Shown: piece by piece, positions 1 through 46,281 of the stretch | Position numbering within the stretch: position 1 is the stretch's first letter | Layout: the number at the start of each line of letters is the position of its first letter | Source of the DNA: a virus | Direction: 5' to 3' (one strand) | DNA length: 46,281 bases | Virus record (IMG/VR): IMGVR_UViG_3300047560_001606 | Coordinates: 1-46,281 of that record | Made by a program: the position numbers and the translations under genes | Notes under the pieces: generated by a model | Database searches by the model: none | What the model was told of the DNA's origin: nothing | Seen by the model: only the letters and a program-made list of their open reading frames with translations

Positions 1-480
1 GTTTAGTTTAAAGAAATTATCAAAGTCATAGATCATCCACTGACCTAACTTGGCGCTGTTGTAGCTAACGAAGTTGCTACTACTAACCCAAGGCTCGGTG
101 GCTTGAACTGCGATGTATTGACCTCTGCGAGTAATCTTAAAGAATAAGATATTCACATCAGCTGGATCGCTTGCGTCCATCAACTGCTGTAGCCAAGCTT
201 CTAACTGCCGGCATTCGTTCAGAAGTTGATGAAACTCTAAACTACCATATGATTTACATTCGATGTTAAGTAAGTTGAAACTCTCTGGCGGCACAACATC
301 GCCCTTTGCGTGACGAATCTGTGCCTCTGTTAAGTTTGCTTTTCTAAAGCTATTAGTGCCGCCCACATAAGCGCCGGAACCGCTGATGTTTCTGATAAAC
401 GTCTCGCCGTAGTGAGCAGTTAGAAACTTAGCAACTTCACGCTCATAGGAGCTACCTTTAACCTTAGATTTACTTGTCAT
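1..480 (-). CDS. PD-(D/E)XK nuclease, Holliday-junction-resolvase-like (3' end outside window)
   Basis: An open frame starts with ATG at 480 on the minus strand and runs 160 codons to the left edge without a stop, so the C-terminus is missing. The visible pattern is that of a PD-(D/E)XK nuclease: a conserved glutamate near the start (E13 in GSSYERE), a Gly-Asp (G60-D61), then a strand with the E-x-K signature (E74-C75-K76 in NIECKSYGS). This arrangement is shared by small phage and archaeal resolvase-type nucleases that cut branched DNA. It lies 40 bp downstream of the gp46 gene in the same direction, which fits a role in recombination-dependent replication or in resolving DNA before packaging. 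The nuclease fold call is fairly firm; Holliday-junction specificity is inferred. No clear Shine-Dalgarno precedes the ATG. Confidence 0.72.
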   Translation of the reverse strand, partial: MTSKSKVKGSSYEREVAKFLTAHYGETFIRNISGSGAYVGGTNSFRKANLTEAQIRHAKGDVVPPESFNLLNIECKSYGSLEFHQLLNECRQLEAWLQQLMDASDPADVNILFFKITRRGQYIAVQATEPWVSSSNFVSYNSAKLGQWMIYDFDNFFKLN

Positions 481-520
481 ATAGTGTTTTAGTTATCTCT
501 GTGTAGTGTGCGTAAAAAAT

Positions 521-2611
521 TTATTCTTCTTCAGTGGCGCTGTCGCGGAGACTAGTAAATCCATTTTCTTTGACAACCGTCAAGATTTTGTCGATTCTGC
601 TTACTAGCTCCTCTTTGTGTGACACTAACCATACGCTCTTGTTGCGTCTGCGAACAAAGTCTTTAAGAACAGCTACAGCATTATCAACGCCAACAGCATC
701 CATACCGTTATCTACGAGTTCGTCAATCATCAATAAGTTGATGGGCGAGTATAGGTTCTCAAAAACATCACGGAATGCGAACGACAGACCCAAAATCAAG
801 CGGTTACGCTCACCTCTGCTCAAGTTATCAAAGTCTAAGTCTCTACCTAGTTCAGTAATCTCAACACTCAAGTCATTCTGAAACACAACTTGATGCGGCA
901 AGCCCATTTTGTCGAGATATTGAGCAAGACGAGCGTTGAGATAGCCTAAGTTCTGCTCGATAATACGCTTGCGAACAAATGACTTCTTATTTGTTAGGAG
1001 GTCTAAGAGATATTCCTGATGCTTCAACACCCTGTTGAGTTCGTCAATAGCGCTATAATCAACTGCCTGAATAGCATTCTTTTCCATATCTGCGATTTGT
1101 TCGCTATACGGGTCAGTTTCCTCGTGTTTAGCAACAATCTGTTCTTCTAAGTTTGCTACCTGCGTTTTATGCTCTATGGCTTCCTGTTCAGTCTTATAGA
1201 TAGTAGTAGGTTTCTGCCCTAATTCGATCTCTACAAGTTCCTTTAGTTGATCTTCGAACGGATTAACTTCTTGCTTCTTTGCTTCAATCTGACGAACAAT
1301 ATTTTCTACTTCACTGCTGTGTCTGACTGCTTCTGCTTCTGTTCGGTAATGAGTCACCGGTTTATCGCCTAGGGGTTCAAGCGCACTAAGAGCATCGGTA
1401 TGCTCCATCCATTGAGTATTTGTAGCAAGTGCCTGTAGGGCGGCTTCTTGTAGAGCCCGCTCTTTAGCCGCTAATACAGACTCATGATTACTATCGTGAA
1501 AATCTTGACCGCAAGCATAACACTTGTGATTTTTTAGTTCTTGGACCTCGGCCTTCAACTTGTCGATGACTTTTTGCTCACGCTTCTCGGTCGCAACACA
1601 ATCATCAATATACTTTTGTAATTGCTTCATGTTAGCTGATTTCACAACCCAGGCAGATAAATCCCGGTGTGCTTGTAGTTCCGCATCAATATCGATATGT
1701 GATCGCTCGTCTAAGTTCCGTTCCAGTTCTCTTAAATCAGTGTAAAATTTATTTAACCACTGAGTTGAGCGTGTAGAAATGGATCGGTAAGTGTCGCTTT
1801 GTTTCTTTTGTTCGTTCCAGATTGCTAAATCTTTGTGAGCGAGTAATTCAGCTTCAATATTAACAGCGCTTAGGCGCTCGTGGTTAGTAGCCAAATAAGC
1901 GATATCGCTATCGTATTTCTTCTGCCATAATACTTGTCTGCGTTTTAGCGACTCAATCTGCTCTTGTATTCGCTTGTTGGTTTCGTCAATTCCACGAACA
2001 CGATATTCTTCTGCTGTGATCGAATCTTTTGTTTGCTTGATTAGTTCTTTGACTGCTGTTGCTTTCTCGCTCAACAGGGTAATGCCTAGCAACTGCTCAA
2101 TGACTTCACGCTGTTCTGCTACCTTGAGAGATAAGAAGGGCGTTGTATAGCTATTCAACCCTACGATATGATTGAACATAGTGCTAGACATACATAGGAC
2201 ACGCTCGATAGCATCTTGTGTCTCACGGCTATCGCCCTGTGAGTCATCCTCACTGCTTTGCTCTTTGTTATTGACGAAGAATTTTAAGGAGTTGGGTTTA
2301 CGGGTTCGCTGAATTTTATAGTCGATACCTCTGACATTGAACTCGATAGTCACCGACATATTCTTCTCGTTAGTTCTGTTGATCAGATTGTCTTTTTTGA
2401 TCGAGTTGATGGCAGTGCCGAACAGAGCATAGGAGATACCCTGAAAAATAGTGCTCTTGCCCACGCCGTTTTTTGAGCCAGCATCACTACCGCCGAGATC
2501 GATATTCTCGCCAAGGATTAGGGTTAGATCCTGATTATTGAGTTCTACGCTCTGCTCAACATTGCCAAAAGACATGAAGTTTTTTAATTTTAGATTTTTT
2601 ACTGTGATCAT
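521..2611 (-). CDS. 46: gp46-like recombination endonuclease subunit (SbcC/Rad50-type ATPase)
   Basis: This is the ATPase arm of the phage Mre11/Rad50-type complex that resects DNA ends for recombination-dependent replication. Counting from the ATG at 2611, the Walker A motif (NGVGKST) lies near residues 48-54, a zinc-hook CYAC (C364, C367) sits in the middle of long charged coiled-coil arms, the ABC signature LSRGER starts at 597, Walker B (LLMIDE) is near 626 and a His-loop (VSHKEE) near 663. An upstream in-frame ATG at 2704 would add 31 residues overlapping the gp47 gene. I prefer 2611 because the family begins with the short strand ITVKNLKLKNF and because 2611 falls just 7 bases after the gp47 stop. 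At about 696 residues it is longer than T4 gp46 (560). Identification is strong; the start is probable. Confidence 0.93.
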   Translation of the reverse strand: MITVKNLKLKNFMSFGNVEQSVELNNQDLTLILGENIDLGGSDAGSKNGVGKSTIFQGISYALFGTAINSIKKDNLINRTNEKNMSVTIEFNVRGIDYKIQRTRKPNSLKFFVNNKEQSSEDDSQGDSRETQDAIERVLCMSSTMFNHIVGLNSYTTPFLSLKVAEQREVIEQLLGITLLSEKATAVKELIKQTKDSITAEEYRVRGIDETNKRIQEQIESLKRRQVLWQKKYDSDIAYLATNHERLSAVNIEAELLAHKDLAIWNEQKKQSDTYRSISTRSTQWLNKFYTDLRELERNLDERSHIDIDAELQAHRDLSAWVVKSANMKQLQKYIDDCVATEKREQKVIDKLKAEVQELKNHKCYACGQDFHDSNHESVLAAKERALQEAALQALATNTQWMEHTDALSALEPLGDKPVTHYRTEAEAVRHSSEVENIVRQIEAKKQEVNPFEDQLKELVEIELGQKPTTIYKTEQEAIEHKTQVANLEEQIVAKHEETDPYSEQIADMEKNAIQAVDYSAIDELNRVLKHQEYLLDLLTNKKSFVRKRIIEQNLGYLNARLAQYLDKMGLPHQVVFQNDLSVEITELGRDLDFDNLSRGERNRLILGLSFAFRDVFENLYSPINLLMIDELVDNGMDAVGVDNAVAVLKDFVRRRNKSVWLVSHKEELVSRIDKILTVVKENGFTSLRDSATEEE

Positions 2612-2618
2612 TGTGGGT

Positions 2619-3635
2619 TTAAATTGAACGGTAGATATCAAGTAGTAGTTTTTTATCGAATGCACCTTCTTGAAGTTCATCGATTTGCTTTTGAATGATA
2701 GCATCTACTGACTCGAACTCGGTATTTGCGTAATCTGTGTTATCAGTCTCTAAGTCCGTCTTTTGCGGAATTAAGGTCATTTCACGAAGTCCGTATTGGG
2801 GAACTAGGGTTTCTCGCAGAAATGCACTCTCTTCATAACTAATTTCAACATCAAGATTAACTTTAACATAACTATCAGGAACTAGCAACCGTTCTGGTTC
2901 TTCTAGTATTTGTGACAGGTTGTAGATACGATATTTTGGTGCTTGAGGCCAGATATGATACACGGGCTCTTCACCCCACTCAAGTATCATCATACCGCGA
3001 TTATCGTCTCCCGCATCTGAAAAGTTGTGAGGGAAAGCATTGCCAATATACGAGACATTTCCCTTGTGCTGACGCTTATGAAAGTGACCCGAGAATACTC
3101 GGTCGAATTTCTTCAAGTGCGAGGTTTGTAGTTCGCCGTGATCGGGCATTTCGATCATTGCGTTTAAAATAAAGTGCGGTAGTTCAAAGTGACCGAATAA
3201 GTATTTGCCAGACTTCCTCTCTAATTTCTTCCAATCTTCGCCCACTAACCACGGGGCAATAACAACATCGCCTTGTTCGAACCAATCGTCAATGATTTTT
3301 ACCCTGGGTAGATGCTTAGCCCATTCGACACTATGAACATCACGCTTGTCCCGGAAGAACAGGTCATGATTTCCAGCAATGAAATAAACCTGCTCGAAGT
3401 TATCGTTGAGTTTTTCTAGTGCCTGGAGACCATAGTGTAGGGTCTGAATATTGATGGCAGCACGATTGTGGTTATAGTCGCCCAAGAAAAAGCAGGTTTC
3501 ACAACCTTCCCTCCGTGCCGTTTCGATGAACCAGTCAACAAAGTTAGCACAATCTGTGTTGTGCTGAACTGAGTTGCTCTTCAGGCCAAAGTGTATGTCG
3601 GTGAATGCGGCGGCCTTTTTAAATAAGTTTGTCAT
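2619..3635 (-). CDS. 47: gp47-like recombination nuclease subunit (SbcD/Mre11-type phosphoesterase)
   Basis: A 338-residue metallophosphoesterase with the calcineurin-like motif series in order: D-I-H (FTDIHFG, residues 11-17), GD (52-53), GNHD (88-91) and GHFH (183-186). These residues bind the two metals of the Mre11/SbcD nuclease. It partners with the gp46-like ATPase encoded immediately downstream, the same order and pairing as in T4. Its length is about that of T4 gp47. The last ~60 residues are acidic and probably form the ATPase-binding and capping region. There is no convincing Shine-Dalgarno before the ATG at 3635. An intrinsic terminator separates it from the upstream sigma gene, so it may have its own promoter or depend on readthrough. 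Confidence 0.93.
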   Translation of the reverse strand: MTNLFKKAAAFTDIHFGLKSNSVQHNTDCANFVDWFIETARREGCETCFFLGDYNHNRAAINIQTLHYGLQALEKLNDNFEQVYFIAGNHDLFFRDKRDVHSVEWAKHLPRVKIIDDWFEQGDVVIAPWLVGEDWKKLERKSGKYLFGHFELPHFILNAMIEMPDHGELQTSHLKKFDRVFSGHFHKRQHKGNVSYIGNAFPHNFSDAGDDNRGMMILEWGEEPVYHIWPQAPKYRIYNLSQILEEPERLLVPDSYVKVNLDVEISYEESAFLRETLVPQYGLREMTLIPQKTDLETDNTDYANTEFESVDAIIQKQIDELQEGAFDKKLLLDIYRSI

Positions 3636-3673
3636 GTATGTAGAAATAGTTATAACTCACCACAGTATAGCAA

Positions 3674-3700
3674 AAAGGAGTCAACGATGTCAACTCCTTT
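3674..3700 (-). terminator. intrinsic terminator after the late sigma gene
   Basis: An 8-bp perfect stem (AAAGGAGT at 3674-3681 with ACTCCTTT at 3693-3700) encloses an 11-base loop. On the minus strand the second arm runs directly into TTTTT (complement of 3672-3676), the form of a Rho-independent terminator. It sits 24 bp past the stop of the sigma gene and 39 bp before the gp47 start, so it would uncouple the two genes. Confidence 0.7.
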
Positions 3701-3723
3701 GGAAATGAATTTGTCCGAACCAT

Positions 3724-4632
3724 TTATTCTACTGGCGGCTTATACTCATTAGCAAACTGACGGGTGAATGATGGAGCCAAACCATTATATTCCATCAGGT
3801 CATCTCTGATGCTTTGACTTTTCTTCTCAGTATTGAGTACTCGACAGAATGAGTTATTGAGTACGGCAGTAAAGTAGGCGAACGGATTATTAGACTTTGC
3901 TTCATTAAAACGCAAGCCAACATAGGTAAGCTGGAGCACAGCACTTCCGCGCATTTCATCGTTGTATGAATAGCCACGCCAGTTCCATTTTGTGCCATAC
4001 TTCTCACATAGCTTCAAATACATACGAGCAAGAGTATTGGTAATCTGGCCACCATCACGCTCGAACTCACCAGTTTTCACATCACCCTTCCAATGAGACT
4101 TACCAACGCACACGAGACTTCCCATCTTGTTGAGTTTAAAGTGCTGAAACGGAGGAAAGTTCACTCGGATATGAACAAGATCGTCCATCTTGACCGGAGC
4201 GGCCGCTTCCAAATCCTCGAACAAGTTTTCTTCTTCCTCGAACTCGAACATATCTTTTGCTGTTTTCTTCTTGGTGACTTTCTTGGGCGCTTTTGGAGCT
4301 AATGGAATGTGATCCCAGGTCATCACACGGAAGATCAAGTCGGTATCAGGGATGGTAGCAGGGTCGGTGGTGCCCTTGGTCAATCCCAGTTCAAGATCAG
4401 TGCGTAGCGCCCGCGCGACCTTAGCTGCCTGAATAGTCTCAGCCCTACTAGCATACTCCAAGTTGACCTCTAAGTCACTGTTGTCTAAGTAGTCAACGAT
4501 GAAGTCATACTGATGATACTCAGGCTTTGTGAATGAGCAATAGCTATTTTTGCTCTGATGGATCTCTTTCAAGATGTCCTTATTATTTAAGTAATTTTTT
4601 TTCGGTGAGGTAGTGGTGATTGTTGTAGTCAT
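3724..4632 (-). CDS. 55: gp55-like sigma factor for late transcription
   Basis: A 302-residue protein related to T4 gp55, the small sigma that directs host RNA polymerase to late promoters. Near the N-terminus NYLNNKDIL (13-21) corresponds to the T4 gp55 start NYVNNKELL. Residues ~195-280 carry the sigma region-2-like part: an LARMYLKLC helix, then WRGYSYNDEMRG, then NNPFAYFTAVLNNSF, matching the GY..SW..EM and NPHAYITQACFNAF stretches of T4 gp55. It is much longer than T4 gp55 (185 residues). The extra length is mostly residues ~85-185, which include a Lys-rich then Glu-rich linker (115-142). The gene is divergent from the structural block whose promoters it probably reads, and it is followed by a terminator. 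The identification rests on remembered motifs; no alignment was run. Confidence 0.85.
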   Translation of the reverse strand: MTTTITTTSPKKNYLNNKDILKEIHQSKNSYCSFTKPEYHQYDFIVDYLDNSDLEVNLEYASRAETIQAAKVARALRTDLELGLTKGTTDPATIPDTDLIFRVMTWDHIPLAPKAPKKVTKKKTAKDMFEFEEEENLFEDLEAAAPVKMDDLVHIRVNFPPFQHFKLNKMGSLVCVGKSHWKGDVKTGEFERDGGQITNTLARMYLKLCEKYGTKWNWRGYSYNDEMRGSAVLQLTYVGLRFNEAKSNNPFAYFTAVLNNSFCRVLNTEKKSQSIRDDLMEYNGLAPSFTRQFANEYKPPVE

Positions 4633-4689
4633 AGTTAGTAATAATTCATTGTATCACACAATGGGAGAAAATCTACTAAAATGGATGAA

Positions 4690-4713
4690 TTTGTAGTTGA
4701 CTTAAACTACAAA
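4690..4713. promoter_or_regulatory. perfect inverted repeat in the divergent promoter region
   Basis: TTTGTAGTT at 4690-4698 is exactly repeated inverted at 4705-4713 around the 6-base centre GACTTA. It lies midway between the sigma gene (minus, start 4632) and the first structural gene (plus, start 4762), next to two late-promoter-like boxes. It has no T-run after it on the plus strand, so an operator or other protein-binding site is more likely than a terminator for that strand. Function is inferred from position only. Confidence 0.4.
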
Positions 4714-4723
4714 AACAGCACTT

Positions 4724-4731
4724 TATTTATC
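4724..4731 (-). promoter_or_regulatory. late-promoter-like box GATAAATA facing the sigma gene
   Basis: Read on the minus strand this is GATAAATA, identical to the boxes before 12430, 16129 and 37570. It lies 92 bp upstream of the sigma start, which would let the sigma factor drive its own gene late. A weaker TACAAT hexamer (complement of 4648-4653) nearer the start could be a host-sigma -10, but it has no good -35. Confidence 0.4.
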
Positions 4732-4732
4732 T

Positions 4733-4740
4733 GCTAAATA
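4733..4740 (+). promoter_or_regulatory. late-promoter-like box GCTAAATA
   Basis: GCTAAATACT resembles the T4 late box TATAAATA with two mismatches at its 5' end. It lies 21 bp before the ATG at 4762, the same distance as in front of 12430 and 37570, and opens the whole rightward structural block. Confidence 0.5.
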
Positions 4741-4761
4741 CTAAAAAGGACAATAGTAACT

Positions 4762-5931
4762 ATGGCATCGTATGTAGGAACAGCATCAGATCAGGACTCA
4801 GACGCTTCTCAGAGGGCTGCCTATGAAGCGGCAGTATCGAACGCAAAGCAAGAACTCGGCGATAATATCACTGTAGGGTTCACTCAATATCGAACTAAAA
4901 TTGAAGGTGAAGCTAAGCCATATCTGTATGTATCTACTTGTACAATTGTAGCGGAACCGGCCGCCGCCCCGGAAGAACCTACGCCAGTATCTCAGCCCAC
5001 TGGTGAAGATAAACCCGAGGGTTCGACGCCAGTATCAACAGAAACTACGACACCCGCTACGACAGAGACACCAGCGGCAACAACAACATTCGATGAGATA
5101 GTGACCACCGCGGCACGGCCAACACCAAGTTATCCAACTGCCCCAGACTGGCGTTTTCGTGTATCACTTGCTCCTAAGGCAGATTATTTTTACAATGCTG
5201 CCGACCCAGGCATATTGGCACCACTGAAAGCAACGAAGGGTGTTATCTTTCCCTACACGCCCTCTATCTCAGTGTCATATGTAGCAAAGTACGATACTCA
5301 GACACCGACTCATAGTAACTTCTCAATAAACAACTATCAACATAGTTCAGTTGAACAAGTAACTGTTGAAGCAGACTTCACCGCTCAAGATATCATGGAA
5401 GCAAACTACCTACTTGCGGTGATTCACTTCTTTAAGAGTGCGACTAAGATGTTCTACGGCAAAGACCTGAATCCGGCTCGTGGTGTGCCGCCACCGCTAT
5501 TGTATTTGACAGGATTCGGTCAATATCAATTCGATAATCATCCTGTTGTTCTTACAAATTTTACATACAAATTACCAGTTGATGTTGATTACATCAACGC
5601 TTACCCTAATGGGGTAGAAGTTGGGGTCAACGGAGCACAATTAGCAGCATTCAATCAGGAAAAGAAAACTGGCGACATAAGAGCATTCATTGAAAAATTA
5701 CGAGCTACTATCATGAAGGGTAATAAAAAAGCTAGCAGCAGTGAAGCGGCGGCAGCACCGAAACTATCACAAGCTCTCACGCGAGTGCCAACTAAGATGA
5801 GTATTTCTCTAACATTTCAACCTATTGTTACTCGTAATGCGATAAGTAACGAGTTCAGTCTTAAAGACTACGCTAGTGGTAAATTACTACGTGGTAGTCA
5901 AAATCCTAAAACAGGCGGAGGTATCTGGTAA
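4762..5931 (+). CDS. baseplate/tail-tube protein, possibly the tube cap (gp48/gp54-like)
   Basis: A 389-residue structural protein with three parts. Residues 1-~65 form a small domain ending in a beta strand. A Pro/Thr/Glu-rich linker follows (~68-120). The core starts at DWRFRVSLAPK (~129) and includes FPYTPSISVSY, FTAQDIMEANYLLAVIHFF and LTGFGQYQF. I recall this core from marine T4-like phages, where it sits with the baseplate genes and is usually treated as a tail-tube or tube-cap protein. Its place directly before gp53, gp5, gp25 and gp6 supports a central baseplate role. The exact T4 counterpart (48 or 54) is a guess. Its stop overlaps the next start as TAATG. AAGGA lies 11 bases before the ATG, a long spacing. 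Confidence 0.55.
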   Translation: MASYVGTASDQDSDASQRAAYEAAVSNAKQELGDNITVGFTQYRTKIEGEAKPYLYVSTCTIVAEPAAAPEEPTPVSQPTGEDKPEGSTPVSTETTTPATTETPAATTTFDEIVTTAARPTPSYPTAPDWRFRVSLAPKADYFYNAADPGILAPLKATKGVIFPYTPSISVSYVAKYDTQTPTHSNFSINNYQHSSVEQVTVEADFTAQDIMEANYLLAVIHFFKSATKMFYGKDLNPARGVPPPLLYLTGFGQYQFDNHPVVLTNFTYKLPVDVDYINAYPNGVEVGVNGAQLAAFNQEKKTGDIRAFIEKLRATIMKGNKKASSSEAAAAPKLSQALTRVPTKMSISLTFQPIVTRNAISNEFSLKDYASGKLLRGSQNPKTGGGIW

Positions 5932-6230
5932 TGGGGTATTCAGCATCAAGTCCGTATCATACAAGTAAAGTCGTAAACGGTAAATTTTTAGATGTGATGA
6001 TCAATCGCCCTATTCCAGGTGACGCTAGTGATTATTACTGGACAATAGAACCAACATATCATCTGCGGCCCGATCTACTAGCAAGTCATCTATACGATGA
6101 TAGTAAATTATGGTGGGTATTCGCACAGCGCAACCCAAACACACTTAAAGATCCGCTTGGGGATTTCACAGTAGGTACGCAAATTTATGTACCAAAGAGC
6201 GATACATTAAGAGCAACACTAGGATTGTAA
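5931..6230 (+). CDS. 53: gp53-like baseplate wedge protein
   Basis: A 99-residue protein with the core of the gp53 family: a DYYWTIEPTYHLRPDLLA segment (~35-52), then LYDDSKLWWVFAQRN, then a LysM-like ending in which G-T-x-I-Y-V-P closes the fold (~80-88). It is about half the length of T4 gp53 (196 residues) and lacks that protein's long insertions, as in other marine relatives. gp53 bridges neighbouring wedges when the baseplate closes around the hub. The start overlaps the previous stop (TAATG) and is preceded by GGAGG about 10 bases upstream, suggesting translational coupling. Confidence 0.75.
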   Translation: MGYSASSPYHTSKVVNGKFLDVMINRPIPGDASDYYWTIEPTYHLRPDLLASHLYDDSKLWWVFAQRNPNTLKDPLGDFTVGTQIYVPKSDTLRATLGL

Positions 6231-6231
6231 G

Positions 6232-8721
6232 ATGGCAGTTTCTGAAAACAAAGTTGACGATAACGCAGTTACTGGCACCGATGATACATCAACTGCCAGT
6301 GAAGCAAGTGGCACAACACCGCCTTCGTCCTCTACTGGTAGCAAATCAGCTCGTTCTACAACTGCTAGCGCTGATTACAATGGACCAAAAATACCAGGCG
6401 TGAGGATGATTAACCCTCTCAGTCAATTCAGTAGTTACACATATTCACTAGTTCTGTACATGATGACACCCGAAGCATTTACTAACTTCACACTTGCTGG
6501 CGGCTCGATGTCTGGTATCAAAGGCAAGGGTAAGGGTGTGTACATCGTGGCACAAAGTGGCGGTATCAATGGTGATATTGAAGACAGAGCGATTACATTC
6601 TCAGGCAAACTAGGCTCAGGGCAACGAGGACTAGACTACTTTATTGATGATTTATCTGTTACTACTTACATGCCTGCCGGCGGCGGCGAGGGAGCAACTG
6701 TTGGTACTGAATTCAAGTTCAAAATTATTCAGCCAACCGGATTTAGTTTCATCCAAGACATTGGTAAAACTAGTCGAGCGATTAATCTTGAAAGTAAAAT
6801 TACAACGAATACCACTATAAACCCACTAGAGCAATTCTATGTCCTTGGTATCAAGTTCTATGGCTATGATGTTAACGGCTCAGTCATGACAGCATCGAGT
6901 CCTGAAGTGCAAGGCTACGACAACGGCGGCAGTGACGGAGATAAGAATGCTGTCATCCAACGATACTTTGGTATTAGTATTAATGAGATGAAGTTCAAAT
7001 TAGACAATAAAGTAACATTTTATGATATTAAAGCATCGCCCGCTGCAGATCTTTTTGCTTATGGTACAATCAATAGTACCATCAAAAAAGACTTTACATT
7101 AGTAGCAGGAACAGTAGCAGAAGCGTTAGGAGCTGTGGATGGAGAGGGTATTAGAGGTTTATCAGAAGTACTCAACAACGAAGGTCAAGATCAAAAAGAT
7201 CGTGGCGTTATTGATACGTCAATAAAATACACATTTGAATTTTATGACGAAAACGGCAATAAAGTAGAACCTAAAGAAAGCGTGATTGGTAAGAGTGGTC
7301 TCGTGGATAAAACAATCGCAACAGCGGAAAATGCTCCTATTTCTGATGCTACTGACTTGAGTAAAGTAACTGTTGCTGATAGTTACAAAGCCGGTAGTAT
7401 TCCTAAAGGCAGAAAAACAATTTCTGTTCCTGCCGGCACCAGTCTCGTAAGCGTAGTCGATAACATCATTGTTAAAAGCAACTTCATTAGTGACGCACTA
7501 ACGAAAACAATCAGTCAGGATGCAGAGGCACAATCTGTCAAAAAATCACCGACGGCAACCCTACAATGGTATTCGATGTCGCCGTATGCTGTTCCTCGTG
7601 CTAGAGAGAATGGTAACTGGGTTTGTGACATCACGTATCAAATCAGACCATTTAGTGTACCATACATACGAAGTGATATCGTAGGAGTCACGAGTAAGTA
7701 TGATGGACCTTACAAGTTCTATCATTACTACTTTACTGGACAAAATAGTGAAGTGCTAGAATACTCGCAGCAATTTGATAATTTGTATTTCATGTTGGCG
7801 GATATGCCAACTAACTCAGATGCTGATCCTGTCGATAAGCCTAAAGATGATACTCCACGTGCGGTATCTAATGCTGTGGAAGGCACTAACAAAGCAGGCA
7901 ATACAAACAAAGCAGGACAACTAAACGACATGGTCAAAGCTCAGTTGTATAGTCCCGCTGATACAAACAAAGCAAAGTTAAAAATATTAGGTGACCCAGA
8001 TTATCTAGCAACAAACATTGGTGTTACCTATCAACCAGGAACTAAGTATTTTAACAAAGACCATAGTATTAACATCAACAGCGGTCAAGTATTCATTCAA
8101 TTAAATTTTAATACTGCGGATGATTACAGTATCACCGAAAGAGGAAATCCATCTGGAACAGGATTACTTAATGTTAGTGATAAAGTTCAGTTCTATGAGT
8201 CAACTGCTGCCAAAGATGTAGGTATCGATGGTATGGTGTTCAATGTAATTAAAGTAACAAGTACTCTTTCTAAAGGAGTATTCTTACAAATTCTTGACTG
8301 TAAGGTGCCGCTATTAGATGACTTAGTTGGTCAAGATAATGCTGCTGGCTCATCAGTTGATGAAAGTGGCAGAATGACAAATGAGGGTGATGCTAGAACT
8401 ACTGATTCTGCTTCAAAATCTACGCCGGTCAACAATAAAGCATCAGCGACCAGTGCTAACGGACCAGCGTCCGGAGGGAACGCCAGTGAAGTCACGGCGG
8501 CAGTTGATACTAGAACTACCAACACTCCAGCAACAACGCCCAGTAATACTGATACTACCACTAACGCAAGAGATTCTGGAACTACAGAAAATACAAGCTC
8601 ATCAGCACAAGCAATATCTGACCCTGTAAATAATACATTACAGGGTTCTACAGTACTTGATGATACCGTTACATCTAGAGCAGAACAAACAAGTGATGAA
8701 GATAATCAACGAGAAGCATAA
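6232..8721 (+). CDS. large baseplate hub-type structural protein
   Basis: An 829-residue protein. Residues 1-~50 are a Ser/Thr-rich, low-complexity tail. The folded part starts at NPLSQFSSYTYSLVLYM (~61) and contains IDDLSVTTYMPAGGG, then FKIIQPTGFSFIQDI, and around residue 500 YYFTGQNSEVLEYSQQFD. It is followed by a second domain with ILGDPDYLATNIGV and SININSGQVFIQLNF. The final ~125 residues are again Ser/Thr/Asn-rich and look disordered. Placement between gp53 and gp5 suggests a hub role like gp27, but I see no definite T4 gp27 signature. Virion structural protein is well supported; hub is inferred. Confidence 0.5.
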   Translation: MAVSENKVDDNAVTGTDDTSTASEASGTTPPSSSTGSKSARSTTASADYNGPKIPGVRMINPLSQFSSYTYSLVLYMMTPEAFTNFTLAGGSMSGIKGKGKGVYIVAQSGGINGDIEDRAITFSGKLGSGQRGLDYFIDDLSVTTYMPAGGGEGATVGTEFKFKIIQPTGFSFIQDIGKTSRAINLESKITTNTTINPLEQFYVLGIKFYGYDVNGSVMTASSPEVQGYDNGGSDGDKNAVIQRYFGISINEMKFKLDNKVTFYDIKASPAADLFAYGTINSTIKKDFTLVAGTVAEALGAVDGEGIRGLSEVLNNEGQDQKDRGVIDTSIKYTFEFYDENGNKVEPKESVIGKSGLVDKTIATAENAPISDATDLSKVTVADSYKAGSIPKGRKTISVPAGTSLVSVVDNIIVKSNFISDALTKTISQDAEAQSVKKSPTATLQWYSMSPYAVPRARENGNWVCDITYQIRPFSVPYIRSDIVGVTSKYDGPYKFYHYYFTGQNSEVLEYSQQFDNLYFMLADMPTNSDADPVDKPKDDTPRAVSNAVEGTNKAGNTNKAGQLNDMVKAQLYSPADTNKAKLKILGDPDYLATNIGVTYQPGTKYFNKDHSININSGQVFIQLNFNTADDYSITERGNPSGTGLLNVSDKVQFYESTAAKDVGIDGMVFNVIKVTSTLSKGVFLQILDCKVPLLDDLVGQDNAAGSSVDESGRMTNEGDARTTDSASKSTPVNNKASATSANGPASGGNASEVTAAVDTRTTNTPATTPSNTDTTTNARDSGTTENTSSSAQAISDPVNNTLQGSTVLDDTVTSRAEQTSDEDNQREA

Positions 8722-8723
8722 CT

Positions 8724-10175
8724 ATGGCAACCAACGTACAACATAAAGGCCAAAAACCAACAAAAGCATATGCGGAATCTGGCGCAGGAAATACATCAGG
8801 GCCATTTATCGGCGTTGTAAAAAACAATGTAGATAAGACACACAGCGGTAAGATAGAGGTCTACATAGCTGCATTTGGCGGAAGCGATCCCGATTCGTCT
8901 AGAAACTGGACACCGGTAAGTTACATGAGTCCATTCATTGGAATCTCAAGCTCTGGTAAGAATCCTAAATCTGGGCCAGACAAATCAGGCGACGGCGGCT
9001 ACCTAGGTAATCCGAACAGCTACGGCTTCTGGGCATCATCTCCTGATATTGGCACAGAAGTAGTGTGTATCTTTATTAACGGTAACAAAAGTCAAGGCTA
9101 TTACATCGGCTGTGTGCCAAAAGTAGGATTGGTACAGATGGTGCCAGCGATTGGGGCATCTTCAAAAGTAAAACCAAATGATGCCGAAGCTAGCTCATAT
9201 GCGGGAGCAAATAGACTACCAACAAACGAAATAAACACTGCTAATCCTAATGTACGAGACAGCAGTCAACCATACAATGAAACTAAACCAGTTCATAGTT
9301 ATCAATCGAGCATCTATGCCCAACAGGGGTTGATCAGAGATGATATTCGTGGGGTAATCGGTAGTAGCGCTCAGCGAGAATCGCCAAGTCGAGTATTCGG
9401 CATCTCTACGCCAGGTGGAGCAATTTATGAAGGCGGCTACAACGCGGCAACACTCGGTACCGCAGTAAAGAACGGCGTTGATCCTAGTAAACTAAAACAA
9501 CTTGGTAGAACCGGCGGACACACATTCGTCATGGATGACGGCTCATTACAGGGAAAAGATCAGCACATTAGATTACGAACATCAGCTGGACATCAAATTA
9601 CAATGAGTGATAGTGGTCAAACATTATTCATCACTCACGCTAACGGTCAAAGTTGGGTAGAATTAGGAAAAGAAGGTACAATCGACATCTACTCTACAAA
9701 TTCATTCAATGTTCGAACACATGGAGACATCAATTTCCACGCTGATAGAGACATTAATTTACATGCAGGTAGAAATCTGAATGTAAATGCGGAATCAATT
9801 AGTCACGAAAGTACAAAAGATTACTCAGTTAGAGCTGGCGGTTCATTCAAGGGATATACGGTGAACTCGTTCACATTCAAAGCAGATGCTAGTATTGCCA
9901 TGTCAACTAGCGGCAGCTTTGGTCTAAAATCAGATGGCGTAATGAGTATCAAAGGTTCAAAAGTGAATTTGAATACAGACAGTCCTAATGATGCTCCAGA
10001 TGTGCCAGCAATGTCGAAAACAAAACACACTGATACTCTATTCAGTCAATCAAAGGGCTGGCTATCAGCATCTCCTAATTTGGAGAGTATTGCTACTCGT
10101 GTGCCTACGCATCAACCATTCATTGGTGCTGGCAAGGGTCTCGATATTCCGTTCAATGGTGTAGCAGGAAGCTAA
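8724..10175 (+). CDS. 5: gp5-like baseplate hub/spike protein without a lysozyme domain
   Basis: A 483-residue protein with an N-terminal OB-fold region (~27-140; FIGVVKNNVDKTHSGKIEVY, then PDIGTEVVCIF and GYYIGCV), the arrangement of T4 gp5 and VgrG proteins. From ~318 to 420 there is a run of short polar strands (for example GDINFHADRDINLHAG) that would stack as the triple-stranded beta-helix of the membrane-piercing spike. Between the two, where T4 gp5 carries its T4-lysozyme domain, I see no lysozyme catalytic pattern. This spike therefore probably pierces mechanically, or the phage supplies a lysin from elsewhere. It follows the hub-like gene after a 2-bp gap. Confidence 0.78.
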   Translation: MATNVQHKGQKPTKAYAESGAGNTSGPFIGVVKNNVDKTHSGKIEVYIAAFGGSDPDSSRNWTPVSYMSPFIGISSSGKNPKSGPDKSGDGGYLGNPNSYGFWASSPDIGTEVVCIFINGNKSQGYYIGCVPKVGLVQMVPAIGASSKVKPNDAEASSYAGANRLPTNEINTANPNVRDSSQPYNETKPVHSYQSSIYAQQGLIRDDIRGVIGSSAQRESPSRVFGISTPGGAIYEGGYNAATLGTAVKNGVDPSKLKQLGRTGGHTFVMDDGSLQGKDQHIRLRTSAGHQITMSDSGQTLFITHANGQSWVELGKEGTIDIYSTNSFNVRTHGDINFHADRDINLHAGRNLNVNAESISHESTKDYSVRAGGSFKGYTVNSFTFKADASIAMSTSGSFGLKSDGVMSIKGSKVNLNTDSPNDAPDVPAMSKTKHTDTLFSQSKGWLSASPNLESIATRVPTHQPFIGAGKGLDIPFNGVAGS

Positions 10176-10177
10176 AC

Positions 10178-11941
10178 ATGCCAACAACTCTAGTCAATGC
10201 GCTCAATACATCTACTGCCTCAGCCCCAGAAACTCCAGTAACAGTTGCTCAGATAAATGCTGCTCCCATATCAACAACAACTGCCGGCCCATTGCCGCCA
10301 TCAGCAATACAAGCCCTTACTGCTCAGATAGCATCTAACGCCCAACAATTATCTGAGGGTGAACAACAGGCAGCAGGAGTAGTTAACTCTACTACTGGCA
10401 TAACCACTCGTCAACTCGAAGTGGCCGGCGCAATCGCACCCGGTTCCGGTGCTCTAACTGCAGCTCTAATCAGTAAAGGTATGCCAGCATCTCAGGCGCT
10501 TGAAGGAATGATGACCGGCCCCACAACTGCCACCACGATGGTCAATAGTGTAGTGCCTCAAACACGAGCATTGGAAAGTGTGTTGTCGAAGTCAGCAACA
10601 TCCCTACAGAGTAGTGGTGTTCTCACAGGAAAAGAAAGTGCAGCCCAAGCCGGCGGACCAATTATGGCCGCCGCCGTAATGGGGGTTGGCGCAGTAACTA
10701 GTTTACTCGGAAGCAGTAATCCTGCTTCTGGCCTTGGCCTGAAAATACCAGGCTCGATTGGTAGCTTAGGAGATAATTTATCTAGTGGCAAATTAGCTGG
10801 AGGATTATCTGACAAACTAACATCCGGTGGGATTGCTACCAGCTTAGGCGGCATGTTAGACTCAGCGAAGAACTCAGTCACGGGCGCTCTAGATGGACTA
10901 AAAAGTACAGCAGAAAACGCATTCGCTTCTGTCGAAGGCTCATTCGTGTCACTAAAGGGAGGAGTTACTAACATATTAGGTAAAGCATCAGGCTCAGCAA
11001 ATGAAGTTAAATTAAGTGATGCATCTTTGGCAAATAAAAAAGTTGGATCTGCAAAAGCAGAAGTAGCGGCCCTAGAAGAAGTTGTACTTGACGCTAAAAA
11101 AACTTACAGAGAAGATGACTCCCAAGAAAATGCCACGGCACTAGCCACCGCAGAAAAAAATCTAGCGGCAGCAAAACAAAAAGCAGCAAAGGCCAGTACT
11201 AGCTTTCTCTCAGCATCTACTGCTAGCATTCCTGGTGTATCATCAATTAGTAATACATTAAACTCAGGTCTAAATGCGTTGCCTGGAGGTATAGGAGCAT
11301 TCGCAACACAAGTGTCGTCAAAGACTGGTAGTAATCCACTAACATCGATTATCGCATCAGCTAAATCAGTTAGTGGTTCATCATCGTTTGACTTGTCTAA
11401 AAATGCCGGTGATGTAATGTCAAGTGTAAGTTCATCTCTAAATGGCGCAATGAAAACTGCTATGGGCACTGCTACGGGTGCCCTTGATAAAGCAAAATCT
11501 GCCGCCTCTGGGATGCTAGGTCAACTAGAAACTAGCCTAGCATCGATAGGAAATATGCCAGGGCAAATCAAAATGCCAGTAATGTCAGCGGATGCAGTGT
11601 TACCATCAGCAAAAGCGGCGATTGCTGCCGCTCAAGGTAAATTACTAGGTGACCCACGAATTCCACGACCAGGAGCAGTCACGGAAGAAACAGAATCTAC
11701 GGAAGATCCGGATGAAATAGTCAATAAACAAGCAACTGCTCTTGCCGCGATTGAAGATAAACAGTCAGCAGTAGATATCATTGACCAAAAAATTGCCGCA
11801 ATATTTGAAAAAATAGCAGCTAATACAATTAGTACTGATGAGGGTTACTCTAAAATTCACGCACTACAAGTAGAGCTAGATGCTGCAAATGAAGAATTAT
11901 CTACTGCTCAAGCGAATTACGAAGCGACCGTAAGGGCATAA
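10178..11941 (+). CDS. Ala/Ser-rich coiled-coil tail protein (hub or tape-measure-associated)
   Basis: A 587-residue protein very rich in Ala, Ser, Gly and Thr. Around residues 70-115 there is a recognisable segment (TTRQLEVAGAIAPGSG, then GMPASQALEGMMTG) that I recall from other large phage structural proteins. Hydrophobic Gly-rich stretches (~160-180) follow, then charged heptad-like helices at ~294-338 and ~508-587 that should form coiled coils. It lies between gp5 and gp25, which points to the baseplate hub. A tape-measure role is possible but not shown. No enzyme motif was seen. Its stop codon overlaps the ATAAATA box before the next gene. Confidence 0.45.
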   Translation: MPTTLVNALNTSTASAPETPVTVAQINAAPISTTTAGPLPPSAIQALTAQIASNAQQLSEGEQQAAGVVNSTTGITTRQLEVAGAIAPGSGALTAALISKGMPASQALEGMMTGPTTATTMVNSVVPQTRALESVLSKSATSLQSSGVLTGKESAAQAGGPIMAAAVMGVGAVTSLLGSSNPASGLGLKIPGSIGSLGDNLSSGKLAGGLSDKLTSGGIATSLGGMLDSAKNSVTGALDGLKSTAENAFASVEGSFVSLKGGVTNILGKASGSANEVKLSDASLANKKVGSAKAEVAALEEVVLDAKKTYREDDSQENATALATAEKNLAAAKQKAAKASTSFLSASTASIPGVSSISNTLNSGLNALPGGIGAFATQVSSKTGSNPLTSIIASAKSVSGSSSFDLSKNAGDVMSSVSSSLNGAMKTAMGTATGALDKAKSAASGMLGQLETSLASIGNMPGQIKMPVMSADAVLPSAKAAIAAAQGKLLGDPRIPRPGAVTEETESTEDPDEIVNKQATALAAIEDKQSAVDIIDQKIAAIFEKIAANTISTDEGYSKIHALQVELDAANEELSTAQANYEATVRA

Positions 11942-11944
11942 ATA
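11937..11944 (+). promoter_or_regulatory. CATAAATA box overlapping the stop codon and close to the gp25 start
   Basis: CATAAATACACTATGG (11937-11952) contains the late-promoter core and the ATG of the gp25-like gene only 4 bases later. The same 16-mer with one change occurs at 34770-34785. If it is a promoter, transcription would begin at or next to the ATG, giving a nearly leaderless message. No Shine-Dalgarno is present in between. Confidence 0.4.
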
Positions 11945-11948
11945 CACT

Positions 11949-12380
11949 ATGGCACTATTCACCGGCTTTTCCACAATCGATATTAATCAACCAACATCAA
12001 GAATCGTTGATGGGCTTGTTATTGAGAATAAAATACTGGGTAAAAAATTCAAACTAACCGATAAAGAATTGATAGTAAGAGACCTAATGAATTCATTATC
12101 GATAAAGCAAGGTGAAAAAGTAGGTAATCCCGAATATGGCACATCGATATGGAGCTATGTGTTTGACCCAAGCACATCAGTTCTACACGAAGAGATGAAA
12201 ATTGAAGTTCGTCGTGTTGTTGCCTTGGACCCAAGAGTAACTTTACATTCGTGCGTAGTCACTCCTAGTGAGAATGAAGTAGCTATTGAGATGGAAGTTG
12301 AATACAATCCACTAGGCGAAATCGACACGATTGGCTTAAGTCTCAGTAAAAGTACCGGCACAGTATCAAAAACTTCATAA
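11949..12380 (+). CDS. 25: gp25-like baseplate wedge protein
   Basis: A 143-residue member of the gp25/IraD-like family of contractile-tail wedge proteins (also in type VI secretion as TssE). The typical order is visible: LIVRDLMNSLSIKQGEKVGNP (about residues 39-58, partly quoted), then EYGTSIWSYVFDP, a helix rich in Glu/Arg (HEEMKIEVRRVVAL) and a final strand pair ending EVEYNPLGEIDTIGL. Length matches T4 gp25 (132). It binds gp6 in the wedge, and the gp6-like gene is immediately downstream. The start has no obvious ribosome-binding site; see the overlapping box at 11937. Confidence 0.85.
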   Translation: MALFTGFSTIDINQPTSRIVDGLVIENKILGKKFKLTDKELIVRDLMNSLSIKQGEKVGNPEYGTSIWSYVFDPSTSVLHEEMKIEVRRVVALDPRVTLHSCVVTPSENEVAIEMEVEYNPLGEIDTIGLSLSKSTGTVSKTS

Positions 12381-12400
12381 AAGCCACTGATTTCTGCTCT

Positions 12401-12408
12401 GATAAATA
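12401..12408 (+). promoter_or_regulatory. late-promoter-like box GATAAATA before gp6
   Basis: GATAAATACTAA lies in the 49-bp gap between the gp25-like and gp6-like genes, 21 bp before the ATG at 12430. By analogy with T4 late promoters, RNA would start about 6 bases after the box, leaving a short leader with GGGAAA as a weak ribosome-binding site. Confidence 0.6.
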
Positions 12409-12429
12409 CTAAATCACGGGAAATCTAAC

Positions 12430-15400
12430 ATGGCATCAACATCAAGACAATCAAGTTTATTCGGCGCACAAGACTGGCAGAAACTGTATCAGGCATACAG
12501 TAGTGCCGATTTACAGTCATACGACTACGAGTCGTTGCGTAAAAACTTCATTGACTATCTGACAGCTAACTATCCCGAGACATTTAATGACTACGTTGAG
12601 TCAAGTGAATTCGTAGCCCTACTTGATGTCATGGCATACATGGGTCAAGCCCTAGCATTCCGTGGTGATCTAAACGCTCGTGAAAACTTTCTTGATACCG
12701 CTCAACGCCGTGATTCAGTTATCAAATTAGCAAACTTGATTAGTTACAATCCTAAACGAAATAATGCGGCTCAAGGATTAGTAAAAGTTACAGCGTTATC
12801 TACTACAGAAAATATCACTGATATCAACGGTAATAACTTGGGTGGTAGAACAATCTCCTGGAATGATCCATCAAATGCTACTTGGCAAGAGCAATTTAAC
12901 ACAATCATTAACGCAACGCTACTGAATAATCAGAGAATAGGCAAACCAGGCAACAGTCAGGATCTCCTCGGTATTAAAACCGATGAGTATACTATCAATA
13001 TTCCAGCATCACAATTACCAATAGTGACATATCAGTCACAAGTAGGTGGCACCACAATGAACTTTGAACTAACATCAGTGTCTAGTTTAAATCAATCATA
13101 CTTGTATGAGCTGCCACCTGCTCCTAATAGTCAATTTAATATCTTGTACAGAAATGACAAGTTGGGTTATGGTAGCATCAATACAGGATTCTTCTTCTAT
13201 TTCAAGCAAGGTAGTTTACAAACTGTAGATTTCAGTTTTACAGAAGCAATCCAAAACAATATGCAGTTGATAAAAGTGCAGGGAGTGAATAATGACGACA
13301 CCTGGTTGTACAAACTAGATACTGCTGGTACACCTACTGAACTGTGGACACAAGTACAAAATGTTTACACATCAGCAACCGATAGTAATGGTGCCGTAGT
13401 AAAGAGCTTGTACAGCGTGACTAGTAGAGCTAATGACGAAGTTACTTATGTTTTTGGCGACGGGGTGTTCTCTACTGTTCCAACAGGAAGTTATCGTGCG
13501 TATGTTCGCAGTAGTAATGCTCTACAATACACAATCAATCCGGCAGAAATGTCTGGTGTAAATGTAGATATCAACTACATTAGTCGCAGTGGCCGCCAAG
13601 AAACACTAACGGTCACATTCTCCCTACAGACACCAAACAGCACTGCTCAAAATCGCGAGTCATTATCAGCAATCAAAGAACGAGCACCTGCTAGATTCTA
13701 CACTCAAAATCGTATGGTCAATGGCGAAGACTACACAAGTTTCCCGTTCACCCTCTACAACTCCATCATCAAATCAAAAGCACTCAATCGTAGTTCAATT
13801 GGTGTATCGCGTAACCTAGATTTGTTAGATCCAACAGGTAAGTATTCTTCAACCAATGTGTTCGCTGACGATGGCGCACTTACATTTGATAACTCGCCAT
13901 ACACTACTACATTCTCTACATCAAGTACATACTATGCGACTGAGTTCTTGAGTTCGACATTGCCAAATTTATTAGCTAAATCAGGCACTCTACATTACTA
14001 CCACACATATTACAAAAAGTTTCCAGAAACTCAAGAGTCACTAGCAACTCGTTGGTGGTTAACATCAATCAACGGCACACAAGTAACTGGTTATTTCTAC
14101 ACTCAAGGCACAGACACTGGAGACAAAGCGCCTATTGCTGTAGGTTCATTTAGTAGTACAAGCGCAAAATACATCACTAAGGGCGCCCTAATTCAATTTG
14201 TGCCGGTTAATTCAAACCAGTATTTTGATGAAAATAATAGACTGACCTCAGTAAATACAGGCAAGCAGAGTATCTGGGTAGCAGTCGAAGGCGTTGTCGG
14301 TGACGGTTACAACTACGGTATAGGTAATTTAAGTTCTGGTCTTGGACCAATTACACTAAGTGGCTATGTCCCAAAGAATGTAAAAATTACAGACATTAAG
14401 GGTATTGTACCAGAGTTCAGTACAACATTGAGTACCGCTATTAGTTCCGCTTCTCTTGCTAAAATTAGATTGAAACAAAACTTTGCTCTACAATTTAGTA
14501 ACGGCAAGATTGCTACGGATGAGCGCTGGTCAATAATTGACATCCCAGCATACACCGAGACACCAGCATACAATGACTACATTGTTAAATTCGAATACAA
14601 CGCAACCGACAGTATCTACACTGTATCTATTAGAACAGTTTCTTATTCATTCTCTAGCGTATCCGATGTAAGATTTACCTATGATAGTTCTCAGAGAGTT
14701 TATGATCCAAAAACAGGCCAAGTTCTTTCTGATTATGTGAATGTACTAGTTGCTTCGGCTACCAACGGCACCACAAACAACTATCTTAATGTCATCGGTC
14801 AACCAGTACAGAGTGACGGTTATTCAGATGACTTTCAAGTAACAGTGTCACCAATCAATCAGACTACAGGTTACTCTAGTAATCCAAACTTTTTTAGCGA
14901 ATTAACCGGCAGTGCCCAATCTCCAATAATTAGCGTAAGCGCCGCCGTCTTCTTCTCAGTTGCCACTGGTCAAGCAGATGGGTTGACTACGACACAATTA
15001 CTATCAAATGGTACGGTTGTGTACAGTAACTCATTGACATCGTTGGCGCAAGTTAGTGACTCGGTTTATGAATATGAGACAGGTCAAGTATTCTATTGTC
15101 CCGATGCGCTAAGTGTAAACCTCACTGCGGAAATCAGCGTTGGTACTAACTACTATCTAGTAACTGCTACATGTAATATTGAGCATAAGTTAACTAGCGG
15201 CAAGAAAGTAACAATTAAGGGAGCTGGCGAAACGGATACTACCCGCCCGTACAACGGCACATTCGTCATCACTAAGATAGACGAAAAAACATTTACTTAT
15301 CGGACTGAGACTACAGTTCAGCTCGATACTCCGATAACCAATCACGCAATCGTAGCTAATCGTTTCTATTCTTCATCTGAAATCCCAGCAACATACCCAA

Positions 15401-16071
15401 TTGTCCTTGAGTTATCAGATGTAACTGACGATTACAAAGCCGCAGTTGGCAAAGGCGGCCTAAACTTTCAATATCGTCACAATAGCGGTCAAACTAGTAG
15501 AATTGATCCAGCGACATCAAATATCATTGATTTGTATCTAGTCACGCAAAGCTATTACACTAATTACATGAACTGGATTAGTGACACGACCGGAACACTA
15601 AGTGAGCCAGATAAACCCACACTAAGTGAATTACAACAGAGCTATGGCGACCTAGAAAGCTACAAGATGGTCAGTGATAGCGTTGTTTTGAACAGCGTAA
15701 CATTCAAGCCGTTGTTCGGCAGCAAAGCCGCCCCAGCTCTTCGAGCAACCATCAAAGTTGTGAAAAATACTAAGTCCACCGCTAGCGAAACTCAAATACG
15801 CAGTAGTGTACTCTCAGCAATGAATACATACTTCTCTATTGATAACTGGAACTTTGGCGACAAATTCTATTTCTCGGAATTAAGTGCTTATCTACATAGT
15901 GAGCTAGGTTCAATGATTTCATCTGTAATCTTGGTATCTAGTGATCCAACAGCAAAGTTCGGTGATATGTACGAAGTTCGCAGTGCTCCTCACGAAATAT
16001 TCGTCAACGGCGCCACTATTAGCGACATCGTTGTACTCAGTAGTTTGACTGCCAGTAATATGAACCGATAA
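12430..16071 (+). CDS. 6: gp6-like baseplate wedge protein, enlarged
   Basis: A 1213-residue protein whose first ~120 residues match the start of gp6 proteins: DYESLRKNFIDYLTANYP, then a helix with EFVALLDVMAYMGQALAF, then ARENFLDTAQRRDSVIKLA and YNPKRNNAAQG. A gp6/baseplate-J-type middle follows with ERAPARFYTQNRMVNGEDY around residues 416-434, the segment that matches IKRETQQRCVTATDY in T4 gp6. The C-terminal third also looks gp6-like (LSELQQSYGDLESYKMVSDS, then FGDKFYFSELSAYLHSEL). It is nearly twice the length of T4 gp6 (660). The extra sequence between ~480 and ~1050 is beta-rich and Ser/Thr/Asn-rich, like decoration or fibre-type insertions. gp6 forms the inner ring that holds the wedges together. 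Confidence 0.82.
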   Translation: MASTSRQSSLFGAQDWQKLYQAYSSADLQSYDYESLRKNFIDYLTANYPETFNDYVESSEFVALLDVMAYMGQALAFRGDLNARENFLDTAQRRDSVIKLANLISYNPKRNNAAQGLVKVTALSTTENITDINGNNLGGRTISWNDPSNATWQEQFNTIINATLLNNQRIGKPGNSQDLLGIKTDEYTINIPASQLPIVTYQSQVGGTTMNFELTSVSSLNQSYLYELPPAPNSQFNILYRNDKLGYGSINTGFFFYFKQGSLQTVDFSFTEAIQNNMQLIKVQGVNNDDTWLYKLDTAGTPTELWTQVQNVYTSATDSNGAVVKSLYSVTSRANDEVTYVFGDGVFSTVPTGSYRAYVRSSNALQYTINPAEMSGVNVDINYISRSGRQETLTVTFSLQTPNSTAQNRESLSAIKERAPARFYTQNRMVNGEDYTSFPFTLYNSIIKSKALNRSSIGVSRNLDLLDPTGKYSSTNVFADDGALTFDNSPYTTTFSTSSTYYATEFLSSTLPNLLAKSGTLHYYHTYYKKFPETQESLATRWWLTSINGTQVTGYFYTQGTDTGDKAPIAVGSFSSTSAKYITKGALIQFVPVNSNQYFDENNRLTSVNTGKQSIWVAVEGVVGDGYNYGIGNLSSGLGPITLSGYVPKNVKITDIKGIVPEFSTTLSTAISSASLAKIRLKQNFALQFSNGKIATDERWSIIDIPAYTETPAYNDYIVKFEYNATDSIYTVSIRTVSYSFSSVSDVRFTYDSSQRVYDPKTGQVLSDYVNVLVASATNGTTNNYLNVIGQPVQSDGYSDDFQVTVSPINQTTGYSSNPNFFSELTGSAQSPIISVSAAVFFSVATGQADGLTTTQLLSNGTVVYSNSLTSLAQVSDSVYEYETGQVFYCPDALSVNLTAEISVGTNYYLVTATCNIEHKLTSGKKVTIKGAGETDTTRPYNGTFVITKIDEKTFTYRTETTVQLDTPITNHAIVANRFYSSSEIPATYPIVLELSDVTDDYKAAVGKGGLNFQYRHNSGQTSRIDPATSNIIDLYLVTQSYYTNYMNWISDTTGTLSEPDKPTLSELQQSYGDLESYKMVSDSVVLNSVTFKPLFGSKAAPALRATIKVVKNTKSTASETQIRSSVLSAMNTYFSIDNWNFGDKFYFSELSAYLHSELGSMISSVILVSSDPTAKFGDMYEVRSAPHEIFVNGATISDIVVLSSLTASNMNR

Positions 16072-16092
16072 GAAAACAGTGGTTTTTGCCGA

Positions 16093-16100
16093 GATAAATA
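16093..16100 (+). promoter_or_regulatory. late-promoter-like box GATAAATA before the giant gene
   Basis: GATAAATACTTAATC lies 28 bp before the ATG at 16129, inside the 57-bp gap after gp6. AGGTAAAG downstream of it can serve as ribosome-binding site, with a spacing of about 12 bases. Confidence 0.6.
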
Positions 16101-16128
16101 CTTAATCTACAATAGGTAAAGTATTAAC

Positions 16129-19100
16129 ATGGTCAACCAAGTCAGAACACTCGATTTTCTCCCAGAAATATTCAAAACAGAAACTAACGACCAGTTTCTG
16201 TCATCGACTCTGGATGTTCTAACCAAGCAGCCGAACATGACCCGTGTTCAGGGCTACATTGGTAATAAGTACGGCTACGCAATCAATGCTGGTGACAATT
16301 ACATCACTGAGCCTACCGCTACCAGAAGTAATTATCAACTAGACCCCGCCGTAGTATTTCTAAAAGAAGATACACAGAGCGCTACTGACTTTATTGACTA
16401 CCCAAGCATCATTGCCGCATTATCAAATGCCGGCGCAGTCACTGACAATCACAACAAACTTTTCAGTAACAAGTTCTACAGTTGGGACAGTTTTGCTGAC
16501 ATCGACAAACTAGTAAACTACGCTCAATATTACTGGCTACCTTTAGGTCCCGACGCAATTCAGATCAGTCAAGAAATCACAATCGATGACATCCTAGATA
16601 AGACTAGTTACACAGCACCTAACGGTTTAGAGTTCGTAAACGGACTCAAAGTTAACTTTGGTGGTATTGTGCATCCAGAAAACTACAAAGGCGTGGATTA
16701 CTATGTTGAGGGAGTAGGTACATCAATTACGCTAGTACCAGCAAATGAACTTCTATGTACAGAAGTTACCGGCGGTGGTATCTACACCCCATGGGATAAT
16801 GACCCGTTCGATACGGTCGACTGGAGTATCTCCTTGTATGTACCTATTCAACCAGACTACATTGTAATGAGTCGCAGTAGTAGAGAACGCAACGCATGGT
16901 CTCGAGGCAACCGCTGGTTCCATCAGGGAGTACTTGATGCCCACATTAAGTACAATGGTGTAGTAACAAACAATCAGTACAACACACAAACTCGTGCCCA
17001 GCGCCCAATTGTTGAATTTCAGGGCAATATGTCTCTGTACAATAGTGGTACGTCATTTGCAGCAATCGTAGACTTTATTGATACTCGTACTAAAGACGCA
17101 TTATCATTAGTAGCGGGACAAGAACACTTTATCGTTAGTACAGATGTTAACAGAACAAGTAATCGCGTATCAACAGACGGTATTGTGGTAAATGATACTA
17201 CAAATTTAGTCGAGGGAATGAAAGTTACATTCTCGGCAATCACCGGAACATTACCATCACCACTATCATCTGCCACCACATACGAAATTCGTTCGATTGA
17301 TAATGTACTATCGGCAATCACTATTAGTTCACCAAGTACAACAGTTAATGGTTCAGTAATTACTCCTAATGTTATTGTAGTCACACCTGGTGCCTATGAT
17401 ATGAAAGTATCAGGCATATCAGAAATTGGTCTACTGAACGACACTACTGTTGTATTCGCTAACGACGATGATGTTAATGTTCGTAAGACAGTGTACAAGG
17501 TAACATCAGTTGAAGCTGGCGCTGGTCAAAAGAAAATCATCGCACTTACACCACTGCCTAATGTTACTGTGGAAACAGAAGGTCAACTGTACATTGCTGC
17601 TGGACCAGGCGACTACTTAGGACAAGCATGGCGCTTCTCTACTGAAGTTGACGGTATCATTCGTCCCGCGGGCGAACAAGGCTGGATTCAAAGTCAAAAG
17701 AAAATCGCAATCAATCAAAGCCCAATGTTCGATATGTTCGACAGTAACGATGTCAGTTTCTCTGACAAGTCGTTCTACATGAACTCAACATTTAAAGGCA
17801 CAAAATTATTCGGCTACACTATCGGCACAGGCACAAACGACTCAATCTTGGGATTTGCTACTACTTACAGTAGCCCAGCGAACACTGGCGACTTCTTATT
17901 CACCGTTCATATGAACAGTGACCAGTTTACATACACTAACGCTTCAACTGGCGCTACAATCACTAAGATGATTAGTGATGGTTACGCACATCATCGCCTA
18001 ACAACTACATCGACCGTAAAGCGTACTGGTTGGGTAGAAGCAGTTGCACCTAGCGTACAGTATCAAGTGTTTATCTTTGATGTGACTGATCTTAATAAAG
18101 ATGGTCTACTATGCGATGTAGCAATGAGCTCAGAAGCACAAACTGTATGGTCACCAGTAAAAATTTACAAGAACGGCGAGTTTGTTGACAGCTCATACTA
18201 CACAACAACAGTAGATACAGTAGCTGGCACTACATTAATTAAATTCAAAACTACACTAACTGTCGGCGATAATGTATCAGTTCAACTAATCAGTGAACAA
18301 GTAAGTAAAACGGCGTATTATCAAATCCCAAGCAACTTACAGAGTAACCCGTTCAACACTCAAATCAGTAGTATTGCTGCTGGTGATTTGAAGAACTACT
18401 ACGCTAGTATCTTTGGTAACGCACCTCGTGCTGCCGGTCTAGTATTCGGTCAGAATAATTTAGGCAACTTAGGTGATCTAGCAAAATACGGCAACACAAT
18501 CATTCAGAACAGTGCTAGTTTATTACTGCCTGGCGTATTCTTGCGCAAATCTGACTACGATCTACAAACTGCTCTACAGTTCAATGCTGATGAGTACATG
18601 GACTACAAGCATACCGTCATTCAACTAGCTTCGTCGGGTGACTACTCTGTGTATCAAACACCGGCGTCAATTTTAGATGACATCATCTACCAAATTTCTA
18701 GTTCAAAGAGCGAATCGGACTCATTCTACTGGAGTGATATGATTCCTTCTGGTAGTCCATTCAAAGTAAACACATACAACTTTGGCGCTACTGTATCATT
18801 TGCTACATTCTCAACTAGCAGAGTGTATGATTTTGCTAGCGCTAATTACCATAGTTTAGTAGTGTATCAGACTGAAACTGTTGATAATAAAACCATCACA
18901 ACTCAACTTGTTCGTGACATTGATTACTTTGTCAGCACTACTGAACCTAGTGTTACTATCAAACGAACATTAACTACTGGTAGTACTATCACGGTAAAAG
19001 AGTACAATCAAACTTGGGGTAGTTACATTCCTAACACTCCGACAAAATTGGGCTTGTTTGCGGCAACAGTACCAACGGTTGTGCTTGATACGACATACAC

Positions 19101-22100
19101 TCAACCAACATACTTTATCGTAGGACACGATGGCAGTTACACCCGTCTCTATGGTACATATGAGAATAATCAACTACAAGATTTCAGAGACATCGTACTT
19201 TTAGAATTCGAAACAAGAATTTACAATAACTTAAAAATTACTGATGCTTCACCAGTCAGCTACACTGATTTGATGCCCGGGCAATGGCGCAAAACAGGCT
19301 ACACTTGGGAAGACATTCTGCCAGCATACACTAAAAACTTTCTAGGTTGGGTTGGCAAGAACAAATTAGGCGACTACCGCAAGCAAGTGTTCTCGTCAAA
19401 CAACAAATTTACATTCAACTACAATAAGACTACTAACAAGTTGTCAAGCACACAGAAAAATCCTGTTCTATTGAAACAGGGTAACTGGCGTGGTATCTAC
19501 CGATGGTTCTATGATACTTGTAATCCTGCGGCTGCGCCATGGGAGATGCTAGGAATCACTAGTAAGCCTCAATGGTGGGATTCTCGTTACGGTGCGGCTC
19601 CGTACACAAGTGGCAACGCTCTAATGTGGCAAGACATTGCTGATGGTAGAGTATGGAACAATGGCTCACCATACATCGACAATGCTCGTATTCGCCCGGA
19701 ACTTCTATCGGTTCTACCAGTTGATATCAACGGTGACTTAGTTGACCCGCTAGAACGAATAGTTGATAACTATGACAGTTTAACATTTGAGAGAGGCTGG
19801 GTAGCAGGAGACAGTGGCCCAACGGAAACAGCATACTTGCGTAGTAGCACTTGGCCATTCGATCTGATGAAATTATTAAGCGCATTCAAGCCGGCCTCAT
19901 TTTACAATCTATTAGTTGATAGAGACTTGTACAAGTACAGTACTGAATTAGGTCAACACTTATTCAATGGTCGCTATCACTTAGACCCGACACAACTGAC
20001 AATTTATGGCAGTGGCACTGCTAAGCACTCTTACATCAACTGGGTAGTAGATTACATCAATCAAACTGGCACTGATGGCCAAGCTTCAGTAGCAACTACG
20101 CTAAAGAATATTGATGTTCGTTTAACATACAGACTTGCTGGTTTCAGTGACAAGCAATACTTACGCTTCTTAACAGAAAACACTGCTCCTAGTGCTACTT
20201 CAAATAGTCTACTAATCCCAGACGACAGTTATTCTGTTTTACTCTACGATAATGTGCCTAGTGATCAAGTAACATACAGTAGCGTAATCATTCAAAAAAC
20301 AGAACGCGGTTACACAGTATGGGGTAATAGTCTAACTAAACCGTACTTTAGTACAGTCGCGCCAAAAACTGGCCCATATCAAAAACTTACATTCGGTACT
20401 ACAACAGTTCAACTATCAACAGTGTATGAAGCTGGCTCTAATGTATCAATCGCGTACGGTACAGAATTCTACACAGTTCAAGGCACTAGTGAGTTCTTAC
20501 GCAACTATGGTCGTTGGTTAACCGAGCGCGGCATCATGTTTGAAAACATGATTGACGATTCTCAAGTTAACTGGGACTCAATGATTGGCGAGTTCATTAG
20601 CTGGGCACAGCAGAGTTGGGAAGTAGGCAGCATCATCAGTCTAAACCCCAATGCGAAAGAGTTCAAAGTTTACAAAGCTGGCCTAATAGTACAGCCATTA
20701 ACACTACACAAAGAAAACTTCATTCTCAATCAAAACTTGATTACACTCAAGAGTCAGAATATGGCAGTGTTGAGAAAAAATGAAGAGTTTACTGTTCGTG
20801 TTCTAAGTGACGGTGATACCGTTGCTTACACAAACTTGAACTTGAGTACAGTCGAACATGCTATCGTGTTTGATAACAAGACTGTATTTGGTGATACAAT
20901 TTACAACACCGACAGCGGACTAAGACAAACTCGTCTTATCATGCAAGGCAAGAAGACTGCTGACTGGAGCGGTTATGTAAACGCCGACGGATTTATTCTT
21001 AATCAAGCAGATATCAAAGAGTGGAACAACTCAACCAAGTATCCTAAGGGACAAATTGTCTTGTACAAGAACAAGTACTGGTTTGCTAAAGAACTTATTC
21101 AGCCTACTGATACATTCGATTACACACTATGGACAGAAAGTAGTTACGACAACATCAAGCAAGGTCTACTGCCTAACCCTAGTACGATTGCTTATGAAAG
21201 CAGTCAACTCTACGATATTCAGCAAGCAAACTTAGAGCAAGACGAAGACTTGCTAGCATTCGGCTTGATCGGCTTCCGTCCTCGTGAGTACATGTCTCTT
21301 GCTGCCTTAACAGATGTAACACAAGTAAACATCTACAAGAACATGATTAGTAGTAAGGGTACTAACAAGTCAGCACTAGCGTTCAAGGGCGCTACGCCAC
21401 TACAGGGTGACTTAGACTATGATGTCCGTGAAAACTGGGCTATCAAAAACAGCACATTTGGTAGTGTACTCAACAGTAACTTCGTTGAAGTACAACTGTA
21501 TCAGAATCTATTGACTGGCAACCCAGCAATCATCGGCTTCGGTGATGCTATGTCTAGTACTACTGACTTCTCTACGGTTGCGTTCAATTCTGGCGTACAG
21601 CAGAAAGTATCTATCGGTGATGCTCTATTAAAAGGCAAGAAAAAAGTAAAAGGCGACAAAGACTACATCTATCAAAACGATCTAATCAACTACGGTCGTA
21701 ATCCAGCAAATGCGAACTTCTTACCAACATACAGCTTAACTTATGTTGAAGAGCGTGGTCTACCAAGCGCCGGTTATGTAAACATCGACGATGTTGATTA
21801 CTATGCTTACAATCTAACCGATCTCAATACTACTGCTACAAATATCTCTGAACTGTATCGTGGTGATGTAGTATGGGTAGCAAACTACAACTCTAAGTGG
21901 GATGTGTTTACTCCAGTAAGTATCGGCACAACTCTAAGCACTGTTCGCAATAACTTAGACAACACGGTCACTCTAATATTCGCTCAACCACACGGTCTAC
22001 TCGAAGATGATCCGTTTGTAATAGTTGACTTTGATGACCGCGTGAATGGTTACTACACAGTGAAGTCAGTATCAAATCTTACATCTCTGGTCATTGATCT

Positions 22101-25100
22101 ATCACTAGCTAAGACAGTAGTAAAACTAACAGGCACTGGTATCACATTCAAGTTGTACAGCGTCAGAGTATCACAAGCAAGTGATCTAAGCGCATACTCG
22201 GAAGCAGTACCGTTCTCAGAATTCTCCACTCGTTTGAGTTGGATAGATGAAGACACCAATGGAAACTGGTCAGTACTAGGCGCAGCGCCAGTGTATGAGA
22301 AGCAAAAAGGCACATTCGATGTAGATGAGAATGGCACTGATGTAAATCCCGGCATCGCCGGTTACGGCAAGTCAGTAGCATACACTAGTGCTATTGGTGA
22401 ACTAGTAGTTGCTAATGCTGGATTGTACAGAAATGGCGCTCTATTGGAGCCTATCTCTGGCTTAACTGCGGTCGTAGCATCTGGGACAACCGCCATTTGC
22501 AGTACTCCGTCTACACTCTATGTATTAGACTTCTCAACTACAATACACACAAAAATACCAATCGATGGAATTAATACTAACACTGGCGTAATGACGCTTA
22601 GTAAAGACACTAACTGGTTGTATGTTGCTACCGGCACTGTACTAACTACATACTTCAAAGTAGGAACTACCTACACGAAAGTAGCATCTACAACAGTAGA
22701 CAGTGAAATCACAAGTCTAGCAACTGCCAAAGATGGCAGTAAAGTAATCGTAGGCGCCGGTAATCAATCACTAGATGTGAACGGCGAGACATACTCGGAA
22801 GCCGGTGTAGTGTATGTGTATGACAGAGCAAGTCGTTCTTACTTACAAAATGTAACAGACTTAACTAAGAAAGAATTTCCAGTACCCGCATCACGTGATC
22901 TAGTAAAAGCACAAGTCTATGTTAATGCCTCATTGAAGGAAGAGGGTGCTGGCGACACAATGTACAAGATTGCCGGCAAGAAAATTATTTTCAATACGGC
23001 GCCACCTGTTGGTACAACAGTGTACATTAACTATGGCGAACTAACATTACAGCAGACAATCACTAGTGAAAAGAAACATATCGGTGCTAACTTCGGTCGC
23101 TCTGTTGCAACAAACAGATACGGCGCAGAAGTAATCATTGGCGCACCGTATGAACTAGCGACAGTCAACGAAGTAAAGAACGTTGAAGGTGCGGTCTACC
23201 GCTTCACTAACTCAGGTCAGCGCTACGGTACAGTTACTGCGACTGTAACTGATGCAGCGGTAGGTATTCTGTACATTGACGGCTTTGAAGTTCCATACAA
23301 TACAGAAGATACAACTAATGACGCGGCAATTGTTGCTCTAAGATACACTGTATCTAAACGCAATCGTGTAGCATATCAGATTAACTTGATTGAACCAACA
23401 AACGTAATTGCTACATATGGCGACACGCCCGTAATCAGCTTATATAATAAGACTGGCACGGCAGCGGTGCCTAACGATCAGATCGATATTGTTGGCGGTG
23501 ACTGTATCGTGGGTAGCACTACTCAATCAGGAGCAAAATCACTTGAGAATATCGGCATCATGCCATACACTAGAACTCAAGTACTCAACGACAAGAACTT
23601 AGACACAAATAGTCAGTTCGGCTGGACAGTAGCAGTTAATCAAGATGACAGTGATAGAGACAGTATCATCGTCAGCGCTCGTTCAGTAGATACATTCAGT
23701 GAAACCACATTCGATTTCACTAACGATTTAAACGCGATGAATGATTGTATCTTCGATAACGGGGCTACAACATTCATAGACAAGTTCCCATTCACGGGCG
23801 GCGTGTATCAATATGATTATCTGCCATCGACGACTGAATCAATCGATGCACCAGGTAAATACACATTTGGTCAGTACTGTATCATTCCGACAACCGATGC
23901 GGAGCGTAATAAACAAGCAGCCGCACCGCACTATGGCGCAGCCTTATCATTTACTGACGGCGTAATCACTATTGGTAGCCCAGACTGGTACAAAAACGGA
24001 ACTGGTCGTGTCACCACCTTCAAAATCAACAGCAAGTCAACTAAGACAAGTAGTTGGTACATTGATAAGCAACCTCTAACACAAGTTGATGTTGCTCGTC
24101 TAAGCACAATTTCTATCTACGACACTGAAACTAATAAGACATTAGACAGATTAGATTACATTGACCCTGCGCAGGGCAAGATGCTATCAGCAGTAGAAAC
24201 AAACATCGACGTTATTAGTCTCGTTGACCCAGCCGTTTACACATCAGGTCAAATATGGGGCGCAAATAAAGTAGGCACAACATGGTTAGATACATCAAAC
24301 ATTCGCTTGATGAACTACAATCAACCAGATGTAGTGTACAACTCACGCTACTTTGGTAGAGCATTCCCTGGCAGTACTGCCGATATCTACACATGGATTA
24401 GCAGTTCTGTTCTACCCGTTGATTACAGTGGCAGTGGTTACACTACAAACTTTAACGACTACACTAGTGCGACTATCATCGATAAGTCAAGTAACACACT
24501 AGCAACAGAATATTATTTCTGGGTCAAAGGCTACGAAGAAGTGCCACAAGGCAAAACTCTAAGTCCAACAGTACTAAGTCAGTACATCTTAAACCCAGCT
24601 AACAGTGGCGTGCCATTCTTGGCGGCAATCACTACAAATGTGGTGGCACTGTACAACGCACAAGACAGTATTCAAAGTCACGCAAGTGCGCTACATTTAG
24701 GCTACAGTGTTGGTAATAATAGTGATCGTGGACATCAAGACTGGTCATTGATTCAAGACGGCAACGATGAGTCATTCTTGTCTGGTATGCCACTAACTAT
24801 CGATGGTGCACCATCTGGTATGTACTTGAAATATGTAACTAGCTTCATGGGTATGGAACTCAATGGACTAGCAGTGCCTGATATGGAACTACCAAAACTA
24901 GTTCGCTACGGTACATCATTCCGTCCTCGTCAAAGTATGTTCGTTGACCGTGAACTAGCATTGAAGAACTATGTTCAGTATGCTAATAGCATCATGTCCA
25001 AATACACTATTACTGAAACTCGCGGTCTGTACTTGTTGAATCAAAGTTCATACATCACGGGTTCAGTAGTTGCCGAGTCAAGCACTAATATCTACATTAC

Positions 25101-28100
25101 TACAGAAGCAGGTAAGACTGTTACTGGGTTGTACATCGGTCAACCAGTAGTGTTCAAGGGCAACGCATACGGCGGTCTAGAAGCAAACAAGACCTACTAC
25201 ATTGTATCAACAGATACAGACAAGTATGGTCAGTACATTCGTGTAAGTGTTACACTAGGTGGCGCAGTAATATCTCTAACAGAATACACGGGCTCGATGA
25301 GTGTAAAACTATTTGATACTACTGATTACTGGAGTTATGCTGACTGGTGGGCCACTGGCTACAGCGCAAGTACAAAAGTCACGCTAGAAGTACAAACATA
25401 CACTGACTTACTAACTATTGGTCAAGGTGAGCTAGTAGCCGGTGACTTCGGTAATGTAACACTCAGTGATGGGCTAGTTGCTCGTGTAGTCAAAAACGGT
25501 CAGGGCGTAAATGAATACTATGTTTATTCATCGACCACATCTAGTTGGACAAGAATTGGGCTACAGAAAGGCACTATCTCAATCGATACTGCCGTTTACA
25601 CAACTGTTGCTCCTATTCCATCTATGGAAATTTACTACATCATTCGTTGGATCGCAGAACAACTGTATGTAAATGAACTATTAATTGAGAACAACCAAAG
25701 TCTAATAATGATGTTCAACTTGATTCAAAGTGAAGGACAACAGCAACAGAACTATCTACCATGGTTGAATAAAACTAGTTTGATCGATGTCAAGCATACT
25801 ATTCGTCAACTATTACCATACAAACAGTACAAGCGAGATACTCGCGAGCTAGTTGAAGGCTACTTGAAAGAAGTAAAACCTTATCATGTCTACATCAAAG
25901 ACTTCTCATTCACATATGATGGCACAGAATACTACAACGGTAGCTTTACTGACTTCGATTTACCAGCTCAGTATGACACTACTACAGGTAAGTTCCTGAG
26001 TCCGCAATTAGCATACACTAGCACTGCTAGTGCCGATCAGTACTCTCCTACTAATACTATCTGGACAGACGCTGCCTATAGCAGCTGGTTTAAAAACTAT
26101 GGTCTAACAATCAGTAACTCACAGGTAAGTGCTATCTTAGTTACTGGTCTAACAGACGACCTAAGTAATACTGGTACATCAATCGTTGTTAACGAGTCAT
26201 CTGTTCTACCAGTAAATGGCATCATCAAAATAGGCAATGAAACAATCAAGTACACTATCTTAGATCGTTCAACAAACACTATCAGTGGTCTTACTCGTGG
26301 CCTAAACTTCCAACAACCAACCGATTATGCGGCCGGTACTAGTGTGTATCTACTTCCAGAAGCAGTGATGGTAATGGACAGTGGACGTGGCTACACCAGT
26401 TTACCAGCAATTACTGCTCACTATGATACTACCGAGTATCCTTACGCACCTCGAGAACAAGCAACTTTTGTTGCGGGACTAACTGAAACCAAACTATCAT
26501 CAGTTACTTTAACTAATTCTGGCAGCGGCTATCCAGTGCTACCAGAAATCAGAGTTGCTAGTAGTAGCATCACTGGTACTATTACATCTAGTCAAGTAGA
26601 TATTGTACTACATCAAATTTATCTAGCAGGGCATCAGTTTGTTACAGGAGACTGCGTAATAGTATCTAACATAGAAGATGATTCTAAAACAGTTGGTCTA
26701 AAGAACAATCGTTACTACTATGTGAACTCCGTAGACGAAGATCACATTGCTCTTTACAATTCATACCGAGACGCTCTAGTTGGTTACACCACAGTAGAAA
26801 AATCTCTTGCTTATGAAAGTATTAGTGTAACAAAAACTATTACGATATCTCAATCATTTGAGGTCGATGCTCTACCATTCAGAACTGGTGATCGCATCAA
26901 ATTGATCCTAGCAAGCGCTCCATCTACGCCACTCTACTATTATGTAGAGAACTTAGGAGTAACACCAGCAAGTGTGGTATCAGGTAAGCCATTAATCGCT
27001 CTCTACTCGACCTACTCTAAAGCTATGACTGGATTAACGAGTGACAGAGTATCCGTATCAGGCGTAGGTAGCATATCGAATTTACCGGACGTTGACGCTG
27101 ACAGAGTAGCATTCACTTCAACTGATAAAGTTGATGGTGTGGTTGCTGTTACTGCTCGTGTCAAACTATTTACAGACAATCTACCAACTCGTGAAATGCG
27201 AATCGGTATGAAGTTTGATCGTGTGTCATACTTGAGTTACGCTAAAGATTGGAATCAAGAAACATCACTATTCGGCGACAGTGGTTGGGATACCGCTGCC
27301 TGGGGTAAAGGTATCTATTACTCTAAGAATCAACTAGCAGTGTACAATGGCACACTCTACCGCGCGAATAGAAATTTAAATACTACGGCTCTAGCAGACA
27401 CATTCAATCTAGCATACTGGGATGAAGTAGATAGTAGTGACTTATCACTAACTGCAGCAGACAGAATTGCTGGCTTCTACAAGCCCAACGCAAATATGCC
27501 AGGATTCACTATGGACGATATGAGTCAGTTGATGACTGGTGTTACTAGTCCATGGCCTACAGTGAAAGACCCAGCATTTGCTGATACTAAGACATATGCT
27601 TTTGTGTCTGGTCAAGTAGATTTATCTAATCACACTGTACAACTTCGTGACACTAAACCAGAAGTAGTTACATATGTAGAACTAATTGATAGTACTAGTA
27701 ATAATATTATCAACCTTACTGCTCTACCAGCCGTAACTGACACATCTAATGTTGGCATGACATTGAAATCAGTAGATAATGTTCGTATCGGCGACAGAAT
27801 AAAGTTTGACGGCTCATTGATTGGTAACATTCTAAACAGTGACGGCACTGATTCTAAAGCCACAGTGAAAGACAAGAGTTATGTTATCAAGTCAATAAAT
27901 GCCGCTAGAGACATTATCAGTATCAGTAATACTATGATTAATGGCACTATCGGTAACGCAGTAACATTTACTGATGCCTCCGGATACATGACAGTTCTGC
28001 CTGTAGAATATTCTACTAGTAATCTCTATGCTAACGGCAACATTACTCTTAACACAACATCATTTGTTGAGAATAACTCCACTGTTCGCTTTAGTAATAC

Positions 28101-31100
28101 AAGTGTCACGATTAATGCTACCAGAACATATTCTTCTACAAACTCAGCCACGCCTAATCAAATCTTAGTTGACACTACTAAGAATATTGCTACAGGCATG
28201 ACAATCACATTCAGTGGAACATCATTTGGTAATATCAGTAACAGTACCACATACTTTGTAAAACAGGTTATCGATACTAATCATATCACTGTGTCGGAAA
28301 CTCTACTAGGAGAAGCTCACACACTAACTGCGAATACAGGAGCACTGACTGCTAAAGTAATAGGAACTTTTGGTAAGTACAATGTACAAGTAGCTTCGAA
28401 TACCTACTCATCAAATAACTTCATTAGTGTTGGTTCAACTGATGGACTGTATGCTGGTATGCCAGTATCATTCACTGGTACAATGAACGGCGGATTGAGC
28501 AATATTAGTACCGTTGGAAATAATTACTATTCTGTAAACTCTGTAAGTACCTCTACATTATTTGATATCAAATACACAAGTAATAACGCAGTAGTCACAT
28601 TAGCAAATGGCAATAAAAAGATGCTTGCTACATTTATCGCAGATGGTATCATTAACGACAGTGATTACTATGTAACATCAGTAAATGCTAATAACAATGT
28701 AACATTGAGTTCTACTGTTGGCGGCGGCACAGTAAAATTACTAAGCGCTACTGGCGTCATGAGTGCTGATATTAGTTCGTTCTATCTAACTAGCATTACT
28801 GATACAAAAGAACTTATCGTAAACTCATCAGATGCCGTTAACTCGTTAGCTATCGGCGACTCAATTTACTTTACCGGTACATCGGTCGGCAATGTAGCAG
28901 TTGGTAACTCAACCACAAATCTTTACACAGTCAAATCATTGAATCCTGCTACCAACAAGATCACCGTCGCAGAGATTGATAATTTATCACAGGCAAATGG
29001 TGGACACATGACAATGTGGAGAGTGGCAACACCAGTGAAGACGGCATTTGCTACTAGCGACATGGTGAAGGTAGTCTACACTTATCCTACCAATAGAACT
29101 ACTGATTACTACTTTGTTCATAGCGTAGCTAATACACAGATAACTCTACATGATGATGCAACGGCGGCCGTTGACGGTAGTAACCCAGTGTATGTACCAG
29201 ATGGAGCAATCGGTACTGTAATCAAGCCACAAACAATCGTGGCACTAACTGATCCTATTGGTTACGACAGTGAGCTAAATCCTCGCGGGTTCAAGCCAGG
29301 CACTGCGCTAGAAATGACTTTTGAACAGTCAAGTAATCCTACTAACTTCGGTCTAGTGAATTACAAGACTTACTGGGTCGGTATCATTGACAGTGTACAT
29401 GCTGCAGTTTACGAAAGCAAAGATGATGCCGAGAACGACACTAACAGAATTCCTCTACTAAATCAAGTAGGTGGCCAATTCTTGTATGGTATTACTTATG
29501 ATAGTATTATCAAGAGTCCACGTGATAATAGTGATACTCAAGTTGATATTGTTGGTGCATCATTCACAAGTGGCTACTCACCAGAAGAAATGGTAGCGGG
29601 TATCGTTACAGACGGCATCAACTTCACCGTTACAACTCGTCCAGGCTCAACTTGGGAAGCTACTGGCGCCGTAACAGTAGTGAACTCTAGTAATCTTACT
29701 GCCAATAAAAAGTACAAGATTGTATCTTTAGGCACAACTGACTGGAACACAGTGACTGGAATTCCAGGCGTAAGTTACAAAGCAGGAGACGAGATCATTG
29801 CCAGAACTAGCGATAGTGGTACAGGCACTGTGACCGCCGTTGAATACGGACACACTGGCTTTAACATGGTCAGAATTAGTGCTGTTAATCCAAAAACTGT
29901 GTACTATCCAGACGGAACAAAGATTTACACTGATAGTACTAAGTCTACTCTAGTAAATGGCATTCAATTTAAAGACACCGTAGTGAATCCAGTGACAATT
30001 ATCGTTTACGGTAATGACAACTATGGCCAAACTAGACTAACACCTACTACAAAGTATTTGACGGGTGACTACACAGTAGACTGGATTAATCAAGTAGTTA
30101 CCTTTACTGCGGCTGGTTTAGCAAAAGGATATGTATCATATGATATCGTAGTGTACGAATTTGGTAACGGTAGCCACCTAGTTCGTAGTAGTAGCAAATA
30201 CTATCCATTGAAGAAAGTTCAGGATAACAAAGACAGTGCTACAAAGACATACCACAGTGAAATTCATTTAGATGTACCGTACAGTCAAGTAGAGTTACCA
30301 ACAAGCGATAACTTTGGTCTATCAACCATGGTATTTGCTGGAAGCACTACTTCAGATACTACTCCATTAACTTATCTAACTGATATCACTAATCCTGAAT
30401 ATGGTTCAACTGACCCATTAAATTTTGATTATGAAGATCACTACACTATCGAACCTCAGCGTCCGTATGACCCAGTGAATGATCCGTACAACCCAGCTAA
30501 GATCGTATTCTCTAAGTTGTACAGTAATGAAACTGACTATGTATCATTTGTATTAACCACTAATGTAATTGGTATGTTCGTGGTGTCTACTACTGATATG
30601 AACTCAACATACATCATTGATGGTGTAGAATGCGTAAAGTATGTAGCACCTCTAAATGTAACAACCTTTAATTCTCTTAAATTACTAGTATCACTAAACG
30701 ATAGTCAATTAACTCCTAAGTCAATAGAGTACACCAATAACTTTGTAACTATCATGATCGATGCTAGTAAGATAAGCGTCAATAATAATATCAAAGTAAG
30801 TTACGATAGTAACGGCGCTGGCGCACCTATGACGCAATGGATTAACGCCGCTCAAGCAACAGCGATCACCTTTATTGAGCCAGTTAACACTGTACTTAAA
30901 TCTGTCAGTGTTACAGGTACAGGAGGCGAACTATCATTTCAATCAACGACTGTAAACTACGGCACTGCTTGGGACAACACTAAGGAATACAAAGAAGGCG
31001 CAATCGTTCGTTACAGTGGAGCTAGATACTCTGCGGTGTCTAGTTCTATTGGTGATCCAAACTGGCATACCACAGTTGGCACTTGGGTACCTTCTGAATG

Positions 31101-34100
31101 GACACTAGCCGATATTAAAGTCGTCATTAGTGGTACATTGAATACTGTTGCCTCGTTCCCAGTGTGGGACGACTCGTCTGCTTACGCTATTGGAACCGTT
31201 GTTAACTATGGTGGTGCTCTGTATTCAGCTAATGTTGATATCACTGCGCCAGCCGATCCATTAATTCCTAATACATGGAATGCTGCGGATTGGACACTAG
31301 TTCAAATGGCAACCATCACTGGTTACACCGGAACATCGACTACCTATGATCTAACTGCTTCTAATAACAGTACTACTATTACCTTGTCTGGGGTGACTAC
31401 TACGTCTGGTAGAACAGATGGCCTGACATTCACTGTTGTTGCTTCTACGGCGGTCACTCGTATTCCGTACACTTTGACAGGATTCCTCGGCGATGATAAC
31501 TACAGTTCTATCGTAGTGAATAAGATTAGAGCGGATGGCTTCTTTGAGGGACACTCTACCATTGAGATGAAGGTCAATGATGTGGTGACTATCACAGGAC
31601 TTTACACTCCAGATCCACAGAATCCACCGATCGCGGGTTACCATTCACCTAAGAAATATTACATTGCTGAAACTGATGGGTACTCAATCTTTAAGTTGAC
31701 TAGTTACTTCGGCGGCGTGCCCGATGTAGCTGTAACTGCTGGTCCAACTACTGGGTTAACGTTCAGTTTACAAAATAACTTAGTTGTGGAAATTGATGGT
31801 CTACGTGTCGATGGTCCTTCAGCTACCCAGACTTATCGTAAAATTATTCAAGTTGGTAAAGACGAATTGAAGTTATCATATCCAACACCGGTTTATGGTA
31901 TCAACGAGTTCGATATCAATTACTTCACTGTATTGGTAAATGGTTCAACTATCCCCCAAGTTAATCCTTCTAATACAGCACAAGTTAACTGGTCATTAAA
32001 TTATGACTTTGCTAAGGGACAGTTCTATCAGTTTGATGCTGACTTCATCAACGCTGTATTCAATCCAGTGATACCAGCCACTGATGCTCAAATTGCTAGC
32101 GGAGCATGGGGTTTCTTCGATGATGGCACACCATTTGATAACCAATCATCATTCAATGTGGTATTTAATCCTACTTATCTATCATTGAAGACAGGAGATA
32201 TTGTTACCTTATCATATCAAGTTCCTGGTCAGATTCCACCTGATACGTTTACTATCACAGTTAATGATAATAAACTAGGCGGAACTATCAATATTATCAC
32301 TAGTGCTATACCATCAGTTAATTCTAAGGTAGCAATTACATCGTTTGGTAGAACAACTAATCAAAGTTTAAGAACTCAGCGAGTTACAGACGCTACAATC
32401 AATGTTATTCCTAGAATTTCTACATTAGTAAATACAACTACTGGTTCTCCATTCAAAGGTCTAGTTATTGATGGTACTAATCCACCATTATTAACACTAG
32501 ATGCCGCTCATAGTTTGACTACCAAGAGCCCACTACAGCAAGTAATCATTCACGGTACCGCCATACGTTCAATGGACGGCCGCAGATTCTACACAAGTGA
32601 TACTAACTACAAGACAGGAGCAACAGTACAAGATAAATCACGACAAGTTTATTTGTACAACATTGATAATCCAACGTCTTCTACCGGATGGGATACTACT
32701 GCTATTGCGGGGCCTTTCTCATTAACTGGAAGTAGTTATCTTCAATTATTGAACATTGCTAATACCGCTGAATCAACTATCGCTATTAACCCACTAGTAA
32801 TTAATCAACCTGCTGGATTTAAGATGACTAACGTTGATAGATTGTATGTTAGTATTATCTATGGTCCAAATTCCGGTTCAATGATCGGTCATCGTGAGTA
32901 TGTACCTACTTCTAAATTGAGCTATGTCCAGTATGAAGATGTGAGTACGCTTCTAATCAGACAAGCGGTAGCCCCAGGCGATGAAGTACTAATAACAAGC
33001 ATGGTGCCTACAGCTAGTCCTAATGAAGGTAAATTCAGAATTAATAATACATGGAACATTGTGTCTGGTGAACCTAATTCTACCACACTACACAGAGAAA
33101 ATCAAGTATCAAGAACATATGTAACTAATGTGTATTCTGATACTGATGGAACTATTACTTCATTCAGAGTTAACAACCCACATGCTCTAGTTAAGAAAGC
33201 AGTATTCTCTGGTACAGATTCCGTATTAGGATCTAGAACCCTAGATATTGATTCCGTTACTGGACTGTATTACTGTACAGTTGACAATGTGAACAACAAA
33301 CAAGTTGCTAATATTGTAGTTACTGCTCCAGGTACCACTACTCCTATTACCAGTGAGTTTAGTTTCGTTGGTGTATCTAATGCGACCACTGTAAAAATTC
33401 TATTCAATACTAGACCAGTGGATGCTTCTGGTATCTATCTAACAAAGGTTGATGTTACTATCTCTGCTGGTAATACGGTAATGATTAACGGTGAGCAACT
33501 ACGTTACACTAATATCAACTTAGATTACAGTAGTCCTAGTTACGGTATCATAACTGGATTATTCAGAGGTCTAAACACTACTGGTGATAAAGAAATCAAG
33601 GTCTATGATATTGTACAAAGTATCTTGGATGAGAATATCAGTGATACTGGCAATCTCAATAAGACATGGTACAGTAACATAATTGAGACTACATTGCCTA
33701 GTGCCAATAGTGTTGCGGGTGTTCATACATTCCCGTATGTAGCTACTATTAGTAGTGACGGCACTTCTACTCTACCAGAAATTGGTATGGTGAAATCTGG
33801 TGACACAATCGCATTTAAGACACAAACAGTAAAAGTAACTACTGGTGGTAACATCACAGTAACTGATTACATATCTTCTAATGTAACTGCTAATGTGATT
33901 TACACAAATGCTAGTAGTGAAGAGTATGTGTATGCTACTTATTATGGAAATTACTCATCGACGTATCAAACAATGGAACTGGTATCTACTGCCGGTATCA
34001 CAATCGGTATGTACATTACCGGCAACGGTGTGGCCGCTGATACGACAGTTACTCAAATCTTTGGTTCTGTTATTACATTGAGTAAGCCATTAGTAAGCGG

Positions 34101-34767
34101 CACAGTTCTATCCTCGGGTGACATCTACACATTCTACAATCTACCTACAACCACTCAGTTCCAGTTTATTACCACTGGAAATGATAATATCAAGAAGGTA
34201 AAAGTAGGCAGTAAGGTACTATTCAAGCATGGTACAGATACGGTTACCACCGCCACTGGAAGTACCGGTAAGTACATAACAGTAGCATCTTCCGCTAATA
34301 TTACTGCCGGACAGTACGTAAGTGGAGCAAATATTGATACATTGAGAGTGATGTCTGTAAATGGTAGTACCATTGAATTAAATGCTAACTCCGCCGGAAC
34401 GATATCTGGTAGTTACTCATTCTTCAATGCGGTGTCGATTGTTGAATTAAATAGTAATAATGAACCGCAGGAAGTGGTTGAGTTCACTGTAACTAATAGC
34501 CACAAGAGCACAGATGCTACTTGGACAATCGAAATCGATAAGGAACCAGCAGTGCGAGTAGGTGATGTCGCAGTCATGAAATATCACGACTTTGATATCA
34601 TAACCAGTCAACAAGTTGGCAATACATGGGTGATTACTACCACTGAAAATCCAAATATTGCTACTGGCACTAACGCTTTGGCGTACATGACTTATGCTAA
34701 GACGCTGCCAATGCAGTTCGACGAGGACAGTATGGTTGCTACTTTCTTGAATAAGCAGATTAGATAA
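16129..34767 (+). CDS. giant multidomain baseplate/virion protein, 6212 residues, in the gp7 position
   Basis: A single open frame of 18.6 kb directly after gp6, where T4 has gp7 (1032 residues). The N-terminus (VRTLDFLPEIFKTETNDQFL, then NYQLDPAVVFLKED and VNYAQYYWLPLGPDA) and a block near residues 1110-1190 (GNWRGIYRWFYDTCNP, PWEMLGITSKPQWWDSRYG) are, from memory, a conserved family of large wedge/peripheral baseplate proteins in marine T4-like phages. Around 2090-2625 lies a beta-propeller-like region with FG-GAP-type repeats. Near 3190-3250 there is another conserved block (IRQLLPYKQYKRDTRELVEG). From ~3340 to the end the protein is a chain of fibre-like beta modules. Four W..S..Y..G..V..Y modules begin at W1632, W3725, W4948 and W5013. 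It probably forms the baseplate periphery plus attached fibre-like arms. Codon pattern and style are uniform throughout, so it appears intact. Structural role is strong; equivalence to gp7 is positional. Confidence 0.78.
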   Translation: MVNQVRTLDFLPEIFKTETNDQFLSSTLDVLTKQPNMTRVQGYIGNKYGYAINAGDNYITEPTATRSNYQLDPAVVFLKEDTQSATDFIDYPSIIAALSNAGAVTDNHNKLFSNKFYSWDSFADIDKLVNYAQYYWLPLGPDAIQISQEITIDDILDKTSYTAPNGLEFVNGLKVNFGGIVHPENYKGVDYYVEGVGTSITLVPANELLCTEVTGGGIYTPWDNDPFDTVDWSISLYVPIQPDYIVMSRSSRERNAWSRGNRWFHQGVLDAHIKYNGVVTNNQYNTQTRAQRPIVEFQGNMSLYNSGTSFAAIVDFIDTRTKDALSLVAGQEHFIVSTDVNRTSNRVSTDGIVVNDTTNLVEGMKVTFSAITGTLPSPLSSATTYEIRSIDNVLSAITISSPSTTVNGSVITPNVIVVTPGAYDMKVSGISEIGLLNDTTVVFANDDDVNVRKTVYKVTSVEAGAGQKKIIALTPLPNVTVETEGQLYIAAGPGDYLGQAWRFSTEVDGIIRPAGEQGWIQSQKKIAINQSPMFDMFDSNDVSFSDKSFYMNSTFKGTKLFGYTIGTGTNDSILGFATTYSSPANTGDFLFTVHMNSDQFTYTNASTGATITKMISDGYAHHRLTTTSTVKRTGWVEAVAPSVQYQVFIFDVTDLNKDGLLCDVAMSSEAQTVWSPVKIYKNGEFVDSSYYTTTVDTVAGTTLIKFKTTLTVGDNVSVQLISEQVSKTAYYQIPSNLQSNPFNTQISSIAAGDLKNYYASIFGNAPRAAGLVFGQNNLGNLGDLAKYGNTIIQNSASLLLPGVFLRKSDYDLQTALQFNADEYMDYKHTVIQLASSGDYSVYQTPASILDDIIYQISSSKSESDSFYWSDMIPSGSPFKVNTYNFGATVSFATFSTSRVYDFASANYHSLVVYQTETVDNKTITTQLVRDIDYFVSTTEPSVTIKRTLTTGSTITVKEYNQTWGSYIPNTPTKLGLFAATVPTVVLDTTYTQPTYFIVGHDGSYTRLYGTYENNQLQDFRDIVLLEFETRIYNNLKITDASPVSYTDLMPGQWRKTGYTWEDILPAYTKNFLGWVGKNKLGDYRKQVFSSNNKFTFNYNKTTNKLSSTQKNPVLLKQGNWRGIYRWFYDTCNPAAAPWEMLGITSKPQWWDSRYGAAPYTSGNALMWQDIADGRVWNNGSPYIDNARIRPELLSVLPVDINGDLVDPLERIVDNYDSLTFERGWVAGDSGPTETAYLRSSTWPFDLMKLLSAFKPASFYNLLVDRDLYKYSTELGQHLFNGRYHLDPTQLTIYGSGTAKHSYINWVVDYINQTGTDGQASVATTLKNIDVRLTYRLAGFSDKQYLRFLTENTAPSATSNSLLIPDDSYSVLLYDNVPSDQVTYSSVIIQKTERGYTVWGNSLTKPYFSTVAPKTGPYQKLTFGTTTVQLSTVYEAGSNVSIAYGTEFYTVQGTSEFLRNYGRWLTERGIMFENMIDDSQVNWDSMIGEFISWAQQSWEVGSIISLNPNAKEFKVYKAGLIVQPLTLHKENFILNQNLITLKSQNMAVLRKNEEFTVRVLSDGDTVAYTNLNLSTVEHAIVFDNKTVFGDTIYNTDSGLRQTRLIMQGKKTADWSGYVNADGFILNQADIKEWNNSTKYPKGQIVLYKNKYWFAKELIQPTDTFDYTLWTESSYDNIKQGLLPNPSTIAYESSQLYDIQQANLEQDEDLLAFGLIGFRPREYMSLAALTDVTQVNIYKNMISSKGTNKSALAFKGATPLQGDLDYDVRENWAIKNSTFGSVLNSNFVEVQLYQNLLTGNPAIIGFGDAMSSTTDFSTVAFNSGVQQKVSIGDALLKGKKKVKGDKDYIYQNDLINYGRNPANANFLPTYSLTYVEERGLPSAGYVNIDDVDYYAYNLTDLNTTATNISELYRGDVVWVANYNSKWDVFTPVSIGTTLSTVRNNLDNTVTLIFAQPHGLLEDDPFVIVDFDDRVNGYYTVKSVSNLTSLVIDLSLAKTVVKLTGTGITFKLYSVRVSQASDLSAYSEAVPFSEFSTRLSWIDEDTNGNWSVLGAAPVYEKQKGTFDVDENGTDVNPGIAGYGKSVAYTSAIGELVVANAGLYRNGALLEPISGLTAVVASGTTAICSTPSTLYVLDFSTTIHTKIPIDGINTNTGVMTLSKDTNWLYVATGTVLTTYFKVGTTYTKVASTTVDSEITSLATAKDGSKVIVGAGNQSLDVNGETYSEAGVVYVYDRASRSYLQNVTDLTKKEFPVPASRDLVKAQVYVNASLKEEGAGDTMYKIAGKKIIFNTAPPVGTTVYINYGELTLQQTITSEKKHIGANFGRSVATNRYGAEVIIGAPYELATVNEVKNVEGAVYRFTNSGQRYGTVTATVTDAAVGILYIDGFEVPYNTEDTTNDAAIVALRYTVSKRNRVAYQINLIEPTNVIATYGDTPVISLYNKTGTAAVPNDQIDIVGGDCIVGSTTQSGAKSLENIGIMPYTRTQVLNDKNLDTNSQFGWTVAVNQDDSDRDSIIVSARSVDTFSETTFDFTNDLNAMNDCIFDNGATTFIDKFPFTGGVYQYDYLPSTTESIDAPGKYTFGQYCIIPTTDAERNKQAAAPHYGAALSFTDGVITIGSPDWYKNGTGRVTTFKINSKSTKTSSWYIDKQPLTQVDVARLSTISIYDTETNKTLDRLDYIDPAQGKMLSAVETNIDVISLVDPAVYTSGQIWGANKVGTTWLDTSNIRLMNYNQPDVVYNSRYFGRAFPGSTADIYTWISSSVLPVDYSGSGYTTNFNDYTSATIIDKSSNTLATEYYFWVKGYEEVPQGKTLSPTVLSQYILNPANSGVPFLAAITTNVVALYNAQDSIQSHASALHLGYSVGNNSDRGHQDWSLIQDGNDESFLSGMPLTIDGAPSGMYLKYVTSFMGMELNGLAVPDMELPKLVRYGTSFRPRQSMFVDRELALKNYVQYANSIMSKYTITETRGLYLLNQSSYITGSVVAESSTNIYITTEAGKTVTGLYIGQPVVFKGNAYGGLEANKTYYIVSTDTDKYGQYIRVSVTLGGAVISLTEYTGSMSVKLFDTTDYWSYADWWATGYSASTKVTLEVQTYTDLLTIGQGELVAGDFGNVTLSDGLVARVVKNGQGVNEYYVYSSTTSSWTRIGLQKGTISIDTAVYTTVAPIPSMEIYYIIRWIAEQLYVNELLIENNQSLIMMFNLIQSEGQQQQNYLPWLNKTSLIDVKHTIRQLLPYKQYKRDTRELVEGYLKEVKPYHVYIKDFSFTYDGTEYYNGSFTDFDLPAQYDTTTGKFLSPQLAYTSTASADQYSPTNTIWTDAAYSSWFKNYGLTISNSQVSAILVTGLTDDLSNTGTSIVVNESSVLPVNGIIKIGNETIKYTILDRSTNTISGLTRGLNFQQPTDYAAGTSVYLLPEAVMVMDSGRGYTSLPAITAHYDTTEYPYAPREQATFVAGLTETKLSSVTLTNSGSGYPVLPEIRVASSSITGTITSSQVDIVLHQIYLAGHQFVTGDCVIVSNIEDDSKTVGLKNNRYYYVNSVDEDHIALYNSYRDALVGYTTVEKSLAYESISVTKTITISQSFEVDALPFRTGDRIKLILASAPSTPLYYYVENLGVTPASVVSGKPLIALYSTYSKAMTGLTSDRVSVSGVGSISNLPDVDADRVAFTSTDKVDGVVAVTARVKLFTDNLPTREMRIGMKFDRVSYLSYAKDWNQETSLFGDSGWDTAAWGKGIYYSKNQLAVYNGTLYRANRNLNTTALADTFNLAYWDEVDSSDLSLTAADRIAGFYKPNANMPGFTMDDMSQLMTGVTSPWPTVKDPAFADTKTYAFVSGQVDLSNHTVQLRDTKPEVVTYVELIDSTSNNIINLTALPAVTDTSNVGMTLKSVDNVRIGDRIKFDGSLIGNILNSDGTDSKATVKDKSYVIKSINAARDIISISNTMINGTIGNAVTFTDASGYMTVLPVEYSTSNLYANGNITLNTTSFVENNSTVRFSNTSVTINATRTYSSTNSATPNQILVDTTKNIATGMTITFSGTSFGNISNSTTYFVKQVIDTNHITVSETLLGEAHTLTANTGALTAKVIGTFGKYNVQVASNTYSSNNFISVGSTDGLYAGMPVSFTGTMNGGLSNISTVGNNYYSVNSVSTSTLFDIKYTSNNAVVTLANGNKKMLATFIADGIINDSDYYVTSVNANNNVTLSSTVGGGTVKLLSATGVMSADISSFYLTSITDTKELIVNSSDAVNSLAIGDSIYFTGTSVGNVAVGNSTTNLYTVKSLNPATNKITVAEIDNLSQANGGHMTMWRVATPVKTAFATSDMVKVVYTYPTNRTTDYYFVHSVANTQITLHDDATAAVDGSNPVYVPDGAIGTVIKPQTIVALTDPIGYDSELNPRGFKPGTALEMTFEQSSNPTNFGLVNYKTYWVGIIDSVHAAVYESKDDAENDTNRIPLLNQVGGQFLYGITYDSIIKSPRDNSDTQVDIVGASFTSGYSPEEMVAGIVTDGINFTVTTRPGSTWEATGAVTVVNSSNLTANKKYKIVSLGTTDWNTVTGIPGVSYKAGDEIIARTSDSGTGTVTAVEYGHTGFNMVRISAVNPKTVYYPDGTKIYTDSTKSTLVNGIQFKDTVVNPVTIIVYGNDNYGQTRLTPTTKYLTGDYTVDWINQVVTFTAAGLAKGYVSYDIVVYEFGNGSHLVRSSSKYYPLKKVQDNKDSATKTYHSEIHLDVPYSQVELPTSDNFGLSTMVFAGSTTSDTTPLTYLTDITNPEYGSTDPLNFDYEDHYTIEPQRPYDPVNDPYNPAKIVFSKLYSNETDYVSFVLTTNVIGMFVVSTTDMNSTYIIDGVECVKYVAPLNVTTFNSLKLLVSLNDSQLTPKSIEYTNNFVTIMIDASKISVNNNIKVSYDSNGAGAPMTQWINAAQATAITFIEPVNTVLKSVSVTGTGGELSFQSTTVNYGTAWDNTKEYKEGAIVRYSGARYSAVSSSIGDPNWHTTVGTWVPSEWTLADIKVVISGTLNTVASFPVWDDSSAYAIGTVVNYGGALYSANVDITAPADPLIPNTWNAADWTLVQMATITGYTGTSTTYDLTASNNSTTITLSGVTTTSGRTDGLTFTVVASTAVTRIPYTLTGFLGDDNYSSIVVNKIRADGFFEGHSTIEMKVNDVVTITGLYTPDPQNPPIAGYHSPKKYYIAETDGYSIFKLTSYFGGVPDVAVTAGPTTGLTFSLQNNLVVEIDGLRVDGPSATQTYRKIIQVGKDELKLSYPTPVYGINEFDINYFTVLVNGSTIPQVNPSNTAQVNWSLNYDFAKGQFYQFDADFINAVFNPVIPATDAQIASGAWGFFDDGTPFDNQSSFNVVFNPTYLSLKTGDIVTLSYQVPGQIPPDTFTITVNDNKLGGTINIITSAIPSVNSKVAITSFGRTTNQSLRTQRVTDATINVIPRISTLVNTTTGSPFKGLVIDGTNPPLLTLDAAHSLTTKSPLQQVIIHGTAIRSMDGRRFYTSDTNYKTGATVQDKSRQVYLYNIDNPTSSTGWDTTAIAGPFSLTGSSYLQLLNIANTAESTIAINPLVINQPAGFKMTNVDRLYVSIIYGPNSGSMIGHREYVPTSKLSYVQYEDVSTLLIRQAVAPGDEVLITSMVPTASPNEGKFRINNTWNIVSGEPNSTTLHRENQVSRTYVTNVYSDTDGTITSFRVNNPHALVKKAVFSGTDSVLGSRTLDIDSVTGLYYCTVDNVNNKQVANIVVTAPGTTTPITSEFSFVGVSNATTVKILFNTRPVDASGIYLTKVDVTISAGNTVMINGEQLRYTNINLDYSSPSYGIITGLFRGLNTTGDKEIKVYDIVQSILDENISDTGNLNKTWYSNIIETTLPSANSVAGVHTFPYVATISSDGTSTLPEIGMVKSGDTIAFKTQTVKVTTGGNITVTDYISSNVTANVIYTNASSEEYVYATYYGNYSSTYQTMELVSTAGITIGMYITGNGVAADTTVTQIFGSVITLSKPLVSGTVLSSGDIYTFYNLPTTTQFQFITTGNDNIKKVKVGSKVLFKHGTDTVTTATGSTGKYITVASSANITAGQYVSGANIDTLRVMSVNGSTIELNANSAGTISGSYSFFNAVSIVELNSNNEPQEVVEFTVTNSHKSTDATWTIEIDKEPAVRVGDVAVMKYHDFDIITSQQVGNTWVITTTENPNIATGTNALAYMTYAKTLPMQFDEDSMVATFLNKQIR
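21022..21150 (+). other. CBM5/12-like carbohydrate-binding module 1 within the giant protein
   Basis: Residues ~1632-1674 read W-N-N-S-x-x-Y-x-x-G-Q-I-V-x-Y-x-N-x-Y-W and end in a Trp (YTLWTESS). This spacing of aromatics and Gly is that of chitin-binding type-3/CBM5/12 modules found in chitinases and phage fibres. Confidence 0.5.
22400..24005 (+). other. beta-propeller / FG-GAP-like region within the giant protein
   Basis: Residues ~2091-2245 contain propeller-blade-like turns (SKDTNWLYVATG, then TAKDGSKVIVGAG, then GVVYVYDRAS). Residues ~2322-2625 contain three FG-GAP-like units: GANFGRSVATNRYGAEVIIG, SQFGWTVAVNQDDSD and HYGAALSFTDGVITIGSPD. This resembles integrin-alpha-type propellers, which mediate ligand or surface binding. 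The number of blades cannot be fixed by eye. Confidence 0.55.
27301..27432 (+). other. CBM5/12-like carbohydrate-binding module 2 within the giant protein
   Basis: Residues ~3725-3768 read W-G-K-G-I-Y-Y-S-K-N-Q-L-A-V-Y-N-G-T-L-Y, then run to a closing Trp (AYWDEV). The aromatic and Gly spacing matches the other three modules of the protein. Confidence 0.5.
30970..31320 (+). other. tandem CBM5/12-like modules 3 and 4 within the giant protein
   Basis: Two modules stand head to tail, starting at W4948 (WDNTKEYKEGAIVRYSGARY) and W5013 (WDDSSAYAIGTVVNYGGALY). Each ends in an EWTL or DWTL strand. They share the same aromatic skeleton and are only 65 residues apart, as expected of a tandem duplication. 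Confidence 0.6.
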
Positions 34768-34769
34768 GG

Positions 34770-34777
34770 CATAAATA
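34770..34777 (+). promoter_or_regulatory. CATAAATA box immediately before the 50-codon gene
   Basis: CATAAATACAGTATGG (34770-34785) differs by one base from the sequence at the gp25 start (11937-11952). The box ends 4 bases before the ATG at 34782. Confidence 0.4.
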
Positions 34778-34781
34778 CAGT

Positions 34782-34934
34782 ATGGAAAAACAGAATAAAT
34801 CAGAAATCGTGTCTTCTCAGGGCGAAATCCCTGAGAAGCAGCCGAATGAAAACGCCGGTTTCTATTTTTCTAGTTTCTTAAAGATTACAGACCCCGAGAC
34901 AGGGCAAGTCCTAGTTCAGGCAAGGGCAGATTAA
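34782..34934 (+). CDS. small 50-residue protein related to the N-terminus of the next gene product
   Basis: ATG at 34782 opens a 50-codon frame ending TAA at 34932-34934, filling the 180-bp gap between the giant gene and the next one. The product starts with a charged, disordered segment (MEKQNKSEIV) and ends in a short domain, FYFSSFLKITDPETGQVLVQ. That domain resembles HIKIFDPNDGEVFVDKDN near the start of the following protein. It therefore looks like a small stand-alone copy of that domain rather than noise. AAGG lies about 12 bases before the ATG. Function is unknown; by context it is a small virion or assembly protein. Confidence 0.6.
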   Translation: MEKQNKSEIVSSQGEIPEKQPNENAGFYFSSFLKITDPETGQVLVQARAD

Positions 34935-34947
34935 TAAAGGATTACAC

Positions 34948-35565
34948 GTGGAACAACAAATAGGCATCTCAGTTAAAGGACACATTAAGATTTTCGATCC
35001 AAATGATGGTGAAGTTTTTGTGGACAAAGACAATGCTATTAACTACGAGAACATTTCTCTAGCTATTGGCAACTCCTTAAGTGACCGCGGCGTAGGTGCC
35101 ATCTATCAAATGGCATTTGGTAACGGTGGAGCTAGCGTAGATAGCACCGGTCTAATCACCTATTTGCCACCAAACGTAACAGGCGTGAACGCATCCTTGT
35201 ACAATCAGACATATGCAAAGATTGTTGATGATAACCTAATCAGTAATCAAGACCCAACCCGTAACAAGATGTCAGTTAGTCACACCAGTGGTAAAACTTA
35301 CAGTGATATCTTAATCAGTTGCTTACTAGATTACGGCGAGCCTAGCGGACAATATGCTTTCGATAATGCCACTGATAGTGACAGTGAATTCGTATTCGAT
35401 GAACTGGGACTATTATGTAACTATGGCAGTGATGGCACTAGTAACCTAATCACTCGTCTAATCAGTCATGTTATCTTTCACCCTGTTCAAAAATCATTAA
35501 ACAGACAAATTCAGATCGACTACACCATTCGTGTACAGGCGATCACTAACTTAGTAACGGTGTAA
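34948..35565 (+). CDS. conserved virion structural protein (unknown role)
   Basis: A 205-residue protein with a GTG start at 34948, chosen because AAAGG lies 7 bases upstream and the domain begins at once (ISVKGHIKIFDPNDGEVFVD). The middle has a Gly-rich YQMAFGNGGASVDSTG, and the C-terminal half ends in FVFDELGLLCNYGS, then LISHVIFHPVQKSLNRQI and IDYTIRVQ. I recall this pattern from marine T4-like phage tail regions, where it is an uncharacterised structural protein. The position between the giant baseplate gene and the fibres suggests a baseplate-to-fibre connector (T4 has gp8 and gp9 in this area). Identity to either is not shown. Confidence 0.55.
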   Translation: MEQQIGISVKGHIKIFDPNDGEVFVDKDNAINYENISLAIGNSLSDRGVGAIYQMAFGNGGASVDSTGLITYLPPNVTGVNASLYNQTYAKIVDDNLISNQDPTRNKMSVSHTSGKTYSDILISCLLDYGEPSGQYAFDNATDSDSEFVFDELGLLCNYGSDGTSNLITRLISHVIFHPVQKSLNRQIQIDYTIRVQAITNLVTV

Positions 35566-35574
35566 GGAGCATAA

Positions 35575-37536
35575 ATGGCGGATTCATACAAAATTAATTA
35601 CTACGGTAGCAATGGCAATGCTAATATGCAACTTACCGTCGGCCAAGCACTAGTACCTGGAACTTCTACAACTACACCAACTGCCCAGACAACAGAAGCA
35701 CAATTATCAAAGTCTATCATATTGGGCGGTCGTAACTACACTGATACTACTAGCGCAGTTAATGGATATGGTAAAGCTCTTAATCAAAACTTTATGAGAC
35801 TGACCGAGAGCTTTGCTGACACCTACACTTCTCATAGTAATACTACTAACTATCCAGCATATGTAGCAGGTCAATTAGTATTTGAGACCACGCCTCCCAA
35901 TGTAAGTATTCCAGCAAATACCCTGTACATGTTTACTAGTTCTGGTAATTATGCCACTGCTAACAAAGTTCAAATTCTAAGTAACGTTAATCCGCCTCAC
36001 AAGATTGCCTGGGGTAGTAATAGTCCTAACGTTGAGAGTAATGTGGCTATTGTAAGTCAAGATGGCAACGTAGTTATTGCGGTAAACGGTACACCTAACG
36101 TAGTCACTATTCAAAGTAGCGGCAATTCTAATAGCGGTAATATCACGTTCAATATCGGTACACAATTTCAGTACACTTACACTAATGGTGGCATCGGCAA
36201 CTTAACTGTTGACAGGTACTATGCTCCACAATCAGGCAACGGTACATCTCAGTTCTATGGTAATGCTCATGGTTTAGAACACATCTGGGGTCCTAACGTA
36301 GATGACTTCGTACCGCTAGCAAATCTTGCGCTAGAAGTATCTAACGCTGCTCAACCTAACATTACCAGCGTAGGCACCTTAACAGGCCTAACTGTATCTG
36401 GTAATACAACTTCTGGTAATCTTTCAGTCACGAAACAATTCACGGGCAATACTGCTAATCTAGACAAACTCACCATGTCTAACGTAATCACTAGTACGTT
36501 GACTGGTAGTGCCCCATTCATTGTTGCTTCTAACTCTATTGTTAGTAACTTAAATTCTGAACTATTAAACGGTTATGCTCCTTCTAAGTTAGTAGTAGCA
36601 GACACAGTGGTAGTTAGAGATACTAACGGCGGATTGACTGCTAATGGTATTACTGCTAACACTGTTGCTGGCACATTGACTACGGCGGCGCAACCTAACA
36701 TTACATCGGTGGGCACACTAGATGGCTTAACAGTTGGCGGCGCCGGCATCGACGGTACAATCATTGCAGGCAATCAACCGTACATCACCGATCTAGGCAA
36801 TGTAACATTCAGCGGCAACATTACTATCGATGGTGTTATTAAAGGCACTGTTGAGGGTAACGCTACTAGTACAGTGACTGGGGGCAATGCCACATTCAGT
36901 TCACAAGTAGAGGCGCCAACAGGTAACTTCACTACAACGGTACAATCACCATCTGCTAACATCACTAACGTGTTCGTTACCACAGGCAACATTACTACCG
37001 TAAACTCAACTACAGGCAACATTACTACCGTAAACTCAACTACAGTAAATGCCACTACAGTACAAGCAACTACTATGACTACTGGCGGCTCAGGTACAGC
37101 CGGTACAATAACCGGTACATGGACACTGTCCTCTGGTAGTAAATTACAGTCAACTTACGCTGACTTGGCAGAATACTACACTAGTGAACTAGATGTTCTA
37201 CCTGGAACAGTGGTAGAATTCGGCGGCACCGAAGAAGTCCAGATGTGTGATACACGTAATAGTACTCGTGTTGCTGGCATAGTATCTACTGATCCTGCTT
37301 ATGTTATGAACGAGAAGACAGGTCAAACTAAGCCACGTATCTTGGTAGCACTAATAGGTCGAGTACCATGTAAGGTTTATGGTACTTGCTCTAAAGGAGA
37401 TATGATGGTGGCAGCAGGTGGCGGATACGCTATGGCTAACAATAATCCAGCGATCGGGTCAGTGATCGGTAAAGCACTAGAAGATAAAACAACAACCGGT
37501 ATCGGCACCATTGAGGTGGTAGTTGGACGACTTTAA
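35575..37536 (+). CDS. fibre protein with C-terminal peptidase-G2/chaperone-like domain (copy A)
   Basis: A 653-residue fibre-type protein. The N-terminus (INYYGSNGNANMQL, then GGRNYTDTTSAVNGYGKALN and QNFMRLTESFA) is shared with the next gene product and probably attaches to the particle. The shaft contains two AAQPNITSVGTL units and Thr/Asn-rich NITTVNSTT repeats, including an exact 30-bp DNA tandem repeat. From about residue 530 the end is a globular domain, DLAEYYTSELDVLPGTVVEF to RVAGIVSTDPAYVMN and ALIGRVPCKVYGTCSKGD. This type is found at the tips of phage fibres and related to peptidase-G2/intramolecular-chaperone domains. AAGGAG overlaps the previous stop and lies 5 bases before the ATG. 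Confidence 0.7.
   Translation: MADSYKINYYGSNGNANMQLTVGQALVPGTSTTTPTAQTTEAQLSKSIILGGRNYTDTTSAVNGYGKALNQNFMRLTESFADTYTSHSNTTNYPAYVAGQLVFETTPPNVSIPANTLYMFTSSGNYATANKVQILSNVNPPHKIAWGSNSPNVESNVAIVSQDGNVVIAVNGTPNVVTIQSSGNSNSGNITFNIGTQFQYTYTNGGIGNLTVDRYYAPQSGNGTSQFYGNAHGLEHIWGPNVDDFVPLANLALEVSNAAQPNITSVGTLTGLTVSGNTTSGNLSVTKQFTGNTANLDKLTMSNVITSTLTGSAPFIVASNSIVSNLNSELLNGYAPSKLVVADTVVVRDTNGGLTANGITANTVAGTLTTAAQPNITSVGTLDGLTVGGAGIDGTIIAGNQPYITDLGNVTFSGNITIDGVIKGTVEGNATSTVTGGNATFSSQVEAPTGNFTTTVQSPSANITNVFVTTGNITTVNSTTGNITTVNSTTVNATTVQATTMTTGGSGTAGTITGTWTLSSGSKLQSTYADLAEYYTSELDVLPGTVVEFGGTEEVQMCDTRNSTRVAGIVSTDPAYVMNEKTGQTKPRILVALIGRVPCKVYGTCSKGDMMVAAGGGYAMANNNPAIGSVIGKALEDKTTTGIGTIEVVVGRL
36982..37041 (+). 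repeat. exact tandem repeat, 2 x 30 bp, inside fibre gene A
   Basis: The 30 bases at 36982-37011 are repeated without change at 37012-37041 and encode TGNITTVNST twice. A degenerate third unit follows. The unit is in frame, so gain or loss of a copy would lengthen or shorten the fibre shaft by 10 residues. Confidence 0.9.
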
Positions 37537-37540
37537 GCAC

Positions 37541-37548
37541 GATAAATA
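37541..37548 (+). promoter_or_regulatory. late-promoter-like box GATAAATA before fibre gene B
   Basis: GATAAATAAACAAATAAGG lies in the 33-bp gap between the two fibre genes, 21 bp before the ATG at 37570. AAGGA follows it as ribosome-binding site. Confidence 0.6.
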
Positions 37549-37569
37549 AACAAATAAGGATAAAAAGAG

Positions 37570-39519
37570 ATGTCATACACATTAAATTACGGACCAGGTG
37601 GCAACAGCACGATATCAGTACCAGATGGTCAGTCAGGAACAGTTGCTAACTTAACATTCCCTGGTAGAAACTTTAGTGGCTATGGCAGCCCAGTTGACCA
37701 GAACTTCTTGTCGCTAGCCGAGAATTTCGCCAGTGCTAACCTACAAGGTCCTCAGTATCCGATAACTGGTCAGTTATGGTATGATATTGCTAATACAAGC
37801 TACACTGATTATCAGGGACTAAAAGTAAACGTCAGTACTGGTAACACTGCGGACTGGCGTAATCTAGTAACTTTCGATAAGTCGCCTAACATTGCCGCTA
37901 ACGGCATGGCAACTGGTAGTAATCCTAAAGATATTAGCGGAGTTGGTAAATTAACCGCGACTACTGCTAATATCACTACGGTGAATGCTACCACTGCTAC
38001 TATTACCACGATGAATGCGACTACCGCTAATGTCAGAGCTATTGACTTGAATGGCGGTAACATTAGTAATGCTAATGTTGTTACTGCTAATAGAGCTAAT
38101 ATCTCGGCAATGAGTGTCGGTAGCTTAACCAGTAATTCATTGACCTTATCTGATCCAACATCAAATTGGTTTACCGCTACTAGTACAGGGGTTACGATTA
38201 ACGTGCCTGTTTGGATTAAAAAACTAGACTTCGAGACTGGCGGAGCTACTACTCCTACTCCAATTGTATCACCTAGTCCAATTATTTCTGCTGGCGCTGT
38301 TAGTGTAGGGAACGCTCACAATAAGACAGATACGAGAGCATTTGGTTTAGATTTTGCTTATTATTCTAATTCAGGTGGCACCACCGATGGAGATCGCAAG
38401 GATGCCTTCATGGGGTGGATGGCACCTAATGCCAGTCCTTATGCTAACGAGTTCGTATTTGCTAGTTCAGTCAACACGGCTAGTATCAGTAGTAACACTT
38501 CTTTAGTGACAGATATTGTTCTAGGCAATCTTAACGCAGGTACATACAAAGGTACTGCGGTCATTGCTACCACACTTCAAGGCGATTTAGCTAATGGGTT
38601 GAGTAAAGTATCTATTCCAGCATCTGGCGGCAACATCAACATACTTCCAGGTAACGTAGCTGTACTAACGGCAAACTCAACATCAGTCACCATTACTGGT
38701 GGCAATGTAGGGAATGCGACTAACTTAGCCAATGCCCAAGCCTCCAATACAGCACTTATTGTTAGTGGCGGCACATACGTCAACGGTAACTTAAAAGTAG
38801 CGGGAGTAATTTATGGCAACGTAGTTTCTCCAGCTGGATCGACGGCAAGTATGGCAAATGCCAATATCTCCGGAACAGCTACTATTACTACCGTTAGCTC
38901 GACCACAGTTAACTCAACCGACGTTAACGTTACTGGAACCACAACAACCCCTACTCTAAAAGTAAGCACTGCTGCAACAGTACAGAGCTTAACATGTAAC
39001 ACATCTATTGGTACCACATCATTATCTGCTACTGCAGGTATCACTGCCACCGGTAACTCAGCAATCACTAGTACTAACTTCACTGCTGGTAGTAATACAA
39101 CAGCTGGCTATTTAACAGGTGCATTTACCTTAACAGCTGGTTCTACCTTAGAAGCAACCTACTCCGCCGACTTAGCAGAGCGTCATCACGCCGACGCTAC
39201 GTACCCAACAGGCACAGTCATGACTGTGGGCGGGGTAAACGAAATCACCTCAGCCAATGAAACTGATAAAGTACTAGGTGTTGTTAGTGACGGTTGGGCA
39301 TACTTAATGAACGGCGGGGCTGGTCCACAAGAAACACATCCTGGCGTAGCATATGTGGGAAGAGTTCCTGTCCGTGTAGTGGGCCCAATAAATAAACACG
39401 ACGAAGTAAGTCCATTCGCTAACGGAGTTGCTACTAGCAGTAAGTCAAATAGCTTCGGCTGGGCATTAGAAACTAATAATGAGCCAGGCGAAAAATTAGT
39501 ACTGTGTATCGTCAAATAA
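37570..39519 (+). CDS. fibre protein with C-terminal peptidase-G2/chaperone-like domain (copy B)
   Basis: A 649-residue paralog of the preceding protein. Both ends are shared: the N-terminal LNYGPGGNSTISV, then PGRNFSGYGSPVDQNFLSLA matches GGRNYTDTT...NQNFMRLTESFA of copy A. The C-terminal domain from about residue 534 (DLAERHHADATYPTGTVMTV, then KVLGVVSDGWAYLMNGG and YVGRVPVRVVGPINKHD) matches the same domain in A. The shaft is again ITTVNATT-like and differs in detail from copy A. A middle block near residues 235-310 (SAGAVSVGNAHNKTDTRAFG and DGDRKDAFMGWMAP) is unique to B. Different shafts and tips suggest distinct receptors or a heteromeric fibre. Confidence 0.7.
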   Translation: MSYTLNYGPGGNSTISVPDGQSGTVANLTFPGRNFSGYGSPVDQNFLSLAENFASANLQGPQYPITGQLWYDIANTSYTDYQGLKVNVSTGNTADWRNLVTFDKSPNIAANGMATGSNPKDISGVGKLTATTANITTVNATTATITTMNATTANVRAIDLNGGNISNANVVTANRANISAMSVGSLTSNSLTLSDPTSNWFTATSTGVTINVPVWIKKLDFETGGATTPTPIVSPSPIISAGAVSVGNAHNKTDTRAFGLDFAYYSNSGGTTDGDRKDAFMGWMAPNASPYANEFVFASSVNTASISSNTSLVTDIVLGNLNAGTYKGTAVIATTLQGDLANGLSKVSIPASGGNINILPGNVAVLTANSTSVTITGGNVGNATNLANAQASNTALIVSGGTYVNGNLKVAGVIYGNVVSPAGSTASMANANISGTATITTVSSTTVNSTDVNVTGTTTTPTLKVSTAATVQSLTCNTSIGTTSLSATAGITATGNSAITSTNFTAGSNTTAGYLTGAFTLTAGSTLEATYSADLAERHHADATYPTGTVMTVGGVNEITSANETDKVLGVVSDGWAYLMNGGAGPQETHPGVAYVGRVPVRVVGPINKHDEVSPFANGVATSSKSNSFGWALETNNEPGEKLVLCIVK

Positions 39520-39528
39520 GGATCGACA

Positions 39529-40476
39529 ATGACATATTCAGTAGGCGGATTAATCCAGGCAGCAGACATTAACGGATTCTTCGTTAACAACACAAATCAT
39601 CTTAATGATATGTGGGGGACTGGCAGTGGTGACAAGGGCTACGGCCAAACTACAACATCTAATAAATCAGTAGGTGATACTATTGATCATACTGAGTGGG
39701 CATCACTGGTTAATAAAATTATTGCTGCGGCCTCACATCAAGGCACATCTGTTACTTCTAGAACTGCTCCAGTAACTAATGATTTGGTAGCTTGGTTGAC
39801 AGCCGTAGATACTGATCTAGGTACAATAACAACTAATAGATTAAATGCGGCGGCGGCTGGTTCGACTGGAGCAGCAACAACCAACATTAATAGTGGCGGC
39901 ACATGGAGTAATAGTTTATCTATGGTTACTTCAATAACTTTTGCCGATCACAATAGCGCCCGCTACTTTTTTAATTGTGGCGGCCAGATTGGTATCACTG
40001 CTAGTCACGCTAGTGGAACTAACATCAACGGCCTGATTAGTAATCTATGTACTGATCTCGGAACCATATGGTTAAGTGCTGGCACATGTACTATAGGTGG
40101 CGTAAATTATACCGGCACCACAAAGATAGGTGGTGGCAACTCAGCCGGAGCAACTATATCTACTGGAACAGGATTCTATCAATTAAGTTCAAGTCCCACT
40201 CAATTAATTCAACAAACAGGCGATTATGTATATAATGGTGGCGGATGGCCAGTCACAACAGTAAACTATACGACAGGAACATTCCTTAGAATTAGTGCTT
40301 CTTATAACGGTAGCGGCACTATCACGATTACTGTACTATTCGATGAAGTCCCTAATGGAGCTACTGTGGCCGCAGGTACCGTCACTAGCGTTGTTTTACG
40401 AACTCCTGAAACCACTAACATAACTAACAGTTGGGGAACTCCTTCTGTTTCTGCTGGCGCAATCACAAGAGCATAA
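39529..40476 (+). CDS. fibre/tail surface protein, paralog 1
   Basis: A 315-residue beta-rich structural protein. It begins MTYSVGGLIQAADINGFFVN and TGSGDKGYGQT, and in the middle has HNSARYFFNCGGQIGITASH followed by NLCTDLGTIWLSAG. It ends with VLFDEVPNGATVAAGT. The next gene encodes a protein with the same landmarks in the same order. The ARYFFNxGGQI pattern is, from memory, common in phage fibre/head-decoration proteins of marine phages; its function is unknown. The Shine-Dalgarno AAGGA overlaps the previous stop. Position after the fibres suggests an adhesin or fibre subunit. Confidence 0.6.
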   Translation: MTYSVGGLIQAADINGFFVNNTNHLNDMWGTGSGDKGYGQTTTSNKSVGDTIDHTEWASLVNKIIAAASHQGTSVTSRTAPVTNDLVAWLTAVDTDLGTITTNRLNAAAAGSTGAATTNINSGGTWSNSLSMVTSITFADHNSARYFFNCGGQIGITASHASGTNINGLISNLCTDLGTIWLSAGTCTIGGVNYTGTTKIGGGNSAGATISTGTGFYQLSSSPTQLIQQTGDYVYNGGGWPVTTVNYTTGTFLRISASYNGSGTITITVLFDEVPNGATVAAGTVTSVVLRTPETTNITNSWGTPSVSAGAITRA

Positions 40477-40488
40477 TAGGAATAATTC

Positions 40489-41538
40489 ATGACATATTCA
40501 GTCAGCGGTAAAATTCAAGCAAGCGATATCAATGGCTTCTTAAACGACAATACCCCAAACTTAAACAAGATTTGGAGCACTGGCTCTGGCGATTATGGTT
40601 ATGGTCAGACTGCGGTTGCTGGCGTGGCAGTTAAAGATAAGGTAAGAACTCAGACCTGGACAGAACTACTATCTGCCATCACTAAGATTGCAAATCATCA
40701 AGGCACAACAATAGGTGCGATGACTAACACTGGTGGTCTTAATCCGGGTACTACTAGTCCTACTATCCCTGGCGGACAAGCACCAACAACCGGCATCCCC
40801 ATCAGTTACTTAAACAATTTAAATCTACCAGCTCTTACCAATAATCTAGCATTAATTACCAATAATAGAATGAATACTGTTAGACAGGGTAATGATAGTA
40901 GTACTACAGTAACTACTACCACTACTTGGTCTAATGTATGTACTGCCACATTTACTATCTCATTCGCTAGTCATGCCGCTGCCCGATACTTCTTTAATGC
41001 TGGCGGTCAGATTGCCACCCAAGCTAGTCACCCAAACACCACTAACATCAATCGATTAATCAGTGAAATCTGTAGCGACATGGGTACCTTATGGATGAGT
41101 AGTCCATCGTCTGGTACAGTATCCCTAGCCGGCACTAACTTTAGTGGAGTACAAAAAGCTGGCGGCGCTACTGGAAACGGTAGCACGATCAATACTAACT
41201 ACGGCTTCTATGCGTGGACATCTACCTCTACTCAAGTACAGCGTCAACTAGGCTCATTCTCCTACACTGGTCACTTTAATGGCACTCAATACAACACTTC
41301 AACCTTCGGACAAGTCAATGTCGCCTACAATGGCAGTGGTGTAGTAACTGTTACTGTTGTATTAGATGAAGTTCCTAATGGAGCGGTGGTTAGTGCTGGT
41401 ACATCAGTGACCTTAAAAATTCGCCCACCTTCTACTACCTACTTCTCTGAGGGAGCATGGGGTAAAACAATTGTGAGTGGTACCGGACAAACCGCCGGAC
41501 AAATTGCGGTAAGTGGCACAATCACCCCATCTAACTAA
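40489..41538 (+). CDS. fibre/tail surface protein, paralog 2
   Basis: A 349-residue paralog of the preceding protein: MTYSVSGKIQASDINGFLND, TGSGDYGYGQT, HAAARYFFNAGGQIATQASH, EICSDMGTLWMSS and VVLDEVPNGAVVSAGT line up one for one. It carries an extra ~35-residue Gly/Pro/Thr segment around residues 80-120 (GGLNPGTTSPTIPGGQ) absent from paralog 1. The first 15 bases of the two genes are identical, supporting tandem duplication. AGGA lies about 8 bases before the ATG. It is probably a virion surface or fibre subunit; the binding target is unknown. Confidence 0.6.
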   Translation: MTYSVSGKIQASDINGFLNDNTPNLNKIWSTGSGDYGYGQTAVAGVAVKDKVRTQTWTELLSAITKIANHQGTTIGAMTNTGGLNPGTTSPTIPGGQAPTTGIPISYLNNLNLPALTNNLALITNNRMNTVRQGNDSSTTVTTTTTWSNVCTATFTISFASHAAARYFFNAGGQIATQASHPNTTNINRLISEICSDMGTLWMSSPSSGTVSLAGTNFSGVQKAGGATGNGSTINTNYGFYAWTSTSTQVQRQLGSFSYTGHFNGTQYNTSTFGQVNVAYNGSGVVTVTVVLDEVPNGAVVSAGTSVTLKIRPPSTTYFSEGAWGKTIVSGTGQTAGQIAVSGTITPSN

Positions 41539-41561
41539 AAATCTTCTCTCACATATCTGCT

Positions 41562-41569
41562 TCTAAATA
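41562..41569 (+). promoter_or_regulatory. late-promoter-like box TCTAAATA before the modification cassette
   Basis: TTCTAAATATCACTAGGAGC lies in the 47-bp gap after the second surface-protein gene, 16 bp before the ATG at 41586, with AGGAG as ribosome-binding site. It differs from the box consensus at its 5' end, like the one at 4733. Confidence 0.45.
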
Positions 41570-41585
41570 TCACTAGGAGCATCTC

Positions 41586-41897
41586 ATGTCAACAAAAATT
41601 CTAGTAGAGAATGTCAGACACCGATTCAACCACAACGAATCCAAACTCTACCTCAAAGAAAAATACACAAACAAACTATCAGTAGTCCACGGTGGTGGAT
41701 TATGGGCAATCACGCCACAACTAATAGCCTTCCTCCGTGAGCCCACTAATGATACCCAATTTGAAATCCTGATAGATAGTTATGGTCATCCTATCAAGAT
41801 CAACAGACAAGAGTTACTTACCCTAGCCGTCAATACATACACTACCGTAATGAATGAGTGGTACACAGAACATCAAGCCTTAGGTGCTCAGAGATAA
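41586..41897 (+). CDS. small conserved phage protein, unknown function
   Basis: A 103-residue soluble protein with a basic N-terminus (ENVRHRFNHNESKLYLKEKY), a central LWAITPQLIAFLRE and a C-terminal helical part (IKINRQELLTLAVNTYTTVM, then EWYTEHQAL). I recall similar ~100-residue proteins beside fibre genes of marine T4-like phages, with no assigned function. A fibre chaperone or assembly factor would fit the position but is not shown. AGGAG lies 5 bases before the ATG. Its stop overlaps the next start (TAATG), tying it to the downstream cassette. Confidence 0.65.
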   Translation: MSTKILVENVRHRFNHNESKLYLKEKYTNKLSVVHGGGLWAITPQLIAFLREPTNDTQFEILIDSYGHPIKINRQELLTLAVNTYTTVMNEWYTEHQALGAQR

Positions 41898-42688
41898 TGT
41901 CTAGAGGAATAGTAGTATTCGCCCATAATAATCGCCATGATTATTACAGAATGGCTGTCACTGTAGCCAAACGAGCGGAGCGTTATCTAGGACTACCCAC
42001 AACAATCATTACTGATCAAAATACACTAGATACAACAGGCTCCGAATCTTACAACTTTGACCATACTATCGTGATTGAACCAGATAGAAATAACTTCCTT
42101 AAGAAAGCTACCTGGATTAATAAGGGCAGATATCAGGTCTATGACTTAACACCATACGATGACACCTTAATCCTGGATACAGATTACATGATTAATAGTA
42201 GTGCTCTACTAAAAACATTCGATTTACCAACTGACTTCTGTTGTTACGCAGATTCCAAGTATCTGTTTGAAGATACACCCAATGAACTGTTATCTCCTAA
42301 CTCTCTTAGTACCTACTGGGCAACAGTGATGAGATTTACAAAGACCACTCGTACCCGCGAACTGTTCGATATGATCCACACTATTCAGGATAATTATGAG
42401 CACTATGCGGAGTTACACGGCTTCCTACCATATACCTACAGAAACGATTATGCCCTAACTATTGCTCTCCGCACCATCAATGGACACATAGAGCAGGCGT
42501 CAGATCGCATTCCAGGCCAACTTACCCATATCTCGAATGTATGCGAAGTTATTCGCCTAGATGATAATACATATGAGGCTCACTATGAACACTACATTAG
42601 AGGCAGAAAGAAAAAGAGTAGAGTAGTACTCCATGACTTTGACTTCCATATGCTTAATAAGGAAAACTACATAGGACTAACATTATGA
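41897..42688 (+). CDS. GT-A-type glycosyltransferase-like protein 1
   Basis: 263 residues from the ATG at 41897, which I prefer over an in-frame ATG at 41858 because it overlaps the previous stop and places the first strand (GIVVFAHNN) at the very start, as usual for GT-A enzymes. The acidic metal-binding motif is D94-T-D96 in YDLTPYDDTLILDTDYMI. Other features are a TTIITDQ strand and a late RNDYALTIALRTINGH segment. GT-A enzymes of this kind transfer a sugar from a nucleotide-sugar donor. The acceptor is unknown; the position beside fibre genes suggests virion protein or host-surface glycan. It is clearly paralogous to the next gene product. Confidence 0.62.
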   Translation: MSRGIVVFAHNNRHDYYRMAVTVAKRAERYLGLPTTIITDQNTLDTTGSESYNFDHTIVIEPDRNNFLKKATWINKGRYQVYDLTPYDDTLILDTDYMINSSALLKTFDLPTDFCCYADSKYLFEDTPNELLSPNSLSTYWATVMRFTKTTRTRELFDMIHTIQDNYEHYAELHGFLPYTYRNDYALTIALRTINGHIEQASDRIPGQLTHISNVCEVIRLDDNTYEAHYEHYIRGRKKKSRVVLHDFDFHMLNKENYIGLTL

Positions 42689-43473
42689 CACGCGGATTCG
42701 TTATTATGGCAGTTAATACCGCCACCACTGATTATGTCCTATTAGCCACTGTACTCCGTGATAGTATCTATCGTGTAATGCCCACCGCTAGGGTATCTAT
42801 CATCACTGACCAGACTGTCACGGATCCGCTATGGGATAATATTATCCACATCACTAGTACAGACAGTAGTGACTGGAAACTGGCCAATGATTGGCAGGTT
42901 TACGACCTATCTCCATATGATAGAACCATTAAGCTAGAAGCTGATATGTACATCCCACGCTCCATAGAATACTGGTGGGATATCTTAGAGGATCGTGACT
43001 TAAACATAGCTACCACTATTAGAAACTTCCGTGGCGAGGTCTCCGAAGAACTATTCTATCGTCGTACATTTACGGAGTCCAATCTACCACAAACCTACAA
43101 TGCTATTACTTACTTTAAGAAATCACCGCTAGCCAAAGAGTTCTACGAGTATGTCAGAGATATCTTCGAGAACTGGATAGAGTACTCACATCTACTGAAA
43201 TATTCGACAGAAGATCGTGCTACTACTGATGTAGTGTATGCTATAGCAGCCACCGCCATTGGAGTAGAACATTGTACACTACCCACATTCCAAGAATTCT
43301 CCATGGTCCACATGAAGCGTATGATAAATGGTATCTCATCCGAAGTGTGGCACGATGAGCTAGTGTATGAGTTGCATCCACACACCATGAGGATTAACAC
43401 CTATCCCCAATTGTACCCCCTACACTATCATAACAAATCGTTCGCATACATCATTCAGGAGGAGATCCAATGA
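42685..43473 (+). CDS. GT-A-type glycosyltransferase-like protein 2 (altered DxD)
   Basis: A 262-residue paralog of the preceding protein. WQVYDLSPYDRTIKLEADMY lines up with YQVYDLTPYDDTLILDTDYM, and RVSIITDQ and a late EDRATTDVVYAIAATA segment also match. The acidic pair is E85-A-D87 instead of D-T-D, so metal or donor binding may be changed or weakened, although ExD variants exist in active GT-A enzymes. The start overlaps the upstream stop as ATGA, indicating coupled translation. It could be active with another donor or be a regulatory partner of protein 1. Confidence 0.58.
   Translation: MTRGFVIMAVNTATTDYVLLATVLRDSIYRVMPTARVSIITDQTVTDPLWDNIIHITSTDSSDWKLANDWQVYDLSPYDRTIKLEADMYIPRSIEYWWDILEDRDLNIATTIRNFRGEVSEELFYRRTFTESNLPQTYNAITYFKKSPLAKEFYEYVRDIFENWIEYSHLLKYSTEDRATTDVVYAIAATAIGVEHCTLPTFQEFSMVHMKRMINGISSEVWHDELVYELHPHTMRINTYPQLYPLHYHNKSFAYIIQEEIQ
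43457..43464 (+). promoter_or_regulatory. strong Shine-Dalgarno AGGAGGAG inside the end of glycosyltransferase 2
   Basis: AGGAGGAG ends 5 bases before the ATG at 43470, the strongest ribosome-binding site seen in the window. It suggests the small downstream protein is made in larger amounts than its enzyme neighbours. Confidence 0.6.
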
Positions 43474-43865
43474 ATCAGGACTTAACCTCATTAACACCCC
43501 TACAACAGCAAGAGTTTATAAACTTAATGCTAGCCAACATACCACCGCCACCACCACCACTAGAGTACAGAGTGTACTATGATGAACACGGAAAGATACT
43601 TACATACACTACAGAAGACCTACCGGGTGACTACTTAGTAATTACCAGAGATGAGTACAATATCGCCAGACATGATGCCATTGTGCTAGATGGGGTCCTA
43701 ATCTACACTCACCTTAAACGCCATGTATTTAAATTAGAACCAGACAGAAATAATACCTCCTCACGGCGTACTAGTAAATATGACATTAGTATTCTAGCTG
43801 ATCCCGATGACAGCGAAGATGAATGCCGTTATTACAGAGTACAAGCCAATGAAATCACAAGATGA
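43470..43865 (+). CDS. small Pro-rich-linker protein, unknown function
   Basis: 131 residues. An N-terminal helix (LTPLQQQEFINLMLANI) is followed by a run of seven prolines in IPPPPPPPLEY at residues ~27-33, then a compact domain EYRVYYDEHGKILTYTTEDL with GDYLVITRDEYNIARHDAIV. The tail is polar and acidic (ADPDDSEDE). I recall the YYDExGKILxYT...Y domain from phage and viral proteins of unknown function. The ATGA overlap with the upstream gene and the strong ribosome-binding site tie it to the glycosyltransferase cassette. Its 3' end overlaps the next gene. No catalytic motif was seen; a scaffold or adaptor is a guess. Confidence 0.6.
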   Translation: MNQDLTSLTPLQQQEFINLMLANIPPPPPPLEYRVYYDEHGKILTYTTEDLPGDYLVITRDEYNIARHDAIVLDGVLIYTHLKRHVFKLEPDRNNTSSRRTSKYDISILADPDDSEDECRYYRVQANEITR

Positions 43866-44760
43866 AGTCTTAGAAGTCTTAGATATTGATCAGTTAGACC
43901 TGATCTATCTATCCTACGATGAGCCACAGAAGGAAGACTTCTGGTTAGCAATCCAAAACATGGTACCATGGGCCAAGCGGGTAGATGGTGTTCGAGGTAG
44001 TGACGCTGCTCATAAAGCGGCTGCCGCAGCTAGTGATACTGAGAGATTTATTCTAGTAGATGGTGATAATATGCTAGATGAAACATTCTTAGACCAATCA
44101 TTAACTATTACCCACGAGAATAAAGATGCTCAATTCCGTTGGCGAGCCAGAAATTACATCAACGGATTGTATTATGGCAATGGTGGATTATCTAGTTGGA
44201 CCAAGACCTTTGTCAATAACATGCGTACTCATGAAGCTAGCGATGGTAACCATAAAACCAACATCGAGTTTTGTTTTGACCCACTGTACTGGCCTATGCA
44301 CAATTGCTACTCTACTACCTACCCTAACTACACGCCCAAGCAAGCATGGCGAGCAGGGTTCCGTGAAGGAGTTAAGATGTGTAATCGTGATGGCCTAATG
44401 CCCACCAACCTACAATCGTTCACTCACCACGTATGGCCTAATAACCTACGCAATCTACACATATGGCAAACAGTAGGCCGCGATGTAGAGAATGGCTTCT
44501 GGGCAATTCTTGGCGCTCGCTTAGGCACACACTATCTAATGTTACGAGACTGGGATTATACCTCAGTCCAAGACTTCGATGAACTAGATAGGCTATGGGC
44601 ACTGCATCAACACGATGACGAACTAGTAGCCCGACAAGTAGCTGCCGACCTTAACCGAGCACTTAATCTCAATATTGTGGAGCTAGACAGTATAGGCAGC
44701 AGGTTCTACAAAGACTATGGAACAAAGTGGACAAACACTGATATTATGGACAGAGAATGA
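43849..44760 (+). CDS. glycosyltransferase-like protein 3 (DxD-type)
   Basis: About 303 residues from ATG 43849. An in-frame ATG at 43807 would lengthen it by 14 residues and deepen the overlap with the previous gene, and neither has a clear ribosome-binding site. The first strand is LDLIYLSYDEP, followed by WAKRVDGVRGSDAAHKAA and then FILVDGDNML, with D71-G-D73 as the DxD-like metal site of GT-A nucleotidyl-sugar transferases. The second half has W/H-rich segments (FCFDPLYWPMHNCYSTTYP, FTHHVWPNNLRNLHIWQT). It is not obviously paralogous to proteins 1 and 2. It overlaps the radical SAM gene by ATGA. Confidence 0.6.
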   Translation: MKSQDEVLEVLDIDQLDLIYLSYDEPQKEDFWLAIQNMVPWAKRVDGVRGSDAAHKAAAAASDTERFILVDGDNMLDETFLDQSLTITHENKDAQFRWRARNYINGLYYGNGGLSSWTKTFVNNMRTHEASDGNHKTNIEFCFDPLYWPMHNCYSTTYPNYTPKQAWRAGFREGVKMCNRDGLMPTNLQSFTHHVWPNNLRNLHIWQTVGRDVENGFWAILGARLGTHYLMLRDWDYTSVQDFDELDRLWALHQHDDELVARQVAADLNRALNLNIVELDSIGSRFYKDYGTKWTNTDIMDRE

Positions 44761-46121
44761 AATCATTAGATCAAGTCGCCCAACAAGTTAACCAGGTTAG
44801 CCCATCATTCTGCGCTGCTAAATGGAAGCAAGTAACTATTCATCTCCAGAATGGTCATACTCATTCGTGCCATCACCCTGATACCCACTTAGTGCCACTC
44901 TCTGAGATTAAGATGAACCCAGGAGCTCTGCATAATACTCAGCACAAAAAAGAACTCCGTAAGCAGATGTTAGAGGGTGTTCGTCCATCTGAATGTGATT
45001 ACTGCTGGCGCGTAGAAGACAGTGGCACTAATCAGCACTCCGACCGTATTCGTAAGAGTGCTACTCAATGGGCACTACCATATATCCAAGATATCGTCTC
45101 CAAGCCATGGGACGATAATGTAGACCCATCGTATGTAGAAGTATCCTTCTCAAGTGTATGTAACTTTAAATGCAGCTACTGTGCTCCACACATCTCATCT
45201 AAGTGGATGGAGGAGATTGAGCAATATGGTGAGTATCCAACGTCATCTAAGTTCAATGGGCTCCAATGGATTAAAGAAGTTGGCAAGATGCCTCGACCTA
45301 ATCGTGAAGATAATCCGTATGTAGAGGCATTCTGGAAGTGGTGGCCAACAATGTATACCAGTTTACAACAGTTCAGAATTACTGGTGGTGAGCCACTCTT
45401 AGCTAAAGATACATTTAAGGTACTAGACTATATTATCGCTAATCCTAACCCTAATCTAGAAGTCAGTATCAATAGTAATCTATGCGTTCCGCCTGAACTA
45501 TTTGATCGCTTTGTGGATAAATTAAAGAATATTACTGAGAATAGATTACTTAAAAAGATACAGGTCTTCACGTCCTGTGAAGCATGGGGTTCAGGAGCAG
45601 AATACATCAGACATGGCATGGATTACCAACAATGGTTAGCTAATGTCAATCGTCTATTCCTTGAGGTGCCCAACATCTATGTAACTGTTATGAGTACTTA
45701 CAATCTGCTCAGTCTACCTAGTTACACCAGATTCCTAGAAGATATCTTAGCTATCAAGCAAGCTAACAATAGAACCCATCGTAGTGGTAATATGTGGTTA
45801 GATATCCCATACTTACGATACCCTACCCATCAAGCAGTGTTTATTGCGGATCCGACAATGTTACATTACATAGAAGAGAGTATCCAATTCATGGAGAATA
45901 ACTCTAATCATCATGGCGAACGAGGCTTCCACCCTGCCGAGATAGATGGCCTAAAGCGCACCAGAGATGTACTCCTACAATGTAGGGAGGATGAGTACAC
46001 CACTGTTAATCGACGTGACTTTATCATCTTTGTGGATGAGCATGACCGCCGCCGCGGTACTAGCTTCTTAGCTACATTCCCCGAGTTCGAGCATACATAC
46101 CGGCTATGGTCCCAGCTATAA
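44757..46121 (+). CDS. radical SAM protein with extra cysteines (twitch-type)
   Basis: A 454-residue radical SAM enzyme. The CxxxCxxC cluster motif is C135-N-F-K-C139-S-Y-C142 on a VEVSFSSVCNFKCSYC strand-loop, and the SAM-binding GGE motif is TGGEPLL at 209. Four more cysteines (C19, C38, C80, C83, the last two in CDYCW) sit before the core and could hold a second Fe-S cluster or metal. Marine T4-like phages carry related twitch-domain radical SAM proteins near fibre and glycosyltransferase genes; their substrates are unknown. Possible roles are sugar or lipid-linked glycan modification, or modification of a virion protein. The ATGA overlap couples it to glycosyltransferase 3. Confidence 0.85.
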   Translation: MKSLDQVAQQVNQVSPSFCAAKWKQVTIHLQNGHTHSCHHPDTHLVPLSEIKMNPGALHNTQHKKELRKQMLEGVRPSECDYCWRVEDSGTNQHSDRIRKSATQWALPYIQDIVSKPWDDNVDPSYVEVSFSSVCNFKCSYCAPHISSKWMEEIEQYGEYPTSSKFNGLQWIKEVGKMPRPNREDNPYVEAFWKWWPTMYTSLQQFRITGGEPLLAKDTFKVLDYIIANPNPNLEVSINSNLCVPPELFDRFVDKLKNITENRLLKKIQVFTSCEAWGSGAEYIRHGMDYQQWLANVNRLFLEVPNIYVTVMSTYNLLSLPSYTRFLEDILAIKQANNRTHRSGNMWLDIPYLRYPTHQAVFIADPTMLHYIEESIQFMENNSNHHGERGFHPAEIDGLKRTRDVLLQCREDEYTTVNRRDFIIFVDEHDRRRGTSFLATFPEFEHTYRLWSQL

Positions 46122-46160
46122 TAGTCAAGGTCCTCCTCTCCACTATTATTATATCTCCAT

Positions 46161-46174
46161 AGCCCGCCAGGGCT
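46161..46174 (+). other. short hairpin in the gap before the last gene
   Basis: AGCCC and GGGCT pair around GCCA in the 88-bp gap 46122-46209. No T-run follows, so termination is unlikely. The rest of the gap is pyrimidine-rich (TCCTCCTCTCC, CTCCTCCTCC) with no promoter-like box and no Shine-Dalgarno for the next ATG. Confidence 0.25.
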
Positions 46175-46209
46175 CCTCCTCCACCGTACTCTAACACTAC
46201 TAACCTAAT

Positions 46210-46281
46210 ATGAAACTAATATCCCATCGTGGCAACTTAACAGGCCCCCAACCACATCTAGAAAATACCCAAGAACAAATT
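46210..46281 (+). CDS. glycerophosphodiester phosphodiesterase-like protein (N-terminus only)
   Basis: ATG at 46210 opens a frame of 24 codons to the right edge. It begins with a strand and the HRG motif (MKLISHRGN), then GP, and then ENT (HLENTQEQI). HRG at the end of the first strand and ENT a few residues later are the catalytic and metal-binding residues of the GDPD/PI-PLC-like TIM barrels, which cleave glycerophosphodiesters. It follows the radical SAM gene in the same direction. In this setting it might act on glycerol-phosphate-bearing lipids or glycans. The family call is good for so short a piece; substrate is unknown. Confidence 0.6.
   Translation, partial: MKLISHRGNLTGPQPHLENTQEQI

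Follow-up and report, generated by a model that had tools for sequence, protein, structure and literature searches.

Two questions are raised by this locus: (i) is the 18.6-kb open frame that directly follows the gp6 gene a single, genuine gene and (ii) what is the function of so large a protein in the place that phage T4 gives to gp7. The window, by which we mean the whole 46,281-nucleotide stretch of viral DNA that was analysed (record IMGVR_UViG_3300047560_001606, probably a fragment), contains an uninterrupted forward-strand frame of 6212 codons with an ATG start and a TAA stop. It takes up 40.3% of the window, and the remaining two forward frames across the same interval contain 470 and 648 stops. 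The encoded protein, referred to below as the giant, is 6.0 times as long as T4 gp7 (1032 aa), which is likewise encoded directly after gp6. A sequence-only reading had drawn attention to a stop-free frame filling 40% of the window and to a six-fold excess in length over T4 gp7 at the same position, and both observations stand. We think that the giant is probably a single wedge protein in the baseplate of the virion and corresponds, in the window phage, to gp7. The features on which this view draws are collected in Table 1.

Table 1. Features of the giant gene and its neighbours, with window coordinates and the basis of each assignment
Feature	Coordinates	Strand	Basis
gp25 homologue, baseplate wedge	11949..12380	+	PHROG 261 and 43
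gp6 homologue, baseplate wedge, 1213 aa	12430..16071	+	PHROG 10646, E 6.5e-256; PHROG 219; hhalign to T4 gp6, 80.8%
ATAAATAC, T4-late-promoter-like site upstream of the giant gene	16094..16101	+	Intergenic placement
Giant gene, 6212 residues, directly after gp6	16129..34767	+	Open frame, identical copy, homologues, selection
Conserved core A, residues 1-2050	16129..22278	+	Common to essentially all family members; PHROG 10938
N-terminal helices, residues ~7-32, candidate A for a gp6-bundling helix	16129..16233	+	Predicted helices; inference
Residues 1451-1476, candidate B for a gp6-bundling helix	20479..20556	+	Best core match to cyanophage gp7 N-terminal helix
CBM5/12-like module inside the core, residues ~1632-1671	21022..21141	+	Profile search matches PDB chains with chitin-binding modules, best E 0.001
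KGT-motif helix, residues 1733-1765	21325..21423	+	Best match to cyanophage gp7 KGT helix
FG-GAP beta-propeller, residues ~2060-2640	22306..24048	+	Pfam FG-GAP_2 above gathering score; fold matches
Conserved core B, residues 2600-3335	23926..26133	+	Common to members down to 3.1 kaa; PHROG 10938
Lineage-specific C-terminal arm, residues 3340-6212	26146..34764	+	L101 and L103 alone align over nearly the full length; selection
Repeated modules of ~60 aa, residues 3501-4295	26629..29013	+	Iterated HMM, 9 copies
Tandem CBM5/12 carbohydrate-binding modules, residues ~4946-5043	30964..31257	+	Pfam CBM_5_12
50-aa ORF directly downstream of the giant gene	34782..34934	+	Kept in L100, L101 and L105
Conserved protein, 205 aa	34948..35565	+	PHROG 11259, E 1.2e-67; 38% identical to PA5oct gp357
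Fibre-type protein, 653 aa	35575..37536	+	PHROG tail fibre family, C-terminal, E 9.5e-5; C-terminus common with PA5oct gp359
Fibre-type protein, 649 aa	37570..39519	+	Weak Peptidase_G2; N-terminus common with PA5oct gp358/gp359

For the first question, an identical giant gene is found in the 64-kb IMG/VR contig IMGVR_UViG_3300043410_001300, and three further IMG/VR contigs carry intact homologues, which are 6076, 6000 and 6154 aa long; the first of these is 72% identical to the giant over the aligned part and the second 53%. The frame is therefore no assembly accident. Comparison with the relative L101 gives dN/dS values of ~0.05-0.20 per 600-codon block along the whole gene, including the last 2800 codons, and a third-position excess in every block. 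Against a second relative, L103, the ratio is 0.11-0.36 in the blocks where it can be estimated; all of these values are approximate, as dS is near saturation. The uniformly low ratios against L101 indicate that the gene is translated and selected over its full length, and its C-terminal half is, as judged from these substitution patterns, real coding sequence. A DNA-level scan for tandem repeats returned one trivial array only, and the protein modules described below are thus not recent duplications.

The first 2000 residues of the giant match PHROG 10938 with an E-value of 9.6e-194, and a second slice, corresponding to core B, matches with 1.1e-54. Searching with the giant by tblastn gave matches in 84 jumbo-phage records. 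Family members belong to jumbo myoviruses (RaK2-like phages, PA5oct, Atu_ph07, SCTP-2 and XacN1) and are mostly 3.1-4.6 kaa long: 3138 aa in RAS14, 3313 in XacN1, 3321 in K64-1, 3323 in phAPEC6, 3341 in GAP32, 3342 in Munch, 3771 in Vibrio phage 2.275.O, 3807 in SCTP-2, 3857 in PA5oct, 4449 in Atu_ph07 and 4555 in Phosso. The RAS14 and XacN1 proteins are distantly related to the rest (E ~1e-90 with the core HMM). Complete family frames in IMG/VR contigs are mostly 3.7-5.7 kaa, few exceed 6 kaa, and the giant is the longest member seen. In all annotated relatives examined, a gp6 homologue directly precedes the family gene. With a profile match over its core, a gene directly downstream of gp6 and collinear cores A and B, the giant is a large new member of a family that databases already list but do not explain; 'virion structural protein' is the only annotation given there, and in PHROG the family is placed in the head and packaging class.

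The closest comparison is with phAPEC6 gp245, PA5oct gp355, GAP32_230, Atu_ph07 gp180 and SCTP-2 gp140. Like the giant, these proteins are encoded directly after gp6, have cores A and B in identical order and are virion-associated where tested. They differ from it in length (3.3-4.6 versus 6.2 kaa), in sequence (23-29% identity to the giant) and in having shorter C-terminal arms with no detectable similarity to its own. The phAPEC6 protein, which we confirmed from the phAPEC6 record to be a homologue of the giant, is a 381.88-kDa component of the virion proteome, identified by 17 unique peptides at 7.6% coverage beside the baseplate wedge protein gp244 (PMC7247149). An ESI-MS/MS note accompanies gp355 in the PA5oct record. 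Two further proteins may belong here: CBB_236, detected with 21 peptides beside the baseplate wedge protein CBB_237 (PMC5259590) and related to the family by position only, and AP-J-162 ORF58 (4455 aa), which follows a baseplate wedge gene (PMC11242549) and is assigned by position and by similarity to Atu_ph07. Together with the open frame and the signature of selection, the virion-detected relatives support the earlier proposal that the gp7 position is taken by a single, unbroken giant protein of virion type. We also note that the K64-1 record (L009, NC_027399) annotates many small ORFs over a single 3321-aa frame at 9827-19792, which is an annotation error. In SCTP-2 (L003), the gene at 2609-11899, which lies directly upstream of the family gene in the gp6 position, encodes a protein that is itself very large (3096 aa), so that in one relative growth may have extended to the adjoining wedge gene.

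Alignment of diverse relatives shows that conservation covers residues ~1-2050 and 2600-3335, with a variable segment at ~2060-2600. The sequence-only reading had described a conserved, baseplate-type N-terminal third. Conservation is indeed present, but it is distributed over two blocks and does not simply correspond to the first third, and the term 'baseplate-type' agrees with gene position and relatives but finds no counterpart in gp7-gp12 profiles or in PDB folds. A predicted model of residues 1-1190 (mean pLDDT 75) has no PDB fold match at E<=0.001, and its strong BFVD matches are to Atu_ph07 and uncultured phage proteins, apparently of the same family. A PDB sequence search of the core returned nothing except CBM5/12 and FG-GAP motifs, and the CBM5/12-like module within the core is weaker than the tandem pair in the arm. 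A propeller-like domain had also been predicted, and here both lines of evidence agree: FG-GAP scores above the Pfam gathering score, and a fold search with a model of residues 2092-3290 (mean pLDDT 71) returns propellers of the WD40 and integrin types at a probability of 1.00 and a best E-value of 5e-8. The length of the propeller varies between relatives. A Pfam match to WDR55 was taken as a propeller cross-match.

The C-terminal arm, of ~2870 residues, is far more restricted in its distribution. None of 50,697 phage records contains a match to its last 1845 residues, and when the final 1545 residues were used to scan viral contigs, with strict patterns that missed L101 and L103, the identical contig alone was recovered. 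An iterated HMM identifies 9 copies of a ~60-aa module in the giant, 10 in L101, 6 in L103 and 1-2 in most others, with E-values that come from a model built on these same sequences; extra copies lie near residues 168, 352 and 2996. The tandem CBM_5_12 match scores 39.6 bits, against a Pfam cut-off of 26.2, and carbohydrate binding is predicted for this segment. Most of the arm is without a recognisable domain, and a PDB sequence search with it gave chance matches only; matches to YajC, HIRAN and bPH_7 were sub-threshold and were set aside. The picture of a variable, modular C-terminus following a conserved core and propeller is thus upheld by the alignment of relatives, the ~60-aa repeats and the CBM5/12 modules, whereas a long chain of fibre-like modules can be recognised at residues 3501-4295 and in the CBM5/12-like modules but not in the largely domainless remainder.

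For the second question, we compared the family with the wedge proteins of T4. Ten family-profile slices gave no hhalign match to T4 gp6-gp12 (0.0-0.9% probability, and 0.1-0.3% for gp7), and as a control the window gp6 aligned with T4 gp6 at the probability given in Table 1. At the level of profiles, neither the core nor the arm shows homology to T4 gp6-gp12, and T4 gp7 has in common with the giant its position after gp6, while being six times shorter and without detectable sequence or profile similarity. Cyanophages are more informative. The protein following gp6 has 6932 residues in S-SSM4 (YP_007677248.1; L149, 9788-30586), 6395 in S-RIM8 (L150, from 13998; length from record coordinates), 4225 in ACG-2014f, where it is annotated as baseplate wedge initiator, and 3533 in S-MbCM7; the corresponding proteins of Melnitz and pf16 have 896 and 523. 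Proteins in the gp7 slot of T4-like phages thus range from 523 to 6932 aa. The size of the giant, put forward earlier as among the larger for phage structural proteins, is exceeded in the same slot by S-SSM4 and S-RIM8, and we dropped the idea of a size record for this reason. A profile of the cyanophage N-termini matches T4 gp7 at 93.4% over gp7 residues 84-1003, and the T4 gp7-like part of the cyanophage giants is their first ~1100 residues; as a caution, S-MbCM7 annotates another, later gene as gp7.

The cyanophage giants (S-SSM4, S-RIM8 and ACG-2014f) resemble the window giant in their slot after gp6 and in their size, and S-SSM4 shares some modules with it (hhalign 96% to the 3300-4200 region). 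In contrast to their T4 gp7-like first ~1100 residues, the window core matches them by a weak motif at most. The cyanophage gp7 profile has no whole match to window core slices (0.1-1.0%). In a sliding hhalign scan, residues 1451-1476 were the top slice for the cyanophage N-terminal helix (probability 38%) and residues 1733-1765 gave the top slices for the KGT helix (~22%); both matches are weak, both exceed 30 shuffled controls, and they stand in the right order. The KGT motif was first spotted by eye, and the KGT scan is therefore no independent test. We regard this collinear pair of putative motifs as a weak lead and not as proof. An alternative candidate for contact with gp6 is at the N-terminus, where helices are predicted at moderate to low confidence for residues ~7-32. 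These may bundle with gp6, by likeness to the N-terminal helix-turn-helix of gp17, the gp7 orthologue of phage XM1 (PMC10457771). XM1 gp17 has only 242 residues, and its unresolved flexible or variable parts bind spikes (PMC10457771), so variation in gp7 size is an established feature. Compared by its literature description, gp17 is 25 times shorter than the giant and would be expected to have the same role, that of a wedge scaffold with two gp6-type chains and spike-carrying variable parts (PMC10457771).

Our preferred reading of the giant is a wedge anchor, equivalent to gp7, that has become overgrown and bears a variable surface arm. Several observations argue for this: the slot after gp25-gp6, the PHROG 10938 match, the virion-detected relatives, a conserved core set against a variable arm, selection over the full length, the propeller and CBM modules, the spike-binding variable parts of XM1 gp17 (PMC10457771), the weak collinear motif match to cyanophage gp7, and the occurrence in cyanophages of a protein in this slot that is a recognisable gp7 with a giant extension. 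Against it are the lack of a T4 gp7 profile match and of a PDB fold match for residues 1-1190, the head and packaging class in PHROG and the domainless state of most of the arm. Because there is no profile or PDB fold match, the case for a gp7 role is built on position, on analogy and on a weak motif signal. As a wedge anchor, the conserved core would bind two gp6 chains to form the wedge, as in T4 and XM1 (PMC10457771). Six copies would be present per tail, as for gp7 in T4; six chains of this length would amount to roughly 4 MDa, as estimated from residue count. The propeller and variable arm would be located at the baseplate periphery, where the CBM5/12-like and repeated modules would bind surface glycans or brace separate fibres, and the periphery would relay the signal for sheath contraction inward. 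The protein would have grown mainly through modules added after the core. Jumbo myovirus baseplates are largely unexplained; the family is here tied to the gp7 slot, and its constant core, variable arm and the size range of the slot provide a testable reading of how baseplates became enlarged.

A more elaborate version of this model, which we offer tentatively and consider rather doubtful, is that the gp7 slot grew to more than 6000 residues separately in two lineages, the cyanophages and the jumbo family, with cores that lack detectable homology. A wedge anchor, a propeller and a glycan-binding arm would have merged in one chain, and the gp7-like unit of the giant would lie deep inside it (~1450-1770) behind a 1450-residue N-terminal extension.

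It is also conceivable, though unlikely, that the giant is a peripheral protein of the baseplate or fibre network that merely occupies the gp7 gene position, with a true, diverged gp7 encoded elsewhere. The missing gp7 profile and fold matches would be accounted for in this way, and a beta-rich chain with a propeller and carbohydrate-binding modules fits the periphery. However, in T4 the gene that follows gp6 is gp7, and in cyanophages this slot encodes a protein still recognisable as gp7; the core is also kept across jumbo phages of many hosts, and such conservation would be unusual in a protein that binds receptors.

Less probable still is a single precursor that is cleaved as the phage assembles or later within the virion, with the arm becoming a separate fibre, an arrangement compatible with a gp7 role for the core. 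The length alone invites this idea, as does the hint of an auto-processing domain in a neighbouring fibre protein. A protease or self-cleavage domain was looked for inside the giant, however, and none was detected, and the phAPEC6 homologue is listed as one 382 kDa product (PMC7247149), with the proviso that peptide mapping is no proof of intactness. The neighbouring domain in question, in the 37570-39519 product, is Peptidase_G2 (intramolecular chaperone/auto-cleavage), at 23.0 bits, below the Pfam cut-off of 25.

The sequence-only reading had suggested a fusion of baseplate periphery and receptor-binding arms into one polypeptide; the periphery would here comprise gp7, gp8, gp10 and gp11. 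The length, the modular arm and the CBM5/12 modules are in keeping with such a fusion, and profile comparison of downstream window proteins gave no match to gp8-gp12 for any of those tested. No slice of the giant matches gp8-gp12 either, however, and two separate fibre-type genes lie downstream, one of them linked by its N-terminus to PA5oct gp358, a gp10-type protein. Moreover, S-SSM4, whose gp7-slot protein is larger, still has gp8 as a separate protein, along with one of gp9/gp10 type. The separate fibre genes make it unlikely that the whole periphery has been fused, and we consider this proposal, as originally made, highly improbable. An artefact of assembly or annotation joining two or more genes is refuted as far as sequence can do so by the identical frame in a second contig, by three intact homologues of 6000 aa or longer and by dN/dS values of about 0.2 or lower throughout against L101.

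Returning to the wedge-anchor reading, the gene order around the giant suggests how it may be expressed. Upstream in the window are genes for SbcC/SbcD, a late sigma factor, a small wedge protein (99 aa), a hub/lysozyme protein, gp25 and gp6. The motif ATAAATAC occurs four times in the window (11938, 12402, 16094 and 34771), always between genes and on the forward strand; in this order, the four sites lie a short way upstream of gp25, gp6, the giant gene and the 50-aa ORF. This count is not above chance, and a scan for consensus promoters and terminators found no excess over shuffles; placement, and the presence of a late sigma factor gene in the window, suggest that these sites are probably T4-type late promoters. 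From a late promoter at its ATAAATAC site, the giant gene would be transcribed separately as a late message. The 50-aa ORF, conserved in the near relatives L100, L101 and L105, resembles small genes at the equivalent place in PA5oct (gp356) and Atu_ph07 (gp179), and the gene after it repeats its motif K-I-x-DP-x-x-G-x-V-x-V at the N-terminus. Beyond the fibre genes, a radical SAM gene is present at 44757-46121, and Atu_ph07 and Phosso also have one downstream of their giant genes.
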